A stretch of 64,000 nucleotides of DNA from Mycobacterium sp. Root265 (lineage in GTDB: Bacteria; Actinomycetota; Actinomycetes; Mycobacteriales; Mycobacteriaceae): the NCBI RefSeq assembly GCF_001428895.1, contig NZ_LMJA01000031.1, forward strand, positions 680,324 through 744,323, given 5' to 3'. Below the pieces are notes generated by a model. It ran no database searches. It was not told the origin of the DNA and saw only the letters and a program-made list of their open reading frames with translations. Below are positions 1-64,000 of the stretch, in pieces. The position numbers and the translations under genes were made by a program. The first letter of the stretch is position 1. Every line of letters starts with the position of its first letter.

Positions 1-552
1 CGGTTCCCGGTGGTGGCTGACCGGCCCGGCACAGCTGCGGGCGACGATCTCGACCTGGGCCGGGCTCAGGGGTGGCTCGGCCGAGGCCATCGGGGTGGCG
101 TCGTCGACGACCGCCAGCACCGGCACCCCGGACTCGACCAGCGCGCGCTGATAGGACACCTCACTGCCGAAGTGCAGTGCGCCCGCGCGTTCGACGAGGC
201 GAGTGATCAGCAGCTGCGGCCGCAGCCGGTCGGCCAACAGAGCCGGCCACGCCGAGAACCGCGCCGGAACGAATCGTGTTGTGGCACTGTGCATCAACGC
301 CCGTGCTCCGGCGCCGGGCATCAGCACGACCAGCTCGTCGAAGGCCTTCGCGTCCAGACCGTCGGCGGGTTCGGGCAGCCAACCGACGACCAGCCGGATC
401 CCCCCGATCTCGGCTGCCGCACTGCACAGCGCCTCGCATACCGAGGTGCCATCGGGCAGTCGTCCCGGTACCCCGACCCCGTCGCCGAGGGCCACCGTCA
501 TCCCCGGGCGCAGCCTCGCCCGGAACACCTGCGCCAGAGTCAAGGTGGTCAA
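1..552 (-). CDS. Acetyl-CoA hydrolase/transferase-like protein (partial, 3' end outside window)
   Basis: The reading frame stays open to the window edge, so only the N-terminal 184 codons are present. The sequence begins with a segment containing LRPGMTVALGDGVG and continues with SAAAEIGGIRLVVGWLPEP and FGSEVSYQRALVESG, which resemble the acetyl-CoA hydrolase / 4-hydroxybutyrate CoA-transferase family. Such enzymes hydrolyse acyl-CoA or move CoA between acids in the cytosol. The start is a TTG overlapping the TGA of the upstream acyl-CoA dehydrogenase (ATTGA), so the two are translationally coupled. Downstream of two FadE-like proteins it probably works on a CoA intermediate of the same degradation pathway. 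The family call is moderately sure; the substrate is unknown. Confidence 0.65.
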   Translation of the reverse strand, partial: MTTLTLAQVFRARLRPGMTVALGDGVGVPGRLPDGTSVCEALCSAAAEIGGIRLVVGWLPEPADGLDAKAFDELVVLMPGAGARALMHSATTRFVPARFSAWPALLADRLRPQLLITRLVERAGALHFGSEVSYQRALVESGVPVLAVVDDATPMASAEPPLSPAQVEIVARSCAGPVSHHREP

Positions 553-1691
553 TGCGGTTCCCGGGGCAGCTTCAGAAGCCGCTCGGCAAGAATGTTGCGC
601 TGAATCTCGCTGGTGCCGCCCAGTATCGTCTGGGCACGCCCGACGAGCATGTGCCGCACCAGTTCATCGAGCTCTGGATCGACACATGCATCGATGCCAA
701 GCGCATCGGTGGCCAGGTCGGACAGGTCGCGATCGGTCTCGGAGGCAACCAGTTTGAGCACCGAGAACTCCGGTGAGGTGACATCTCCGCCAGCCACGGC
801 TCGTTGCCAGGTGTGGCGCAACAGCCACGTCCTGGCCCACAGCCTCGTCAACGCCCGGCCCAGCACCGGGTCCAGCACACCGCGGCTACGCGCCGCCGCG
901 ACCAGGGCGTCATGGCGGCGGAACATCGCCACCGCATGGGTGCCCAGGGTCAGCCGCTCCCGCCCGAGCATCGCCAGCGCCAGTTCCCAGCCCTGACCCA
1001 CCCGGCCTACCAGGGCGTCCCCCGGGATTTCGACACCATCGAGGAATACCTCGTTGAACTTCGATTCCCCGTCGATCTGACGCAGCGGGCGCACCGTGAT
1101 GCCCGGTGTCCGCATCTCGACGATGAACATCGACAGTCCACCATGCTTATCGGATCCCGTGCGGGCCAGTAGAATTCCGAAATCCGCGTCCGCAGCACCG
1201 GAGCTCCACACCTTTTGCCCGTCGACCAGCCAGCCCGTCTCGGTGGGCTGAGCGCGGGTGCGCAACGATGCCAGATCAGAACCCGCCTCGGGCTCGGAGA
1301 ACAGTTGGCACCAGATATGCCCGCCGGTCCGGATGGGTTCGAGGTGTCGTGCCTTCTGCGCATCGCTGCCGTAGCGGATGAGCACCGGCCCGACCAGATC
1401 GGGCCCGAAGAGGCTGAACTGCCGGGGAACCTCGGCGTGCGCGCATTCCTCGGCGAACATCGCCTGGAATGCCACCGACGCGTCCCGCCCGCCGTGCTCG
1501 GTCGGCCAGTGCAGGCAGGTGTAGCCGTGCTGGGCCAGGAAGCGGTGCCACGCCGAACCCGGCTCGACATCGGCCGCGGTGGGCGTGGGCCCGTAGTTGC
1601 GCAGTCCTGCCGGTTTGGGCGCACCGGCCAGGAAGGCGCGCAGTTCTGCACGGGTGAGGGTCGGGGAAGCGGTGTCGAGATCGCCCGTCAC
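549..1691 (-). CDS. Acyl-CoA dehydrogenase (FadE-like)
   Basis: A 380-residue acyl-CoA dehydrogenase, normal length for the family, oxidising an acyl-CoA to the 2-enoyl-CoA with FAD. Visible signatures are WPTEHGGRDASV near the N terminus, the FAD-binding stretch containing CQLFSEPEAGSDLASL, and the C-terminal helix ILGGTSEIQRNILAERLL. The start is taken as the GTG at 1691, which overlaps the stop of the upstream gene as GTGA; the longer in-frame extension reads as low-complexity Arg/Gly and is antisense-like, so it is rejected. With the adjacent second dehydrogenase it forms a tandem fadE pair; in mycobacteria such pairs often make hetero-oligomers for steroid or branched acyl-CoA side chains, which is an inference here. 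Confidence 0.88.
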   Translation of the reverse strand: MTGDLDTASPTLTRAELRAFLAGAPKPAGLRNYGPTPTAADVEPGSAWHRFLAQHGYTCLHWPTEHGGRDASVAFQAMFAEECAHAEVPRQFSLFGPDLVGPVLIRYGSDAQKARHLEPIRTGGHIWCQLFSEPEAGSDLASLRTRAQPTETGWLVDGQKVWSSGAADADFGILLARTGSDKHGGLSMFIVEMRTPGITVRPLRQIDGESKFNEVFLDGVEIPGDALVGRVGQGWELALAMLGRERLTLGTHAVAMFRRHDALVAAARSRGVLDPVLGRALTRLWARTWLLRHTWQRAVAGGDVTSPEFSVLKLVASETDRDLSDLATDALGIDACVDPELDELVRHMLVGRAQTILGGTSEIQRNILAERLLKLPREPH

Positions 1692-2818
1692 GATGCCACC
1701 CCGATCAGCGCGGCTGATCGCTCCAGCACGGTCCAGTGGGCCGCCGGTGACCCGAACAACACCTCGTCGGTGCGGGCCCGTTTGACGTACAGACCCACGG
1801 CATGCTCCCAGGTGAAGCCGATGCCACCGTGAATCTGCAGGTTGGCGTGCGCTGCTCCGCGCAGGCTTTCCGAGCACACCGCTTTGGCCATGCTGACCAG
1901 CCAGGGCGCGTCGGGGTCGGCGGCCTCGACGGCTTCGACCGCAGCCAATGACGCCGACCGTGCCATCTCCAGCTCCACCAGCATGTCCGCGCACCTGTGT
2001 TTGATGACCTGGAAGGAACCGATCGGCCGGTCGAACTGTCTGCGCACCCTGGCGTATTCGACCGCCATCTCCAGAACCCGCTCGGCGGCGCCCACCTGCT
2101 CGGCGGTCAGGACAGCGAGGGCGTACCGCAGGCTATCGGCGACGATCTCCTCTGCCGGGCGATCAGCAGGCAGGCACCTGGCCGCCGCGCCGTCCAGGGC
2201 AACCGTCGCCATCGGCCGGGTCGCATCCAGTACGGGTTCGACAGTGATCGTGACACCGGACTGATCGCGGTCGACGAGGTACAGCTGCGGGCGACCGTTC
2301 TGCGTGGCGAGAACCACGATGTGCTCGGCGCCCGCCGCGCCCAGGACGTGGCGTACCGCCCCCGAGAGCCGGCACTGTCCAGCGTCGTCGGACGACACAG
2401 GTAATTCGGCCTCCTCGACGCCGCCGTCCTTGGTGGGCACGGCCGCCGCGGCGGTGCTCTCGCCGGCAGCCAGGCCCTCCACGAGGTCAATGGCCCCGTC
2501 GGTCGCGGTGAGCAGGCGGGTGGCCAGAATGGCCGAGGACAGGAAGGGCACCGGCGCCAGTGCCCGCCCGACCTCGTGAGCGATCACGGCATGCGCCGCA
2601 ATCGGGCAATCATCGGTCTGGCCACCGTCAGCAATATCGATCGCGGCTACGCCGACCTGGCCGCACAGGACTTCCCAGAGCTGACGGTCGAAACCGCGAT
2701 CGCCCACGGGTCCCTCGTAGGCGACGGCGCGCAGTCGGTGCTCGGGCAGCAGGCGCGTACACGCAGCACGGACCGAAGAGCTGAGCGTCGCTCGTTCTTC
2801 ATCGGAAAGCGGAGTCAT
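1688..2818 (-). CDS. Acyl-CoA dehydrogenase (FadE-like), second of a tandem pair
   Basis: A 376-residue acyl-CoA dehydrogenase family protein. The C-terminal half holds RVLEMAVEYARVRRQFDRPIG, the QVIKHRCADM helix and HANLQIHGGIGFTWEH, all typical of FadE proteins. The N-terminal half is divergent, as is usual for the partner subunit of heteromeric acyl-CoA dehydrogenases. It is the first gene of a three-gene operon continuing into 549-1691 and the acetyl-CoA hydrolase-like gene with 4-bp overlaps. An inverted repeat (AATATC-N6-GATATT) lies directly before the ATG, and an IclR regulator gene lies just upstream, so IclR control is likely. The true acyl-CoA substrate cannot be told from sequence. 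Confidence 0.86.
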   Translation of the reverse strand: MTPLSDEERATLSSSVRAACTRLLPEHRLRAVAYEGPVGDRGFDRQLWEVLCGQVGVAAIDIADGGQTDDCPIAAHAVIAHEVGRALAPVPFLSSAILATRLLTATDGAIDLVEGLAAGESTAAAAVPTKDGGVEEAELPVSSDDAGQCRLSGAVRHVLGAAGAEHIVVLATQNGRPQLYLVDRDQSGVTITVEPVLDATRPMATVALDGAAARCLPADRPAEEIVADSLRYALAVLTAEQVGAAERVLEMAVEYARVRRQFDRPIGSFQVIKHRCADMLVELEMARSASLAAVEAVEAADPDAPWLVSMAKAVCSESLRGAAHANLQIHGGIGFTWEHAVGLYVKRARTDEVLFGSPAAHWTVLERSAALIGVAS

Positions 2819-2820
2819 AG

Positions 2821-2838
2821 AATATCTTTCGCGATATT
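2821..2838. promoter_or_regulatory. Inverted repeat before the fadE operon, candidate IclR operator
   Basis: AATATC-TTTCGC-GATATT is a perfect 6-bp inverted repeat with a 6-bp spacer. It sits only 2 bp upstream of the ATG at 2818 (minus strand), in the 118-bp gap between the fadE operon and the IclR gene. AT-rich palindromes of this size are common IclR-family operators, but binding is inferred. Confidence 0.4.
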
Positions 2839-2936
2839 TGTGAGATGCACAGAGGTTCGACAGCCTCAGTTATACCGCCGGTCGGCGGCCGGCAAAAGGT
2901 TCGACGGGGGTACGGAAGGCACCCCTCAAGCATGCG

Positions 2937-3707
2937 CTAAGCGACGACCCGGGTACGGGTTAACTTATTGTGCAACAACAGCTTCGAGATCTTCGTCGCC
3001 GCCGCGAGCAGGTGCTCCTCAATCTCGTCCTGGGCGCGCACCGAACGGCCCGAACGGGTGGCAAGCCCCAGCGCGGCGGGCATGCTCGCATCGGCCAGCG
3101 GTGCAGCAAGACAGGTGACCCCGTAGCGGAACTCCTGGTCACTGATCGACAACGGGCGGGCCACCAAATGAGGCCCAAGCCGCGAGCTGGTCTCGATGGT
3201 GTGACATGTGTAGCTGCGCAACGGATGTTGGGTCAGATACGTTTCACGCTGGGCCGTTCCGGCGTGCGCCAAGATGCTCTTACCGATCGCGGTGGCATGG
3301 CCGGGAAGGTGCACTCCCGGCCAACAGTCGATTTGCGGGGCCGCCGGATGTTCGGCCATGCTCCAGACTTCGACTTCGCCGTGTAGCAGGCCACCGATCA
3401 TGACATGCGATCGCGTGGCGGCCGCCAGACGCGCCATCGCTTCGCGAACCAGCCGATAATCCCGAGCACGGCCTTCCAATTCTGCGACACTGGCGAACTG
3501 CGAACCCAGCACGTACCGACCATCCCGCGTGCGGGCAAGATATCCCTCGTATACCAGGGTCTGCGCCAGACGATAGACCGTGGCCACCACGATCCCGGTT
3601 GAGTCACTGAGGGATTTGGCCGTCACGGGACCCCGCTCGGCCACGATGTCGACGAGCCTCATCCCCCGCTGCAAGCTCTGGATCAGGGTCGGGGCCGACG
3701 CATCCAC
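2937..3707 (-). CDS. IclR-family transcriptional regulator
   Basis: A 256-residue IclR regulator, full length. The N-terminal winged helix-turn-helix begins SLQRGMRLVDIVAERGPVTAKSL and includes TGIVVATVYRLAQTLVYEGYL; the C-terminal effector domain shows PGHATAIGKSILAHAG and the RYGVTCLAAPLAD strand. The GTG at 3707 is chosen because it follows the stop of the upstream mini-gene by 4 bp and gives a normal N terminus; a longer in-frame extension is Arg/Trp-rich and unlike the family. It probably controls the adjacent fadE operon, and possibly the mce operon behind it. The effector is unknown. Confidence 0.85.
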   Translation of the reverse strand: MDASAPTLIQSLQRGMRLVDIVAERGPVTAKSLSDSTGIVVATVYRLAQTLVYEGYLARTRDGRYVLGSQFASVAELEGRARDYRLVREAMARLAAATRSHVMIGGLLHGEVEVWSMAEHPAAPQIDCWPGVHLPGHATAIGKSILAHAGTAQRETYLTQHPLRSYTCHTIETSSRLGPHLVARPLSISDQEFRYGVTCLAAPLADASMPAALGLATRSGRSVRAQDEIEEHLLAAATKISKLLLHNKLTRTRVVA

Positions 3708-3711
3708 GGGA

Positions 3712-4041
3712 TCAGCCCGCCTCGTTGACGGAGGCCAACGACCGCGACTCCGCAGGGGCCGTGGCGAAACCGGTCCAGTCCAACCGCCCACCCAGCACAT
3801 AGGAGCCGTCGTCCAACCGGATCAGATAGCCGTCGTGGACCAGCGTTCGCAACAGGTGGTAGGCCGTCGGAAGGGGAACCCCTACCTGACGTGCGACGGG
3901 CTTTGCGTGCAGCGGACCGTGCGCGGCCACCACGTTGATGATGCGCAGACCGCGCTGCAGTGATCGAATCATGGTCTGCTCTGCGCCTACCACCGCACCT
4001 CCCAAGCTCAAGGCCGAGTGAATGATGTCCGTACGCAGCAA
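3712..4041 (-). CDS. IclR HTH-only protein (no effector domain)
   Basis: A short protein of up to 109 residues that is only an IclR-type winged helix: IRSLQRGLRIINVVAAHGPL, then VGVPLPTAYHLLRTLVHDGYL and DDGSYVLGGRL, then a stop after about 35 further residues. It aligns with the first 75 residues of the full IclR protein encoded 4 bp downstream but has no ligand domain. The start is uncertain: the ATG at 3972 (MIRSLQRG) would give a tidy 86-residue HTH, whereas the longest frame begins at 4041. It is either a truncated duplicate or a deliberate accessory DNA-binding subunit. The frame is intact, which favours expression. Confidence 0.6.
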   Translation of the reverse strand: MLRTDIIHSALSLGGAVVGAEQTMIRSLQRGLRIINVVAAHGPLHAKPVARQVGVPLPTAYHLLRTLVHDGYLIRLDDGSYVLGGRLDWTGFATAPAESRSLASVNEAG

Positions 4042-4149
4042 ACCCTAGGCATCCACCGACCGCCGGAACAAGGGATAGCTCGTTGCTAGCATTGCCGCTA
4101 ACACCGACGAAGACGGTTTTCAGCGTCCATTGTGTCGTCCGATATGTGG

Positions 4150-5652
4150 TCAGCCTTCGGCGGCCAGCATCGACTGCCAGGTCTGCTCGGGACGGTGTTC
4201 GGCGAGATTGGTCAGTGCGTAGACGTTGCCGTCGGGGCCCACATAGGATCCGTCAGCCGGATTGTAGGACGCGAATGCTATTGGGACATCGTCAGTTTGG
4301 CTCGTCGCGGGCGGCGTCAGAGAGGCTGGCGCGGCCTGGGGTGTTGATTCCGGTGGCGTAGCCGGTGCCGGTGCGGCGGTGTCGACCTGCGGGATTCCCT
4401 GACCCGACATGGTGGCGTTGGGGTCTCCCTTCCAGTTGAACCCGTCGTTGAGCGGGACATACTCTTCGTCGCTGTTGCACATCCGTGCCGTCGGTGCGCG
4501 TTTGCCCGGCTTGTTGACACACGGGAGGTTGCGCGCGCCACGCACATTGAAGGGGGAATCCTGTGGCACCCGGCAGTACAGATCACCGGCGGGCCGGTCC
4601 GGATAGTCCTCGAACGCCGGTGAACGTTGTTGGCTGGGTGGAAGAAAGCCGGTCAGGCAGGGCGGTGGCACGTTCAGGTTCAGATCGAAGGTGACAAACG
4701 GTCCCTTGTAGGCGCTCATCACTCCCATACCGGGCACCAGCGAACTGCCCAAAACGGCAATGGCCTGGGGAACCAGCACCAGGACCTGCCGCACTCCGGC
4801 CTGGTAGGTGACAGCCAGCTCGGCCACCCCGGCGAGGTTGGCGAGCATGATCGGCAAGGACGGCTGCAGCCGCTCGAACAATTGGCGAACTTCCCCCGCC
4901 GTCGCGGCACCGTCCCCGATCAGCCTGCGTACCGCGGTGTCCCGCTGGGCCAGCTGACCGGTGATCCCGGCCAACTGCGACGCCCAGGCTCTGATCTCGC
5001 CGGCGGTGTCACTCTGGGTGTCCAGCACGGGGGCCGATTCGTCGATCAGGGTGGTGAGCGCCCGCAGATCCGCCTTGGCGCCAGAGGCCAACTTCGTGGA
5101 TGCCCGGACCAGCCGGGCCAAGTCCGGTCCCAGACCGCCGAACGCGGTCGCACTCTCATCGATGACGGTACGAAGGTTGTCCGCGGGAATGGCGCTCAAG
5201 CCGCGGTTGGTCTCGTCGAGAATGGTATCGATGTCGACGGGCACTCCAGTGCGGTCGATACCGATGACGTCGCCATCACGCAACGCGACGCCGCGCGCAT
5301 CGGCGAGCGGGGTGAGTTCGACGTACTGTTCGCCGATCGCCGACCGGCTGTGTACGCGTGCGGTCACCTCGGCGGGGATCGACACATCGGAGTTCAGTGA
5401 CAGGTCGGCTTCGATACCGGTGTCGGTCATCCGCACGTCGACCACCCGCCCCACCCCCAGCCCCCGGTAGGTGACATTGCCCGACGGATACAGTCCGCCT
5501 GTGCTGGGCAGGGCGATGGTGACTCGGTACTGGCCGATGCCGAAGACCCGGGCCGGCACCTCCATGAATCCGATGCTCATCACCAATGCCGCCACCAGCG
5601 ACACCACGGCAAACACGGCGAGCTGCACCCTGATCCGTTTGTTCAGTCTCAT
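4150..5652 (-). CDS. mceF: MceF-like Mce/MlaD protein
   Basis: The last gene of the mce operon, 500 residues. An N-terminal signal-anchor (RVQLAVFAVVSLVAALVMSIGFM) is followed by the MlaD/Mce domain (YRVTIALPSTGGLYPSGNVTYRGLGVGRV), a long helical region and a Pro/Thr/Ala-rich C-terminal tail. Mce proteins assemble as heterohexamers that shuttle lipids across the mycobacterial periplasm to a YrbE permease. Position F and the domain order support the letter. It follows mceE by 1 bp. Substrate (fatty acid, sterol or other lipid) is not readable from sequence; the neighbouring acyl-CoA dehydrogenases fit a lipid that enters beta-oxidation. Confidence 0.9.
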   Translation of the reverse strand: MRLNKRIRVQLAVFAVVSLVAALVMSIGFMEVPARVFGIGQYRVTIALPSTGGLYPSGNVTYRGLGVGRVVDVRMTDTGIEADLSLNSDVSIPAEVTARVHSRSAIGEQYVELTPLADARGVALRDGDVIGIDRTGVPVDIDTILDETNRGLSAIPADNLRTVIDESATAFGGLGPDLARLVRASTKLASGAKADLRALTTLIDESAPVLDTQSDTAGEIRAWASQLAGITGQLAQRDTAVRRLIGDGAATAGEVRQLFERLQPSLPIMLANLAGVAELAVTYQAGVRQVLVLVPQAIAVLGSSLVPGMGVMSAYKGPFVTFDLNLNVPPPCLTGFLPPSQQRSPAFEDYPDRPAGDLYCRVPQDSPFNVRGARNLPCVNKPGKRAPTARMCNSDEEYVPLNDGFNWKGDPNATMSGQGIPQVDTAAPAPATPPESTPQAAPASLTPPATSQTDDVPIAFASYNPADGSYVGPDGNVYALTNLAEHRPEQTWQSMLAAEG

Positions 5653-5653
5653 C

Positions 5654-6787
5654 TCAACGTCCCTGGTCGGCGATATACGGTGCGCTCAAGGGGTTTCCAC
5701 CGGTATACGGGCTGGGCATCTGCCCGATCGTGCGACCCCATTGCATTTCCAGTTCGGTCAGGCTGCCTTCGAATCTGGTCCCGGTGAGAAAGCCCGCGTC
5801 GAGCCGGCTCAGGGTGAGATCGAAGACTCCGGTGAGGTTGACGTAATCACCGCGGAAATAGTTGCCGATGTTCTCCTTGACGAACGGGAAGGTCGTCAGG
5901 TAGCTCAGCGAGGTCACCATCGCCGGACCCGCATTGGCCAGGGACTCCAATACCGGACCGAGATCGTTGAGCTCGGTGATGAGGTCCTCCTTGGTCTTGC
6001 TCACCGTCTCGGCGGTGAGCGCACCGAACTGACCGAGCTTGTCCAGTGCCAGTGCCAGCTCGCTACGGCGATCCGCCAGCACCTGCAGCGCTCTGGGAAT
6101 CGTGTCGAGGGCCCGGTCGAGGACCGGTGTCCGTGCCGCGAACTGTGCGACGAGCCGGTTGACACTGTCGGCGGCGTCGATGATGTCCCGGGTCTGGTTC
6201 TCGACATCGGCGACGAATACGTCGACCTGTTCGACGAGGCTGCCCAGGTCACCCGCTCGGCCGTCGAAAGCGGTACTCAACGATTGGGTGATGTCGTGGA
6301 CCTGGCCGAGGCCGCCACCGTTGAGCACCAACGACAGTGCAGCAAGGGTCTGCTCGGTGGTCGGGTAGCTCCCGCCCGCGGACAGCGGAATCAACGAGCC
6401 CTCGTGCAGGCGTCCCTCGGCGGCGACGGCGACCGGCGCGGCCAGTTCGACGTGCAGTGAGCCCAGCAGGCTGGTCTGGCCTATCGTCGCGGTGGAGTTT
6501 GCCGGCAGGTCGACATCAGCGTTGAGTCGCATCGTCAGCAACGCGTGCCAACCTTGGCGCTCGATCGCGGTGACGGCCCCGACCGTGACATCGCCGACTC
6601 GTACGCGCGAATTTTGTTGGATGTTACCGACATCGGGGAGTTGGGCGGTGATGGTGTAAGCCCCCGGTCCGCTCCCCTCGGTACCGGGCAGCGGCAGCGA
6701 GTTCGCACCTTGCCAGCCGCACCCGGCCGTCAGCGACACTGTCGCCACCAGTCCTGCCAGGATGGACCTTCCGTGTCGGCGGTTCAT
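5654..6787 (-). CDS. mceE: MceE-like Mce-family lipoprotein (LprK/LprN type)
   Basis: A 377-residue Mce protein and the lipoprotein of the set. The N terminus has Arg residues, a hydrophobic stretch and the lipobox LTAGC (Cys about residue 23), so it should be lipid-anchored. The Mce domain follows (GAYTITAQLPDVGNIQQNSRV and VRVGDVTVGAV), then the helical segment with the LPL-type repeats common to E subunits. Its ATG overlaps the mceD stop by 4 bp. A lipoprotein in fifth place is the hallmark of mycobacterial mce operons and confirms the gene order. Confidence 0.92.
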   Translation of the reverse strand: MNRRHGRSILAGLVATVSLTAGCGWQGANSLPLPGTEGSGPGAYTITAQLPDVGNIQQNSRVRVGDVTVGAVTAIERQGWHALLTMRLNADVDLPANSTATIGQTSLLGSLHVELAAPVAVAAEGRLHEGSLIPLSAGGSYPTTEQTLAALSLVLNGGGLGQVHDITQSLSTAFDGRAGDLGSLVEQVDVFVADVENQTRDIIDAADSVNRLVAQFAARTPVLDRALDTIPRALQVLADRRSELALALDKLGQFGALTAETVSKTKEDLITELNDLGPVLESLANAGPAMVTSLSYLTTFPFVKENIGNYFRGDYVNLTGVFDLTLSRLDAGFLTGTRFEGSLTELEMQWGRTIGQMPSPYTGGNPLSAPYIADQGR

Positions 6788-8061
6788 GAGCCCGGCCCCG
6801 GCGGTATCAACATGTCGTGCAGATCCTGCGGTGCCTGCTCGGCGGGTAACGGCGCCGGAGCGGGATCTGCAGCCGGCGTCGTTGGCGGGGGCACATAGTC
6901 CGGGCGCATCCAGTCCTCGCTGTAGGTGATCTCGTTCGGGCGGGCATAGGCGCCGACGACCGGGTTCACGCCCAGCGGCGGGAAGTTCATCTGCCGGTTC
7001 TTCACAATCGGCGCCAGATACTGAACACAGAGCTTGGCCGACTGTTCGGCATTCAGCCGGGACGCGGCTTGGATGGCACCACAGAGGAATTGGATGGGAT
7101 TGGCAAAGTTGTTGAGACTGAACGCACCAGCGAAACCGCCGATGGCGGGCGGATAGATATTGACGAAGTTGGCCAGTTCGGTCGGTGCGACGTGCAGCGT
7201 CTGCTCCAGGTCATCGTGGCTCTCCTGCAGCGCGGTGCTGATCGAGGCCAGCTTGTCTGCCGTCACCCCTATCGTCTCGCGATTGTCCGCGGTGAAGCTC
7301 GTCACTTCACCGACGACCGCACTGAGCTCGTCGATGGCCGTTCCGATCTCCTGGGGCTGGTTGTCGAGCAGCTCCGTGGTGGCGGCCAGGTTGCGGTTCA
7401 GCTGGCGCATCACGTCCTTGCTGTCCTGCAGCGCCGACACCACCAGCGCCAGGTTGCGGGCCGTCGCGAAGATATCCTCGCTGTGATCGCCGAGTGCGGA
7501 CATGGTCGTCGAGAGGCGCTTGATCGCCGTGTGGATGTTGTCTCCTTGCCCGCGCAGATTGTCCGCCGCCGCGTTCACGTAGGCGCCGAGCGTGCTCACC
7601 CCACCCGGCTCGGTGGGCTGTAGCGCCTCGGCCAACTTGCCCAACTGCTCACGCAGGTCATCCCATTCGACCGGGACCGCGGTACGGTCGATCGGTATCA
7701 CGGCGTCTTCGGCCAGTTCCGGTCCGCCGGTGTACGCTGGGACGAGCTGCACCGCCCGGGCCGAGATCAGCGAGGGCGACAGGATCACCGCCTTGGCATC
7801 GGCAGGCACCTGGTAGCTGTCATCGACCCACATGGTGATCTGCACCCGGTCGGGTTGCGCCTCTATCGTCGCGATCTCACCGACGCGCACCCCGAGGATC
7901 CGCACATCGTCACCCGGGAAGATGCCGGTGCTGTTGGCGAAAAAGGCGGTGATGTGCGTGCGCCCGGCCGATTCCCAGAACCGCAGCGCGGCAGCGCCAC
8001 AGGCCAGTACGGCCACCAGTCCGATGACCGCGGCCAGCCGCCCGGCCTTGGATGTCCTCAT
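6784..8061 (-). CDS. mceD: MceD-like Mce/MlaD protein
   Basis: A 425-residue Mce subunit. One signal-anchor near the N terminus (LAAVIGLVAVLACGAAAL), Mce domain containing TAFFANSTGIFPGDDVRILGVRVGEI, a helical needle region with repeated coiled-coil-like segments, and a short Pro/Ala-rich tail. It overlaps mceC by 4 bp (ATGA) and mceE by 4 bp, showing a tightly coupled polycistron. Role: component of the Mce hexamer that forms the lipid channel outside the inner membrane. Confidence 0.9.
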   Translation of the reverse strand: MRTSKAGRLAAVIGLVAVLACGAAALRFWESAGRTHITAFFANSTGIFPGDDVRILGVRVGEIATIEAQPDRVQITMWVDDSYQVPADAKAVILSPSLISARAVQLVPAYTGGPELAEDAVIPIDRTAVPVEWDDLREQLGKLAEALQPTEPGGVSTLGAYVNAAADNLRGQGDNIHTAIKRLSTTMSALGDHSEDIFATARNLALVVSALQDSKDVMRQLNRNLAATTELLDNQPQEIGTAIDELSAVVGEVTSFTADNRETIGVTADKLASISTALQESHDDLEQTLHVAPTELANFVNIYPPAIGGFAGAFSLNNFANPIQFLCGAIQAASRLNAEQSAKLCVQYLAPIVKNRQMNFPPLGVNPVVGAYARPNEITYSEDWMRPDYVPPPTTPAADPAPAPLPAEQAPQDLHDMLIPPGPGS

Positions 8062-9413
8062 CGTCCTCCGTCCGTATCCGGTACCCCGCCCGCAGGGGGC
8101 TCACCGGGGGCCGGGACGAATACCGGTCCGTGGGTGGGCGGGATCGGCGAGGTGGCCCCAGGGTCCGGCGGTCCGGGCGGTGGTCCGCCGGGGGCGGGCG
8201 CCGGGATCGGTTCCCGATACGGGTAGCACCCGGTGGGCCCGGGCAGTGGCAGGCCCGGCGGTCCGCACCCCGGGTCGCCCGGATTGCCGGTGATCGCGTC
8301 GGGCAACGTCATCCGTGGAGTACCGCCCTGCCCGGTACGCGGGAAGGGCACCGGCAATGCCGGCGTGCCCGGCTGTCCCACCGGCGGATCGGTGAGCTGG
8401 GAGGGCGCCAGTACGTTGGGATCCAGCCCGAGGTCGGAGAACGCCGCGTCGATGAATGGCTGAATATACTGCCCGGGCGGCAGATTGACGACGAATCCCT
8501 TGAAGAATGGGCCCGAGGACACCGACTCGCCGAGCGCCATCGCATAGGAGTTGAGGCGTTTGACAGCGTCCTGCAGGCGTTCCCTGCGGTTGTCGATGAT
8601 GGCCAGCACCCCGTTGAGTCGGTCCAGTGTCGGTCTGAACGACTCGCGGTTCTCCGCAATGAAGGCGCGCACCTGCCCGCTGACCGCGACGATGCTCGAG
8701 GAGATGGAATCCAGTGCCGCACTCTGGGTCCGGATCTGTGCGAGCAACGCGTTGGAATTGGTGACCAGGTCGACGATCTGGCTGCTCCGCTGACCCAGTA
8801 CGGTGGACACCTTGCCCACATCGGACAGCAGTGACCGCAGTTGCGTGTCGCGTTCGGCCAAGGTTCCCGACAGCCGGGAGACTCCGTCCACCGCAGAGCG
8901 CAACTCCGGAGGTGTATCGGCGAACGTCTCTGCGAGTGTCTGCAGGGAGGTCGACAGCTGACCGGTATCCAGACCGTTGATGGTTGCCGAAAGGTCGCCC
9001 AGCGCATCAGCCAACTGATAGGGCGATGTGGTCTGCTCCAGCGGGATGGTCTGCTCCAATGCAGCATCACCGCGCGGTGTCACCTCGATCACCTTGGCGC
9101 CCAGCACGGTTTTGGTCTTGATGGCGGCCTCGGAACGGTCCCCGACGAAGACGTTGCTATCGATGTCGAAGGTCACGACGACCCGATCGCCGTCCAGCGC
9201 GATGGAGGACACCTGTCCAACCCGCAGGCCGGCCACCTCCACCGGTGAATCCGGTCGCAGTCCGGCCGCATCGGCAAACTGGGCGGTGTAGGTGTGGCCA
9301 CCGCTGAGAAACGGGATCATGTCGTAGTTCAGCGCGCCGACGATGGCGGCGGCGATGACCACCGATCCGGCCGCCCCCACCTTGACCGGGTTGCGTTCTG
9401 ACATCGGCTTCAT
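8058..9413 (-). CDS. mceC: MceC-like Mce/MlaD protein
   Basis: A 451-residue Mce subunit. The ATG at 9413 is chosen because it overlaps the mceB stop as ATGA and leaves a normal N terminus (MKPMSERNPVKVGAAG then a membrane anchor). The Mce domain has YTAQFADAAGLRPDSPVEVAGLRVGQV. After the helical region the last 90 residues are extremely Pro/Gly-rich, including PGGPPPGPPDPG, as in many C subunits. That tail explains the long spurious open frames on the opposite strand. Confidence 0.9.
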   Translation of the reverse strand: MKPMSERNPVKVGAAGSVVIAAAIVGALNYDMIPFLSGGHTYTAQFADAAGLRPDSPVEVAGLRVGQVSSIALDGDRVVVTFDIDSNVFVGDRSEAAIKTKTVLGAKVIEVTPRGDAALEQTIPLEQTTSPYQLADALGDLSATINGLDTGQLSTSLQTLAETFADTPPELRSAVDGVSRLSGTLAERDTQLRSLLSDVGKVSTVLGQRSSQIVDLVTNSNALLAQIRTQSAALDSISSSIVAVSGQVRAFIAENRESFRPTLDRLNGVLAIIDNRRERLQDAVKRLNSYAMALGESVSSGPFFKGFVVNLPPGQYIQPFIDAAFSDLGLDPNVLAPSQLTDPPVGQPGTPALPVPFPRTGQGGTPRMTLPDAITGNPGDPGCGPPGLPLPGPTGCYPYREPIPAPAPGGPPPGPPDPGATSPIPPTHGPVFVPAPGEPPAGGVPDTDGGR

Positions 9414-10438
9414 TTCGGCGTGCACCTGCCCGACGTCTGGCCCGCGGCCTTGATGTAGACGGGCTGACCGCCCTTGCCGTTGACCTTGATGATTGCCTCG
9501 CAGATGTAGAAGGCGAACCAATCCCCGTACAGGCCTTGCCTACCCAGCATTCGATAGGCATCGGGCAGGGTGTTGAGCAGGTCGTCGAAGTACTCATGAT
9601 TGTTCAGCACGATGGTCGCCACCCGATCGGTCTCCTGGCGCACCTTCTGGATCGCCGGGCGCGACTGTGCGAGTAGATCGGCGACTTCGCGGGCTGTGCT
9701 GTCGAGGTTCGCCGTGGCATCGGCGATCCCATCCTTGCGCTCGGCCAAGGCTGCGGTCAGTTCGTCCAGCCGGCCGATCGCATGGCCGAAGTCGGCGTCA
9801 TTGTCACCGATCGCACCGAGCACGACATCGAGATTGGTGATCAGATCCCCGATCAAGGCATCCCGGTCTGCCAACGCATCGGTGAACATGGCGGTGTGGC
9901 CCAGCAGCGAGCCGATGGTGCGGCCCTGGCCCTGGAAAGCCTGGATGAGTTGTCCGGACAGAGCGTTGATCTGGTCGGGGTCCAGCGCCCGAAACAGCGG
10001 GCGGAATCCGCCGATCAGGGTGTCGAGATCCAGTGCGGGTGCGGTGTTGGCCACCGGGATGATGCCACCTGGTTCCAGCGGCGCGCCGCCGCCGGCGCCG
10101 GCTTCCAGTGCCAGGTAGCGGTCGCCGTAGAGGTTGTCGAAACGGATGACCGCACGGCTGCTCTGAGTCAGCTGCACGGAGTCGTCAACCTCGAATTCGA
10201 CGTCCACCGTGCTGTCCCGGCCGATCGTGAGCCGACCGACCTTACCGACCTCGACACCGGCGATCCTGACGAAGTCGCCACTTTTGAGTCCACCGACGTT
10301 GCCGAACAGTGCCCGGTAGCTCTGATGGGGCTGGAATCGCACCTGCGCGAACACCGCCACCAGAACGAACAGACCCGTGATACAGACGGTCAAGAAGATG
10401 CTCAGGCGCCACAGGACGCCCCCCAACTGTGACTTCAC
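9410..10438 (-). CDS. mceB: MceB-like Mce/MlaD protein
   Basis: A 342-residue Mce subunit starting at the GTG at 10438, which overlaps the mceA stop as GTGA. Sequence begins VKSQLGGVLWRLSIFLTVC, a signal-anchor, then the Mce domain with YRALFGNVGGLKSGDFVRIAGVEVGKV and NLYGDRYLAL. The C terminus (FAFYICEAIIKVNGKGG ... SGRCTPK) with its paired cysteines is typical of B subunits. Length matches mycobacterial MceB. Confidence 0.92.
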   Translation of the reverse strand: MKSQLGGVLWRLSIFLTVCITGLFVLVAVFAQVRFQPHQSYRALFGNVGGLKSGDFVRIAGVEVGKVGRLTIGRDSTVDVEFEVDDSVQLTQSSRAVIRFDNLYGDRYLALEAGAGGGAPLEPGGIIPVANTAPALDLDTLIGGFRPLFRALDPDQINALSGQLIQAFQGQGRTIGSLLGHTAMFTDALADRDALIGDLITNLDVVLGAIGDNDADFGHAIGRLDELTAALAERKDGIADATANLDSTAREVADLLAQSRPAIQKVRQETDRVATIVLNNHEYFDDLLNTLPDAYRMLGRQGLYGDWFAFYICEAIIKVNGKGGQPVYIKAAGQTSGRCTPK

Positions 10439-11889
10439 GGCGATGACGCTCCTGTCGGCATGGTGGGTCGAGCCGGCTGCGGGGTCGGCGGCGTGGCCAT
10501 GGGGAACGGCGCCTCGAACGCCTCGGATCCTGGCGTGGGTCCCGGTGCGCGCGGTGCCCCCGGCGGTGGGGCCGGTGGCAGGCCGGGATACAGGGGGCTG
10601 CCGTCTGGTGCGTATTGCGGCGCGCCATGGGGCGGTCCGCCCGGATAGGGAACCGGTGCAGGTGCCGGACCGTCCAGATTGCGCACACTCGGCGGTTCTG
10701 GAACGGCGCGGGTGACCGGGAAGTAGTTGGCCCAGCCGGGAAATCCGATGCCCGGATTGACCCGGATGTCGTTTCCGGTGCCCCAACCGGTGTTGGTCAC
10801 CAGCTGCCGCACCGGGAACTGCTTACTCGGGTCGGGCAGCGACCCACATCCGGGCTTGCCGCCGGGTCCGCCCTTGGCCCCCACGATGGGCAGGTTCTCG
10901 GGATATCCGTAGGGGTCCTGGCCCCAGGCCAGTGAGGCATCCAGGACGATCGAGTACCCGTTACCGCCCTCGGCCTGGGCCCCACCGTTGTCGATGAACC
11001 ACTGGGCGCCCAGCAGCGTGCAGGTCAGCGCGGGATGGTGTTCGAAGAGCATCGACGTCGTGGGTTGCAGGGCATGCACGGTGCGCACCAGATCGTCCTT
11101 GGCCGCACCGAGCAATTGTGTTCCGCTGTCACCAAATCCGATGACGTTCACCAGCAGTGCATCGATATCGTCGGCGCGATCGGACACGGTCGCAGAGGTC
11201 GTGCTCAGGGAATCAAGCACCGTCAGCAGATCGCCCGCGGCCGCACCGTAGGTATTGCTGAAGTCACGCAACGCACGCAGGTCGGTGCGGATGGTCTCGC
11301 TGCGCGGGTTGATCGCCAGCAGCACCTCGTTGGCATCGGTGGTGGCCCGGCCGATGGCTTCGCCCTGACCGCGCACACCCTCGGCGATGGCGCTCAGGGT
11401 CGCGTTCAGCTTCGCCGGATCAACCTTGTCCAGTAACCCCACGATGTTCTCGAACACCGTGTTGACCTCACTGGTCGTGTCGCTCGACCGGAGGGTCTGT
11501 TGTGCGGTGATGCGCTCGGGACTCGGGTCACTGGGGTAGATCAGGTCCACATACTTGGCACCGAATGCCGTCGTCGCGTTGATCTGCGCGGCCACGTTGG
11601 CCGGGATGTATCTGACGTACTCCGGGTCGATCGCCAATGTCATGGTGGCGGTCCCGCCGGCGGCGGGCGTGACGTCGGTGACATGGCCGACGGCAAGTCC
11701 GCGCATCTTCACCTTGCCGCCGGGTTCCATCACCAGTCCGGATCGGTCGGCAGTGAGCGTCACCGGCAGGTAGGAGCGGAACCAGCCGTTGAACAGCGCG
11801 GCGGTCACAGCAGCTGTCACCAGCACGGTGGCCACCAGTAGGGCGGCCGACCAGGCCGGACGGATTCGTGAGTGTTTCACCGGTTGCAT
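10435..11889 (-). CDS. mceA: MceA-like Mce/MlaD protein
   Basis: A 484-residue Mce subunit and the first of the six. It has an N-terminal signal-anchor (WSAALLVATVLVTAAVTAALF), the Mce domain (LTADRSGLVMEPGGKVKMRG), a long helical section and a Pro-rich tail of about 90 residues rich in PAPxPYPGGPP-like repeats. The ATG follows the yrbEB stop by 4 bp. It is longer than typical MceA only through the Pro-rich tail. Expected to sit on the YrbE permease pair at the base of the lipid-transfer needle. Confidence 0.92.
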   Translation of the reverse strand: MQPVKHSRIRPAWSAALLVATVLVTAAVTAALFNGWFRSYLPVTLTADRSGLVMEPGGKVKMRGLAVGHVTDVTPAAGGTATMTLAIDPEYVRYIPANVAAQINATTAFGAKYVDLIYPSDPSPERITAQQTLRSSDTTSEVNTVFENIVGLLDKVDPAKLNATLSAIAEGVRGQGEAIGRATTDANEVLLAINPRSETIRTDLRALRDFSNTYGAAAGDLLTVLDSLSTTSATVSDRADDIDALLVNVIGFGDSGTQLLGAAKDDLVRTVHALQPTTSMLFEHHPALTCTLLGAQWFIDNGGAQAEGGNGYSIVLDASLAWGQDPYGYPENLPIVGAKGGPGGKPGCGSLPDPSKQFPVRQLVTNTGWGTGNDIRVNPGIGFPGWANYFPVTRAVPEPPSVRNLDGPAPAPVPYPGGPPHGAPQYAPDGSPLYPGLPPAPPPGAPRAPGPTPGSEAFEAPFPMATPPTPQPARPTMPTGASSP

Positions 11890-11893
11890 GCGA

Positions 11894-12748
11894 TCATCCA
11901 GACAGGTTGAAGTTGCCGGAACGGCCGTATACGGACAGCGAGATCACCAGGGTGACGAAGACGACGACGATCAGCGAGGTCCGGACCGCGCGGCCGACCG
12001 CCTCCCCGACCCCCGCAGGACCACCGCTGGCGGTGTACCCGTAGTAGGTGTGGATGACCATGACTGCCAACGCCATTGCCACCGCCTGCACGAAGGACCA
12101 CACCAGATCCGCAGGGTTGAGAAAGGTCTTGAAGTAGTGGTCGTAGACGCCCGTGGACTGCCCGTAGACGACCGTCGTACCCACCCGTGCCGATACGAAC
12201 GACATCAGCACGGCCACGCAGTACAGCGGGACCACGACGATGGCACCGGCCAGCAGTCGGGTCGAGGCAAGGTAGGAGATCGACCGCACCCCCATGACCT
12301 CGAGCGCATCGATCTCCTCGGAAATGCGCATGGCGCCCAGTTGCGCGGTCGCGCCGGCACCGATGGTGGCGGCCAGGCCGATACCCGTTGTCAACGGGCC
12401 GATGATCCGGACGTTGAGGTAAGCCGAGGTGAAGCCTGTCAGGGCCTCCACTCCGACACCGGCCAGCGTGTTGTAGCCCTGCACCGCGATCAGCGCACCC
12501 GCCGACATGGTCAGGAACGCGACGATGACGATCGTCCCGCCCACCACCGCCAATGCTCCTGCACCCAAGCTCATCTGGGCAACTTGGACGGCAACCTCGG
12601 CGCGATAGTGCACCACGGCGTCGCCGACAGAGCGTACGGTCTGCCCGTAGAACTGGGTCTGTTGGCCCAACTTGTTCCAGCCGTCACCGATGGTGTGCGC
12701 CATGCGTCGCAGCCGGGGTCGCAGGGTGCTCGGGGCGCTGCCGGTCAC
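11894..12748 (-). CDS. yrbEB: YrbEB-like MlaE-family permease of the mce lipid importer
   Basis: A 284-residue integral membrane protein of the MlaE/YrbE family. Five or so hydrophobic segments are visible, with the family motifs LGAGALAVVGGT, ATIGAGATAQLGAMRISEEIDALEVMG (EQ-loop region coupling to the ATPase) and SGGPAGVGEAVGRAVRTS. The GTG at 12748 overlaps the yrbEA stop (ATGTGACC), the usual start for this gene. No MceG-type ATPase is in the window; in mycobacteria it is normally encoded elsewhere and shared. Confidence 0.93.
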   Translation of the reverse strand: MTGSAPSTLRPRLRRMAHTIGDGWNKLGQQTQFYGQTVRSVGDAVVHYRAEVAVQVAQMSLGAGALAVVGGTIVIVAFLTMSAGALIAVQGYNTLAGVGVEALTGFTSAYLNVRIIGPLTTGIGLAATIGAGATAQLGAMRISEEIDALEVMGVRSISYLASTRLLAGAIVVVPLYCVAVLMSFVSARVGTTVVYGQSTGVYDHYFKTFLNPADLVWSFVQAVAMALAVMVIHTYYGYTASGGPAGVGEAVGRAVRTSLIVVVFVTLVISLSVYGRSGNFNLSG

Positions 12749-13512
12749 ATCGTCGCCTGCACGCCGACGGCCGTGACCAACACATTGATCACGAAGAGCG
12801 CCATGAAGGAGAACACCACCGTTTCGTTGACGGCATTGCCGACGCCGGCCGGGCCGCCCCCGACCGAGATGCCCTTGTAGCAACCCACCAGGGCTGCCAC
12901 CAGACCGAACAGTGCCGCCTTGATCAATGAGATCAGGATCTCCGCGCCTCCGGTGAACAGCGTCATCCCGGCAACGAACGCGCCGGGTGTCACGTGCTGG
13001 ACGAACACCGAGAAGAAGAACCCACCGAGGACGCCCACGACGCAGACGACCGAGTTCAGCAGCAACGCGACGATCACGGTGGCCACCACACGGGGGACCA
13101 CCAGCGCCTGGAGCGGATCGATGCCCATCACTCGCATGGCGTCGAGCTCGTCGCGGATCGTGCGTGCGCCCAGATCGGCGCACATCGCCGTGGCGGCAGC
13201 ACCGGCGACGACGAGGACTGTTACCAGTGGCCCGATCTGGGTCACGGCCCCGAATGCCGCGGTGGCACCCGAGAAGTCCGCGGCCCCGAATTCGACGAGC
13301 AGGATGTTGAAGATGAAGACCGACAGCACGGTAAACGGGATGGACAGCATCACCGTCGGCACGATGGACACCCGCGCCACGAACCACATCTGAAAGATGC
13401 ACTCGCGCCACGCGAACGGCGGACGTGGCAACAGCATCGCGGTGTCGATCACCATGGATATGAAACCGCCGATACCTCGCATGGGTTTGGCGATCAAGTC
13501 GACGCTGACCAC
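12745..13512 (-). CDS. yrbEA: YrbEA-like MlaE-family permease of the mce lipid importer
   Basis: A 255-residue MlaE-family permease, first gene of the mce operon. Motifs include FGAVTQIGPLVTVLVVAGAAATAMCADLGARTIRDELDAMRVMG in the ATPase-contact loop (read in part) and GGGPAGVGNAVNETVVFSFM near the end. The GTG at 13512 (VVSVDLIAKPMRG) is chosen because the further upstream in-frame sequence is basic and unlike the family. The 212-bp gap to the divergent Mas gene should hold the mce promoter. Confidence 0.92.
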   Translation of the reverse strand: MVSVDLIAKPMRGIGGFISMVIDTAMLLPRPPFAWRECIFQMWFVARVSIVPTVMLSIPFTVLSVFIFNILLVEFGAADFSGATAAFGAVTQIGPLVTVLVVAGAAATAMCADLGARTIRDELDAMRVMGIDPLQALVVPRVVATVIVALLLNSVVCVVGVLGGFFFSVFVQHVTPGAFVAGMTLFTGGAEILISLIKAALFGLVAALVGCYKGISVGGGPAGVGNAVNETVVFSFMALFVINVLVTAVGVQATM

Positions 13513-13557
13513 TGCACCTGCTCTCGGTATCGCGGTGCGAGGTGGCACCGCTGTCAC

Positions 13558-13587
13558 CTGAGTGCAACAGGTGCCGCTGCAACTCAG
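13558..13587. promoter_or_regulatory. Imperfect inverted repeat in the mce / mas divergent promoter region
   Basis: CTGAGTGCA (13558-13566) faces TGCAACTCAG (13578-13587); arms CTGAGT and ACTCAG are perfect, with GCA/TGC inside. It is 46 bp upstream of the yrbEA start. It could be an operator for a TetR- or GntR-type regulator such as Mce1R-like proteins; none is encoded next to it. Function is inferred. Confidence 0.3.
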
Positions 13588-13724
13588 CAACGGCGGCGAT
13601 TTCATATGGTGCAGAACACGATTGAGTCCACGCGCTGTGCTCGCACCATTTGAAGTGGGCGGACTTGACCGCAAGACGGTACCCCGGCCGACAATGACGA
13701 TACGATTTTTCAGCCACGAGACGG

Positions 13725-14294
13725 ATGTGCAGGGCCATGTTGAGCCAGATGGTTGCCCCCGATAGCCGGGAGACGGCGTCCACCCAGGACGATGACGAAC
13801 CACCGCGGTCGCGCCGATGGCTGCCACGGCCGAGCCGATTGCTGTACGCCGCGATCATCCTGGCACTGGCGGCGCTGTGTGGATTCCTCGCTGTCGGCGG
13901 CTACGAAGGCGGACAGGAGCTCCGCCGCCAGGAGTCGTTCCTGGCCGCCGCACGTGCGGGCTCGGAGATGCTGACCACCGTCGACGCAGCCCACGTGCAC
14001 GATGACGTGGCACGCATCACCGCTTCTTCGACAGGGCCGTTCCTTGAGGATTTCCAGCGGCGTTCGGAGGCCTTCGTCGAGGCGGTGACCAAGGCCCAGT
14101 CCAGCACTCGCGGCACCGTTTTGGAGGCGGGACTTGAGCAGATCCGCGGCGATCAGGCCGATGTCCTGGTCACGGTGGCGGTGACGACCTCGATCAACGG
14201 CGCCGAGGCCCAGCCTCGCCAGTGGCGCATGCGAATCGGTGTTCAACAGGACGGATCGACGGCGAAGGTGTCCAATGTGGAATTTGTTCCCTGA
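13725..14294 (+). CDS. Mce-associated membrane protein (Mas family)
   Basis: A protein of up to 189 residues with a charged N terminus (DDDEPPRSRRW), one membrane segment (LLYAAIILALAALCGFLAVGGY) and an extracytoplasmic alpha/beta domain (GSEMLTTVDAAHVHDDVARITASSTGPF). This layout is that of the Mas/Mam proteins that accompany mce operons. The ATGs at 13725, 13737 and 13749 are all possible starts. It is divergent from yrbEA, unlike most mas genes, which follow mceF. Presumed role is stabilising or modulating the Mce complex in the envelope. Confidence 0.75.
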   Translation: MCRAMLSQMVAPDSRETASTQDDDEPPRSRRWLPRPSRLLYAAIILALAALCGFLAVGGYEGGQELRRQESFLAAARAGSEMLTTVDAAHVHDDVARITASSTGPFLEDFQRRSEAFVEAVTKAQSSTRGTVLEAGLEQIRGDQADVLVTVAVTTSINGAEAQPRQWRMRIGVQQDGSTAKVSNVEFVP

Positions 14295-14769
14295 CCGCCG
14301 CCCGGCGCCCGCGATGGCGGTCGGGTGCGCGGCACTGATGTTGACCTGCGGTGCGGGTTGGCTCAAGTTTCACGACGCCCAGCAGCGTGAGGCACTGATG
14401 GCAGGCCCGGAGGCGGTCCGCGCCGCCACCGAGTCCACCATCGCGATGCTGAGCTACTCCTCTGACACCGTCGAGGGGGATCTGCTGCCGGTCCGTGACC
14501 AACTCACCGGCGATTTCCGTGACTCATTCACCACGCTGGTCAACGATGTGGTGATCCCCAGTGCGCGAGAGAAGAAGACCTTCTCCACCGCAACGGTTCC
14601 CGCCGCAGCCTCGGTGTCGGCCGACAGCACGCATGCCCTGGTGCTGGTCTACGTCAATCAGACCACCGTCATCGCCGATGACCCTCCCACCGATACTGCA
14701 TCCAGCGTGAAGGTCGCCCTTGAACGGATCGACGGACGATGGCTGGTCTCCGACTTCACGCCGATCTGA
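14275..14769 (+). CDS. Mce-associated membrane protein (Mas family), second
   Basis: A 164-residue protein starting at the ATG at 14275, which lies inside the end of the previous gene. N-terminal hydrophobic segment (AMAVGCAALMLTCGAGWLKF), then the same fold as its neighbour: LLSY-like helix region MLSYSSDTVEGDL, the acidic LTGDFRDSFTTLVNDVV and the C-terminal WLVSDFTPI. This ending is characteristic of Mas proteins. It forms a translationally coupled pair with the gene at 13725. Confidence 0.75.
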   Translation: MWNLFPDRRPAPAMAVGCAALMLTCGAGWLKFHDAQQREALMAGPEAVRAATESTIAMLSYSSDTVEGDLLPVRDQLTGDFRDSFTTLVNDVVIPSAREKKTFSTATVPAAASVSADSTHALVLVYVNQTTVIADDPPTDTASSVKVALERIDGRWLVSDFTPI

Positions 14770-14786
14770 AACAGAAACGGGGCCAA

Positions 14787-15263
14787 ATGAAGACCGCAAT
14801 TGCAGCGGCGGCCGTCGCGCTGGCGGTGGCCGTCTCCGCTCATCCGGCCGCTCACGCGGACAACAACCGGCTCAACTCGTCGGTGGTGCAGATGGTGAGC
14901 ATCGTGCAGTACAAGGCGGGCTGTCGTGCCAAGCTCCGAGTCGACGCCCGGTTGCAGCAGGCTGCCCAACGGCATGCGCTCGACGTCCGCGACAACCGGT
15001 CACTGTTCGGCCACATCGGATCCGACGGTTCCACAGCTCAACAGCGGGCGGCGGACGCAGGATACCCAGGGTCCGCCCAGGAGACGATGGCGATCAACCC
15101 CGCGCTGGCGATCAGTTCGAGGGAACTCATCAACATGTGGTACTGGAATCCCGAGGACTTCGCGGTGATGAGCAATTGCGCGCAGACCGATATCGGGGTC
15201 TGGTCGGAGAACGCCTTGGATCGCACCGTGGTCGTCGCGGTCTACGGAAACCCATCCCGCTGA
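14787..15263 (+). CDS. Secreted CAP-domain (SCP/PR-1-like) protein
   Basis: A 158-residue protein with a clear signal peptide (MKTAIAAAAVALAVAVSAH, predicted cut near AHA-DN). The mature part shows CAP-domain features: RLNSSVVQMVS, LQQAAQRHALDVRDN, FGHIGSDGSTAQQRAADAGY and a late NMWYWNPEDFAVMSNC stretch with two cysteines (also Cys in KAGCRAKL). CAP proteins are extracellular and some bind lipids, which would suit the mce neighbours. It follows the Mas gene by 17 bp and is likely in the same operon. Confidence 0.75.
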   Translation: MKTAIAAAAVALAVAVSAHPAAHADNNRLNSSVVQMVSIVQYKAGCRAKLRVDARLQQAAQRHALDVRDNRSLFGHIGSDGSTAQQRAADAGYPGSAQETMAINPALAISSRELINMWYWNPEDFAVMSNCAQTDIGVWSENALDRTVVVAVYGNPSR

Positions 15264-15436
15264 TGCCACCAGTATGCCCGCATAAGTTGGCGATTCACGT
15301 CCGAGCCGCGGAGTGCATCGGAGTAGTGCCAACACCACGCAGGGTTCTTCCCAAGGGAGTTGCGGTCAGCAAAGCTGGAATCAGGCACTGCCGGCCGCCC
15401 CGCGACGTCGGGCGCTTGCGACAGAAAGAGTGACAA

Positions 15437-16627
15437 ATGATGGTTCAACCGGCCACTGGTCAGCGTCCAACCGTTGACTTCGACCACTACGATCAGAGTA
15501 TCGCGCACCGCATACACGATGTGTACCGAGGCCTGCGCAGCGAGAATCCGATGCAGTGGACCGACAGTCACGGCGGTTTCTGGATCGCGACAGAATACGA
15601 ATCGATTCACGCGATCGCCTCGGCTCCCAACGAATTCACCTCCGGAGAAGCCCTCATTCCGGATATGACCGCGGGCAATCCGCTAATACCGCAGATGCTC
15701 GAGGACCCCGAGCACCGTCTCTATCGGACGCTGTTGCGGGACTGGTTCACACCGCGGCGTATCACCGGTTTCGAGCCGGTTCTGCGGGACCTGACCGCCG
15801 AGGTCCTGGCATCGCTGACCTCGCCGGCCGACCTGGCCACCGAATTCGCTCTGCCGATCCCCATGGAGATGATTCTGCGGGTCGTCGGCGTCCAGGCTCA
15901 GAACATGGATGTCATCCGCGACGGAGTCCGATACATGGTCGACCAGGCCGGGCAGGACACCAGCGGTGCGATCGACGCATGGCAGGGGGCAATGGCGTTT
16001 ATCCAGGACGTCATCATCGCGCCGCTCCGCGAGAATCCCGGCGACGACCTGCTCAGTCACCTACTTGCCAAGCAACCCGAGGTGGCGGAGCTGACCGATG
16101 ACGTAATCGCCGCAATCGGATTCAGCATCATCGGTGCCGGCTTCGATACCACTTATAAGACACTGGCCACGACGCTGGCCTATTTCGCCGAGAATCCCGA
16201 GGTGCAGGAGCAGGCGCGGAAGTCTCCGTCGGCACAAGTCGTGGAGGAGGCGTTGCGGCTGTTCGCGCCAGTGGTGACCGGACGTACCGTCGCGACCGAT
16301 ACCACGGTGGCTGGCCAGACACTAAAGGCCGGCGAGCGGGTACTGCTCGCGCTTCCCGCGGCTAACCGTGACCCGGCCGAGTTCTCCGAGCCCGATCAGC
16401 CCCAATTCGACCGAAACAACGTACGCCACTTGACTTTCGGGAGCGGTATTCACAAGTGCTTGGGCATGCACCTGGCGCGACTGGAGCTCCGGGTGGCCAT
16501 CGAGGAGGTGTTCCGGGCGTTCGATGACTTCCACGTCGCGCCCGGCGAACAGGTCAAGTATGTACAGAGCCAGGTGTGGGGTGCCGTGTCCGTCCCGGTG
16601 TCGTTCTCCCGTTCCACGCACGCGTAG
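15437..16627 (+). CDS. Cytochrome P450
   Basis: A 396-residue bacterial P450. The haem loop is FGSGIHKCLGMHLA with the axial Cys at residue 341; the I-helix has GAGFDTT (233-239) for oxygen activation; the ExxR is E271-ALR274. Length and motifs are complete, so it should be active with a ferredoxin and reductase encoded elsewhere. It is upstream of the isochorismatase-fold gene by 52 bp, which has its own GGAGGA ribosome site, so the two are probably co-transcribed. CYP family and substrate cannot be assigned by eye. Confidence 0.92.
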   Translation: MMVQPATGQRPTVDFDHYDQSIAHRIHDVYRGLRSENPMQWTDSHGGFWIATEYESIHAIASAPNEFTSGEALIPDMTAGNPLIPQMLEDPEHRLYRTLLRDWFTPRRITGFEPVLRDLTAEVLASLTSPADLATEFALPIPMEMILRVVGVQAQNMDVIRDGVRYMVDQAGQDTSGAIDAWQGAMAFIQDVIIAPLRENPGDDLLSHLLAKQPEVAELTDDVIAAIGFSIIGAGFDTTYKTLATTLAYFAENPEVQEQARKSPSAQVVEEALRLFAPVVTGRTVATDTTVAGQTLKAGERVLLALPAANRDPAEFSEPDQPQFDRNNVRHLTFGSGIHKCLGMHLARLELRVAIEEVFRAFDDFHVAPGEQVKYVQSQVWGAVSVPVSFSRSTHA

Positions 16628-16679
16628 AGCCCTATCACAAGATCACTGCAGCAAAACTGCTTCACTGGAGGATATTTCA

Positions 16680-17435
16680 GTGCTTGTCGAATCAGTATGG
16701 CGCACCCTCAGCTGGCCCGTGAACCGGTCCGGCCGGGTGAACCCGCACCCACGCACCCCCACCGCAGGCATAAGCATCAGCGCTCCGCGCCCGGCGCCCC
16801 GGTCCGCTCCGTCGGCGACCTCTCCATCCTCGGGCGGACCAATCGCGCCCGGCGAATGCGCCCTACTCGCCCTGGGGTGCCAACCGGGCATGCTCGCATC
16901 GGTACCAGAACATGACGAACTCATCGCGAAGATCAACAAGGTCGTGGATATCGCCCGCATCCACGACGTCATCGCGGTCCATGCCCGGACAGCCTTCGAC
17001 CCAATGGACTATCGGTTCCCACCGTTGACCAACAAAGAGTTCGCGACCGTGGTGGAGGAACATCGGCTGCAGAACGGGACTCCAGATGCCGATTTTCACC
17101 CAGCGGTGGCGCGGCGGTCCGAGGATATCGAGTTGCGCACCACCCGATTGGGTGTCTTCTCCACGGGCGATCTCGACGAACAACTGACCAACTACGGTGT
17201 GACAACCCTGATCATCGTCGGATGCCACACCAGCGGTGCTGTGCTCACCACCATCCGGGAAGCCGCCGACCGCGACTATCGGATCATCGTGGTTGCCGGC
17301 TGCACAGCCGACTCTGACCCCGAGGTGCACGACTTCCTGCTGCGGCGGGTGTTTCCCCGTCAGGCCGAGATCTGGACGGCCGCACAGTTGTACTCATCAC
17401 TTGCTACCAACAAATCGGCCGACAGGCCCAGTTGA
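16680..17435 (+). CDS. Isochorismatase-fold protein lacking the usual catalytic residues
   Basis: A 251-residue protein begun at the GTG at 16680 behind GGAGGA. Residues 1-55 are Pro/Ser-rich and unlike the family; residues 58-230 match the cysteine-hydrolase (isochorismatase) fold, for example ALLALGCQPG, VHARTAFDPMDYRFPPLTN, GVTTLIIVGCHTSGAVLTT and EAADRDYRIIVVAGCTAD. The conserved Asp of the family's first strand is Gly66, the usual Lys position is Thr154 and the nucleophile Cys position is Ala187. A subgroup of these proteins naturally lacks the Cys, so it may still be functional, possibly as a binding protein. Its partner is the P450 upstream. Confidence 0.7.
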   Translation: MLVESVWRTLSWPVNRSGRVNPHPRTPTAGISISAPRPAPRSAPSATSPSSGGPIAPGECALLALGCQPGMLASVPEHDELIAKINKVVDIARIHDVIAVHARTAFDPMDYRFPPLTNKEFATVVEEHRLQNGTPDADFHPAVARRSEDIELRTTRLGVFSTGDLDEQLTNYGVTTLIIVGCHTSGAVLTTIREAADRDYRIIVVAGCTADSDPEVHDFLLRRVFPRQAEIWTAAQLYSSLATNKSADRPS

Positions 17436-17767
17436 CCGCAATGCTGCATCAGATTCTATGTCGTTAAGAGTGGATACAGAAGGCACCTGGTAGCTGACCG
17501 CACGCTGCCGGACCTCGATTGCAACTATGACGCGCAATAGCCAGCGGCCGTGGCTCTGGAGACCAATGAGCCATTCAGGATACCGTCCGAGCGACCGAGC
17601 CTGCTTCCCGAAGACGTGTGCGCACACCATCCCTATCTGGGGAGGCGGAGTCCGGACAAGTTCAGATCAAAGGAGTTCCGAGGCGTTTCTGGGAGCGGGT
17701 GAATCTCAACATCAACGGGCTCCTAGTAGACAGCAAGTGCACAAGAGGCGCCGAGTAGGGCTGTCTA
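17436..17767. other. Intergenic region, no gene recognised
   Basis: The 332 bp between the isochorismatase-fold gene and the convergent CoA-transferase pseudogene hold no convincing gene. A plus-strand frame containing EPFRIPSERPSLLPEDVC could be a remnant but I cannot place it. The only structure I see is the 11-bp inverted repeat at 17723-17771. Confidence 0.5.
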
Positions 17768-17771
17768 CTAG
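17723..17771. repeat. Perfect 11-bp inverted repeat (CTAGTAGACAG / CTGTCTACTAG)
   Basis: CTAGTAGACAG at 17723-17733 is repeated inverted as CTGTCTACTAG at 17761-17771, with 27 bp between. The right arm contains the TAG stop of the minus-strand CoA-transferase pseudogene. There is no T-run, so it is not a clear intrinsic terminator; it could be a protein site or a trace of a mobile element. Confidence 0.55.
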
Positions 17772-18989
17772 CAGAAGATGCCAGTCGATGCCGAGTATGA
17801 GCGCACGCCGGGCGGCGCGATAGCTACATCAGCCCAGCGCAAGGTCTCGGTGGTGTCTTCACCAAGCAGGGGCGGTGCGTCGTGTTCCTGCCGAAGGAGA
17901 CTTAGTCCCGTCGAGCTTTCGATCCGAATTGCAGTTCCGGGCAGCTCGATTGAGCCGAGCGCCGAGCGCTTGACGTTGATCAGGATGCCCTGACTGCGTG
18001 TCTGTTCTGATTCGTAAACCTCGTCCAGGTTGCGGATTGCGCCGGCAGGTACGCCTGCCTCGCTCAGTCGGCTCAGCAGCTCGTCACGGTCGACTTGAGA
18101 CAGGGCCTCTTCAATCGTGGTCACCAGCTTCTGATGGTTGGCCATCCGGATATGGTTCGCGTTAAACAACACATCGTCGGGATCTAAGCCGATCGCCGGT
18201 GCGAACTGGTGCCAAAGCGCCTCTGTCCCGACGGCTAGCTGTACCCACCCGTCGCGGCAGCGGAAGCTTCCGTAGGGCGCTATTTGCGGATGATGGTTTC
18301 CGGTAAGGCTCGAGACTTCCTTGCCCACAGTCCATTTTGTGCCGTGGAAGGCGTGGGCGCTGATCGCGGCCGCTAGCAGTGAGGTACGTACGACGGCACC
18401 GTCGCCGGTCTTGTTCCGTTCGATCAGCGATGCTGCAATTCCGATAGCACCGTGTAGACCTGCAAGCACATCGGCAATGGGTACCCCGATCCGAACCGGC
18501 CCGGTCTCGGGGGATCCAGTCACCGACATCAGCCCCGCTTCACCCTGGGCGATCTGGTCGTAACCAGCGCGAGCACCCTCGGGTCCGTCGTGGCCGAACC
18601 CGGTGATCGACAGCGTGACCAGTCGGGGGTTGATCTGTTCGAGGATCTCGGGGGTGAACCCGAGTCGGGCGAAGCCGCCCGGCCGGAAGTTCTCCACCAA
18701 CACGTCAGCGCGGCGAATGAGGTTGGTGAGCGTCTGCTGGCCGCAGTCCGACTTCAGATTCAGCACGATCGACTTTTGTTGCGGTTTGCGGACATGAAGT
18801 AGGTGGCGTGGGGGTCATCGTCGGAACCTACGAAGGGCGGCCCCCAGCTTCGTGACTCGTCACCACCGCGCGGTGTCTCGACTTTGATCACCCGGGCACC
18901 CAAGTCCCCTATGATCATGGCCGCGATGGGGCCGGCAGCGCGCGGGACAGGTCGAGCACCACGGTCCCGTCGAGCGGTCCGACGGTCAT
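17768..18989 (-). pseudogene. CaiB/BaiF family III CoA-transferase, interrupted by two frameshifts
   Basis: Reading through two one-base shifts gives a full family III CoA-transferase of about 406 residues. It starts at the ATG at 18989 (overlapping the aldehyde dehydrogenase stop) with [14 protein letters not shown], then continues in a second frame as [19 protein letters not shown], and in a third as [16 protein letters not shown] to the stop. Shift one lies near 18931-18934 (a G is missing in the LPGP codons); shift two lies at the T-run 18774-18777 (an A is missing in the NKK codons). The catalytic Asp region (YDQIAQGEAGLMSVTG) is intact. Both shifts are in short base runs, so sequencing error is possible. 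The intact enzyme would move CoA to a carboxylate made by the upstream aldehyde dehydrogenase. Confidence 0.85.
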
Positions 18990-20482
18990 CGGGCGATCCG
19001 GACGTTGATCTGTTTGGTCTGGGTGAACCCGGCGATCATGCCTTCCAGGGATACTTCGCGGCCGAGTCCGCTCTGTTTGTAGCCGCCGTAGGACTGTCCG
19101 ACCACCTGCCCGCCGCCCTGATTGACCTGTACCCAACCGGTTTCCAGCGCGTGGGCTGTTGTCAACGCGTCGTCGAGGTTGTGCGACCAGATGTACGCTG
19201 CCAGCCCGTAGTGTGAATCGTTGGCCATCTTGATGACCTCATCACGTTGCGTCCACGGCAGTGCTACGAGGACGGGGCCGAAGATTTCTTCGCGGGCTAG
19301 GCGCCATGAATTGTCGGCACCGGAGAACACCGTCGGTGCCAGGTAGTAGCCCTCCGCACTCACCTCCGCGGCGTTGCCGTCGAGCACAGCCTCAACCCCA
19401 GGGGCAGCCAAGCCCTCGTCGACATATGCACTCACGGAGGCGAACTGAGTCTCGTTGATGATCGCGCCGATATCGGTGGCCTCGTCGAGAGGATTTCCGA
19501 TGACCTGTCGGGCCAGCAGGTCGGTCAGCCGGGACAGCACATTGTCGTAGACCGAGGTGTGAATGAGCAGCCGCGAGCCGGCGGTGCAACTCTGCCCTTG
19601 GCGGTGCACTCTGGACGAGATCAGCAGATTGTCGACCAGGTCGTCATCGTCGGCGGCGTCCGGAAAGACGATGGATGGATTCTTCCCGCCGAGCTCCAGT
19701 GAGACGTGGGCCAACCTGTCGCCGGCCTTTCGTGCGACCTGCTTGCCGACCTCGGTGGAGCCAGTGAAGGACACCTTGTCGACTAGAGGGTGGGTGGTCA
19801 GCGCTTCACCAGCAACGGCTCCGCGGCCGGTGACCACGTTGAACACTCCGGCGGGCAGGTGCTCGGCACACACCTCGGCGAGCAGGAGCAGGCTCAGCGG
19901 TGCGGCCTCGGCAGCCTTGACGACGAGGGTGTTTCCGGCCGCCAGCGCTGCGGGAAATTTGAAGCCTGCGATCATCAACGGCGAATTCCACGGCAAGATG
20001 CAACCCACTACACCGAGTGGTTCCTGGCGGGTGTATTGGAGTTGATTGTTCCCGGCAGGCAGTACGCTGCCTTTCACCTCACCGGCGACGCCGGCGAAAT
20101 AGCGGAAGAGGTTGACGGTCGCCGTCACTTCAGGACGCGCTTGGGTCCGGATAGCATTTCCAGTGTCCAGGGCGGTCAGCCGCGCGAACTCCTCTGTACG
20201 CGCCTGTAGCGAATCCGCGATCCGGGCCAATGCTCGTTGCCGGTCCGTGAAGTGAGCGCCACGCCACGCCGGGAATGCCTGCCGCGCCGCTTGTACGGCC
20301 CTGTCGATGTCGACTGCTGAGGCATCCGGCGTCCGGCCAATGACGTGACCGCGCAGGACGGGGGTGGTGACGTCGCTCCACCCTCCGCTCTCTGACGGCA
20401 CCCAGTGGCCGTTGATGAACATCGGGTAGTCCTTGGCGTCCGGAATTCCCAGGATTTGCGGCGAGCTCGTTGTCGTGGTCAC
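18986..20482 (-). CDS. Aldehyde dehydrogenase (NAD(P)+ dependent)
   Basis: A 498-residue aldehyde dehydrogenase with catalytic Cys299 (GQSCTAGSR), general-base Glu263 (LELGGKNPS), the Rossmann FTGSTEVGK and LPWNSPLM. It is complete and of normal length. The GTG at 20482 is preceded by GAGGAGAA, a good ribosome site; the longer frame is rejected. It oxidises an aldehyde to the acid, which the next gene product would activate as a CoA ester. It is fifth in the minus-strand operon that begins with the PuuD-like gene. Confidence 0.92.
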
Positions 20483-20517
20483 AGAGTTCTCCTCGTAGTC
20501 AGATCGGATCGGATGGG

Positions 20518-21792
20518 TCACGGATAGAGGCCGCGAAGGCGATGGGCTTCGGCGACGCGCTCCACCGCTGTCACTGTCGCGGCTGTACGCAGTGACACAC
20601 CGTATTTGGCTGCGCGATCGCGTACCCCACGCCAAGCCTGCAGCATGCGGTCTTCGAGCCGGATTTCCACGTCGCGGGCGCTCCACCAATAGGCTTGATT
20701 GGCTTGCACCCATTCGAAGTAGGACACGATGACGCCGCCGGCATTGGCCAGGATATCGGGCACCACCATGATGCCGCGGCGGCGCAGGATGTCATCGGCG
20801 GACGCCGATGTCGGACCATTGGCCCCTTCTACGATCACCGACGCCTGAATACGATCGGCGTTGTGAGCGTTTATTGTTCCTTCGACTGCTGCCGGCACCA
20901 AGAGATCCACGTCGAGTTCGAGAACTGCATCGCGATCGGCGGCCTCCGCGCCGGGATAGCCTGCTACCGTCCCGCAAGAGTCGAAATATGCCTCCAACGA
21001 CTCGATGTCGAGTCCGGTGCGTGACACGACCGCTCCGTGCGCATCGCTGACCCCCAGGATGCGTACACCGGCGTCGGCGAGAAACCGGACGGCGTGCCGG
21101 CCCACCTTGCCGAAACCCTCGACCGCCGCGGTGGCGTTTTCGGGCTCGATTTTGTTGGCCCGCAAGGCCGCCAATGCCACGTGCACCACTCCCCGCGAGG
21201 TCGCTGTGGCGCGTCCCAAGGACCCCCCCAACCCGAGTGGTTTGCCCGTCGCTACACCAAGCACGGTGTGTCCGGCTTGCATTGAGAACGTGTCCATGAT
21301 CCAGGCCATGGTCTGTTCGTCGGTTCCGACGTCAGGGGCGGGGATATCGCGTTCAGGGCCGATGAAGGGGCTGATTTCGATGGTGTAGCGCCGGGTTACC
21401 CGTTCGAGTTCCGCGCGCGAATACTGGCTTGGGTCGATCTGGACTCCACCCTTGGCCCCGCCGTAGGGGACATCCAGCAGTGCGCACTTCCACGTCATCC
21501 ACATCGCCAGTGCGCGTATCTCATCGAGGTTGACATCCGGGCTGTATCGCAGGCCACCTTTGGCAGGACCCCGAGACAGGTTGTGCTGCACTCGGTGTCC
21601 GGTGAGGATCTCGACCTTGCCGTCGTCGCGGTGCAGCGGAATGCTCACCGTTACTTCCCGACGGGGCTGCGCCAGCAGTCGCGCCAGCCCATCGTCATAA
21701 CCGAGGATCTGCACCGCTTGCGTCAGTTGCGCCTGCGCGTCGGCGAGAGGCTGCGGATGCAGGGCAGCCCCGGGCTGAGCCAAAGTGGTCAT
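20518..21792 (-). CDS. Glu/Leu/Phe/Val-type amino acid dehydrogenase
   Basis: A 424-residue dehydrogenase of the Glu/Leu/Phe/Val family. The catalytic segment HNLSRGPAKGGLRYSPDVNLDEI and MTWKCALLDVPYGGAKGGV contains the two Lys of the active site; the NAD(P) domain has AVEGFGKVGRHAVRFLADAG. It likely deaminates glutamate, made by transamination and by gamma-glutamyl hydrolysis, to 2-oxoglutarate, or forms it in reverse. The ATG at 21792 is chosen for its normal N terminus; a longer frame adds an unlike leader. It follows the aminotransferase by 25 bp. Confidence 0.88.
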   Translation of the reverse strand: MTTLAQPGAALHPQPLADAQAQLTQAVQILGYDDGLARLLAQPRREVTVSIPLHRDDGKVEILTGHRVQHNLSRGPAKGGLRYSPDVNLDEIRALAMWMTWKCALLDVPYGGAKGGVQIDPSQYSRAELERVTRRYTIEISPFIGPERDIPAPDVGTDEQTMAWIMDTFSMQAGHTVLGVATGKPLGLGGSLGRATATSRGVVHVALAALRANKIEPENATAAVEGFGKVGRHAVRFLADAGVRILGVSDAHGAVVSRTGLDIESLEAYFDSCGTVAGYPGAEAADRDAVLELDVDLLVPAAVEGTINAHNADRIQASVIVEGANGPTSASADDILRRRGIMVVPDILANAGGVIVSYFEWVQANQAYWWSARDVEIRLEDRMLQAWRGVRDRAAKYGVSLRTAATVTAVERVAEAHRLRGLYP

Positions 21793-21817
21793 GAACTTCC
21801 TCGCAGTCAGTGGTTGG

Positions 21818-23173
21818 CTAGCTCGCCACATGGGCGTCGGCAATTTCGAGTGCGGCATCCGTGATAGCCAGCCCGTCAACGAGATCCGCGTCAGCGATGT
21901 TGAGCGGCGGCTTGATGTGGATCCGATTGAAGTTGGTGAAGGGCAGCACGCCGTTCGCCTTCAAGAACGCCACCATATCGACCATGGCGGGGCTGGTGCC
22001 GCCGTAGGGAGCCAGTGGCTCGCGTGTCGCCGGGTTGGCGACCAGTTCTAGTGCCCACATACACCCGGTCCCACGGATCTCACCGACACTGGGATGGCGT
22101 TCCTGCATCGCCCGCAGACCAGGCTCGATCACGTCGCGCCCCAGACGCCCTGCATTGTCGATCATGCCTTCGTCTTCCATCACGGTGATCGCCGCCACCG
22201 CAGCGGCACTCGCGAGTGGGTGCCCGGAGTAGGTGAGCCCACCCGGATAGGCGCGGGTGGCGAAGAAGTCGGCGATCTCGTCGCTGATCGCGACTCCGCC
22301 GAGGGGGACGTACCCGGAATTCACGCCCTTGGCAAAGGTCAGCAGATCAGGAACGACCCCCATGGCGCCGACGGCGAACCACGACCCCGTACGCCCGAAG
22401 CCGCACATCACCTCGTCGGCAATGAGTTTGATACCGAACCGATCACACAGTTCGCGCACGCCATGCAGATATCCTGGGGGTGGGACCATAACACCCGCGG
22501 TGCCGGGGATGGATTCCAGGATGATGGCGGCGATGGTGTCGGGGCCCTCGAACGTGATTGTCCGCTCGAGGTGCTCGAGGGCGCGGATGCACTCCTCTTG
22601 CGCCGTCTGAGCGTGGAATGCTGATCGGTACAGGAACGGCCCCCAGAAATGTAGGGCCCCGGCACTTGTCTGGTCGTTGGGCCACCGGCGCGGGTCCCCG
22701 GTGAGGTTCACCGCGGTGGTGGTGCCACCGTGATACGAACGGTATGTCGACATGACTTTGTACCGCCCCGTAACCAGACGTGCCATCCGAACTGCGTGTT
22801 CGTTGGCATCGGCGCCGCCGTTCGTGAAGAAGATCCGGTTGAGGTCACCGGGGGTGCGTTCGGCGATAAGCCGGGCTGCCTCGCTGCGCATATCGTTGGC
22901 GTGTTGGGGTGCGATCATGCACATCCGGCCGGCCTGTTCCTGGATCGCCGCCACCACCCTGGGATGCTGGTGGCCGATGTTCATGTTGACCAGCTGGCTA
23001 CCGAGATCCAGGTACCTGTTTTCGTCACCGTCCCATACGTACGAGCCGCTCGCACGGGTGATCACCATCGGATCGAGCTGAGCCTGCGCCGACCACGAGT
23101 GGAACACATGCTGACGGTCCAGCCGATGGGTCCGAGTGGCATCGTGCACCGATGTCTGCAGAACGTCTGTCAT
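21818..23173 (-). CDS. Class III pyridoxal-phosphate aminotransferase
   Basis: A 451-residue class III (omega/GABA-type) aminotransferase. PLP motifs include IFFTNGGADANEHAVRMAR, the Asp in LIADEVMCGFGRTG and the Schiff-base Lys in LLTFAKGVNSGYVPLGG; the PGGLTYSGHPLA loop is also typical. In a Puu-like pathway it would transaminate GABA or a related omega-amino acid, or an amine directly, giving the aldehyde for a neighbouring dehydrogenase. It is separated from the upstream aldehyde dehydrogenase gene by 129 bp, in which I see no terminator. Confidence 0.9.
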   Translation of the reverse strand: MTDVLQTSVHDATRTHRLDRQHVFHSWSAQAQLDPMVITRASGSYVWDGDENRYLDLGSQLVNMNIGHQHPRVVAAIQEQAGRMCMIAPQHANDMRSEAARLIAERTPGDLNRIFFTNGGADANEHAVRMARLVTGRYKVMSTYRSYHGGTTTAVNLTGDPRRWPNDQTSAGALHFWGPFLYRSAFHAQTAQEECIRALEHLERTITFEGPDTIAAIILESIPGTAGVMVPPPGYLHGVRELCDRFGIKLIADEVMCGFGRTGSWFAVGAMGVVPDLLTFAKGVNSGYVPLGGVAISDEIADFFATRAYPGGLTYSGHPLASAAAVAAITVMEDEGMIDNAGRLGRDVIEPGLRAMQERHPSVGEIRGTGCMWALELVANPATREPLAPYGGTSPAMVDMVAFLKANGVLPFTNFNRIHIKPPLNIADADLVDGLAITDAALEIADAHVAS

Positions 23174-23302
23174 GTCGAGTCCTCACTGCTCAAACGTGCG
23201 GGAGGTCGCATCCTCCCTGCCTCGTTAGAATCCCTGTTTTGCATCGAACTATGAAGTGACATAACGTCGGATCTGTTTCGGTCGCCCGACGACTCGTCGG
23301 AA

Positions 23303-24802
23303 TCACATAGCCAGGCTCGGATCATCTACGCCGACGACGCGGCGCCCCTGAAAGAAACGCACCATCTCGGTGGGGCCGTGCCCGCCGACGCCGGCGTTGT
23401 TCCAGAATGACTGTTCCGCGCCGGCAGCGAGATCGTCGAGCTTGCAACCGTTGACCTTGACCTCGCCGGCGATGATCCTGCTGGCGACCGTCAATGCCGC
23501 GTCGACATCCTGGCCGAAGACGTAGCCGGCCAAACCCGTCTGTGGGCCGTGGGCAGCGGCCACGGCCTCCTCGACGGAGCCGGTTCGGTGGACGGTCACC
23601 GCCGGACCGAACAACTCGTGCGTCGACTCCGCGGCCGCCAATCCCACGACTACCGTCGGCGAAAAGAACCAACCACCTGCATCCGGCAATGTCGCCGTGG
23701 TGATCGCCTCGCCACCGGCGCCGACAAGCTGGTCAATCTGGTCCTGTAGCCGGATGCGCTGCTGCGCATAGGCTTGAGGCCCCAATCCTGATTCCTCATC
23801 CAGGCAATGGCCCACCTGCACAGACCGCAGCTCAGTCGTCAGCGCGTCTACCAGGTCGTCGTGCAGCTCGTCGGGCACCAGGATTCTCCCGGGTCCTTCA
23901 CACCAGGTGCCGTTGAGCTTGGTCATTCCTTCGGCTAACCCGGCGGCAGTCTGCTCGATGTCCGCGTCGGGCAGAATCACCACCGGGTTGTGGCCACCGA
24001 GCTCGAGCTGCACCGCGGTGAAATGCGGTGCTGCCGCCGCCGCAATCGCCTGTCCCCCGCGCAGTCCACCGGTGAAGCAGATGGCGCGGATCCGCGGATC
24101 TGAGGTCAGCCGCGAACCAGTGGTTGCACCACCGTGCACGAATTGAAACACGTTGGCCGGAAGCCCTAGCTGCGCAACGGTGTTCACCACGATCTCGGCG
24201 ACGATCTGACATCCGCCCGGGGCCCATTCCGAGGGTTTCAGGATCACCGGGCATCCTGCGGCCAACGCACTTGCCGTCTTCGCCACGCCAACGAACGTCG
24301 GCGCATTCCACGGTGCCAGGATCGCGGCCGGCCCCAGCGCGCGCCGCAATTGCAGCACATGCCTGCCGCCTGCAGGCAGCAACGAGGAATCTCCCACTGC
24401 CAGACACTGGTCACGGGCTGCTCGGACCCGCGGCCCCAGGGACGAGGCCATTACGCGCGCGAAGCTGATCGGGCTGCCCGAGGCCAGCGCGTCTTCGTAG
24501 GCGAGGTCGTCGACGCGAGCATCGAGTCCTTCAGCCAATAGGTCCAACAGTGCCACCCGAGTGCCCAACGCGGACTCGGCCCACGTGCCGTCGTGGTGCA
24601 ACTGCGCCGCCGCCGCAACCGCACGTTCGGTGGATTCCGCGGACGTCTCGGTCTGCTGCTGGCGCGCCACACCGGTATTGGGGTCATCCACGGTGTCGCC
24701 GATGGCGGCAGGGATTTCCCACCTGCCGTTGAGAAAGTCGCGTTGCTCTCGGGGCTCGAGCAGCGTGACGTCCCGGGCGGCAGGGTTGAACGTGGTTGTC
24801 AT
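23303..24802 (-). CDS. Aldehyde dehydrogenase family protein, divergent
   Basis: A 499-residue aldehyde dehydrogenase. Catalytic Glu267 (LELGGHNPVVIL) and Cys301 in the unusual setting NGTWCEGPGRILV (instead of the common GQxCxAGSR) are visible; LAPWNAPTFVGVAK and CFTGGLRGG are the Rossmann parts. Its ATG overlaps the stop of the PuuD-like gene by 4 bp, so the two are coupled. In the putrescine pathway PuuC oxidises gamma-glutamyl-aminobutyraldehyde, then PuuD hydrolyses the product, so this order fits. Divergent active-site surroundings suggest a different aldehyde from the 18986-20482 enzyme. Confidence 0.88.
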   Translation of the reverse strand: MTTTFNPAARDVTLLEPREQRDFLNGRWEIPAAIGDTVDDPNTGVARQQQTETSAESTERAVAAAAQLHHDGTWAESALGTRVALLDLLAEGLDARVDDLAYEDALASGSPISFARVMASSLGPRVRAARDQCLAVGDSSLLPAGGRHVLQLRRALGPAAILAPWNAPTFVGVAKTASALAAGCPVILKPSEWAPGGCQIVAEIVVNTVAQLGLPANVFQFVHGGATTGSRLTSDPRIRAICFTGGLRGGQAIAAAAAPHFTAVQLELGGHNPVVILPDADIEQTAAGLAEGMTKLNGTWCEGPGRILVPDELHDDLVDALTTELRSVQVGHCLDEESGLGPQAYAQQRIRLQDQIDQLVGAGGEAITTATLPDAGGWFFSPTVVVGLAAAESTHELFGPAVTVHRTGSVEEAVAAAHGPQTGLAGYVFGQDVDAALTVASRIIAGEVKVNGCKLDDLAAGAEQSFWNNAGVGGHGPTEMVRFFQGRRVVGVDDPSLAM

Positions 24803-25587
24803 TGGTGGTTCCTTCCAGTGAGTTCAAGATGGGGCGGTAACCCACGGCACAGGGACGCAAAGTGTTCGAAAATGAGGTTTTCATCGTCCATTTCGGGATG
24901 CCACTGCACTGCGAGTAGGCGGCCGCCGAAGTCCTCAAGAGCCTCGACAGTGCCGTCGGCGGCCCAAGCGACGGGCCGCAGACCAGATGCGACTACATCG
25001 ACGGCTTGATGGTGATACGTGGGGACGTCGAGCCGGGCGCCGAGGGCCTCCCCCAGTCGGCTGTCGGCGGCGATGGTCACAGAGTGACGCGCGAACTGGC
25101 CGCGTACCGGGTTGTGCGTGTGGTTGCCGACAAGGTCCGGGAGGTGCTGGCGCAGGGTGCCCTTCAGAACGACGTTGAGCAGCTGCATTCCGCGGCAGAT
25201 ACCGAAGATTGGTCGTCCGTGAGAGATGGCCCGGCGGATCAGCGCCGCTTCGAAAGTGTCGCGGTCGATGTCGAACGGACCTGACGCGGGATGCGGTTCC
25301 TGGCCGTAGCTGTCGGGGTCAACGTCGGCGCCCCCGGCGATCAGCAATCCGTCAAGTCCCTGCACGAGGCGGTCCGCTTCGTCGACGGTAGCGGCGACGG
25401 GCAGGAGCACTGGGATCATCCCTGCGCGGCGAAGGTGATCCGTGTACGCCCTGTTGAGGAGGTGCACTTCTGCTGACCACACTCGCCATTGCGCATGCTC
25501 GACGGGTACTGGGATGCCCACCACGGCAGACCGTCGGGCGTCGACCTCCGCCGGATATGGTCGGGCGCTGTTGGAGTATTTGGGCAT
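24799..25587 (-). CDS. PuuD-like gamma-glutamyl amide hydrolase (class I glutamine amidotransferase fold)
   Basis: A 262-residue class I amidotransferase-fold hydrolase. Nucleophile Cys131 sits in GICRGMQLLNV, and His230-Glu232 in LLAVQWHPEMDDEN complete the triad. The substrate-loop GLLIAGGADVDPDSYGQEP is typical of PuuD (gamma-glutamyl-GABA hydrolase). It would free glutamate and an amino acid from the gamma-glutamyl amide. The ATG at 25587 has no leader Shine-Dalgarno but a TACTAT element 5 bp ahead (see promoter entry), implying a leaderless mRNA. It is the first gene of a six-gene minus-strand operon, divergent from the PucR regulator. Confidence 0.85.
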   Translation of the reverse strand: MPKYSNSARPYPAEVDARRSAVVGIPVPVEHAQWRVWSAEVHLLNRAYTDHLRRAGMIPVLLPVAATVDEADRLVQGLDGLLIAGGADVDPDSYGQEPHPASGPFDIDRDTFEAALIRRAISHGRPIFGICRGMQLLNVVLKGTLRQHLPDLVGNHTHNPVRGQFARHSVTIAADSRLGEALGARLDVPTYHHQAVDVVASGLRPVAWAADGTVEALEDFGGRLLAVQWHPEMDDENLIFEHFASLCRGLPPHLELTGRNHQ

Positions 25588-25588
25588 G

Positions 25589-25604
25589 CCAAATAGTAGA
25601 ATAT
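25589..25604. promoter_or_regulatory. CCAAATAGTAGAATAT motif, shared with the GS / GntR intergenic region
   Basis: This 16-mer matches the one at 32815-32830 (CCAAATAATAGAATGT) at 14 of 16 positions. It lies in the 82-bp gap between the divergent PuuD-like and PucR genes. On the minus strand it carries TACTAT (rc of 25593-25598) as a -10, with TTGCGC (rc of 25617-25622) as a -35 at 18-bp spacing, which would start transcription at the PuuD ATG. The plus strand has TAGAAT facing PucR. Repetition at the two divergent promoters of the cluster suggests a common operator or promoter class. Confidence 0.5.
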
Positions 25605-25669
25605 TGCCCCGGTGGAGCGCAATGGTTGGTACAAATAGTGGCATCGAGTTTCTGAGGAGGTAAGGCGTT

Positions 25670-27298
25670 ATGGCGATCACCGTGCGCAGCGTCTTGTCGA
25701 TGCCGCTGATCGCCGCCGCCGATCCCGAAGTACTCACCGGCGAAGATCACCTCGATCGTCCTGTCCGCTGGGTCCACCCAGCCGAGGTCGCCGACATCGC
25801 ACACCTTCTTAGTGGTGGGGAGCTAGTCCTGATCACCGGCATCGTCTTGTCCGACGATGCCGGCGCTATGCGCGACTACGCGCAATCCCTCTCCGATGCT
25901 CGCGTAGTCGGGCTCATCGTCGAGCTCGGTCGACGGTGGTCGACGGTGCCGACCTCACTGATCACGGCCTTCCGGTCGGCGAATCTCGCACTCATCGCAT
26001 TGCATAAGATCGTCCGATTCGCGGGTGTGGTGGAGGAGGTTGGCGGACGGATACTCGCTTCCCAAATCGAGGACCTGCGCGCCAGTGAGCATATTCACGA
26101 AACGTTCACCCGCCTCGACGTCGATGCGGCCGGAGCCGACGACATCCTCGCCGCCGTGGTCGAGATTGCGCACATGCCAGTCGTGTTGGAATCCTCGCGA
26201 CACCAGGTAATCCGGTACAACCTCGCTGGTCGTGACCCCAAGGATGTCTTGGCAGAATGGCCGCGCCGCTCCCGCAGCGTGCACACGTCGAACCGCACCA
26301 GCTACGACCGCGCGACAGGACGATTAACAACTGTCGTTGGATCCCAAGGTGACGACTGGGGGCGATTGACCATGCTGACCGACAACCCGCCGACCCGCCG
26401 CGACCATGTGCTGGTAGCACGTGCCGCCGCTGCGTTGTCGCTGCACCAGATGCGATCCCGCGCCCGCGACAGCATCGAGCGCAGTGCCCACACCGCCTTG
26501 ATCGGCGAACTGCGGACCGCCAGAATGAACCCAGAGTTGGTAATTCGTTGCGAGAACGCCAATTTCCCCGCACGGCTCCGCACGTTCTTTGCGATCGCGG
26601 TTCGGCAGCGCCTAGCCAGTCCGGGGAGACGGCAGTGGGCGCTCACCGACCTCGCCTCCAGCATCGCGACGACGGCGCGCTATCTCGGACTCTCTATTCT
26701 TGTGGGTGTCGACACCGACCATGTCATCGCACTCGTCGGATTCCCGCTGAGCACACCGGCCGACGCGGTGATGACCCGACTAGTGCACGAACTCGACAAA
26801 TCACTCAGCACCGACATAGCGCGCGGCGAAGTGGTCGACCGCCTCGATGACACCTACCGCACTCTCATCGAGGCGCGGAACATCCTCGCAGTCTCCGAGT
26901 CCGGCGAGGGGCGCCCGTGGATCACCCCAGCGGACGTCCACCTCCGGGGGCTGATTCACCTACTCCGGGACGACGAACGTCTACGACTCTTCTCCCGTCG
27001 CGAACTGAGCCCGCTGCTCACACACGATGCGCAGCACGGGACTTCGCTATTGCCCGTACTAAAGGGATTTCTGAACACCCCTGGCCCGAAAGCCGCCGCG
27101 GCGAAGAAACTACTGCTGTCTCGGCCGGTTCTCTATGAACGACTGGCCAAGATCGAATCAATCCTTGGCGTGGATTTGGATGATCCCCATATCCGGACCT
27201 CGCTACACGTCGCTGTGTTGGCCCAGGAACTTTTCGACGGGGACACCCCGCCGGAATGTCGGAATGCGCAGGCAGATCCGACGAACTGTCGATTCTGA
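25670..27298 (+). CDS. PucR-family transcriptional regulator
   Basis: A 542-residue PucR/CdaR-type regulator. The N-terminal PucR domain (residues 1 to about 130) includes WVHPAEVADIAHLLSGGELVLITG; a middle GGDEF-like domain follows; the C-terminal HTH_30 shows LLPVLKGFLNTPGPKAAAAKKLLLSRPVLYERLAKIESILGVDLDDP (read in part). Such proteins activate purine, amine or amino-acid catabolism. It is divergent from the PuuD operon and just upstream of the permease, so it is probably the local activator. Confidence 0.87.
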   Translation: MAITVRSVLSMPLIAAADPEVLTGEDHLDRPVRWVHPAEVADIAHLLSGGELVLITGIVLSDDAGAMRDYAQSLSDARVVGLIVELGRRWSTVPTSLITAFRSANLALIALHKIVRFAGVVEEVGGRILASQIEDLRASEHIHETFTRLDVDAAGADDILAAVVEIAHMPVVLESSRHQVIRYNLAGRDPKDVLAEWPRRSRSVHTSNRTSYDRATGRLTTVVGSQGDDWGRLTMLTDNPPTRRDHVLVARAAAALSLHQMRSRARDSIERSAHTALIGELRTARMNPELVIRCENANFPARLRTFFAIAVRQRLASPGRRQWALTDLASSIATTARYLGLSILVGVDTDHVIALVGFPLSTPADAVMTRLVHELDKSLSTDIARGEVVDRLDDTYRTLIEARNILAVSESGEGRPWITPADVHLRGLIHLLRDDERLRLFSRRELSPLLTHDAQHGTSLLPVLKGFLNTPGPKAAAAKKLLLSRPVLYERLAKIESILGVDLDDPHIRTSLHVAVLAQELFDGDTPPECRNAQADPTNCRF

Positions 27299-27371
27299 AA
27301 TGACCCACATCACATGACACTTGTCCGCTAGTGATCCCATCGGGTCGCACTGTCCGTCAGGAGAAACCACT

Positions 27372-28790
27372 ATGTCAGAACTGATCCAGGATCAGCCCGA
27401 ACATCCCCGGCTGCACGGCAACCTTGGCACCGCAGCAATCGTGCTGATGGTTGTCGCAGCGGCAGCACCACTCACTTCCCTCGGCGCCAATGTCCCGTTG
27501 ATGATCGCGCTCGGACAGGGCGTTGGTGCACCCGTGGGCTTCTTGGTGGCCGGCGCGGTATTCATCTTGTTTGCAGCGGGATTCGTGGCGATGACCCAGT
27601 ACGTGAACAAGGCCGGAGCGTTCTACGCCTACGTTGAGCGCGGCCTGGGGCGGCGAGCTGGAATTGGTTCCGCGTTGGTCGCCTACGCGGCATACATGGC
27701 GACCATGCTCGGCGTCTACGGCTTTCTCGGTGCGGTGTTGTCCACTCTGATCAATGATTTCGGCGGCCCCTCGCTGCCCTGGTGGGTGTTGTCCTTCGTG
27801 GTGATGGGGATCTGCGGACTGCTGGGTTACCGGCACATCGAGTTGAGCGCCAAAGTGCTCGGCATCTTCCTGATCTCCGAGATTGCCATCGTCGTGATCC
27901 TGGACGCCGTCATTTTCGTGCGCGGCGGCACCGAGGGGGTCACCTTCGACTCATTCACCGCCGCCGGCATCGGCAGCGGTTTCGGCGTGGCAGTGCTGTT
28001 CGCGCTGTTCGGATTTGTCGGCGTCGAGGCCACCGCCATTTTCCGCGATGAGGCCAAGGATCCGCAACGGACCATCAAGCGGGCCACCTACTGGGCCGTC
28101 GGCATCATCGCAGTGTTCTACGCCGTGTCCAGTTGGGCGCTGATCGAGGGCAACGGCGGATCCGCCGCCGTGGCGGTCGCCACCGACGATCCGGACAATT
28201 TCACGATCAACACGGCCGGCGCGTTCCTGGGCATGGTGGGCAAGGACATCACCCAGGTGCTGCTCGTCGTCAGTTTGTTCGCCGCCGCGCTGTCGTTCCA
28301 CAACATCTCGGCCCGCTACAAGTTCGTCCTCGCACAACAGGGCGTCTTCGCAAGGTCATGGGGGGTGGCCCATCCCAAGCATCAGGCACCGTCGCGGGCC
28401 TCCCTCGTCGTCTCGATCTTTTCCGCTGCAGTCATCGGCACCTTCGCTGTCCTCCAACTCGATCCGTTGCTTGAGATCTTCGGCCCGATGGGGGGAATCG
28501 GCATCACGGGCCTCGCTGGCCTGTGGCTGCTCACCTCACTCGCAGTCACGGTGTTCTTTGCACGCCAGGGTGGCATTAGTGGAACGACGTTGATCGCGGG
28601 TATGGCAGTTGTTGCGCTCAGCGCGAGCCTGATTCTCATCCTGGTGAACCTGCCGGTGATCGTCGGCGGCACCGTCCTCCTGGCCGGCCTGATGGGCGCG
28701 GTGCCGCTGATGTTCTTCATCGTCGGTGTGCTTGTAAGCACCCCACGCGCCGCAACATCGCTCGATTATGCAGACGCACTCGACAGTTAA
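27372..28790 (+). CDS. APC-family amino acid/polyamine permease
   Basis: A 472-residue permease with about 12 hydrophobic segments. The first carries the APC signature (LGTAAIVLMVVAAAAPLTSLGANVPLMIALGQGVG); the FGFVGVEATAIFRDEAKDPQRTIKRATYW loop between helices 6 and 7 is also typical. The ATG at 27372 follows AGGAGAAACC. It most likely imports the amine or amino acid that the cluster degrades. A strong terminator hairpin follows the stop by 19 bp. Confidence 0.88.
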   Translation: MSELIQDQPEHPRLHGNLGTAAIVLMVVAAAAPLTSLGANVPLMIALGQGVGAPVGFLVAGAVFILFAAGFVAMTQYVNKAGAFYAYVERGLGRRAGIGSALVAYAAYMATMLGVYGFLGAVLSTLINDFGGPSLPWWVLSFVVMGICGLLGYRHIELSAKVLGIFLISEIAIVVILDAVIFVRGGTEGVTFDSFTAAGIGSGFGVAVLFALFGFVGVEATAIFRDEAKDPQRTIKRATYWAVGIIAVFYAVSSWALIEGNGGSAAVAVATDDPDNFTINTAGAFLGMVGKDITQVLLVVSLFAAALSFHNISARYKFVLAQQGVFARSWGVAHPKHQAPSRASLVVSIFSAAVIGTFAVLQLDPLLEIFGPMGGIGITGLAGLWLLTSLAVTVFFARQGGISGTTLIAGMAVVALSASLILILVNLPVIVGGTVLLAGLMGAVPLMFFIVGVLVSTPRAATSLDYADALDS

Positions 28791-28809
28791 GGCTCCCTGG
28801 CAGCGACGC

Positions 28810-28842
28810 GGGCGGTCGGCATCTGTGCGATGCCGACCGCCC
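28810..28842. terminator. Strong bidirectional hairpin terminator
   Basis: GGGCGGTCGGCAT at 28810-28822 pairs with ATGCCGACCGCCC at 28830-28842: a perfect 13-bp stem with a 7-nt loop. It lies between the convergent permease and GNAT-AAA+ genes. The lack of a T-run is normal for mycobacterial terminators. Confidence 0.85.
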
Positions 28843-28865
28843 GTGAGTCGAAAGCTCCTGAGAAG

Positions 28866-30128
28866 TCAGGTCCGCGCGTACTCCTCAATGTCAGTGCTGA
28901 ACCGCAGCACCTGTTCTGCGCTGAGCGTCGGTCGCGTGCCCCGCACAACGGTCAGGTAGTCCGTGGTGTCGCTATGACAACGCGTTCCGCAGTCCACGCT
29001 GCGCTCAAAGGTCGCTTGCGCGACCGCGCGGGCCACATGGGCGACGTCCGCCGGGGTGTAGTACGGAGTGGCGTCAACCAGAGTACTGATATCGACGTTT
29101 GGATCTTTGACGTAGCGTCGCCACAGCTCGCCGCGGGCGTCGGCGTCAGGTGGCCCGATAGGCAGAACGTAATCGAACCGACCGTGGCGTAGAAACGCGG
29201 AGTCCAGCTCTCGCACGGAGTTTGTGGCACACACCAGCAGTCGGCCGGGGCGATCACGAAATTGAACCAGCCTCTTGAGTAGCTCGTTGACCACTGCAGT
29301 GGCCGCTAGCGACCCTGGTTCACGCTGCGAAGCAATTTCTTCCACCTCGTCGATGAAAGCAACAACATTATCGAGTTCGTTCAACGAGTCGAACGCGTCG
29401 CCCAAAGCTGCCGCCAGCCCGCCCTCACCGCTGGCCAGGCGCGCCGGAAACAGCTCGACGAAAGGCCAGCCGAGCCTGCTGGCGATGGCCCGCACAAAGG
29501 TGGTCTTGCCCGTGCCCGGCGGTCCAAACAGGACGATGGCGTGAGGGGGTGTGACATCGTGTTCAGCGGCCTGCTCTGGCAGTGAGAGGGGAAGAACGAT
29601 CCGCCGGTCTATCAGCCGCTTCTCACCAGCCATACCGGCGATCTGCTGCCACAAGCCGGCCGGGGGGACCACTCCGCCCAACCTGGACAGAATGGCAGCC
29701 GAGCGCGGCGAAATCTGTTCATGCTTTTCGAAGTACGCGATGCCTGCGCGCTGAACGAAACCTGAGTTGACAAACGCCTGGGTGCCTGTCTCGCCGGCCG
29801 GAAGCAACGCCGAGATTCTCCGCACGCCGTGTCCAAGCAACCGGTGTTCCAACGCACTCAAGAGCTCGCTACCGAGTCCCTGGCCACGCCATTGGGGGGC
29901 CAGGGACAGTCGTACGACCCAGGCGTGATCGATCTCCACCCGACTGACGGCCACGCCGATGACCTCCCCAGCTGACACCGCCACGACTGCCGGGTGGCGC
30001 GACTGCAGGCTCGCCACAAGATCAGAGGCCTCGAACAACGGTCTCTCATCTGTCATGGTGGAGTCGGCATCGAGCTTGATCGCCGATTCCAAGTCCTCCG
30101 GAGCGAATTCACGCAGGTGCCAGGTCAC
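28866..30128 (-). CDS. GNAT acetyltransferase-AAA+ ATPase fusion protein
   Basis: A 420-residue two-domain protein. Residues 1-140 are a GNAT N-acetyltransferase with the acetyl-CoA loop PQWRGQGLGSE (79-86). Residues 150-420 are an AAA+ ATPase: Walker A GPPGTGKT (202-209), Walker B VVAFIDE (255-261), sensor-1 Asn303, Arg fingers R314/R317 (RHGRFD) and a helical lid. It is co-directional with and 45 bp after the alcohol dehydrogenase, in the glutamine-synthetase operon. I know of no characterised enzyme with this layout; a role in acetylating and remodelling or activating an enzyme of the cluster is a guess. No frame disruption joins the two halves, so the fusion is real. Confidence 0.82.
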   Translation of the reverse strand: MTWHLREFAPEDLESAIKLDADSTMTDERPLFEASDLVASLQSRHPAVVAVSAGEVIGVAVSRVEIDHAWVVRLSLAPQWRGQGLGSELLSALEHRLLGHGVRRISALLPAGETGTQAFVNSGFVQRAGIAYFEKHEQISPRSAAILSRLGGVVPPAGLWQQIAGMAGEKRLIDRRIVLPLSLPEQAAEHDVTPPHAIVLFGPPGTGKTTFVRAIASRLGWPFVELFPARLASGEGGLAAALGDAFDSLNELDNVVAFIDEVEEIASQREPGSLAATAVVNELLKRLVQFRDRPGRLLVCATNSVRELDSAFLRHGRFDYVLPIGPPDADARGELWRRYVKDPNVDISTLVDATPYYTPADVAHVARAVAQATFERSVDCGTRCHSDTTDYLTVVRGTRPTLSAEQVLRFSTDIEEYART

Positions 30129-30173
30129 TGCTGCGGCCCGCCCGATCCCGCCACCCGGGCCCTGCAGCTAGTC

Positions 30174-31250
30174 TCAAAAAACAATGAGGTCTCGCAGCGC
30201 CCGGCCCTTCTCCATGGCAAGAAAGGCGTCATTGATCCCATCCAAGGTGATACGCGAGCTGACCATCTCCTCCAAAAGCAGCCGTCCATCGAGAAACATT
30301 TCGACGTACTTCGGCATGGCGAGCCGGAAGTTCTGCGACCCCATGTACGAACCCTGAATCCGTCTGTCATCGAGGAGGAGCCGCCCCTGCACCGGGAATG
30401 TCTTCCCCGCCGGCATCAAACCCACAATGGTCGCGGACCCGCCGACGTCCAAACACTCCAGTGCAGTGGTAGCGGTGGCAGGCGAACCGACCGCTTCAAA
30501 GCTGTGGTCGACACCGCCGTCGGTGAGATCGCGGATGGCGGCGGCGACGTCGCCGCAGGCACCGTCCACCACGTCAGTCGCGCCTACAACGATTGCTGTG
30601 TCAAGTTTGTCTGTATTGAGATCCACAGCGATGATGCGTGATGCACCAGACAAACGTGCGCCTTGGATGGCGCTCAAACCGATTCCACCGCAGCCGATCA
30701 CGGCTACAGTCTCGCCTGGACGAACTTGACCTCTGTTCAGCACAGCTCCTAGGCCCGTCGTCACCCCGCAACCGATCAGTGCCGCCAGGTCCAACGGCAT
30801 CTCCTTCGATACGCGGACGGCCGCCGATTCGTGAACAAGGAGCTGCTCGGCGAAGCTCGACACGTTCAGGAACTGGAACACCTCCTCACCATGCTGGCTG
30901 AGCCGGCTCGGGCTGGCCGGCCGCACACTGTGCGCGCCGCTGCACAGATAAGGGCGGCCGGCCAAGCAACGCTGGCACATTCCGCAGGACGCGGCCAGAC
31001 AGGTGATGACGTGATCGCCCGGGCTGAAATTCCTGACGTCCTGCCCGACTTCAACGACGACGCCGGCGGACTCGTGGCCCAGCACTGTTGGGCGCGGAAT
31101 GTCAAAGACGCCTTTAAGGTGGTAGAGGTCGCTGTGACACAAGCCTGCGGCAGCGGTGTCGATCAGGATCTCCTGTGGCCCTACCCGGTCTACGTCCACC
31201 TCTTCGACCTCCAGGAGGTCGGTGCCGCCGCGCAGAATGGCTGCTTTCAT
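30174..31250 (-). CDS. Zinc-dependent alcohol dehydrogenase (MDR superfamily)
   Basis: A 358-residue medium-chain zinc alcohol dehydrogenase. Catalytic Zn ligands are in GLCHSDLYHLKGVF and HESAGVVVE; the structural zinc site is CGMCQRCLAGRPYLC; the NAD fold has VIGCGGIGLSAIQGARLSGA. The ATG at 31250 follows GGGAGAAC. In a gamma-glutamylation route it could oxidise a gamma-glutamyl-amino alcohol, such as gamma-glutamyl-ethanolamide, to the aldehyde used by the aldehyde dehydrogenase. It is between the glutamine-synthetase-like gene and the GNAT-AAA+ gene on the same strand. The oxidised alcohol is inferred, not shown. Confidence 0.9.
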   Translation of the reverse strand: MKAAILRGGTDLLEVEEVDVDRVGPQEILIDTAAAGLCHSDLYHLKGVFDIPRPTVLGHESAGVVVEVGQDVRNFSPGDHVITCLAASCGMCQRCLAGRPYLCSGAHSVRPASPSRLSQHGEEVFQFLNVSSFAEQLLVHESAAVRVSKEMPLDLAALIGCGVTTGLGAVLNRGQVRPGETVAVIGCGGIGLSAIQGARLSGASRIIAVDLNTDKLDTAIVVGATDVVDGACGDVAAAIRDLTDGGVDHSFEAVGSPATATTALECLDVGGSATIVGLMPAGKTFPVQGRLLLDDRRIQGSYMGSQNFRLAMPKYVEMFLDGRLLLEEMVSSRITLDGINDAFLAMEKGRALRDLIVF

Positions 31251-31305
31251 GGTGTTCTCCCTATACCGACGTCGATAGTGTTATCCCTTTGGCGGAGAAT
31301 GCGAC

Positions 31306-32661
31306 TCATCCTCGCTCGAACCCGCGCGCTCGGTCCCAGTCGGTCACTGCGGACTCGTGCGCTTCCACCTGTTTCGCGGCGGCGTTACCGTAGTGGTGCA
31401 CTACTTCCGGTCCGAACGCCTTAGCAGCGGCTTCACTGCTCTGCCAAAGCTGGGCGGCTTCCCGGAGCGAACCGGGCATGCGGCTGCCCCTGGTGTCGTA
31501 GGCGTTACCGGAGACTTCCGGCTCCAGTACGAGTTCGTTCTCGATCCCGTGCAGCCCTCCGGCGATGGTGGCTGCCACCGCCAGGTAGGGGTTGACGTCT
31601 GCGCCAGGTGTGCGGTTCTCCAGCCTCAGACTGCGTCCTTCTCCGAGCACTCTCATCGCGCAGGTGCGGTTGTCGCGCCCCCAGGTGAGTGCGGTCGGTG
31701 CGAATGAACCGTCTCGAAATCGTTTGTAGGAGTTGATGTTGGGAGCCACAGTGATGCCGAACTCACGGGCTGTGGCGAGTTGGCCTGCCAGGAAATGTTC
31801 GAAGGTCTTCGACAGTGACGTGCCGTCCGGGCCTGCGAAGACTGGTGCCCCGTCTTCGCCGATGAGTGAGAGGTGCACGTGGCAGGAGTTTCCGGGCCCG
31901 TCGTCGAACTTGGCCATGAAGGTCAAAGACACGTCGTTGGCGATGGCTATTTCCTTGATCCCATCTTTGTAGATAGCGTGGTTGTCGCAGGTGGTCAATG
32001 CATCGGAGTACTTGAAGCCCAGTTCGAACTGACCGATGTTGCACTCGCCTTTGAGTGCCTCGACGTTCATCCCGGCGCCGCGCATGTTGCGGCGGATCTG
32101 GCGCATCAGCGGCTCCGCTTTGGACGTTCCCGAAATGGTGTAGTCGATGTTGTGGTAGCTGGCGCGCTGAAGGTCGTGGTAGTGCTTCTCGTGGGCACTT
32201 CGGTAGGTCTCGTCGAAGAGCAAGAACTCAAGTTCGGTGGCTACCAGCGCACGCCAGCCGCGGGCGTCGAGTCGGGCCAGCTGTTGGCGCAGGATCTCCC
32301 GCGGGGACTGCACGACAGGACTTCCGTCTTCCCATCGTGCGTCAGCCAACACCATCGCGGTTCCCGGCATCCAGGGCACGCGTCGCAGCGTGTCGAGATC
32401 GGGGATCAAGGTGAAGTCGTTGAGTCCCGTTGCCCATCCAGCGATCTCGAACCCGTCAACGATTTCCATCTCGATATCGCGGGTGATCAGATAGGAGCAC
32501 GCATTGACCCCCGATCCCACGATGTCGTCGAGAAAGTGTGTGACATCAAGCCGTTTACCGACAAGTCTCCCGTGCATGTCGGGCATGGCCACCACAACTG
32601 TGTCGATCGAATCCTCTGCAACCGCGTCACGCAGATCCTCGATACTTAGAAACGCATCCAT
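31306..32661 (-). CDS. Glutamine-synthetase-family gamma-glutamyl-amine ligase (PuuA / GlnA3-like)
   Basis: A 451-residue glutamine-synthetase-fold enzyme. Visible motifs: VVATEL-like metal site in WRALVATELEFLLFD, GPGNSCHVHLSL (metal and ATP), NSYKRFRDGSFAPTALTWGRDNRTCAMRV and ENRTPGADVNPYLAVAATI. It is the shorter form without a GlnA adenylylation-site region I could find. Next to a PuuD-like hydrolase, aldehyde dehydrogenases and an aminotransferase, it most likely ligates glutamate to an amine rather than to ammonia. The ATG at 32661 follows GGAAGGAA. A promoter motif is at 32815-32830. Confidence 0.88.
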   Translation of the reverse strand: MDAFLSIEDLRDAVAEDSIDTVVVAMPDMHGRLVGKRLDVTHFLDDIVGSGVNACSYLITRDIEMEIVDGFEIAGWATGLNDFTLIPDLDTLRRVPWMPGTAMVLADARWEDGSPVVQSPREILRQQLARLDARGWRALVATELEFLLFDETYRSAHEKHYHDLQRASYHNIDYTISGTSKAEPLMRQIRRNMRGAGMNVEALKGECNIGQFELGFKYSDALTTCDNHAIYKDGIKEIAIANDVSLTFMAKFDDGPGNSCHVHLSLIGEDGAPVFAGPDGTSLSKTFEHFLAGQLATAREFGITVAPNINSYKRFRDGSFAPTALTWGRDNRTCAMRVLGEGRSLRLENRTPGADVNPYLAVAATIAGGLHGIENELVLEPEVSGNAYDTRGSRMPGSLREAAQLWQSSEAAAKAFGPEVVHHYGNAAAKQVEAHESAVTDWDRARGFERG

Positions 32662-32814
32662 GTCTTGTTCCTTCCAATCGTTTTCACCCGTGGTCCCAGC
32701 AGGTGAGGTCACTCAAAGCCGACCCGAATCTGTTGCTGGTGTGCGGTCCCCCTCGGCGATCGCACGGCCGACGCCGGAGAAGCGACTCTGCCGCTGTTCC
32801 ACGTTTTGGTCACA

Positions 32815-32830
32815 CCAAATAATAGAATGT
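32815..32830. promoter_or_regulatory. CCAAATAATAGAATGT motif, second copy
   Basis: Second copy of the 16-mer seen at 25589-25604, in the 244-bp gap between the divergent glutamine-synthetase-like gene (start 32661) and the GntR gene. The minus-strand reading gives TATTAT as a -10 candidate, the plus strand gives TAGAAT facing GntR. Repetition at both divergent promoters of this cluster is the main evidence. Confidence 0.5.
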
Positions 32831-32905
32831 GACGCTGATTACCGCAAATGGTTGAGACAAATGCTGGCCGGAGGTATCATCACTGAACATGGCGAAGGGC
32901 TGCGT

Positions 32906-33631
32906 ATGACCGAACTCCGGGCACTGGCCGACGATGCGGGCAGCGTCGACGACGGATCCGGCCGCAATCCCTTCGAAGAGTCTCTGGGACAACTGGTTTC
33001 ACGGATTCGCAGCGGTGACTTGCCGATGGGTTCGCGTCTGCCACCTGAGCGCGAACTCAGCAACGAGATGCAGGTCGGCCGTAGCACACTCCGAGCCGTC
33101 ATCAGAGCGCTTCAGCAAGCGGGCTATATCGAGACCCGGCGGGGACGCACCGGCGGTAGCACAGTTATCTGGGAGCCCGACGGCGACGAACGGGGACAGC
33201 GCAGGCTCAGTGACCAGATGAAAGAACGGCTCCTGGACGCCTTGCGTTTCCGATCAGTGCTTGAACCCGGCGCCGCGGCGTTGGCCGCGGAACGCCATCT
33301 CACCGAAGCCGAACTCCAGGGACTGGACCACCGGCTCGAGGCTGCCACGTGCGGAGGTCCCGACTTCAGGCTCGCCGACTCCGAACTACATACCTACATC
33401 GCAGAGCTGAGCAACTGCCGGGCACTCGCTGATCAAGTAGCCAACATCCAGCTGATCCTAAATGAGAACCTCCTGCAGGTGGTGCCATTCTTTGGGCCGG
33501 CACTCGAGCACTCTCACGAACAACACGCTCAGATCGTCGCAGCGATACGCGCCAGCGATCGCAATCTTGCCCGGCAGCTGATGGAGACGCACGTAAACGC
33601 TACCTCGGAGTTGCTCAGCGGCTTCCTCTGA
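32906..33631 (+). CDS. GntR-family (FadR/FCD-type) transcriptional regulator
   Basis: A 241-residue FCD-type GntR regulator. The N-terminal winged helix is LVSRIRSGDLPMGSRLPPERELSNEMQVGRSTLRAVIRALQQAGYI (read in part); the C-terminal all-helical FCD domain includes RFRSVLEPGAAALAAERHL and HEQHAQIVAAIRASD. The ATG at 32906 is favoured because GAAGGGC lies ahead of it; an in-frame ATG at 32861 is possible. It is divergent from the glutamine-synthetase-like operon and probably represses it; the effector may be the amine or an intermediate. Confidence 0.82.
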   Translation: MTELRALADDAGSVDDGSGRNPFEESLGQLVSRIRSGDLPMGSRLPPERELSNEMQVGRSTLRAVIRALQQAGYIETRRGRTGGSTVIWEPDGDERGQRRLSDQMKERLLDALRFRSVLEPGAAALAAERHLTEAELQGLDHRLEAATCGGPDFRLADSELHTYIAELSNCRALADQVANIQLILNENLLQVVPFFGPALEHSHEQHAQIVAAIRASDRNLARQLMETHVNATSELLSGFL

Positions 33632-33807
33632 TCGATGCCGCTCCGAACGATTCATTGCTCGCCGGCAGTGTCTCGTGCCAGCGAGTTGCCGGGCAGCATT
33701 TGTTTCTGCTGGAAGGTTCCTGCTTTCGATTCGGATGCGCAAGCCGCCGCGCGTGGCATCTGTCGATTCTCAAATGGTGCCGAGGTTCTTTCACCGCTAT
33801 TGATCAT

Positions 33808-34036
33808 GGGGTCCGACCGGTACACCGCCGACGACGCCGAGTTGGCTCTGGCGCGGTTGCGGGAGCGGTTGGACACGTTACAAAGTGCGACGCCACTGCT
33901 GTATAGAACCCAGAACGGTGGTGACTACGAAAACTTCACGCTGAGACCAGAACTTGCCCCTGGAGAGACTGGTTTGAGCATGCACCGCGCGCAACCCGCG
34001 GCGTCACTACGCTGCACAGACAACAATTGCGCTTAA
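33808..34036 (+). CDS. Hypothetical small protein, doubtful
   Basis: A possible 75-residue frame (begins MGSDRYTADDAELALARLRE) in the 689-bp gap between the GntR and LacI genes. The first 30 residues look like a charged helix; the rest is not recognisable. I see no clear ribosome site or homologue by eye. The remaining gap to 34320 has no gene I can support. Confidence 0.25.
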
Positions 34037-34320
34037 GGCCGTCCAAGGGCGCCTCGACGCTGGCCTCACTGTGAGGGCGATCCGTTCGACGCCACTCGCG
34101 CACACGTGGTTGTCGACGACACGCGGAGGCGTCGAATACGCGACGTATGGGGCCGGGGCGGCCATCGGGTCCCGACCAGCAAAGGGATTTTGGTGGTGCC
34201 AGCCCCGCGCGCGGGCGCTCTCACAGGTCGACCGCACCCGTCCTGAGGCTACATCGGCCGGGGCTAACGGGGGCACAGCCATATCGCTATTCATACAGTC
34301 GGCCAATTACCATGTGTTTC

Positions 34321-35349
34321 ATGGGCACTCTCGATGACGTGGCGCGCGCGGCAGGGGTCTCGAAGTCAGTGGCCTCTCGAGCTCTGACCGGCGATACCCG
34401 GGCGCGTATGAGCGAAGCTACCCGTGCGCGGATTCTGGCGGCTGCCGCCGAGCTCGACTATGTGCCCAATGCCCGCGCTCGTGCTCTCCGCCAGTCTCGC
34501 TCCGGCGCAATCGGTCTGATCGTTCCTGACGTCAACAACGCGGTGTTTGCCGACATGTTGGCGGGTGTGCAGCAGGCGACCGCCCGACACGGTACCGACG
34601 TGCTGCTCGGGCAGGTGGATCCACCGCCCGAAGGTGCCCAACAACTGTCCCGCTTGGTGCGGGAAGGCCGGGTCGATGGACTGCTGATTCAGCGGCGGGA
34701 GGATTTCGACGACACCATGCTGGCCGCGGTTCTGCACTCGGGCGTGCCAGCGATCACCGTCAACTCCCGGCTACCGGGCCGGGTCGGATCGGTGATCCTT
34801 GAGGATGAGCGCGGCGCGGCGCTGGCCGCCCGACACCTGATCGAGTTGGGTCACAGGCAGATCGCGTTCATCTCTGGCACGCGCGCGCACGACACCGCGC
34901 GCCGACGCAAGAACGGGTATCTGCGCGCGCTCACCGAGGCCGGCCTCGCAGCCGAACCGACCTGGGTGATCGATGCCGGGTGGGAATCCGATGCCGGCGC
35001 ACAGGCGCTCGGCACGCTGTATCGCGATGGCGGGCTGGGAAAACCTGGAGGCCCCACGGCCGTCGTGGTCGCCAGCGTCAACGCTGCCGTGGGGGCCCTG
35101 TTCGCCGCGCTGCGGCTCGGCGTGCGGGTGCCAGAGGAGCTGTCGATCGTCGGGATCAACACGACGTGGGTCTCCAACACGGTGTATCCGGCCGTTACTA
35201 CTGTCAAGCTGCCGCTGCACCGGCTCGGCGAAGTAGCCGCCACCATGCTGCTAGATCACTTGGGGGGAGCCGAGCTCACGGATGTGGTGGTCGAGGATCC
35301 TGCACCCGAACTGGTGGCGAAGGAGACCACGGCCACGCCGAGTTCGTGA
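34321..35349 (+). CDS. LacI-family transcriptional regulator
   Basis: A 342-residue LacI regulator. The N-terminal HTH is TLDDVARAAGVSKSVASRALTGDTRARMSEATRARIL (read in part), followed by the hinge helix VPNARARALRQSRSG and a periplasmic-binding-like core with GLIVPDVNNAVFADML and AALAARHLIELGHRQIAFISG. LacI operators are palindromes with a central CG, which matches the four 16-mers at 37379, 37413, 38974 and 39007, so it is the best candidate to bind them. Start at 34321 is chosen for the normal HTH position; an ATG at 34312 is three codons earlier in frame. Confidence 0.88.
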   Translation: MGTLDDVARAAGVSKSVASRALTGDTRARMSEATRARILAAAAELDYVPNARARALRQSRSGAIGLIVPDVNNAVFADMLAGVQQATARHGTDVLLGQVDPPPEGAQQLSRLVREGRVDGLLIQRREDFDDTMLAAVLHSGVPAITVNSRLPGRVGSVILEDERGAALAARHLIELGHRQIAFISGTRAHDTARRRKNGYLRALTEAGLAAEPTWVIDAGWESDAGAQALGTLYRDGGLGKPGGPTAVVVASVNAAVGALFAALRLGVRVPEELSIVGINTTWVSNTVYPAVTTVKLPLHRLGEVAATMLLDHLGGAELTDVVVEDPAPELVAKETTATPSS

Positions 35350-35361
35350 TCTCGAGCGCGC

Positions 35362-36141
35362 CTAGCGCCTGAAGTGGGCCGGACGCTTCTCCACGAAGGC
35401 AGCCACCCCTTCGACTCCGTCGGCGGAGGTGAACAGCTCCATCAGCGTGGCCCGTTCGTCACTGTAGGCCAGCGCCCGTTCGGCGTTCGACACCAAATCT
35501 TTGGTGGCAGCCAACGCCGAGGCTGAGGATCCGGCCAGCAACGTAGCCAACTCATTGGCACGGTGCCGGCTGGTGCCCGCCGGGACCACCTCGTTCACCA
35601 AGCCCAAGGCGTGTGCCTCGGCAACTGGCAGTCGCTGCCCAAGCATGATGAGCTGCTTGGCTTTTCGAGCACCCACTTGTGCGGTCAGTCGCTGCGTGCC
35701 GCCCCAGCCCGGGATCAGCCCCAGGGACACCTCGGGAAGCCCGAGTTCGGCCGTGTCACCCGCCACCACGATGTCGGCGGCCATCGCGACTTCGAATCCA
35801 CCGCCGAGGGCCATCCCTTCGATCGCCGCGATGACGGGGACGGGAACTGTGGCGATGGTTTCGACGAGGACTCCCGCCGCGCGGGTGAGTTCGCCGATCT
35901 CGCCCAGATCGCCACGCCCGTACACCGAGATATCTGCTCCCGCACAGAAGAAGGACCCACCGCTGAGCACGATCACCCGTGTGCCGGCCGGGCGCGCGTC
36001 GATCGTCCTGGTCAGCGATCGGACCATATCGAGGTCGAAGGCGTTACGTTTTCTCGGACGGTTCAACACCACGTGCAGCACGCCGTTGGTGGCCTCGGGG
36101 TCGACGCTCACCGATTCCCCCATCGTCAATGTCTCGGTCAT
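35362..36141 (-). CDS. Enoyl-CoA hydratase/isomerase
   Basis: A 259-residue crotonase-fold enzyme. The oxyanion hole is formed by the SFFCAGADISVYG and EGMALGGGFEVAMAADIVVAG segments; the usual catalytic acidic pair region LPEVSLGLIPGWGGTQRLT has Glu in the first and Ile/Pro in the second position, so the exact reaction (hydration or isomerisation) is unclear. It overlaps the stop of the CoA-transferase gene by 1 bp, in one operon. It would act on the CoA ester produced by that transferase. Confidence 0.87.
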   Translation of the reverse strand: MTETLTMGESVSVDPEATNGVLHVVLNRPRKRNAFDLDMVRSLTRTIDARPAGTRVIVLSGGSFFCAGADISVYGRGDLGEIGELTRAAGVLVETIATVPVPVIAAIEGMALGGGFEVAMAADIVVAGDTAELGLPEVSLGLIPGWGGTQRLTAQVGARKAKQLIMLGQRLPVAEAHALGLVNEVVPAGTSRHRANELATLLAGSSASALAATKDLVSNAERALAYSDERATLMELFTSADGVEGVAAFVEKRPAHFRR

Positions 36142-37313
36142 CAGTTACCTACCTTTGCTTGAAGTCGATCGATGTCTTCTGTGTCGTAGCCCAATTCAGT
36201 CAGGACAGTCCGGTTGGAGCTGCCCAGTTCGGGCGGCAGATTGCGCACCCCCGGGCGCAGTCCGTCGTAGAGCACCGGGTGCCCGAGGAGCTTGACGGCA
36301 CCAGCGGTCGGATGGTCGATCTCGATCACCGACTTGTTGTGCAGCACCTGAGGGTCCTCGACGATGTCGGCGTAGGTGTTCACCGGCGCGAACCAGACCT
36401 TGGCCCTTACGAACACCGCACTCCATTCGTCAGTGGTTCGTTGCCCCATGTGCTTGGCCACCCGTTCGTTGACGTCCTCGCGCCGTTGGTAGGACGAGTC
36501 TTCCCCGACACTGAGGAACCAGTCGTCCTCGAAGACGGCAGCGAGCACAGCCAACGCATTGAGCGACAGGGTGAGGTGGCCGTCGGCGGTGGCGAAAACA
36601 CCGTACGGCGCTTTGTAATACGGCGACGACACGCCGCTGTTGCTGCGGTGCCCGGTGTAACCATTCAGGAAGTAGGACAGCGGCTCGATCTGGAGATCGA
36701 GCGCGGCGCTGAGCAGATTGCTCTCTACCCGAGCGCCCCGTCCGGTGCGTTCCCTGCCATGCAGCGCCGCCAGGATCCCGAACGCCCCCAACACCGCGCC
36801 ATGTTGGTCGACGATCGAAGCGCCGACCGGCGTTGGAGGGCCATCGGCGACTCCCGTGGCTGCGGCGATTCCTGACATAGACTGCAGCAGCACGTCCTGC
36901 CCCGGTCGGTCCTTGTATGGTCCGTCGCTGCCGTAGCCCGACAGCGAGCAGTACACCAGCCGGGAGTTGCGGTGGCGCAGGCGTTCCCAGCCCAGTGCGA
37001 GCCGCTCCATCACGCCGGGGCGGAAACTCTCGATCAGTACGTCTGCATCGTCGAGCAGTCGGAGGACGACATCCACCCACTCGGGGTCCTTGAGATCGAC
37101 TACCAGGCTGCTGACGTTCCGATTGCCCAGTAGGAAGAAAACGCTCTCCCCGTTGAGGTAGGCGTCGGGGCCCGACCACGACCTTTCGAACGCACCGGCC
37201 GGTGGCTCGACCTTCACGACCTGCGCACCCAGGTCTGCGAGCATCTGCGTGGCTGATGGGCCTTGCAAAAAATGCGTGAAGCTAACGACGCGAACACCGT
37301 CGAGCATGGCCAT
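36141..37313 (-). CDS. CaiB/BaiF family III CoA-transferase
   Basis: A 390-residue family III CoA-transferase, intact. MLDGVRVVSFTHFLQGPSATQMLADLGAQVVKVE (read in part) is the typical N terminus; RPGQDVLLQSMSGIAAATG contains the catalytic Asp, and the loop with GYGSDGPYKDR is also typical. The ATG at 37313 follows AAGGAGGCACCG. It would transfer CoA to a carboxylate made inside the cluster, feeding the enoyl-CoA hydratase encoded just downstream. It is divergent from the permease gene, with two operator palindromes between. Confidence 0.9.
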   Translation of the reverse strand: MAMLDGVRVVSFTHFLQGPSATQMLADLGAQVVKVEPPAGAFERSWSGPDAYLNGESVFFLLGNRNVSSLVVDLKDPEWVDVVLRLLDDADVLIESFRPGVMERLALGWERLRHRNSRLVYCSLSGYGSDGPYKDRPGQDVLLQSMSGIAAATGVADGPPTPVGASIVDQHGAVLGAFGILAALHGRERTGRGARVESNLLSAALDLQIEPLSYFLNGYTGHRSNSGVSSPYYKAPYGVFATADGHLTLSLNALAVLAAVFEDDWFLSVGEDSSYQRREDVNERVAKHMGQRTTDEWSAVFVRAKVWFAPVNTYADIVEDPQVLHNKSVIEIDHPTAGAVKLLGHPVLYDGLRPGVRNLPPELGSSNRTVLTELGYDTEDIDRLQAKVGN

Positions 37314-37378
37314 CGGTGCCTCCTTCGATCGAATCGGCGGGGTGGGCGCACTTCGCCACGCACCCATTGAAACAACAT

Positions 37379-37394
37379 GAACAATCGATTGTCC
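37379..37394. promoter_or_regulatory. Operator palindrome GAACAATCGATTGTCC (copy 1)
   Basis: Palindrome with a central CG and one mismatch at the last half-site (GTCC instead of GTTC). Lies 66 bp upstream of the CoA-transferase ATG and 129 bp upstream of the permease GTG. Probably a LacI-family site. Confidence 0.7.
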
Positions 37395-37412
37395 ATATCT
37401 TCCGCAAAATTA

Positions 37413-37428
37413 GCGCAATCGGTTGTTC
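37413..37428. promoter_or_regulatory. Operator palindrome GCGCAATCGGTTGTTC (copy 2)
   Basis: Same family of 16-mers, 34 bp (about three helical turns) after copy 1. A TGTGCTTCACTA block follows at 37442-37453, conserved with the one after copy 4. Confidence 0.7.
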
Positions 37429-37522
37429 ACAGGTCTTTCCTTGTGCTTCACTATGGCTGCCGTGATCTGGGACACAGGCCGCGGCCACACCCATCAACCA
37501 TGCGGACCGACAAGGAGTCACC

Positions 37523-38899
37523 GTGGTCAACTCATCGCCCCAGCAATCCCCCGCCACCAGCCCGCACACCGCTGACCCGCCCGCAAGCAAGCTGCGGAAA
37601 GTGGTGGCGGCGTCTATGGCCGGCACCGTCATCGAGTGGTACGAGTTCCTGCTGTACTCGGCGGCCTCGGCCCTCGTCTTCGGCACGTTGTTCTTCCCGA
37701 AAACCGACAACGCACTCGACGGCGTCATCAACGCACTTCTCATCTACGCCGTCGGCTTCCTCGCCCGGCCCCTCGGCGGTTTGGTCTTCGGCTACTTCGG
37801 TGACCGCGTAGGCCGCAAGAAGCTGCTCCAGGTGAGCCTGCTCCTGGTCGGCGCATCGACGTTCGCGATCGGCTGCATCCCCGGCTACGCCAGTATCGGG
37901 ATGGCCGCGCCCCTGCTCCTGGTCCTGATGCGCTTCATCCAAGGCGTCGGCGTCGGCGGCGAATGGGGCGGCGCAGTGCTACTGGTCGCCGAACATAGTC
38001 CGAACAAGAGTCGGGCATTCTGGACCAGCTGGCCGCAGGCCGCCCTTCCGCTCGGCAATTTTGTTGCGACACTTGTCCTCACCGGCCTGTCGTTCGCCAT
38101 GACCGAGGACGCCTTCCTGGCCTACGGCTGGCGTATAGCATTCTGGTTGTCGGCCGTGATCGTGATCGTCGGTTACTACATCCGGACACGCGTGGACGAG
38201 GCGCCACTGTTTCTGGAAGCCCGCGAGGCGGCCGAGAAGGCCAATGAGGCAACACCCTCTGCGCTGCAGGTCATCCGGGCCTACCCGCGCCAGGTGCTGA
38301 TCGCCATGGGCGCCCGGGTCGCCGAGAACATCATGTACCAGATGGTGGTCACGTTCTCGATCACGTACCTGGCGTTCACGATCGGAGCCACCACCACCGA
38401 GATCCTCGTCCTCATCCTCGGCGCGCACGCCATCCACTTCGTCGTGGTGCCGTTCTACGGCCGGCTCGCCGACACCTGGGGCCGAAAACCAGTTTTTCTG
38501 CTGGGATCCGTGCTCGCCACCGGCTGGGGATTCGTCGGATTCCCGTTGCTGTCCACCGGCAACGACTTTCTGATCTTCCTCGGCATCACGCTCGGCCTGC
38601 TGATTCACGGCCTGATGTACGCGCCACAACCGGCACTGATGGCCGAGATGTTCCCCACTCGAATGCGCTACACCGGCGTCTCCCTGGGTTACCAAGTCAC
38701 CTCGATTTTCGCCGGATCGCTGGCTCCCTACATCAGCACCTCGCTGCTGCGTTCGCATGGATCGTGGGTGCCGATCGCCTGCTACCTCGCGGTGGCGGCA
38801 GTCATCTCGACCGTGGCGGTGAGTTTCCTGAAAGAGACCAAGGGCATCGACCTGGCCGGCATCGGCACCACCGCCCCGACATCCCGGCCAATCGCATGA
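37523..38899 (+). CDS. MFS transporter of the MHS type (metabolite:H+ symporter)
   Basis: A 458-residue major-facilitator protein of the MHS branch with 12 hydrophobic segments. The start GTG at 37523 follows AAGGAGTCACC. Typical motifs are AGTVIEWYEFLLYSAASALVFG near the N terminus, GYFGDRVGRKKLLQ in loop 2-3, and RFIQGVGVGGEWGGAVLLVAEH. MHS members carry carboxylates, sugars acids or proline-betaine-like compounds with protons. Two operator palindromes precede it, so it is probably controlled by the LacI regulator with the CoA-transferase. Confidence 0.88.
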   Translation: MVNSSPQQSPATSPHTADPPASKLRKVVAASMAGTVIEWYEFLLYSAASALVFGTLFFPKTDNALDGVINALLIYAVGFLARPLGGLVFGYFGDRVGRKKLLQVSLLLVGASTFAIGCIPGYASIGMAAPLLLVLMRFIQGVGVGGEWGGAVLLVAEHSPNKSRAFWTSWPQAALPLGNFVATLVLTGLSFAMTEDAFLAYGWRIAFWLSAVIVIVGYYIRTRVDEAPLFLEAREAAEKANEATPSALQVIRAYPRQVLIAMGARVAENIMYQMVVTFSITYLAFTIGATTTEILVLILGAHAIHFVVVPFYGRLADTWGRKPVFLLGSVLATGWGFVGFPLLSTGNDFLIFLGITLGLLIHGLMYAPQPALMAEMFPTRMRYTGVSLGYQVTSIFAGSLAPYISTSLLRSHGSWVPIACYLAVAAVISTVAVSFLKETKGIDLAGIGTTAPTSRPIA

Positions 38900-38973
38900 C
38901 GCCCGCGGTCAGGGCGAACCACGTCGCCGGCCGACAGAAGGACCGGAAGAACGAAGCTGGCGCGCCACCCGTA

Positions 38974-38989
38974 GAGCAATCGGTTGTTC
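38974..38989. promoter_or_regulatory. Operator palindrome GAGCAATCGGTTGTTC (copy 3)
   Basis: Nearly identical to copies 1, 2 and 4; central CG. Lies 225 bp upstream of the ABC ATPase start. Confidence 0.7.
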
Positions 38990-39006
38990 AGGTCGACGCC
39001 AATCTT

Positions 39007-39022
39007 GCCCAATCGGTTGCTC
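39007..39022. promoter_or_regulatory. Operator palindrome GCCCAATCGGTTGCTC (copy 4)
   Basis: Thirty-three bp after copy 3, a spacing close to the 34 bp of copies 1-2. The following TGTGCTTCGCTA (39035-39046) sits 28 bp from the site start, compared with 29 bp at copy 2, which suggests a shared promoter layout. Confidence 0.7.
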
Positions 39023-39213
39023 AACGTCTGAGCGTGTGCTTCGCTAGGTGAACCACCGAGCGTGGACGCTCGATTTTCTATCCTGCCCCCGCATTGCCGC
39101 GAGGCCCGCACCAGCCAACTCAAGACATTCGAGAATGGGACCAGTCACGACATGAGTGATATATCAGTTATCGATCGGTTTGCCCACCGCTTCCAATTAC
39201 AGGGTCTGCGGCG

Positions 39214-39993
39214 ATGACCCGCAGCCTGGAAGTCGTCGGGATCGACAAGGAATACGGCACGTCCCACGGCGTCACCCGCGTACTGCGGGGGCTGACTCTG
39301 CACGCGGACCGCGGCGAGTTCGTCTCCATCGTCGGCCCGAGCGGGTGCGGCAAGTCGACTCTGTTCAACATCATCACCGGGCTGGTGACACCCACCTCTG
39401 GGTCGATCCGGGTGAACGGGGCCGACGTCACCGGCACCACCTCGCAACACATCGGCTACGTCCTGCAGAAAGATCTCCTGTTCCCATGGCGGACGGTTCT
39501 GGAGAACGTCATCCTCGGGCTGGAAGTGCGCGGCACCGGCAAGAAGGAAGCACGCGAACGCGCCCGACAACTGTTCGCGGCCTACAAGCTGGAGGGCTAC
39601 GAGGACAACTACCCCGCCGATCTGTCTGGGGGGATGCGGCAGCGGGCCGCACTCATGCGCACCATGGTGACTGATCCGGACATCATCTTGATGGACGAAG
39701 CCTACAAGGCACTCGACTATCCCCTCAAAATCGCACTGGAGGGCGAGCTGCTCGAAACCGCCAGAGCCACAGGCAAAACCGTTGTCGCTGTCACGCACGA
39801 TATCGAGGAGGCGGTCACGATGTCGGACCGTGTGTACATCCTCAAAGCCCACCCCGGAGAGATCGTCGATGAACTCGACGTCGATCTCGGCACCACGAGC
39901 ACCGATATCAACGAGCGGCGACTGGCGCCACGGTTCAACGAGTTCTACGAAAAGGTCTGGCGCGGAATCGGACAGTCGGCGGACGCGGCATGA
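39214..39993 (+). CDS. ABC transporter ATP-binding protein (NitT/TauT type)
   Basis: A 259-residue ATPase of the nitrate/sulfonate/taurine importer family. Walker A GPSGCGKST (41-49), signature LSGGMRQR (137-144), Walker B with D161-E162 and an H-loop VAVTHDIEEAV. After the Walker B the usual DEPFGALD reads DEAYKALD, an uncommon change. The ATG at 39214 is the first gene of a five-gene run: ATPase, permease, binding protein, amidase, acetamidase/formamidase. The substrate is probably an anionic or amide compound. Confidence 0.9.
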   Translation: MTRSLEVVGIDKEYGTSHGVTRVLRGLTLHADRGEFVSIVGPSGCGKSTLFNIITGLVTPTSGSIRVNGADVTGTTSQHIGYVLQKDLLFPWRTVLENVILGLEVRGTGKKEARERARQLFAAYKLEGYEDNYPADLSGGMRQRAALMRTMVTDPDIILMDEAYKALDYPLKIALEGELLETARATGKTVVAVTHDIEEAVTMSDRVYILKAHPGEIVDELDVDLGTTSTDINERRLAPRFNEFYEKVWRGIGQSADAA

Positions 39994-40036
39994 ACCTCAC
40001 CGGCCGCACATTTCCTCACCTCACCCAGGAGGACAG

Positions 40037-40870
40037 ATGACCACTGTACTGACCGAGCCGTCGACCGCTCCCACACGGCCGATCCGGCGGCGGACGGCGA
40101 CCGCGTCGCCGCGCAGCCGACGGATCGTCCTGCACACCATGCAGGTCCTCATTGTCGTAACAGCGTTGTCGGCGTGGGAATTCGGTGCCCGCAGCGGTGC
40201 GATCAGCTCATTTCTTTTTGGCAGCCCCAGCGCGGTGTGGAACGTACTGCAGACCCGCGCGATCTCCGGTCAGCTGTGGTCCGACATCGGCGTCACCAGC
40301 ACGGAGGTCATCCTCGGGTTCTTGATCGGCGCCGTCGGTGGATCTGTGCTCGGCCTGCTGCTGTGGTACTCGCAGTTCGTCGCGGATCTGACGTCGCCGT
40401 TCATCGCCGCCATTGGTTCAATCCCCGTCCTGGCGGTCGCACCGTTGACCATCATCTGGTTCGGGACCGAGATGACATCCAAGGTGGTGATCGTCGCGTT
40501 CTCGTGTGTGGTCGTGTCATTGACCACCTCCTACCGCGGCGCCCGACGCACCGATCCTGACCTGATCAACCTGATGAAGTCATTCGGGGCCTCCCGCTCC
40601 CAGATCTTCCGCAAACTCGTTGTGCCGTCAGCGATGACGTGGGTGGTATCGGGTTTGAAGCTCAACATCGGCTTCGCGCTGGTCGGCGCCATCGTTGGCG
40701 AATACATCAGTTCCGACGCGGGCGTGGGCCACATGATCCTGCTCGGCAGCTCCAATTTCACCATCAGTCTCGTCATCGCCGGCATCGCCATCGTCATGGT
40801 CATGGTGCTGGTCTTCAACCTCCTCGTCAGCGCTCTGGAGCGCTTCCTCGGTCATTGGGAAAGGTCATGA
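40037..40870 (+). CDS. ABC transporter permease (NitT/TauT type)
   Basis: A 277-residue integral membrane protein of the BPD-transport-1 type. About six hydrophobic segments; the cytoplasmic EAA loop is seen as YRGARRTDPDLINLMKSFGASRSQIFRKLVVPSAM (read in part). The ATG at 40037 follows AGGAGGACAG. The last codons overlap the start of the binding protein gene. Confidence 0.9.
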   Translation: MTTVLTEPSTAPTRPIRRRTATASPRSRRIVLHTMQVLIVVTALSAWEFGARSGAISSFLFGSPSAVWNVLQTRAISGQLWSDIGVTSTEVILGFLIGAVGGSVLGLLLWYSQFVADLTSPFIAAIGSIPVLAVAPLTIIWFGTEMTSKVVIVAFSCVVVSLTTSYRGARRTDPDLINLMKSFGASRSQIFRKLVVPSAMTWVVSGLKLNIGFALVGAIVGEYISSDAGVGHMILLGSSNFTISLVIAGIAIVMVMVLVFNLLVSALERFLGHWERS

Positions 40871-41901
40871 TCATGCGAAAATTCCTCCGAAAGCTGGCTG
40901 TTGCCGTCACATCGGCAACGGTTCTGCTCACCACTGCCTGCAGCAGTCAACCGACTCAGTCCGCGGACGGCACCACCACAGTCCGGGTTAGCCAAGCGTT
41001 CCAGTCCCTGCTCTACCTGCCGCTCTATGTGGCCCAGGAGAACGGCTACTTCCAGGAACAGGGGGTGACCGTCGAGATCGCCACCGGGGGCGGTGGCACC
41101 CAGTCGTGGACTGCAGTCCTGGGCGGGTCCGCCGACTTCTCCATACAGGACCCGGTATTCGTGCCGAAGTCACACGAAAACGGCGGCCCCGGCGTGGTTG
41201 TGGCCGCCATCCAAAATGCTCCGTCGGTGTTCGCCATCGGCCGCGGCGGTGCCGGCGCCAACCTGAACGACCCGTCGGTGTTCGAAGGCAAGAAGGTGGT
41301 GGTGAGTCCGGAGCCCGATACCAGTTGGGCTTTCATGAAGTACCTGATCGACCAGAAAGGTCTGAAGGACGTCACGATGGTCAACGTCGCGCTCGGCAGT
41401 GAACTCGCCGCCGTGGCAGGTGGGCAAGCCGACCTGGCATTGTCCTTCGAGCCGACCGTCAGCCAAGCTGTGGTGGGCCAGGGTCTTGAGGTTGTCTATT
41501 CCTTCCCCGCCAACCCGGACTGGTACCCCTTCGCCTTTTCCAGCCTCACCACAACCGAGAAATACCTGCAAGAGAGCCCCGAATCCGCTCAAGGTGTGGT
41601 CACCGCGATCGCCAAGGCCTCGAAGTTCATCTACGCCGACCCCGTGGCCACCACCGACATCGCCGCAAAGTACTTCCCCGATCTGCCCCGCGAGGTCGTC
41701 GCAGCCGCCGTCGAACGGGAGATCGACGCCAAGGGTTACGCAGAGGACATCACAGTGACCAAGGAGTCCTGGGACCGCAACATGGAAATCTCGTTGTTTA
41801 CCAAGAACATCGCGGCCTATCCCTCGGATGCCACGTCATATGAGAACAACGTCAACACCGAACTGGCCACCCGGGCCCGCGCAACACTTGAGGCGGGCTG
41901 A
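40867..41901 (+). CDS. ABC substrate-binding lipoprotein (NMT1/THI5-like, NitT/TauT type)
   Basis: A 344-residue substrate-binding protein. The N terminus has Arg/Lys residues, a hydrophobic core and a lipobox TTAC, so it is lipid-anchored. The mature part begins VRVSQAFQSLLYLPLYVAQENGYFQEQGVTVEIATGGGG (read in part), the classic NMT1-like opening. The ATG at 40867 overlaps the permease stop as ATGA. Ligand is probably the compound hydrolysed by the adjacent amidases, but this is inference. Confidence 0.9.
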   Translation: MIMRKFLRKLAVAVTSATVLLTTACSSQPTQSADGTTTVRVSQAFQSLLYLPLYVAQENGYFQEQGVTVEIATGGGGTQSWTAVLGGSADFSIQDPVFVPKSHENGGPGVVVAAIQNAPSVFAIGRGGAGANLNDPSVFEGKKVVVSPEPDTSWAFMKYLIDQKGLKDVTMVNVALGSELAAVAGGQADLALSFEPTVSQAVVGQGLEVVYSFPANPDWYPFAFSSLTTTEKYLQESPESAQGVVTAIAKASKFIYADPVATTDIAAKYFPDLPREVVAAAVEREIDAKGYAEDITVTKESWDRNMEISLFTKNIAAYPSDATSYENNVNTELATRARATLEAG

Positions 41902-41903
41902 GC

Positions 41904-43433
41904 ATGACCGTGCATCTTCCAGAAGCCGTAGATCTCGAACAGACCTCTACGACCTACGGTCTCGGCCTGTCCACAAGCAAGTTGGCTGAGTTCGCCCCGC
42001 ACGTACAAGACACGCTGGCCTCCTGGGATGTCGTCGCCGAATTGCATAGGGAGATCGCGCCACCCACCGTCACACGTGCCTGGGCGCAGCCGGCACACAA
42101 CCCCTTGGGCGCCTGGTATGTCACGTGCAACATCACTTCGGCAGGCACGGGCCCGTTGGCCGGCCGGACAGTGGGCATCAAGGACAACATCGCGGTGGCC
42201 GGCGTGCCGATGATGAATGGCTCAGCGTTGGTCGAAGGCTACGTCCCGATTCAGGACGCCACCGTGGTCACCCGACTACTGGCCGCCGGCGCCACCATCA
42301 CCGGCAAGACCGTCTGCGAGGACCTCTGCTTCTCGGGAGCCTCGCACACCGCAGCCACAGGCCCGGTGCGCAACCCCTGGGACCACACCCGCACCTCCGG
42401 CGGATCCTCCAGCGGCAGTGCCGCTCTGGTCGCCTCCGGGGCCGTCGACCTGGCCATCGGCGGTGATCAGGGCGGATCGGTGCGGCTTCCTGCCGCATTC
42501 ACCGGGATCGTAGGACACAAGCCGACACACGGGCTGGTCCCCTACACCGGCGCTTTCCCCATCGAGCAGTCCCTCGACCACCTCGGTCCGATGACCCGCA
42601 CCGTCGCCGATGCGGCACTGGTTCTCGACGTGATCGCCGGACCCGACGGCCTGGATCCCCGGCAGCGTATCGACGGTTCAGAAGCGACGTTCACCGACGA
42701 GCTGACCCAGCCCACAGCCGGGCTGCGGGTGGGTGTCCTCACCGAGGGCTTCGGGCATCCGGAGTCGGTACCCGGTGTCGACGCTGCCGTCCGTGGTGCC
42801 ATCGATGTCCTGCGCACCGAAGGTCTTCTGTGCGAGGAGGTCTCGGTACCCTGGCACCGCCACGGCAAGCAGATCTGGGACGTGATCGCCGTCGAGGGCG
42901 GCACCACCCAGATGGTCGACGGCAACGCCTACGGCAGGAACTGGCAGGGTTGGTACGACCCAGCGCTGATCGAGCACTACGGCAGCCGACGCCGCGCGGA
43001 TGGCTCCTCCTTCCCGGACACCGTGAAGCTCGTCTTGCTGGCTGGTCGCCACACCCTCGATCGGCATCACGGCGTGCACTATGCGATGGCACGCAACCTC
43101 GTTCCGCACTTGCGCGCCGCCTACGACGAGGCCCTGTCGCGCTTCGATGTCCTCGTCATGCCCACCACTCCGATCCTGGCCAGCCCGATACCGGGCGGCG
43201 ACGCGCCACTGGAGGAGTACCTGGCGCGCGCATTGGAGATGATGGCCAACACCGCCGCGTTCGACGTGACGGGCCATCCTGCGTGCAGCGTACCGGCCGG
43301 CCTGGTCGACGGACTGCCGGTCGGGATGATGATCGTGGGCCGCCACCTCGACGATGCCACGGTGCTGCGGGTTGCACACACCTTCGAGCAGGCCCGCGGG
43401 GGCTTTCCGTTCGCAGCGGATGGGGCATCATGA
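41904..43433 (+). CDS. Amidase (amidase-signature family)
   Basis: A 509-residue amidase-signature enzyme with the Ser-cisSer-Lys triad: Lys93 (GIKDNIAVAG), the Gly/Ser-rich GGSSSGSAAL (165-173) and Ser192 (GGSVRLPAAFTG). It hydrolyses an amide to the acid and ammonia. The ATG at 41904 follows the binding protein stop by 2 bp, so it belongs to the importer operon. Next to it is an acetamidase/formamidase; the two could take different amide bonds of one compound. Confidence 0.9.
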   Translation: MTVHLPEAVDLEQTSTTYGLGLSTSKLAEFAPHVQDTLASWDVVAELHREIAPPTVTRAWAQPAHNPLGAWYVTCNITSAGTGPLAGRTVGIKDNIAVAGVPMMNGSALVEGYVPIQDATVVTRLLAAGATITGKTVCEDLCFSGASHTAATGPVRNPWDHTRTSGGSSSGSAALVASGAVDLAIGGDQGGSVRLPAAFTGIVGHKPTHGLVPYTGAFPIEQSLDHLGPMTRTVADAALVLDVIAGPDGLDPRQRIDGSEATFTDELTQPTAGLRVGVLTEGFGHPESVPGVDAAVRGAIDVLRTEGLLCEEVSVPWHRHGKQIWDVIAVEGGTTQMVDGNAYGRNWQGWYDPALIEHYGSRRRADGSSFPDTVKLVLLAGRHTLDRHHGVHYAMARNLVPHLRAAYDEALSRFDVLVMPTTPILASPIPGGDAPLEEYLARALEMMANTAAFDVTGHPACSVPAGLVDGLPVGMMIVGRHLDDATVLRVAHTFEQARGGFPFAADGAS

Positions 43434-44539
43434 GCCACGTGCACGAGATCGAACTGGACCTCACCAAGTCACTGGTGGACGACCCGCGAGCAGGCCACAA
43501 CCGCTGGCATCCAGACATCCCGGCCGTGTTGCGGTGCGCGCCGGGCGACACCGTGGCGTTGCGTGCTCGCGACGGATACGACGGCCAGATCAACCGGGAT
43601 TCAACGGCCGCGGATGTACTGGCCATGGATGCCGCCCGGATCCACCCGCTGACCGGACCCGTCTACGTCGAGGGCGCCGAACCGGGTGACCTTCTGGTGG
43701 TCGACGTTTTATCGGTGGAGACCGGCGACTTCGGCGCCACCCTGAACATTCCCGGATTCGGATTCCTGCGTGACGAATTCACCGAACCGCACGTCGTGCG
43801 CTGGGAGATCGCCGACGGGTTTGCCACCTCAGCGGACCTTCCGGGCGTACGGTTGCCGGGGGCCCCCTTCATGGGGGTGATGGGGGTAGCACCGTCGCGG
43901 GAGTTGTTCGACCGCAGCAGGTCCGCCGAAGAACGGGTCGCCCGGGAGGGCGGACTGGTCGAACTGCCGAATCCCACGTCATCGGTGCCACCGGACCTCC
44001 CGGGGGACCCGGGGCGGCGCACGATCTCCCCCACCGAAGCCGGCGGCAACATCGACATCAAACACCTCACTGCAGGTAGCCGGGTGTACCTGCCCGTCTG
44101 GGTTGCGGGCGCCTTGTTCTCCGTCGGTGACGGGCACTTCGCGCAGGGTGACGGCGAATCCTGCGGTGCCGCGGTGGAAACCACCACAAGGGTGGTGCTG
44201 CGATTCGACCTGCGTAAGCGGGCAGCGACGTCGGGCGGCGTGCGTTATCTGCGCTTCGAGCGCCTTACCGCCGGACCGCCGGAGGTGGCCGCGCGGCCAC
44301 ACTTCGCGGTGACCGGTGTGCCGGTAGACGACGACGGCCGGATCCACCCGGAGAATCTCAACCTGGCTACACGAAACGCACTGCGCCTGATGGTCGATCA
44401 TCTGGCCGATGAACGCGGTTTCACCCGTCAGCAGGCGTACGCGCTGTGCAGCGTGGCCGTCGACCTGCGTATCAGCCAGATCGTCGACGTGCCCAACGTG
44501 TTGGTGTCAGCCATGGTGCCCACCGACATCTTCGGATGA
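43430..44539 (+). CDS. Acetamidase/formamidase family protein
   Basis: A 369-residue FmdA/AmdA-like amidase. Typical motifs include the Zn-related VEGAEPGDLLVVDVLSV and LTAGSRVYLPVWVAGALFSVGDGHFAQGDGESCGAAVETT (read in part). The C terminus has QAYALCSVAVDLRISQIVD. The ATG at 43430 overlaps the amidase stop. Two remnants of the same family lie at 47591-47779 and 54464-54565, so it has duplicated in this region. Confidence 0.87.
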   Translation: MSHVHEIELDLTKSLVDDPRAGHNRWHPDIPAVLRCAPGDTVALRARDGYDGQINRDSTAADVLAMDAARIHPLTGPVYVEGAEPGDLLVVDVLSVETGDFGATLNIPGFGFLRDEFTEPHVVRWEIADGFATSADLPGVRLPGAPFMGVMGVAPSRELFDRSRSAEERVAREGGLVELPNPTSSVPPDLPGDPGRRTISPTEAGGNIDIKHLTAGSRVYLPVWVAGALFSVGDGHFAQGDGESCGAAVETTTRVVLRFDLRKRAATSGGVRYLRFERLTAGPPEVAARPHFAVTGVPVDDDGRIHPENLNLATRNALRLMVDHLADERGFTRQQAYALCSVAVDLRISQIVDVPNVLVSAMVPTDIFG

Positions 44540-44670
44540 GCCTCCGGTACGGTCACGCGACCGTTGGCTGCAACGGCCTCAGCAGTGACGCCGGATGGTT
44601 GTCCGGGGCATGCTCGCGCCGTTGGCGACCATCTGCTGGCGCAAGTCTGCACCCAGGTTCTGTGTTGCCA

Positions 44671-45072
44671 TCAGTACTCAAGAACCGCAGCGCCATGCGC
44701 GGTGTCGATGTATTCCCTTGCTCGGTACACCTTTTCGCCTTTGATTTCGAAGAGAAAGTGGTACACCTGGCTCATCACATTGCCGTTCATCAAGGTCGCT
44801 GACGATTCAGCCTCTACGGCTACCCGGTCGCCTTCGGCGGTCACACCAGTGACAGCGATTTGGAGTCCGTTGGGTACAGCTTGGCTAAAGCGTTGCATAT
44901 GTTCGAGAAATTGGTCCTTGGTCATGTCGCCTGTCACGGGAAACGATGCCGGGTTCGCCATCACGCTCCATAGGGCCTCTTCGTGGAGCAACCCCGAAAG
45001 GCCGTCGTTCCGATCCGAGCCAAGGCTTTCCACTAGTGCACGCGCGATTTTCTTGTTGGATTCGACACTCAT
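44671..45072 (-). CDS. SnoaL-like / NTF2-fold protein
   Basis: A 133-residue protein of the NTF2-like fold. The start ATG at 45072 gives MSVESNKKIARALVESLGSD, followed by SGLLHEEALWSVMANP, a strand-rich region VTGVTAEGDRVAVEAES and FEIKGEKVYRAREYIDTAHG. This set is typical of SnoaL-like and ketosteroid-isomerase-like proteins. Its enzymatic role is unknown. It overlaps the end of the putative FMN-reductase remnant (stop and start share ATGA). Confidence 0.6.
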   Translation of the reverse strand: MSVESNKKIARALVESLGSDRNDGLSGLLHEEALWSVMANPASFPVTGDMTKDQFLEHMQRFSQAVPNGLQIAVTGVTAEGDRVAVEAESSATLMNGNVMSQVYHFLFEIKGEKVYRAREYIDTAHGAAVLEY

Positions 45073-45285
45073 ACCTGATGAAGCACCCTTCGTCGATCGT
45101 CGACAACCCACACGTTGAGTCGATTTCGACGTCCTAGCCTCAGCCTACCGGCTACCGCTCGATAAGTGGAGGCCGTCTCCATGTTCATGGTGTGAATGTT
45201 CCCGCGCACCCAGGCTTTGGCACTTGACCCAGGAAAGTGCCCAAAGGAGTGGCCGCCGAACGTAATCACCGCGACGGGCTTGCAG
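45069..45285 (-). pseudogene. Possible NADPH:FMN reductase C-terminal remnant
   Basis: An open stretch of about 72 codons ends at 45069 and reads KPVAVITFGGHSFGHFPG, then AKAWVRGNIHTMNMETAS. This resembles the end of NADPH-dependent FMN reductases, which have KPVGFVSYGG-type sequences. It has no start of its own; upstream it overlaps the end of the FAD monooxygenase gene in another frame. It may be what is left of a flavin reductase that once served the monooxygenase. Confidence 0.4.
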
Positions 45286-46462
45286 TGAATGCCGCGGCCA
45301 TCCGGCGGTGGACGACTCTGCGGACCAGTCCAAGGACAACCGAACACAGCACTTCGGTCGGACGGCCGGACGGTACGAACCTCTGTTGCTTCAGTCGTGC
45401 AGAGCGCTGCTGCCCGGTGATGTAGGGACGCAGGCCGGCCTCCCACGCTTCCAGCGCGGCGTCGAGATCGTCGGGGTGCTGCCGCAGCGCCGCACCCAAC
45501 GCGGCGCCGCCGCGCAGCGAAGACGACGAGCCCATGGCGGAGTAGGTGTTCATGCACCAGGCCGCGTCCCCCGCCAACACGACTCGCCCTGTGCTCCAAC
45601 GGGGCATCTTCACCTGGTGTATCGAATCGAAGACGTAGTCAGGGGCCTGCTCGAAGGAGTCCAAGACGTGACGCACCACTGGGTCGTCGTCCATCCCGGA
45701 GAAGACTGCGCGCAGCTGCTCGATCGACGACCCGGCGAACCGGTCCGGGAGGTCCTCGGTGCGGTAGGTCAACCACGCGCACGGCGCGTGGTCGGCCAGT
45801 CCGAACACCCATATCGCACGCTTGGGGCGGGCCACGATGATGCTGTCGCTCGCCGCATAGGAGGGCACCTGCTCCGTCAACTGGAAAGCGCAGATCATCG
45901 CCTTCCAGTTCGCCATGTAGTCCTCGTCCGGGCCGAACACCATCCGGCGCACGGTCGAGCGCATCCCGTCCGCGCCGACCACGAGATCGAAGTCCTCGCG
46001 ATGCTGCTTCCCGGTGCCGGTGTCCTCGAGCAGGACCTGCACCCCGTCGGCACCATCGGTGATCTCAACGGGAGTGGTTGCGAACCGAACCTCGACCGCG
46101 TCTTGGGTCCCTGCGCCAATGATGTTCTGCCATAAGGCGTACTCGATGTCGCCGCGCAGTACTGCTGCCAACCCGCTGGGAACCTCCAGCAATCCCAGCG
46201 CCGGCTTACGTCTGCCCCGGCGGTCCACCGACCATGTGGTCCCACCCGGTCTCCAGTCCGGGTTGCGGGTGTGCAGCTGGTCGGCGATCCCGAGGTCAGC
46301 GGCGGCCTGCACACCTTCCGGGAACAGGAAGATGAAGTAGCCCCCCGTCCGGCGCTCGGGCGCCCGTTCGATGATCACCGGCGTCCAACCCGCCTGGCGC
46401 AACCCAATCGCCGCGGACATCCCCGCGATCCCGAGCCCCACCACCAGTGCTCTCTTCTGCAT
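45266..46462 (-). CDS. FAD-dependent monooxygenase (class A flavoprotein), paralogue A
   Basis: A 398-residue class A flavoprotein monooxygenase. FAD motifs: ALVVGLGIAGMSAAIGL near the start, VVGADGMRSTVRR in the middle and VVLAGDAAWCMN near the end. The start ATG at 46462 gives MQKRALVVGLG. It is clearly paralogous to 52298-53503 (for example GLGIAGMS, RRTGGYFI and the GDAAWC block). Downstream of a quinone-oxidoreductase-like gene by 40 bp in the same operon. The C terminus (TASPSR) overlaps a remnant of a flavin reductase, so it may be altered. Confidence 0.85.
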   Translation of the reverse strand: MQKRALVVGLGIAGMSAAIGLRQAGWTPVIIERAPERRTGGYFIFLFPEGVQAAADLGIADQLHTRNPDWRPGGTTWSVDRRGRRKPALGLLEVPSGLAAVLRGDIEYALWQNIIGAGTQDAVEVRFATTPVEITDGADGVQVLLEDTGTGKQHREDFDLVVGADGMRSTVRRMVFGPDEDYMANWKAMICAFQLTEQVPSYAASDSIIVARPKRAIWVFGLADHAPCAWLTYRTEDLPDRFAGSSIEQLRAVFSGMDDDPVVRHVLDSFEQAPDYVFDSIHQVKMPRWSTGRVVLAGDAAWCMNTYSAMGSSSSLRGGAALGAALRQHPDDLDAALEAWEAGLRPYITGQQRSARLKQQRFVPSGRPTEVLCSVVLGLVRRVVHRRMAAAFTASPSR

Positions 46463-46502
46463 GGCACTTTCCTTTCCGAGCACGCTTCACTCGACGAGCG
46501 GT

Positions 46503-47462
46503 TCAATCCGGCACGACGACGGCGCGGCTGCGGCCGGTGTGCGCCCAGGCCTCGCGGATCCGGCTCAGCGGGAACGCGGTGTAGGGCAGCTGCAGGGATC
46601 TGTCGGCGAAGCGGGCCATAACCTCGGGCGCGGCGGCGAGCATCGCCTCGGCCGACTGCGATCCGATGCCACTTCCGGCGATCTGGATCCGCCGGCTGCG
46701 CAGCAGGTCCGCGGGCAGCGAAGCCGCCCCACCTGCGAGCGATCCGATCTGCACGTAGGCAGTGTTCGCATCGGTGTCTTCGCCGCTGCGACCCAGCACG
46801 GCGAAGGCGGCCTCGGCGACGGGCCCCCACAGGTAGTCCAGCACCAGAGTGGGCGACGTCTCCGCCACCGAACCGGCCAGGGCCTTCTGCAGACCGTCGG
46901 GTCCGTCGTGGGCCAGCGACACGGTCATCACTCCCGTCCCGCGCAGCCGCTCCAGTGCCTCCGGGTCACGCCCGCCGGCGATGACACGCTCCGCCCCGAG
47001 CGCCAATGCGCCCTGCACGGCAAGGCTGCCCGACATTCCCGTGGCGCCCAGCACCAGCACGGTGCCCAACGCCCCGACTTCCTTGCGCCGGGCGGTGAGG
47101 ACCATCCATCCCGACAAGCCGGGGTTCATACCCGCGGCGATCGTGAGCGGATCCGCTCCCATCGGTAACTCCGCCTGGAGGGGGGCGAACAGTCGCTCGG
47201 CCATCGTCCCGAAGGGGGGACGCGCGTATCCGGTGTAGACCAGGCGCCCGTCGCCGGTGCGCGCGACCGCGTCGATGCCTGGGACAAACGGATACGTCAG
47301 TTGGCCGGAGCCATAGTGCCGCCCGGTGGCCAGCCCGCGAACGACATTATGCAGGCCGGCTGCGACCAGGTGCAACGGCTCATGGCCGGGCGGGGCCGTG
47401 GGCTCGGGGAAGTCGCTGCAGACGGGTGCGACATCAGGGGCGGTAACAACTGCAGCACGCAT
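46503..47462 (-). CDS. Quinone-oxidoreductase-like protein (MDR superfamily)
   Basis: A 319-residue NAD(P)H-binding protein of the quinone oxidoreductase / zinc-independent MDR type. The nucleotide fold is TVLVLGATGMSGSLAVQGALALGAERVIAGGRD. There is no Zn-cysteine cluster, so it is not a classic alcohol dehydrogenase. It is first in the operon with the FAD monooxygenase downstream; two TetR-type palindromes (47471 and 47504) precede it. Confidence 0.78.
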   Translation of the reverse strand: MRAAVVTAPDVAPVCSDFPEPTAPPGHEPLHLVAAGLHNVVRGLATGRHYGSGQLTYPFVPGIDAVARTGDGRLVYTGYARPPFGTMAERLFAPLQAELPMGADPLTIAAGMNPGLSGWMVLTARRKEVGALGTVLVLGATGMSGSLAVQGALALGAERVIAGGRDPEALERLRGTGVMTVSLAHDGPDGLQKALAGSVAETSPTLVLDYLWGPVAEAAFAVLGRSGEDTDANTAYVQIGSLAGGAASLPADLLRSRRIQIAGSGIGSQSAEAMLAAAPEVMARFADRSLQLPYTAFPLSRIREAWAHTGRSRAVVVPD

Positions 47463-47470
47463 CAGGATTT

Positions 47471-47487
47471 CCTTAACTAAGTTAGGC
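47471..47487. promoter_or_regulatory. TetR-type operator copy 1 (CCTTAAC-TAA-GTTAGGC)
   Basis: Imperfect palindrome 9 bp upstream of the quinone-oxidoreductase start. Same TTAAC-N3-GTTA core as the copies at 47504, 52168 and 52201. Confidence 0.65.
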
Positions 47488-47503
47488 GTTTGATCACAGC
47501 ATC

Positions 47504-47520
47504 CCTTAACAACGTTAAGG
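47504..47520. promoter_or_regulatory. TetR-type operator copy 2 (CCTTAACAACGTTAAGG)
   Basis: Perfect 17-bp palindrome with a 3-bp centre (AAC). Lies 42 bp upstream of the quinone-oxidoreductase start, 33 bp after copy 1. Confidence 0.75.
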
Positions 47521-47590
47521 TGTCAACCATGGGTTACGCGGCCTCGTCCTGGACGGATGACGGCAACGCACGTGAACACTTGGACGAGCC

Positions 47591-47779
47591 GGACATGGCT
47601 TCCTGTGCGCCGAGGACGCAGAAGCCGGTGATCTCCTGGCAATCGATGAGCTGTCGGTCTAGATCGGCGCCAAGCTGAACATTCCCGAATCCGGTTTCCT
47701 GCGTGCGGAATTCACCCGTCAGCAGGTGTACGTGTCGTGCAGCTTCGGCCGTACGAGGCGCACGTCAGTCAACTACTGA
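47591..47779 (+). pseudogene. Acetamidase/formamidase remnant
   Basis: The plus frame reads AGDLLAIDELSV, then a TAG, then IGAKLNIPESGFLRAEFTRQQVYVSC, before a TGA at 47777-47779. The intact gene at 43430 has GDLLVVDVLSVETGDFGATLNIPGFGFLRDEFT and, near its end, GFTRQQAYALCS. The remnant joins these two distant parts, so it has an internal deletion and an in-frame stop. It is not functional. Confidence 0.75.
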
Positions 47780-47861
47780 CGTGCCCTTGCGCGGCGGCCA
47801 TGGCGCCCGTCATGGCTTCGAGTGAGCCTCAGGCGCGGGCCTGCTTCTGCGCCAATCCAAG

Positions 47862-48473
47862 TCACTGCCGATGTTCGGGCAGCCGCGATCGGATGCCGGC
47901 AAGTACAACGTCGACGATTCTTTCCGCGTCGGCAGGGGTGAACATGCGCATGCCCCGGTTGACAATGAGGTGCACTGGGCCGGAAATCATCTCGCCCAGG
48001 AAAGAGCTATCGACCGGGGGGAGCTCGCCCCGGTCGACCGCGGTGTCCACTCGGTGTTGCATGGCGGCCACCCGGGCGTCGAGCACTCGGGTCAGCGCGC
48101 GCAGGGTGGCATCGTGACGAGTGGGTTGGATGGCTCTTTCGAGGGTGCGTCCAAATGGCGTTTCAAGGCCGGCAGCAAGGGCCACCAGAAAATCCACCAA
48201 GTCTCGGCGTATGTCGCCGGTGTCTGCAATCGACGCGAGGCCTTCGGCATAACGCAACAACGCCTCGGCGACCAACTCTTCGCGATCAGGCCAGTTGCGG
48301 TAAACGCTGGCCTTGTGTACGCCGGCTGCTGCGGCGACATCCTCGTACCGGAACGCGGCGATGCCATCACGTGCCACGAGTTCGGCGGTGGCGGCGAGGA
48401 TTTGCGCCTTGACCCGCGCATTACGGCCGCCTGGGCGCCGCGATGGCGGACGGTCGGTAGTCCCGTTCCCCAT
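47862..48473 (-). CDS. TetR-family transcriptional regulator
   Basis: A 203-residue TetR/AcrR-type regulator. The HTH is VKAQILAATAELVARDGIAAFRYEDVAAAAGVHKASVYRNWPDREEL (read in part); the C-terminal domain is all helical. The ATG at 48473 lies inside a 12-bp inverted repeat (48471-48529), described separately. It is divergent from the FAD monooxygenase gene at 48645 and probably represses it. Confidence 0.85.
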   Translation of the reverse strand: MGNGTTDRPPSRRPGGRNARVKAQILAATAELVARDGIAAFRYEDVAAAAGVHKASVYRNWPDREELVAEALLRYAEGLASIADTGDIRRDLVDFLVALAAGLETPFGRTLERAIQPTRHDATLRALTRVLDARVAAMQHRVDTAVDRGELPPVDSSFLGEMISGPVHLIVNRGMRMFTPADAERIVDVVLAGIRSRLPEHRQ

Positions 48474-48529
48474 CGCCACCCTCACCTCCTGCCTCGGCGA
48501 CGATTCTTGCCAAGTGGAGGGTGGCGATG
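48471..48529 (-). promoter_or_regulatory. 12-bp perfect inverted repeat over the TetR start codon
   Basis: CATCGCCACCCT (48471-48482) faces AGGGTGGCGATG (48518-48529). On the minus-strand mRNA the right part pairs with the left part, which carries the ATG; the Shine-Dalgarno-like AGGAGGTG is in the loop. This could form a hairpin that hides the start codon, or be an operator for the TetR itself. Confidence 0.5.
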
Positions 48530-48644
48530 CAACCCGGATGCATATACGCTCACTAACGCGACTATATTTCGCTTTAAGTAAGGCGGCCGCAACCGACGGC
48601 CGTCCCATCCGTCACCACCATCCCCACGGATCCATGGAGCGCTG

Positions 48645-49757
48645 ATGAAGATTCTTGTCTCGGGCGGCGGTATAGCCGGATTGACGTGCGCGCTGGAGTT
48701 CGGCGGCCGCGGTCACGATGTCACGGTGATCGAACGCGCCCCCCGCCTCCGACTCACCGGCACCCCGATCGACATCCGCGGCGATGCCATCGAATCCGTG
48801 GACAAAATGGGACTGCTCAAGCGAATTCAGGCACGACGCATCCGGATGTCTGAGCAAACCCAGTTTGTCGACATGTACGGCAAGCCGATCGCCCCGATGC
48901 CGATCGCCGAGATCGGCGACTCCGACGCCGACATCGAGATCCTGCGCGAGGATCTCGTTGGCATCCTCGCCGATGCTGTTTCGGACGCAGTGACCATCCG
49001 CTTCGATGACTCGATCAGGGCTTTGGCCGACAACGACGGCCATGTCGACGTGCAATTCGCATCGGGCCGGACCGCGCGCTACGACCTGGTTGTCGGCGCC
49101 GACGGCCAGTATTCCAAGGTACGCCGACTGGCGTTCGGACCCGACGAGCACTATCTGCGGCACCTCGGTGTGTACTTCGCCCTCGCCGATCTTCCCGGCG
49201 AACCTCACACTGAGGGCCCTAACTCGATATACAACGTTCCCGGCCGGATGGCAGGTGTGTTCCGATTCGGGGGTAAGGCGGTCGCCGTATTCGAGTTCCG
49301 CTCGGAGTCAGTGGATTACGATCCCGACAACTTGGACAGTAAGAAGCAGATCCTCGCCGACGCTTTTGCCGACTACCCGCTGTGGCGGATCCCGGAGCTG
49401 CTCGACGCGGCGCGCGTCGATCCTGCCTTCTACTTTTCCGCCGCAAGTCAGGTGCACCTCCCGTCGTGGCACCGTGGTCGCGTCGTGCTCGTCGGCGATG
49501 CCGGCTACTGCGCAACGTTCCTGTCCGGTCGGGGCACGTCGCTGGCCCTCACCGGCGCCAGGTTCCTCGCCGCGGAACTGGATCGAGATCGCAACCACAC
49601 CAGAGCATTCGCGCGGTACGAAGCCCGGCAACGCCCGTATGTCACCTTCGCTCAGAGCCGCGCGGACAGTGGCCGCGGTCGGATCCTGCCCGCAACCTGG
49701 GCCGACATTGCCGCCCGCGACGAGGCTCTAACGGCCTCCCGCACCCGAATGCCTTGA
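48645..49757 (+). CDS. FAD-dependent monooxygenase (class A flavoprotein, TetX-like fold)
   Basis: A 370-residue flavoprotein monooxygenase. Motifs are MKILVSGGGIAGLTCALEF, LVVGADGQYSKVRR and VVLVGDAGYCATFLSGRGTSLAL. It is unlike the paralogous pair in the middle but shares the fold of the TetX/rifampicin-monooxygenase group. It is followed by an exporter-type MFS gene 152 bp downstream, and a TetR gene is divergent to it. A role in inactivating a xenobiotic is a hypothesis. Confidence 0.83.
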   Translation: MKILVSGGGIAGLTCALEFGGRGHDVTVIERAPRLRLTGTPIDIRGDAIESVDKMGLLKRIQARRIRMSEQTQFVDMYGKPIAPMPIAEIGDSDADIEILREDLVGILADAVSDAVTIRFDDSIRALADNDGHVDVQFASGRTARYDLVVGADGQYSKVRRLAFGPDEHYLRHLGVYFALADLPGEPHTEGPNSIYNVPGRMAGVFRFGGKAVAVFEFRSESVDYDPDNLDSKKQILADAFADYPLWRIPELLDAARVDPAFYFSAASQVHLPSWHRGRVVLVGDAGYCATFLSGRGTSLALTGARFLAAELDRDRNHTRAFARYEARQRPYVTFAQSRADSGRGRILPATWADIAARDEALTASRTRMP

Positions 49758-49909
49758 CTGCGCATCCTTTACTGAATGCTGACCGCCGGAAACCGATCAG
49801 CCGCGACAGACGCGGTCCGCCGACCTCCGGCCACCACAGCGATCGCGCGACCGATTCACATTGCCTTCCCGACAACGTATTTCCCCGATCATTCGAAAGA
49901 AAGTGCACA

Positions 49910-51409
49910 GTGAGACTGTTACAGGATGATTCAGCCAGTGGCGAGCACGAGCACGGCTGGAGTAAGAGGCTCGTCCTCTGGGCAGCGGTTCTCACTCTCG
50001 CCAACGTTCTGGCTGATCTGGTCATCGGGTCGCCCATGATGGTCTTGCCGCAGTTGATGCAGCATTTCCACACCGATCAGGCAGCGTGGCTCAACGCCGG
50101 CGCGATGCTAGCTGGGGCAATCTGGTCACCGCTGCTGGCAAAGAGTTCCGACATCTTCGGTAAGCGACGGCTGCTCCTCATCAGCCTTCTCCTTGCTTGT
50201 GCAGGTGCCTTGATCTGTCTGCTAGCCCCCAATCTGTGGATTTTCCTGGTAGGCCGCTTCTTTCAAGGAGCCGCATTCGCGGCGATCTTCCTCACGGTTG
50301 CTCTCACACAGCAGATCTGCAAGCCCACGGTGGCGATGACACTGGTCGGCGTTCTCACGTCGGGTTCCTCGATTGTCGGGATCATCGAGCCGTTTCTGAT
50401 GCAGCCCGTCATCGAGTCTTTCGGTTTCCGGGGCGTGTTCGTCGCAGCGGCCTTGCTCGCTGCGACCGCCGCTGTCTGTGTGCGGGTGTTCATTCCCGAG
50501 TCACCGATCCGCACCGGCGGCCGGGTCGACGTGGTCGGGGCGCTCCTTCTCGGCTGCGGCCTCGGCGCGACCCTCGCCTACATCAGCCTCGGCAGTCAGG
50601 CTGGCTGGTTGTCCGAGGGCATGGTGGCGCTTCTGGCGGCCGGCGTCGCAGCACTGGCGGGCTGGGCTTTTCTCGCGCTGAGAATAGCTGAACCCATCAT
50701 CGATATCCGTGCGTTGACACGCCCTGTTCTGCTCACGCTGTTGGCGCTGGTGTTGGCTGCGGGCTCCTTTCGCAGCATGCTGCAATTGACCAGTATCACC
50801 GCCCAGGTGTCCCCTGCGCTGGGTCTCGGTTACGGGCTGGGCGGCACTGATGCGCTCGCCGCTCTGCTCGGTACGGCCAATCTCGGCATCGTGGTGGGCG
50901 GCGTCGGCGCCGGGTGGGTTGCGGGCCGAATCGGCCCGGCACTTCCCCTTCTGGGCGGTATCTCGGTAGGCACCGCCGCGACCTTCGGGATGCTGGTAGG
51001 GGTATCACTGCTGCCGCTGGCGATTGCTTGCAGCGCCATGCTCGGCGTTGCCGCCGGTGCGATAGGCGCCTCCGGCTACAACTTGGCCACCAGCCTCGAA
51101 GAGCCCCAACGGCAAGGCATGACAGCCGGCTTGGTGTCGGTTGTGCTCGCGCTCGGCTCGGTCATAGTCAATATCGCCGGCGGGGAAGTACTCAAAGCTA
51201 CCCAACTACCGGACCTCAGCGCAGGTGGATCTGCGGTCAGTACCGCCTCCGGCGTCTACCTGTACATCACGCTGGCGGGAGTGCTCTTTGCGTTGGCAGC
51301 TGTGCCGGTGATCACGTTGTTGAGAAACACTTTTCGACAAAACACCACGATGGCGGCGACGCCCCCGACCCCATCTGGGCGATGTGGTGACAAACTGTCC
51401 GAGTCATGA
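49910..51409 (+). CDS. MFS drug-exporter-type transporter
   Basis: A 499-residue major-facilitator protein of the drug:H+ antiporter type with about 12-14 hydrophobic segments. LAKSSDIFGKRRLLLIS is the loop 2-3 motif, GRFFQGAAFAAIFLTVAL and GVLTSGSSIVGIIEPFL (antiporter motif C-like) follow. The start is the GTG at 49910. The hydrophilic C-terminal tail is short. It probably exports the substrate or product of the neighbouring monooxygenase. Confidence 0.85.
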   Translation: MRLLQDDSASGEHEHGWSKRLVLWAAVLTLANVLADLVIGSPMMVLPQLMQHFHTDQAAWLNAGAMLAGAIWSPLLAKSSDIFGKRRLLLISLLLACAGALICLLAPNLWIFLVGRFFQGAAFAAIFLTVALTQQICKPTVAMTLVGVLTSGSSIVGIIEPFLMQPVIESFGFRGVFVAAALLAATAAVCVRVFIPESPIRTGGRVDVVGALLLGCGLGATLAYISLGSQAGWLSEGMVALLAAGVAALAGWAFLALRIAEPIIDIRALTRPVLLTLLALVLAAGSFRSMLQLTSITAQVSPALGLGYGLGGTDALAALLGTANLGIVVGGVGAGWVAGRIGPALPLLGGISVGTAATFGMLVGVSLLPLAIACSAMLGVAAGAIGASGYNLATSLEEPQRQGMTAGLVSVVLALGSVIVNIAGGEVLKATQLPDLSAGGSAVSTASGVYLYITLAGVLFALAAVPVITLLRNTFRQNTTMAATPPTPSGRCGDKLSES

Positions 51410-51505
51410 CGGATTGACCTGCGCTCGCACCGGGCCGGCCGGCGATTCGTGCCGGAGACCCCACATTGCGCGACAGTTCGTAGCGACCTGCACCGGTGCT
51501 GGAAA

Positions 51506-52159
51506 TCAATGTCCTGTTGTTGCGTCATTCATTCGAGCCGCCATTCCGTCGAGGACGGTGCCGAGTTGACGTTCGAAACGCGTATCACCGTCGTCGCGGG
51601 CGTGACCAGCCTCCCGGACCAACAAAGATCCCTCACCCAGCCAAGCGTCCCGCTCGGCAAGCGAGTACCGCGTCGGGTCGGCCTCGGCGGACTGTCGTCG
51701 CTCTTGTTCTTCGATGACGAAGCCGACCACGAACGCGGTGGCCACATCAATCGCATCATCTGCGTCCACGAGTGTCATCCCAGCAGCCGTCCACCGGGCA
51801 AACCAGGCTTCCTTCGTGCGCAGGACATTCGGATCGGAGAGCCGCGTGCCACTGAAGATCCGGGCCCCATCTCGGTGTTTCAGGTACTCCGAGCGCAAGG
51901 TGCGCGCGTAGGCGCAGACGTCGTTGCGCCAGTCGGCGCCGGGGCCGATCGTCGACAGCGCGATTCCGACTCGGCGCATGACCTCGGTGGCCATCTCGTC
52001 GAGTAGCTCTTGCTTGTTGCGCACGTGCCAGTACAGCGCCGGTGCACGGACATCGAGCGCAGTCGCCAGCGCGCGAACGGTCAAGGCATCCATGCCATGT
52101 TCGTTGAGTAGCTCGAGAGCTGTCGCCACGATTCGTTCCCGGGTGATGCCCTTCGCCAT
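51506..52159 (-). CDS. TetR-family regulator with a TetR_C-type domain
   Basis: A 217-residue TetR regulator. The HTH is ITRERIVATALELLNEHGMDALTVRALATALDVRAPALYWHVRNKQEL (read in part), of the class-A TetR type (ALYWHV); the C-terminal domain resembles TetR_C (tetracycline repressor C-terminal). The ATG at 52159 is 9 bp from the palindrome at 52168-52184, so autoregulation is likely. It is divergent from the FAD monooxygenase at 52298. The same palindrome type precedes the 46503 operon. Confidence 0.87.
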   Translation of the reverse strand: MAKGITRERIVATALELLNEHGMDALTVRALATALDVRAPALYWHVRNKQELLDEMATEVMRRVGIALSTIGPGADWRNDVCAYARTLRSEYLKHRDGARIFSGTRLSDPNVLRTKEAWFARWTAAGMTLVDADDAIDVATAFVVGFVIEEQERRQSAEADPTRYSLAERDAWLGEGSLLVREAGHARDDGDTRFERQLGTVLDGMAARMNDATTGH

Positions 52160-52167
52160 GGTTGACA

Positions 52168-52184
52168 CTTTAACAATGTTAAAG
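52168..52184. promoter_or_regulatory. TetR-type operator copy 3 (CTTTAACAATGTTAAAG)
   Basis: Perfect 17-bp palindrome with a 3-bp centre (AAT), between the divergent TetR and monooxygenase genes. Confidence 0.75.
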
Positions 52185-52200
52185 CATCCTGACCAAGTGC

Positions 52201-52217
52201 ATTTAACTAAGTTAAGC
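52201..52217. promoter_or_regulatory. TetR-type operator copy 4 (ATTTAACTAAGTTAAGC)
   Basis: Imperfect palindrome 33 bp after copy 3 (start to start), with the same TAA centre as copy 1. The copy 1/copy 2 pair is also 33 bp apart (start to start). Confidence 0.7.
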
Positions 52218-52297
52218 AAGGATGGTCATGGGTGTTGCCGTCGCTGGGCGCCGGACTCGGAGGTCGGTATGTCCATTGGAGCGACAGGAGCGAACTA

Positions 52298-53503
52298 ATG
52301 GACACGGTGGCGACAAGCAAAAGAGCCTTGGTGGTGGGGCTCGGTATCGCCGGCATGTCGACGGCGCTCGGGCTGCACCGTGCCGGGTGGACACCGATCA
52401 TCGTTGAGCGCAGTCCCGCGCGCCGAACGGGCGGCTACTTCATCGCCCTGTTCCCCGAAGGCCGTCAAGCGGCCACCGACCTGGGGATCGCCGATCATCT
52501 CCACACCCGTAATCCCGTCGGAGACGCCGCCACGTGGTCGGTGAACCGCCGCGGAAAGCGTCACCGAAGTCTGGGGTTCTTGGACCAGCCGGGAGGCCCT
52601 GCGGCAGTCCTCCGCGGAGACATCGAAGCGGCGCTCTGGCAGAGCATCAGCGGCGCGCGAATCGAGGTGCGGTTTGCCACCACGCCTACCGAAATCACTG
52701 ACCGCGTCAACGATGTGCGGGTCCACCTCACCAACGCCGAGGCCGCCGTTCAGTACCACGAGGATTTCGACCTGGTCGTCGGCGCAGACGGTATGCGATC
52801 GAGCGTGCGCCGCATCGTGTTTGGCCCGCACGAAGAGTTTCTGACGAACTGGGAGGCCATGATCTGCGCCTTCCAGCTCCCAGAGCAGGTACCGTCCTTC
52901 GGCCCAGCCGATAGCGTGGTCATCGCGCACGCCAAACGCGCAATGTGGGTGTTCGGGTTTGCCGATCGGGCTCCCACCGTGTTGCTGACTTACCGCACCA
53001 AAGATGTTCAGGAGCAATTCGCCGGATCCCCGGTCGATCGTCTGCGAACGGCGTTCTCCGGCATGGATAACGCCGCCGTAGGGCATGCCTTGAACTTCTT
53101 ACCGCAGGCCCCCGACTACGTGTTCGACTCGGTACACCAGGTCAAATTGCCTCGGTGGAGCAAAGGGCGGGTGGCCCTTGTGGGCGATGCGGCGTGGTGT
53201 TTGAACCTCTACTCCGGCATGGGTGCCAGCATTGGCCTTCGCGCCGGCGCCGAACTGGGCGCTGCGCTGCGTCAGTATCCCGATGATCTTGCCGCCGCCC
53301 TGGATTCCTGGGAAACCGGGCTGCGTCCCGCCATCACTCAACACCAGCGCACCGCCCGGTTCAAACAGCAGATGTTTGTCCCTTCCAGCCGCGCAGTCGA
53401 GGTGCTACGCCCGACCCTGCTCCGCCTGCTGCGCAGGCTCCGCGAACGCCGCAGATCCACCGCCCTCACCGCGCCCTCGGCCCTCTCCGGTTCGACGCCT
53501 TGA
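52298..53503 (+). CDS. FAD-dependent monooxygenase (class A flavoprotein), paralogue B
   Basis: A 401-residue monooxygenase paralogous to the one at 45266-46462. Shared blocks include ALVVGLGIAGMS, RRTGGYFI, LVVGADGMRSSVRR, FDSVHQVKLPRWSKGRVALVGDAAWC (read in part). The ATG at 52298 is chosen for the normal N terminus. Two TetR-type palindromes precede it. A carotenoid-biosynthesis-like pseudogene follows by 31 bp. Confidence 0.86.
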   Translation: MDTVATSKRALVVGLGIAGMSTALGLHRAGWTPIIVERSPARRTGGYFIALFPEGRQAATDLGIADHLHTRNPVGDAATWSVNRRGKRHRSLGFLDQPGGPAAVLRGDIEAALWQSISGARIEVRFATTPTEITDRVNDVRVHLTNAEAAVQYHEDFDLVVGADGMRSSVRRIVFGPHEEFLTNWEAMICAFQLPEQVPSFGPADSVVIAHAKRAMWVFGFADRAPTVLLTYRTKDVQEQFAGSPVDRLRTAFSGMDNAAVGHALNFLPQAPDYVFDSVHQVKLPRWSKGRVALVGDAAWCLNLYSGMGASIGLRAGAELGAALRQYPDDLAAALDSWETGLRPAITQHQRTARFKQQMFVPSSRAVEVLRPTLLRLLRRLRERRRSTALTAPSALSGSTP

Positions 53504-53534
53504 TCACACGCAGCGGACCGCCCATAGGCAGCCG

Positions 53535-54385
53535 GTGAACAAGCAGGAAGCGGCATCCTGGACCTCTGCGGGTGTTGTCGCCATTGCCGAAAACGCGCCG
53601 GCATCCCTGCTGCAGGCGAGCTGGTCGATGATGCTGAGTTCTGGCGGGTTGATCGTGTTCCTGCTCAGCCACGGGACCCTGGTCTACGGCTGGCGTGGCG
53701 CGGTGGGGTTCTTGGCCTGTGCGTACCCGGTTGCATTCGCCTTCGAGGCGCTCAGCGTCGCGATCGGATTCCCCTTCGGCTACTTCACCCACCACGGCCC
53801 CGGTGCACAGCTGCTCGGCGTACCGCTCACCGTGCCCATCCTCTACTCCACCGCTGGTTACGTGGCGTGGTCGATCGCCCGTCTGTTGATCGTCGGTGAC
53901 CGCCCCGGCCCGTTGATCGGCTCGCAACGTTTCAGCGTCCCGCCCATTGCCGCGCTCGTGCTCGCGGGGTATGACGTCGTATTCGATCCAAGCGGCGCGA
54001 CGCTGAACGGCGCGTGGAGCTTTCGGTCACCAAGCGGTTTATACGGTGTGCCGCTGACGAACTTCCTGGGCTGGGTTCTCACTGGGTGGGTCGCGTTTCA
54101 GATCTTCGCGTGCCTTGCGCCGCCGGCACGCGCCACCGGCAATTCCCCTGTCCTGCCGCCGATATTGTGGCTCGGCCTGTTGTCACCCAGTGTGATCACG
54201 TTCGTATCCCGCCCGGTGCCCGTCACGGACGCGGTGACAGTCGCCGAGCGCTCCTTCCTGGCCGCCACATCCACGAAACAGCGGTCATTGTCGGGATGTT
54301 CAGCATGGGTATCCCGGCTCTCACCGCCCTCGCACAGCTTTTAGCGCAACGCCACAACGGATCCGGCGGACAGGGCCGTCTGTAA
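53535..54385 (+). pseudogene. Carotenoid biosynthesis protein (CruF / DUF422-like) with a frameshift
   Basis: A membrane protein with about seven hydrophobic segments. The GTG at 53535 begins VNKQEAASWTSAGVV; FGYFTHHGPGAQLLGVPLTVP and SPSGLYGVPLTNFLGWVLTGW are typical of this family. Near 54263 (GGCCGCC) one base appears to be missing: reading on in the next frame gives RHIHETAVIVGMFSMGIPALTAL, the expected family ending, and stops at 54385; the annotated first frame instead ends with a Ser-rich nonsense tail at 54344. The shift is in a short C run, so sequencing error is possible. Confidence 0.7.
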
Positions 54386-54463
54386 GACTGCGCAACCAGG
54401 ACAGGATGATGATTGAGATTCTTTTGATTTCAGCTTTTGTCGTGATGCTTCTACGAGCCGGTC

Positions 54464-54565
54464 ATGCCGGTGCGCATCGCAGTTGTCGACCTGCTCGTCA
54501 GCCAGATTGTCGACGCGCTAAATGTTCCGGCGTCGGCGCTGGTGCTCATGGGTATCGCCGAGTAA
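54464..54565 (+). pseudogene. Acetamidase/formamidase C-terminal remnant
   Basis: A 33-codon frame, MPVRIAVVDLLVSQIVDALNV then PASALVLMGIAE and a stop, matches the end of the intact acetamidase (SVAVDLRISQIVDVPNVLVSAMVP). Nothing of the rest of the gene is present. Confidence 0.65.
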
Positions 54566-54568
54566 GCC

Positions 54569-55459
54569 TCAGACGCGTGACCTCTCGGACAACTCGCGGT
54601 CGAGCATGGGTGTGCCCAGAGTTCGTAGCAGCGCCAAGGCCCGTTCCGAGGGTGACCCCGCGACGGTGGTGACCACGATCAGACTCTGACCAGGCGAGCG
54701 CGCGATGGCCAGCGTCTGCTGGGTGACTGTCAGGGCACCTACCACGGGATGGTGTAGGTCGTAGGACGCGGCGTCGCAGGGGGTGATCCGATGATCGCCC
54801 CACATCGTGACGAACTCTGGGCTCTTCATCGTCAGCTCACCGATGAGTGCGGCAAGGTCACGGTCGTCCGGATGCCGCCCCACGGCGATCCGCAGATTGC
54901 CCACCACTGCTCTGGCCTTGCGTCGCCAGTCTGTGTAGAGCTCACGCTTGTGTCCGTCCAGGAACACCATTCGGCTCATGTTGGGCCGGTTCATCACATC
55001 GTCGACGGCGCTTCGGTCCACATGTCCGGCCAGCAGCGCGTGCCCCAGGTGATTCCACGCCAAGACATCGGTGCGCCGGCCCAGGACCAGCGCCGGCGTC
55101 CCGTCAAGGGCGCGCAGCAGGTCACGTGTTTCGTCACTCACCTTCTCTGGCCGCGGGCGCCGCGGCCGGGGTGCCCGCCGGGCAGCGCCGGCCAACCGTT
55201 CGAGGTGTTCACGTTCGTGTGTATCGAGTTGCAGCGCACCGGCAATCGCGTCCAGGACCTCAGGCGAAGCCCCGCGGGAGATCCCCTGCTCAAGCCGCGT
55301 GTAGTAGGACACGCTGACTCCCGCCAGGTGCGCCACCTCGTCGCGCCGCAGCCCCTGCACCCGTCGGCGCGCACCGAAGTCCTGCACGCCGATGTCCTCG
55401 GGGCGGGTGTGTGCGCGCCGTGCCTGCAGAAACTCTCCGAGTGGCCCAGGTCCGTCCAT
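54569..55459 (-). CDS. XRE-family regulator with MmyB-like ligand domain
   Basis: A 296-residue regulator. The N-terminal HTH is GLRRDEVAHLAGVSVSYYTRLEQGISRGASPEVLDAIAGAL (read in part); the C-terminal part has the MmyB-like PAS domain (ALVLGRRTDVLAWNHLGHALL, then WGDHRI). The ATG at 55459 is favoured over the longer frame. It is divergent from the MBL-fold gene and likely regulates it. Confidence 0.83.
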   Translation of the reverse strand: MDGPGPLGEFLQARRAHTRPEDIGVQDFGARRRVQGLRRDEVAHLAGVSVSYYTRLEQGISRGASPEVLDAIAGALQLDTHEREHLERLAGAARRAPRPRRPRPEKVSDETRDLLRALDGTPALVLGRRTDVLAWNHLGHALLAGHVDRSAVDDVMNRPNMSRMVFLDGHKRELYTDWRRKARAVVGNLRIAVGRHPDDRDLAALIGELTMKSPEFVTMWGDHRITPCDAASYDLHHPVVGALTVTQQTLAIARSPGQSLIVVTTVAGSPSERALALLRTLGTPMLDRELSERSRV

Positions 55460-55586
55460 CTCTTCAGTATCCGTGCGCCGTGGGATCCCAGCCACCCCCT
55501 GTCAGGGATAGGACCAACGAGGTGTGGTTGCCCACCGGGTACGTCGGAAGACTCATGTGAGCACCACCGATGACCAAGGGAGTCAC

Positions 55587-56492
55587 ATGGAACAGATCGA
55601 GTTGGGCGACGTCACCGTCACCCGCGTCAAGGAGTACTACGGCTCCGTGCAGATGGGGCCCGCAGAGTTCTTCCCGGACAGCACCGAGCACGACTGGGAA
55701 GCCAACAAGCACTGGCTGGCCCCTGATTTCTGGGACCCCGGCACCGATCAGTGCATCTCGGCGATCCAGACCTGGGTGCTACGCAGCGAAGGACGCACCA
55801 TCCTGGTCGACACCGGTGTCGGCAACCACAAGGAGCGGCCGTATGTCCCGGTGTGGAACCACCTCGACACCGCGTTCCTCGACAATCTGGCCGCCGCAGG
55901 CGTTGCGCCCGAGGACGTCGACGTGGTGATCAACACCCACCTGCACATCGACCACGTGGGCTGGAACACCCGTCTGGACGGTTCGACGTGGGTGCCCACC
56001 TTCCCGAATGCGACCTACCTGATGTCACAACGCGATTTCGAGTTCTGGAACCCGGCCAATGTCCACAATCCCACCGCTAGCCGCGGAAGTATGAATGTGT
56101 TCGAAGACAGCGTCACCCCGGTCCACCAAGCCGGGTTGACCCATCTGTGGGACGAGACCTACCAGATCGACAAGAATCTGCGGCTGGAGCTCGCGCCAGG
56201 ACACACCCCCGGCTCGTCGGTCCTGACACTGGAATCTGGTGGAGACCGAGCCGTGTTTGTCGGCGATCTCATCCACACCCCGCTGCAGATCGTCACGCCA
56301 CATACCAACAGCTGTTTCTGCGAGGACCCCACGGAATCACGCAACACCAGGCACAAGCTGCTGGGTCGTGCCAGCGAGGACAATGCGTTGCTGTTCCCGG
56401 CGCACCTTGGTGGACACGGCGCTGTGGAAGTCGTCCGCGACGGTTCTAGCTTCGCCATCAAAGGCTGGGCGGACTTCGCCCGTATCAGCTGA
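55587..56492 (+). CDS. MBL-fold metallo-hydrolase
   Basis: A 301-residue metallo-beta-lactamase-fold hydrolase. The zinc site is seen as NTHLHIDHVGWN, with GHTPGSSVL and VGDLIHTP as later ligands. Such proteins include lactonases and esterases; the true substrate is unknown. The ATG at 55587 follows CAAGGGAGTCAC; an in-frame GTG lies at 55557. It is upstream of the carboxylesterase by 24 bp. Confidence 0.85.
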   Translation: MEQIELGDVTVTRVKEYYGSVQMGPAEFFPDSTEHDWEANKHWLAPDFWDPGTDQCISAIQTWVLRSEGRTILVDTGVGNHKERPYVPVWNHLDTAFLDNLAAAGVAPEDVDVVINTHLHIDHVGWNTRLDGSTWVPTFPNATYLMSQRDFEFWNPANVHNPTASRGSMNVFEDSVTPVHQAGLTHLWDETYQIDKNLRLELAPGHTPGSSVLTLESGGDRAVFVGDLIHTPLQIVTPHTNSCFCEDPTESRNTRHKLLGRASEDNALLFPAHLGGHGAVEVVRDGSSFAIKGWADFARIS

Positions 56493-56516
56493 TCGACCAC
56501 TCACCTAGGAGAACCC

Positions 56517-57953
56517 TTGTCTCAGAGAAACACTGCCGTCGTTCAAACCCCATCCGGCGCGGTGTGCGGTGTCCGCGACCATAGCGGCGTGCGCTACCGT
56601 TCCATCCCCTATGCCGCCACCCCGACAGGGGCTGCTCGTTTCGCTCCACCGGCACCGCACCCGGGTTGGGACGGCGTCCGGGACGCGACGGCTCACGGTG
56701 CGACGGCGCCGCAGCCGGTCCGCGACTTCGGTGCACTCGACATGCGGCCATACTTCGGCCCGGGCTGGGTGCGCGGCACGGACTATCTGACGCTCGACGT
56801 GCACACTCCCGCCCCCGACGACGCGGCGCGACCGGTGATGGTGTTCGTCCACGGCGGCGGATTCGTCACCGGGTCATCGCAGGCCGCGCTGTACGACAGC
56901 CGGGCATTCACCCGTGACGACGTCGTGCTCGTCACCGTTAATTACCGCTTGGGGGTCGCCGGGTTTCTCGATGTCCCTGGGGCACCGCGCAACCGCGGAT
57001 TGCTCGACGTGCTGGCCGCCCTGAGGTGGGTCCGCGACACGATCAGTTCCTTCGGTGGTGACCCCGGGAATGTCACGCTGTTCGGCCAGTCCGCCGGCGC
57101 CACTTTGGTGGGAGCCCTGCTCGCCACGTCGGAGGCCACCGGGTTGTTCCACCAGGCTGTCATGCAGAGCGGTAGCGGCGCGGGTGCGTTCACACCTGAG
57201 CAGGCTGCACGAGTCGCCCGCGCTGCGGCCGCCGAGCTGGGTGTGCAACCCACCGCGGACGGGCTCGCAGACCTTCCCGACGAACAGTTCGTCGCCGTGC
57301 TGCCCACGCTGGCCGGTCTTGACCTGCGTACCGCCACCGCCACCGACCCACTGGTGGGTCTCAGCCCGTTCAGCCTCGTCCTGGACCAGCAGCCCGCCGA
57401 TGCATTGGCGCACGGTCCAGCGGCCGACGTCGCTCTGCTCATCGGCACCAACACCGAAGAGGGCAACCTCTATCTCGTACCTCAGGGCACCTTCCATACG
57501 TCACAACACGCTGATGTGTTAGCCGTTGCCGCGCAGACACATTCGGACCCGCACGCTGCGGCGGCGACCGTGGCCGCCGACCGCCCACATGCCACTCACG
57601 GCGAGTTACGCTCGGCCCTGCTCGGTGAGGCCCTCTTCAGCACCGGCTCGGCCCGGATCGCCCGAGCGCACGCGCTGATCTCGGCGCGCGGCACCTACGT
57701 CTACCGTTTCGGATACCGATCGACAGCGCTGGACGGCAAGCTGGGCGCGGCGCACACCGTGGAGCTTCCGTTTGTCTTCGACATCGCCGATTCGCCGTGG
57801 CTGCACGGAAAGACGGGTCTGCTGGGGCCCGATCCGGCTCCAGAGGATCTGGCCCGACGGATGCATACCTCGTGGGTAGCTTTCGCCCACAACGGTTCTC
57901 CTGGTTGGGACCGCTATCACGGCGAGGACGCTGCAGTACAGCGCTTCGAGTAG
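56517..57953 (+). CDS. Carboxylesterase type B
   Basis: A 478-residue type B carboxylesterase beginning at a TTG behind CTAGGAGAACC. The nucleophile elbow is GQSAGA rather than the common GESAGA; the oxyanion hole is HGGGFVTGSS and the His lies in AHTVELPFVF. It probably hydrolyses esters. Adjacent MBL-fold and MFS genes suggest a lactone or ester degradation unit. Confidence 0.85.
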   Translation: MSQRNTAVVQTPSGAVCGVRDHSGVRYRSIPYAATPTGAARFAPPAPHPGWDGVRDATAHGATAPQPVRDFGALDMRPYFGPGWVRGTDYLTLDVHTPAPDDAARPVMVFVHGGGFVTGSSQAALYDSRAFTRDDVVLVTVNYRLGVAGFLDVPGAPRNRGLLDVLAALRWVRDTISSFGGDPGNVTLFGQSAGATLVGALLATSEATGLFHQAVMQSGSGAGAFTPEQAARVARAAAAELGVQPTADGLADLPDEQFVAVLPTLAGLDLRTATATDPLVGLSPFSLVLDQQPADALAHGPAADVALLIGTNTEEGNLYLVPQGTFHTSQHADVLAVAAQTHSDPHAAAATVAADRPHATHGELRSALLGEALFSTGSARIARAHALISARGTYVYRFGYRSTALDGKLGAAHTVELPFVFDIADSPWLHGKTGLLGPDPAPEDLARRMHTSWVAFAHNGSPGWDRYHGEDAAVQRFE

Positions 57954-58045
57954 TGAGATCCCCCTCCGTACGTCATGTCCCGGAAAGGTTGTTCCTTCGG
58001 TACCGGAGCGCGATAGGCGGGACTTGACTCCGGAGCGCTCGCCCC

Positions 58046-59392
58046 TCAGCTCGTCGTCGTTGTCGACTGTGGTTCCGGCGCGTTAGCCACGCCGGGTTCG
58101 ATGATCTCCCTGCGGTTGGTCTCCGGGCCGTAGGCCAGTGCGACCAGCGTGAGGGCGGTCAGGATGCCGAGGTAAACCACGATCACCCACCAGTGGCCGA
58201 ACGCAGCGATCAACGCGGTGGCGATGAGCGGCAGAAACCCACCGGCCAGCACCGATCCGATCTCACGAGCGAATGCGAAACCGGACAGTCTGGTCCGGGT
58301 ATCGAACAACTCGGCGAAGTACGCCGCCTGAGGCGCCAGCATCGCCGGGTAAAAAATACCCAGTCCCACAACAAAACCCAAGGTCAGCAGCGGTGCACTC
58401 AGGGTCTCCAATAGCAGGAAGAAAGGCACCAGCCAGAACACCGACAGCAACGCGCCGCCTGCATAGACCGGCCGACGCCCGATCCGGTCACTGAGATGCG
58501 CCCAAATGGGTATGAATACCAGCTGAACTGCGGAGGCGATCACCACTGCGAGCAGCGTCGTGCTGCGCTCCACACCCAGGGTGTTGACCGCGAACCCCAC
58601 GGCGAAAACCGGAAACAGATAGGCGAACCCGTTCTCCGCCATGCGGGCGCCGATGACCACCAGAAAGTTGCGTGGGCTGCGACGAATGGACTCCAGCACC
58701 GGGACCTTGGTCTCCTGGGCGACACCGGCCGCCTCGGCCTGCACGGCGTTCTCGTAGGCCTCGGTCTCGTCGATGCTGCGACGGATGAAGTAGCCGACGG
58801 CCAGCAGAACCGAGCCCAGCAGGAACGGCACCCGCCAACCCCAACTTTGGAAGGCGTCCTCGGGCAACAGAGTGGCGAGCTGATACACGCCGGTGGACAG
58901 CAGGGTGGCCAGCGCGAAGCCCGTGGGCGCCCAAGCACCGGCCAGTCCGCGGCGTTTCTGATCGCCGTGCTCAACAGAAAGCACTACGGCACCGGCATAC
59001 TCGCCGCCGGCGCCGAAGCCCTGCAACAACCGAAGCAGGATCAGCAGGATCGGCGCCCACATGCCGATGGCGGCATAGTTGGGCAGCACACCGATCAACG
59101 TGGTGGCCACACCCATCAGCACGATGGTGAAGATCAGCATCTTCTTGCGGCCCACCTTGTCACCCATGTTGCCCAGCACGATGCCGCCCAGCGGACGCGC
59201 GAGGAAGCCGACAGCATAGGTGGCGAAGGCTGCGAGGGTACCGACGGTGGGGTCGGCGTTGGGGAAGAACTGGCTGTTGAGCACCAGCGCCGCGGCAGTG
59301 CCGTAGATGAGGAAGTCGTACCACTCCAGGGTGGTGCCGACCAAGGCAGCGATGCCCGCCTTGCGGGCTTGGTTGGGTACGGCGGTTGACAT
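58046..59392 (-). CDS. MFS transporter of the MHS type, second
   Basis: A 448-residue MHS-type permease with 12 hydrophobic segments. IAALVGTTLEWYDFLIYGTAAALVL is the typical start, GNMGDKVGRKKML is the loop 2-3 motif and LLRLLQGFGAGGEYAGAV is the family motif. The ATG at 59392 is chosen over the long N-terminal extension, which is Ser/Thr/Arg-rich. It is downstream of the IlvD/Edd gene on the same strand and may import its substrate. Confidence 0.88.
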   Translation of the reverse strand: MSTAVPNQARKAGIAALVGTTLEWYDFLIYGTAAALVLNSQFFPNADPTVGTLAAFATYAVGFLARPLGGIVLGNMGDKVGRKKMLIFTIVLMGVATTLIGVLPNYAAIGMWAPILLILLRLLQGFGAGGEYAGAVVLSVEHGDQKRRGLAGAWAPTGFALATLLSTGVYQLATLLPEDAFQSWGWRVPFLLGSVLLAVGYFIRRSIDETEAYENAVQAEAAGVAQETKVPVLESIRRSPRNFLVVIGARMAENGFAYLFPVFAVGFAVNTLGVERSTTLLAVVIASAVQLVFIPIWAHLSDRIGRRPVYAGGALLSVFWLVPFFLLLETLSAPLLTLGFVVGLGIFYPAMLAPQAAYFAELFDTRTRLSGFAFAREIGSVLAGGFLPLIATALIAAFGHWWVIVVYLGILTALTLVALAYGPETNRREIIEPGVANAPEPQSTTTTS

Positions 59393-59426
59393 ACTGCGTG
59401 TCCTTTGTGAGTTGAAAGGTGTTGTG

Positions 59427-61118
59427 TCAGTGAGCGGGACGGCGTAACACCGCGCCACCCTGAATAGGGCCGACCAATTCGGCGTACTGCCCGAGCCATC
59501 CGCGTTCGGGAGCGTCACCGGCCGCGCGTACGGGAGCGCCGTCGCGGACAGGGTCCGCGTCGACCCGGCGGGCGTCGAGGTCGATACTGATGGCGTCGCC
59601 GTCCTGGAGTCCCGCCAACGGGCCGCCATCGGCGGCTTCGGGCATCACCTGTCCGACGACGAGACCGTGGTTGAGACCGGACAGTTCACCGTCGGTGACC
59701 ACGGCGACTTCTCCGCCCAGCCCGGCACCGTTGAGTGCGGCGACAAAGCTGGCCGCGAATACCGTGCCCGGCCCACCCCGCGGACCCATCCCGCGGAGCA
59801 CGATCACGTCGCCGCGCTGAATTCCGTTGTCTTTCAGAGCCTCGATGGCGGCGTCCTCGCCCACAAACACCTTGGCCGGTCCACCGAACTGACGGCGGGT
59901 GGCCTTACCCACCCCGGCGACCTTCACGATGGAACCGTCCGGCGCCAGCGAGCCGCGCAGGATGATCAGACCCGGCTCGTCGTTCACCGGGTCGTCAAGT
60001 TCATGCAGCACGTCGCCGTCGGCGGCCCTTGCATGCTCGGCGCGTTGGGCGACAGTGCGGCCGTCAACGGTCAGAGCGTCACCGTGCAGTCGCGGCAACA
60101 GCGTCCGCATCACCGTCTGGACCCCGCCGATACCGTCGAGATCCCACACCTGGTGTGCGCCGTTTGGGCGGATCGCCGCCAGCTGCACCGCATCTCGCCC
60201 GAGCTTCTCGAACAGGCCCACGACATCGAGACCCAGGTCAGCTTCGGCGGCGATGGCGGTCAGGTGCCGAATGCAGTTCACCGACCCGCCGAGGGCCAAG
60301 GCGACTTCGATGGCGTTCTCGATCGATTCGGCCGTGATGACCTGGCGCGCGGTCAGGCCTTCCTCGACCATCGCCACGATCCGCCGACCAGCAGCGCTGG
60401 CGTTGTGCAGCATGGCCTCTGAGTTTGCGCGAGTCGGTGCGGAGCCGGCCACCGTCATACCCAGCGCCTCGGCCATGCAGTGCATGGTGTTTGCCGTGGC
60501 CAAACCGGCACATACTCCCGGACCGTCGATGGCCTCGTCGGCGAGCTCGCCCAGCTGATCGATGGTCATGGTGCCGGCGGCGAGCGCGCCCACCGATTCG
60601 TAGACCGTGTCAATGTCGACCGAGCACCCGCTGTACCGACCGCCCTTCTGGTACCCGCCGATCACCACGATCGAGGGCAGGTCGAGGCGGGCCGCTGCCA
60701 TCAGGTGCGCCGGTGTGGTCTTGTCGCAGGAGGATAGGAACACGATGCCGTCCAGCACCGCGCCTTCGACCGCGGCCTCCACGTCGTTGACGATCAGATC
60801 CCGGGTGGGCATCAGGTAGCGCGCCTTACGGCCGGCGCTGGTGACGAAATCGCTGGGCGCGGTGGTTCGGATCTCGAACGGCAGCCCGCCGGCTTCGCGG
60901 ATGGCATCGGCCACTCGCAGTGCTACATCGTCAAGATGGGCGAAACACACCGACAGTTTCGACGATGTGTTGACGATCGCGATCTTCGGCTTCTGTTGAT
61001 CTGCGACGCTGATTCCCATCGCGCTCCACTGCGCGCGGCGCACCGCCCATCGCGTGCTGCCCGGAGTGAAATTGCTGCGCAAACTCCCGCCGGGGGCCCG
61101 CTCGAAGTTGTCGGTCAC
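59427..61118 (-). CDS. IlvD/Edd-family dehydratase (dihydroxy-acid or sugar-acid dehydratase)
   Basis: A 563-residue dehydratase. The three Cys that hold the Fe-S cluster are visible: SVCFAH, SSCDKTTPAHL and GVCAGLATANTMHC. The length is normal. Because it sits with an MHS permease, FAD oxidoreductase and GntR regulator rather than with ilv genes, it is more likely a sugar-acid or hydroxy-acid dehydratase than the biosynthetic IlvD. It overlaps the FAD oxidoreductase gene by 4 bp. Confidence 0.87.
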   Translation of the reverse strand: MTDNFERAPGGSLRSNFTPGSTRWAVRRAQWSAMGISVADQQKPKIAIVNTSSKLSVCFAHLDDVALRVADAIREAGGLPFEIRTTAPSDFVTSAGRKARYLMPTRDLIVNDVEAAVEGAVLDGIVFLSSCDKTTPAHLMAAARLDLPSIVVIGGYQKGGRYSGCSVDIDTVYESVGALAAGTMTIDQLGELADEAIDGPGVCAGLATANTMHCMAEALGMTVAGSAPTRANSEAMLHNASAAGRRIVAMVEEGLTARQVITAESIENAIEVALALGGSVNCIRHLTAIAAEADLGLDVVGLFEKLGRDAVQLAAIRPNGAHQVWDLDGIGGVQTVMRTLLPRLHGDALTVDGRTVAQRAEHARAADGDVLHELDDPVNDEPGLIILRGSLAPDGSIVKVAGVGKATRRQFGGPAKVFVGEDAAIEALKDNGIQRGDVIVLRGMGPRGGPGTVFAASFVAALNGAGLGGEVAVVTDGELSGLNHGLVVGQVMPEAADGGPLAGLQDGDAISIDLDARRVDADPVRDGAPVRAAGDAPERGWLGQYAELVGPIQGGAVLRRPAH

Positions 61119-62527
61119 GATTCCTGCCTTTCTGCGTGCGCCACAACGGCGGTCGCGGGTTCTAGCGCACTTCCGTTGGCGATCATGCGGGTCTGGATGT
61201 CCCGTACGTCGAGGTTGCGGTAGGCCACACCGGAGTTCAGCGACAGAAGCGTCGCCACTGCTGCGGCGTGACCGTATTCAAAACACTGGGCGGTGACGCG
61301 GGCTGAAGCCAAGGCGTGGTGCTCGGCGCTCAGACACCGGCCCGCCACCACGACGTTCTCGCCGTGTTCGGGCACGAGCGCGCCAAACGGTACGTCGTAG
61401 TAGTCGTCCAGCAACCAATGCAGCCGTGGTTTCTCGCCGTCGTGCAGTTCGATCGGCCAGGGGGAACGGCAGATCGAGTCCGGCCGCTTGGTGCCCTCCA
61501 CGACGTCGCTGTCACGTAACGTCTGCACCCCCGCAACCGTCCGGGTTTGGCGAATGCCGGCTTCGACGCCGGTATCCACGACAAAAGCGTCAGCACACCC
61601 GGGCACGGCGCCGGAGAGAAAGCGGGCGTAGTCACGAACCTGTCGACGGCCGCCGATCTCGGCGAGGGTGAAGTCGGCAGGGTCGATGACGTTGAGCATC
61701 CGGCCGTCAGGCGCCGTCAGCCTGGTGGCGTTGACCAGCAACTCCCCCGGTCTGCTGGTGGCGAAGATCCAGATCTTGTTGCGCGGCAGGTCAACACCGC
61801 AGACGCGAGCGTCGTCGATCGCCGCGGTCACCCATGCCGGACTGATGGTGTCATCGCCCCACGCCGCCCAGAATCTCTCCGTGTCGACGTTGCCCAGCCG
61901 GAAGAACATGGTCGGGTTCTGGATACGCCCGTCGGCGCCATACCGGTATGCGCCGCCGCCGCGCGCCACGACCGCTCCGTCGCCGGAGGCGTCGATGATT
62001 CGCGCCGCCCGTATCACGCCGACTCCGGCGTTGGAGGCCACCAGCAGACCGCGATAGTGACCGTCCTCGACCAGGACATCGATTACCTGGGTGTGGAACA
62101 GGATGCGCGCCCTGGCCCCGGTGAGCAGCCTGTCGGCAGACTCGCGCCACATCAGCGGGTCGTGTGCTGCGGTGAAGGTTTTGCCGTAGCGCTGGGGCTC
62201 GGTGAGGCCGCCGCGGGAGGTGAGCTCTGCAGCAAAACGCTCGGTGAAACCGTGCACCACCTGTTCGGGAGAAGCGGCATCCTCGGAAGCCAGGTACATC
62301 CCGCAGATCGTGCCCGACAGCCCGGCCACCGCCGCCCCGCCGGCGAACCCGTACTTCTCGATGACCAGCACTCGCGCGCCCGCTTCTGCGGCGATCGTGG
62401 CTGCGGCGACGCCGGCTGCCCCGGCCCCGACCACCGCGATGTCGACGTCATCGATCAAAGGGAAATGGCGGATGTCGACCTCGTCGAGACCAAGATTCAA
62501 CCGCCATTCAACCGATATATCAGTCAT
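61115..62527 (-). CDS. FAD-dependent oxidoreductase (FAD_oxidored / PF12831-like)
   Basis: A 470-residue oxidoreductase. The dinucleotide fold is DIAVVGAGAAGVAAATIAAEAGARVLVIEKYGFAGGAA (read in part), followed by a SGDGAVVARGGGAYRYG site. Start at 62527 (MTDISVEWRL) is favoured; a longer in-frame start is at 62542. An ACCGATATATCAGT palindrome-like site overlaps its start, and a GntR regulator is divergent. Confidence 0.8.
   Translation of the reverse strand: MTDISVEWRLNLGLDEVDIRHFPLIDDVDIAVVGAGAAGVAAATIAAEAGARVLVIEKYGFAGGAAVAGLSGTICGMYLASEDAASPEQVVHGFTERFAAELTSRGGLTEPQRYGKTFTAAHDPLMWRESADRLLTGARARILFHTQVIDVLVEDGHYRGLLVASNAGVGVIRAARIIDASGDGAVVARGGGAYRYGADGRIQNPTMFFRLGNVDTERFWAAWGDDTISPAWVTAAIDDARVCGVDLPRNKIWIFATSRPGELLVNATRLTAPDGRMLNVIDPADFTLAEIGGRRQVRDYARFLSGAVPGCADAFVVDTGVEAGIRQTRTVAGVQTLRDSDVVEGTKRPDSICRSPWPIELHDGEKPRLHWLLDDYYDVPFGALVPEHGENVVVAGRCLSAEHHALASARVTAQCFEYGHAAAVATLLSLNSGVAYRNLDVRDIQTRMIANGSALEPATAVVAHAERQES
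62511..62524. promoter_or_regulatory. GATATATC palindrome between the FAD oxidoreductase and GntR genes
   Basis: ACCGATATATCAGT (core GATATATC, 62514-62521). It overlaps the start of the FAD oxidoreductase gene and is 64 bp from the GntR start. A similar AGTGATATATCAGT occurs at 39154-39167. A GntR operator is plausible but unproven. Confidence 0.35.
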
Positions 62528-62587
62528 GGATGGACGGTACATCGGTGGTCGCGATATTGTCTACCCCGTGACAATGGGGACCCAGCG

Positions 62588-63244
62588 GTGACCGGCATTT
62601 CGCCCAATAAGGCTGACCAGGCGTTCCTGCAGATAGAACGCCTGATCGTGCTGCAGGAGCTTCCACCGGGCACGCTGGTATCGGAAAAACAACTCATGGA
62701 GCTGACTGGGCTCGGCCGTACGCCGGTACGGGAGGCGCTGCAGCGCTTGGCACGCGAGCGGCTCGTTGAGATCCATGCCAATCGCGGCGTGCTGGTGCCC
62801 GCAGCCTCGATTGAGGCTCAACTCAAACTGCTCGAATTGCGCCGGACGTTGGAGCCGTTCGCCGTTCGCCTCGCGGCACAACGGGCCAATGCACACCAGC
62901 GTCGCACGGCCGCCGCACTCGCCCACGACGTTCTCGGCGCCACCACGTCGGTGGACGATTTCGCTACGTTCCTACGGGACGCGCACGCACTGGTGGTCAG
63001 CGCTACGCACAACGAATTCGTCGAGGTAGCGATGGCTCCGCTACAGGGATTGTCCCGGCGGTTCTGGTTCGGCAATCTCACCGACCCGCGCCAAGATCTG
63101 GCCCAGGCCGGAACCTTGCATACCGCGATTCTGGCGGCCATCGCGGCCGGCGACGCCGATGCTGCCGAAGCGGCGTCGCTCGCGCTGAGCGACTACCTGC
63201 TGGCTTTCGCCTATGCCACGTTGCCGCAACAGAACCCAGGCTGA
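62588..63244 (+). CDS. GntR-family (FCD-type) transcriptional regulator
   Basis: A 218-residue FCD-type GntR regulator. The winged helix is LQELPPGTLVSEKQLMELTGLGRTPVREALQRLARERL (read in part), then the helical C-terminal domain ELRRTLEPFAVRLAAQRA and HTAILAAIAAGDADAAEAAS. The start GTG at 62588 is chosen for the normal HTH position. It is divergent from the FAD oxidoreductase-IlvD-MHS operon and probably represses it. Confidence 0.85.
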   Translation: MTGISPNKADQAFLQIERLIVLQELPPGTLVSEKQLMELTGLGRTPVREALQRLARERLVEIHANRGVLVPAASIEAQLKLLELRRTLEPFAVRLAAQRANAHQRRTAAALAHDVLGATTSVDDFATFLRDAHALVVSATHNEFVEVAMAPLQGLSRRFWFGNLTDPRQDLAQAGTLHTAILAAIAAGDADAAEAASLALSDYLLAFAYATLPQQNPG

Positions 63245-63291
63245 CCAACGCCTAGGCCAATCGCGACCGATCCCGCTGATCCGGTCCTAAA

Positions 63292-63654
63292 ATGTTGGAG
63301 CGCAACATTTTTCCCCGAGTCACAGCGGCTGCCGCAGCCGCTGGCCGTCCGGCACCGCAGGCGATCGCCGGCCTTCCGGTGATGGTGACCTCCGAACCGG
63401 ATGCCCGCCGACAGTCCATCGCGGCCGCGTTCGCGATCGCGATCGCCGAGCAGGTGCCGGCCTATCGGAGCGTGCTGGACACCGAGGGCGTCGCCAGCGT
63501 CGCCGACGTCAGCATCGTGGGCAACGAGGAAGAGGTTGCCGCACAGTTGCGCCGATTCGCCCAAGCCGGCGTCACGGAGTTCACCGGCTTCCTGTACAGG
63601 GGCCCCGACACCGTTGCGCGTACCACCACACTATTGGCGGGAATCCGGTTGTGA
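63292..63654 (+). pseudogene. F420-dependent LLM-class oxidoreductase, C-terminal fragment
   Basis: A 120-residue frame matching only the last third of a luciferase-like (LLM) F420 oxidoreductase: AGLPVMVTSEPDARRQSIAAAF, AYRSVLDTEGVASVADVSIVG and GVTEFTGFLYRG. The family is normally about 300 residues, and no N-terminal part is present upstream, where the GntR gene ends. It is a truncated remnant. Confidence 0.65.
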
Positions 63655-63893
63655 TGCAACGGATATTGGTCGCTCCGGTGCGTCCCGCGCAACGGATCAC
63701 GGCCGGCGACCCGGGCATCCCGCAGTTTGAGAACGCGTTGGCGTGCCTGGCTGACCACCGAGAATTCGCCCCCGGACCCACACATCAGGCCACCGGCCCA
63801 ACGCCGACATTCGCGGACCGAATCGAAACTCTGAACCGGCCACCCAGCCGCCATGTCGGCGTTGACCCTACCTATTGGCCGGCTGTCTACCGC

Positions 63894-64000
63894 TCAGAGA
63901 ACGACTCGAAAGACCTGGAATTCGACGACGGGGCCGGGTTGGATGCGTCCTTGTCCGACGAAGATGCTCTGGTTGACCCAGGTGTATCTGGGGTCTCCGC
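63894..64000 (-). CDS. DUF3237-like protein (C-terminal end, partial)
   Basis: The minus strand at the window edge encodes 35 codons ending at a TGA (63894-63896): GDPRYTWVNQSIFVGQG then RIQPGPVVEFQVFRVVL. This looks like the end of a DUF3237-family protein. The rest lies outside the window. I see no supported gene between 63655 and 63893. Confidence 0.5.
   Translation of the reverse strand, partial: GDPRYTWVNQSIFVGQGRIQPGPVVEFQVFRVVL

Follow-up and report, generated by a model that had tools for sequence, protein, structure and literature searches.

Two pairs of palindromic sites in the window – the 64,000-nucleotide stretch of Mycobacterium sp. Root265 DNA under analysis – appear to be the operators of a local regulon: they are predicted to be bound by the LacI-family protein encoded at 34321-35349, which would repress three transcripts until an effector releases it. 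We put the probability of this reading at about 87%. The regulator itself is probably made constitutively, because its gene would be transcribed from its own promoter, which is apparently leaderless and free of operators. The protein, probably as a dimer, would occupy both sites of each pair – some three helical turns apart – and probably do so cooperatively. The -35 element of the MHS symporter promoter would thereby be covered by site 2 and that of the ABC-amidase-formamidase operon by site 4; site 1 would cover, on the opposite strand, the -35 element of the operon for the CoA-transferase and enoyl-CoA hydratase. Release of the repressor, and with it expression of all three transcripts, would require a small effector; the likeliest is an amide or organic acid among the compounds that the encoded proteins handle.

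Form and frequency of the four sites

The first-pass annotation reported four 16-bp sequences in two intergenic regions, and all four are present, beginning at 37379, 37413, 38974 and 39007. We treat them as putative operators 1 (37379..37394, GAACAATCGATTGTCC, conserved in orthologues), 2 (37413..37428, GCGCAATCGGTTGTTC), 3 (38974..38989, GAGCAATCGGTTGTTC) and 4 (39007..39022, GCCCAATCGGTTGCTC). The starts lie 34 bp apart in pair 1 and 33 bp apart in pair 2, as claimed, and each downstream site is followed by the flanking element described for it: TGTGCTTCACTA begins 29 bp past the start of site 2, and TGTGCTTCGCTA 28 bp past the start of site 4. The description of the sites as near-identical 16-bp palindromes stands in part. 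It suits the site at 37379, which is near-perfect; in sites 2-4, by contrast, the core is CAATCGGTTG, in which one pair is asymmetric, and the outer bases differ. Common to all four is the core CAATCGRTTG, the three outer bases on each side being variable.

Taken by itself the core is not rare, and in the genome it is unremarkable: the exact form occurs at 13 distinct places in 6.67 Mb, four of them here, where the first-order composition of the window predicts about 21. Within the window the 10-bp core with up to one mismatch shows no enrichment (9 matches versus 7.55 expected; 42 of 100 shuffles gave as many), and the 16-mer consensus with up to three mismatches is modestly over-represented (12 strand matches versus 4.16 expected; 1 of 100 shuffles gave as many). 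Across the genome, GAGCAATCGGTTGTTC with at most one mismatch is found at 2 places, both at this locus; allowing three mismatches yields 63 strand matches, against 28 when the pattern is reversed. This limit is what it takes to include two of the four window sites, which differ from GAGCAATCGGTTGTTC at three positions. Were the unenriched core and the expectation of some 21 exact copies all that was known, the sites might pass for a chance similarity devoid of regulatory function. Pairs tell against it: chance would place two cores 18-30 bp apart about 0.0009 times in a genome, and 2 such pairs are observed, both at this locus. The intergenic position, the spacing and the flanking elements are, moreover, conserved in 7 genomes, and this phylogenetic conservation is stronger evidence than the window and genome counts. 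The probability of mere coincidence is in our judgement virtually nil.

Candidates for further targets in the same genome were rejected. The five places two mismatches from GAGCAATCGGTTGTTC (L003-L007) each lie inside at least one open reading frame of at least 120 aa, as does L018, the one three-mismatch place covered by this criterion, which is weak in GC-rich DNA. Outside the window and contig C22 there are six single cores (on C12, C26, C27, two on C28, and C9); five of them, those on C12, C26, C27 and C28, lie inside open reading frames of at least 100 aa, the check having been applied to all but the C9 site (L080).

Putative operator pairs, lacI and neighbouring genes across the genus

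The proposal that the sites form a LacI regulon finds its main support in comparative genomics. The genus sample comprised 397 genomes, our own included, and 7 of these – among them Mycolicibacterium sp. P9-64, Mycolicibacterium sp. P9-22 and M. vaccae – carry a close LacI orthologue (at least 78% identity). The exact paired pattern likewise occurs in 7 of the 397 (reversed control: 0), and six genomes belong to both sets. The seventh orthologue genome, G299, has two pairs, one of them 23 bp apart and one with the core in the other orientation. Operator pairs are therefore found in 7 of 7 orthologue genomes, at the same genes and to a total of 13, a count that relates to kindred genomes rather than independent events and that used the widened core CAA[TC]CG[AGT]TT[GC], admitting two degenerate upstream sites (in pair 2 of G077 and in the relocated operon of G345, below). 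Among the 390 genomes without a close orthologue the paired pattern was seen in 1, G179, where it lies about 170 bp upstream of that genome's own LacI homologue, 35% identical to the LacI of the window. Wider searches returned no new holders of the gene: 301 genomes of the family (E<=1e-60) gave the LacI orthologue in our own genome alone, and 198 relatives of G386 (E<=1e-90) gave it in 2 genomes that were already known.

The asymmetric form of the motif is equally confined. Had it been frequent throughout the genome the regulon proposal would have suffered, and it is not scattered: of the 29 strand-hits that CAATCGRTTGYYC has across the 7 orthologue genomes, 27 fall at the genes under discussion (the reversed control has 2 hits in all), and the two exceptions both end in GCCC. 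The pairs also accompany their target genes through gene loss and relocation. In M. vaccae the locus has no MHS gene; there the CoA-transferase operon and the ABC operon point away from each other, with a single pair in the space between them. In G345 the lacI locus is devoid of the ABC-amidase genes and retains one pair only, with fmdA about 80 bp after the MHS gene; the ABC operon lies about 770 kb away with a pair of its own (32 bp apart, the upstream site having one core mismatch) and, upstream, a 27-residue fragment of a lacI-like gene. More distant ABC operons, those of G027, G386 (contig 50) and G099, whose ATPases are 64-65% identical, showed neither a lacI match nor an exact core in the 17 kb searched for each.

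Because lacI, the operators and the targets are genetically linked, co-occurrence alone cannot name the binder. Two other regulator genes lie near the operators in the window, an FCD-GntR gene (32504-33631) that adjoins lacI and a TetR gene (47862-48608) 3.3 kb past fmdA, and the pairs might belong to one of these, or to an unlinked factor of a kind that sequence can hardly exclude. The TetR gene also stands beside the locus in G077 and G299; it is absent from the other four orthologous loci (P9-64, P9-22, G345 and M. vaccae), where some 12-15 kb past fmdA were examined. FCD-GntR has no match at any of the 6 other orthologous loci, in searches of roughly 7-10 kb upstream of lacI at E<=1e-20 and then, with a spurious N-terminus removed, at E<=1e-10. 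Both were rejected as binders, and lacI is the sole regulator gene of the shared block. The form of the sites argues in the same direction. All 26 sites of the 13 pairs are even palindromes with CG at the centre, which the widened core pattern itself requires, and although palindromy is imperfect in most of them, the central CG is, as the first-pass annotation had it, the norm for LacI-family operators according to the text available of PMC4052901. The same core, furthermore, stands beside some other LacI homologues of the genus. For these reasons we hold it very unlikely that another regulator owns the pairs.

That other LacI homologues have related sites raises the question of cross-talk within one genome. 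Contig C22 carries a LacI gene 34% identical to that of the window, with three CAATCGATTG sites nearby; as the shared sequence is CAATCGATTG, this paralogue might be what binds the window sites. The outermost base of the half-site speaks against it: all 8 half-sites in the window have G there, whereas all 6 on C22 have C or T; across the 13 pairs G is outermost in 50 of 52 half-sites, the exceptions falling in P9-22 and G299. Binding by the C22 protein is thus extremely improbable, and the two regulons are probably insulated from one another. Elsewhere in the genus LacI homologues have TGGCAATCGATTGCCA-like or CTGCAATC-type sites. At 13 distant loci the exact core was present in 6 (within 11-18 kb) and absent from 7. 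The recognition helix reads SRAL at all 6 loci with the core and SRVL or SRLL at the 7 without, a split noticed post hoc among loci of which several are close relatives of one another.

The regulator and the putative promoters

The lacI gene (34321..35349, plus strand) encodes 342 residues with an N-terminal LacI helix-turn-helix (PF00356, 3.4e-15, residues 3-50) followed by a periplasmic-binding-protein-like effector domain (Peripla_BP_3, PF13377, 5e-35; PF00532, 2.9e-28). According to the sections of PMC3899939 available to us, proteins of this kind insert a conserved hydrophobic residue of the hinge, in most cases Leu, into the operator at its central CG. Our protein has such a Leu, in ARALRQSRSG, at the position aligned with the Leu of ARGL (CcpA) and of ARSL (PurR). 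The regulator is likely to be dimeric, because its C-terminus falls 15-25 residues beyond the end of its alignments with CcpA and PurR. The C-terminal tetramerisation helix of E. coli LacI is not required of LacI-family members. A solved LacI-family effector domain, 3kke, covers residues 50-341 (E=3e-137) and is probably orthologous to our protein; its source we take to be M. smegmatis. The literature searched, from which subscription journals were mostly out of reach, yielded neither a function, operator or ligand for 3kke nor a description of what this LacI group does.

A putative -10 element of the TANNNT type, TACCAT (34308..34313, plus strand), ends 7 nt before the lacI ATG, and all 7 orthologues have a TANNNT equally far from the start codon; a leaderless lacI transcript fits this position, and the arrangement suggests one. 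Autoregulation was considered and rejected: the exact core is confined to the operators in the window and in six orthologous loci, with no operator core at the lacI promoter and TANNNT before the ATG instead.

The geometry of the pairs is suggestive of joint occupancy. Spacing is 32-34 bp in 12 of the 13 pairs and 23 bp in the remaining one, which is about one helical turn short of 34 bp. In the available text of a survey of the LacI family, site pairs show spacing peaks at 22 and 32 bp, interpreted as cooperative binding of two dimers (PMC4052901); our values lie near both peaks, with the proviso that the survey may measure distance differently.

Each downstream site appears to be built into a promoter. 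Inside operator 2, TTGTTC (37423-37428, plus strand) would serve the MHS promoter as -35, with 18 bp between it and TTCACT (37447..37452, plus), which with the preceding TGC would form an extended -10; inside operator 4, TTGCTC (39017-39022, plus) stands 17 bp from TTCGCT (39040..39045, plus), again preceded by TGC, as the corresponding elements of the ABC-amidase promoter. The arrangement is conserved without exception – TGNTTCRCT follows 17-18 bp past the TTGNNN of the downstream site in 13 of 13 pairs – and the hexamer at -35 distance reads TTGTTC, TTGCTC, TTGTTT or TTGTTA. On the minus strand, TGGACA (37390-37395, that is, operator 1 plus the next base) and TTCAAT (37366..37371), 18 bp apart, are the putative -35 and -10 of the CoA-transferase promoter. 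The pattern TGGACA-N18-TTSAAT/TCTAAT accompanies every one of the 7 divergent arrangements and none of the 6 non-divergent ones. Wherever the CoA-transferase gene is divergent (7 arrangements), the upstream site has TTGTCCA, whose reverse complement includes TGGACA; a divergent minus-strand -35 at this place would account for the final CC of site 1.

The shared TGTGCTTCRCTA is most plausibly the -10 portion of a promoter that would have its -35 within the downstream operator. GTGNTTCRCT could instead have been the site of a different factor; we prefer the promoter because the GTG-N3-CAC symmetry that such a site suggests exists at pair 1 and is missing at pair 2. These promoters, which we infer from conservation and spacing, may be wrong in detail, because the proposed -10 hexamers (those at sites 1 and 4 included) do not have the ANNNT that 79% of M. 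smegmatis start sites show, and no -35 consensus was found in that species (PMC6448022, in the part available).

Would the protein repress or activate? The weakness of the putative -10 elements and the fixed 17-18 bp from operator to element could suit an activator, with the downstream operator as an activator site at -35, and IpsA, a LacI-type regulator of Corynebacteria and Mycobacteria, does activate some promoters. As far as the accessible text of PMC3899939 describes them, however, IpsA sites lie upstream of -35 at activated genes and overlap -35/-10 at repressed ones; the putative -35 elements here fall inside the operators, as at IpsA-repressed genes. Repression is preferred on this ground, and an activating role seems to us unlikely.

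Predicted target genes and known LacI-family systems

The transcripts in question would unite the genes that the first-pass annotation had proposed as one regulon. On the minus strand lie a gene of the enoyl-CoA hydratase/isomerase family (35362..36141; Pfam ECH_1, 1.6e-52) and one for a family III CoA-transferase (36141..37313, start codon read from the sequence; Pfam CoA_transf_3, 7.7e-99 on 36141-37310). On the plus strand an MHS-type metabolite/H+ symporter gene (37523..38899; NCBIfam TIGR00883, 2e-113, below cut-off) precedes genes for an ABC transporter ATPase (39214..39993; Pfam ABC_tran, 3.8e-34), an ABC permease (40037..40870; Pfam BPD_transp_1, 2.8e-25), an NMT1/THI5-like substrate-binding protein (40873..41901; Pfam NMT1, 3e-26), an amidase-signature amidase (41904..43433; NCBIfam PRK07235, 746 bits with the cut-off at 545) and an acetamidase/formamidase family protein, fmdA (43430..44539; Pfam FmdA_AmdA, 3.7e-109). 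The CoA-transferase, hydratase, symporter, formamidase and LacI are assigned by family, because their NCBIfam matches all fall under the curated cut-offs. No recognised sugar gene is among the targets, the solved chain nearest the amidase is 3a1k (1.7e-184, across almost the full length) and among solved structures the last gene's product matches a formamidase; these points make an amide, or the corresponding acid, the natural guess for the effector.

Local regulons of the LacI family with tandem operators have been described before. Surveyed examples with double sites, such as RafR and ScrR, resemble ours in having two sites at each promoter, in the even palindrome centred on CG, in spacings near 22 and 32 bp and in a regulator gene near its targets (PMC4052901, in its available text). 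It is in the targets – amidases, an NMT1-type ABC importer, an MHS symporter, a CoA-transferase and a hydratase – that our locus departs from them. This target set, apparently non-carbohydrate, is unusual for the LacI family, because the survey gives carbohydrate pathways to 176 of the 182 groups with assigned pathways; most of the others control nucleoside genes, and 103 of 107 effector-assigned groups use carbohydrates. In its main text neither 'mycobacter' nor 'amide' occurs. IpsA offers a comparison closer to home, by description only: it too has a palindromic operator with a central CG, and two sites in the ino1 promoter, but it governs inositol synthesis and putative cell-wall genes, activates ino1 and responds to myo-inositol (PMC3899939, in the text available).

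These comparisons lead us to a broader suggestion, to which we give even odds: that this LacI group lies outside the world of sugars and nucleosides and senses an amide or carboxylic acid (or a CoA-linked product), with one regulon joining import (ABC transporter and H+ symporter), deamidation (two amidases) and CoA activation and hydration, and with phase-locked operator pairs serving two back-to-back promoters. An amide- or acid-responsive member would, if real, widen the known effector range of the LacI family, and it could be of use as a biosensor part. The locus in any case supplies a specific, testable set of regulator, operators and targets in a LacI group whose effector domain has been solved, together with a substrate hypothesis for a cluster whose parts carry family-level annotation only.

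A smaller feature concerns the start of the ABC-amidase operon, where a conserved leader open reading frame of 21 codons (39152..39217, plus strand) ends in a TGA that overlaps the start of the ABC ATPase gene (ATGA). All 6 loci for which the ATPase start was determined preserve the frame and the overlap, with leaders of 19, 21 or 26 codons.

Recognition helix and operator core

Comparison with 13 distant LacI homologue loci of the genus points to a possible helix-to-operator rule. At six of these loci (L066, L072, L073, L074, L075 and L079) the recognition helix reads SRAL and CAATCGRTTG, the core of the predicted paired operators, lies nearby; at the remaining seven the helix reads SRVL or SRLL and CAATCGRTTG was not found nearby.

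A second LacI-type gene occurs in the same genome, on contig C22, together with three CAATCGATTG sites (L103, 7534-12346). The outer bases of these sites are mostly CTG, not GAA, and this gene and its putative sites probably constitute a separate regulon.

The putative lacI promoter and upstream genes

In all seven orthologues TANNNT stands precisely 7 nt upstream of the lacI ATG (34308-34323 in the window), a spacing from which a leaderless lacI mRNA is predicted. Further upstream (28866-33631) lie a GNAT/AAA ATPase fusion, an alcohol dehydrogenase, a glutamine-synthetase-family gene and an FCD-GntR regulator; a search of the orthologous loci gave no match to the last three.

Leader ORF and the relocated operon

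The ABC ATPase gene is preceded on the forward strand by a leader ORF of 21 codons (MSDISVIDRFA..., 39152-39217), the TGA of which overlaps the ATPase ATG. Both frame and four-base overlap are kept in 6/6 loci with a determined ATPase start – a count that leaves out the relocated ABC-amidase operon of genome G345 – with ORF lengths of 19, 21 or 26 codons. The ORF possibly serves translational coupling or encodes a regulatory leader peptide.

The relocated G345 operon has a leader start similar to that of the window. A predicted operator pair (L105, 10896) accompanies it and a 27-residue lacI-like fragment (L105, 11086-11166) lies upstream; together, these sequence features suggest that a regulator copy formerly belonged to this operon, which would at present be regulated in trans.
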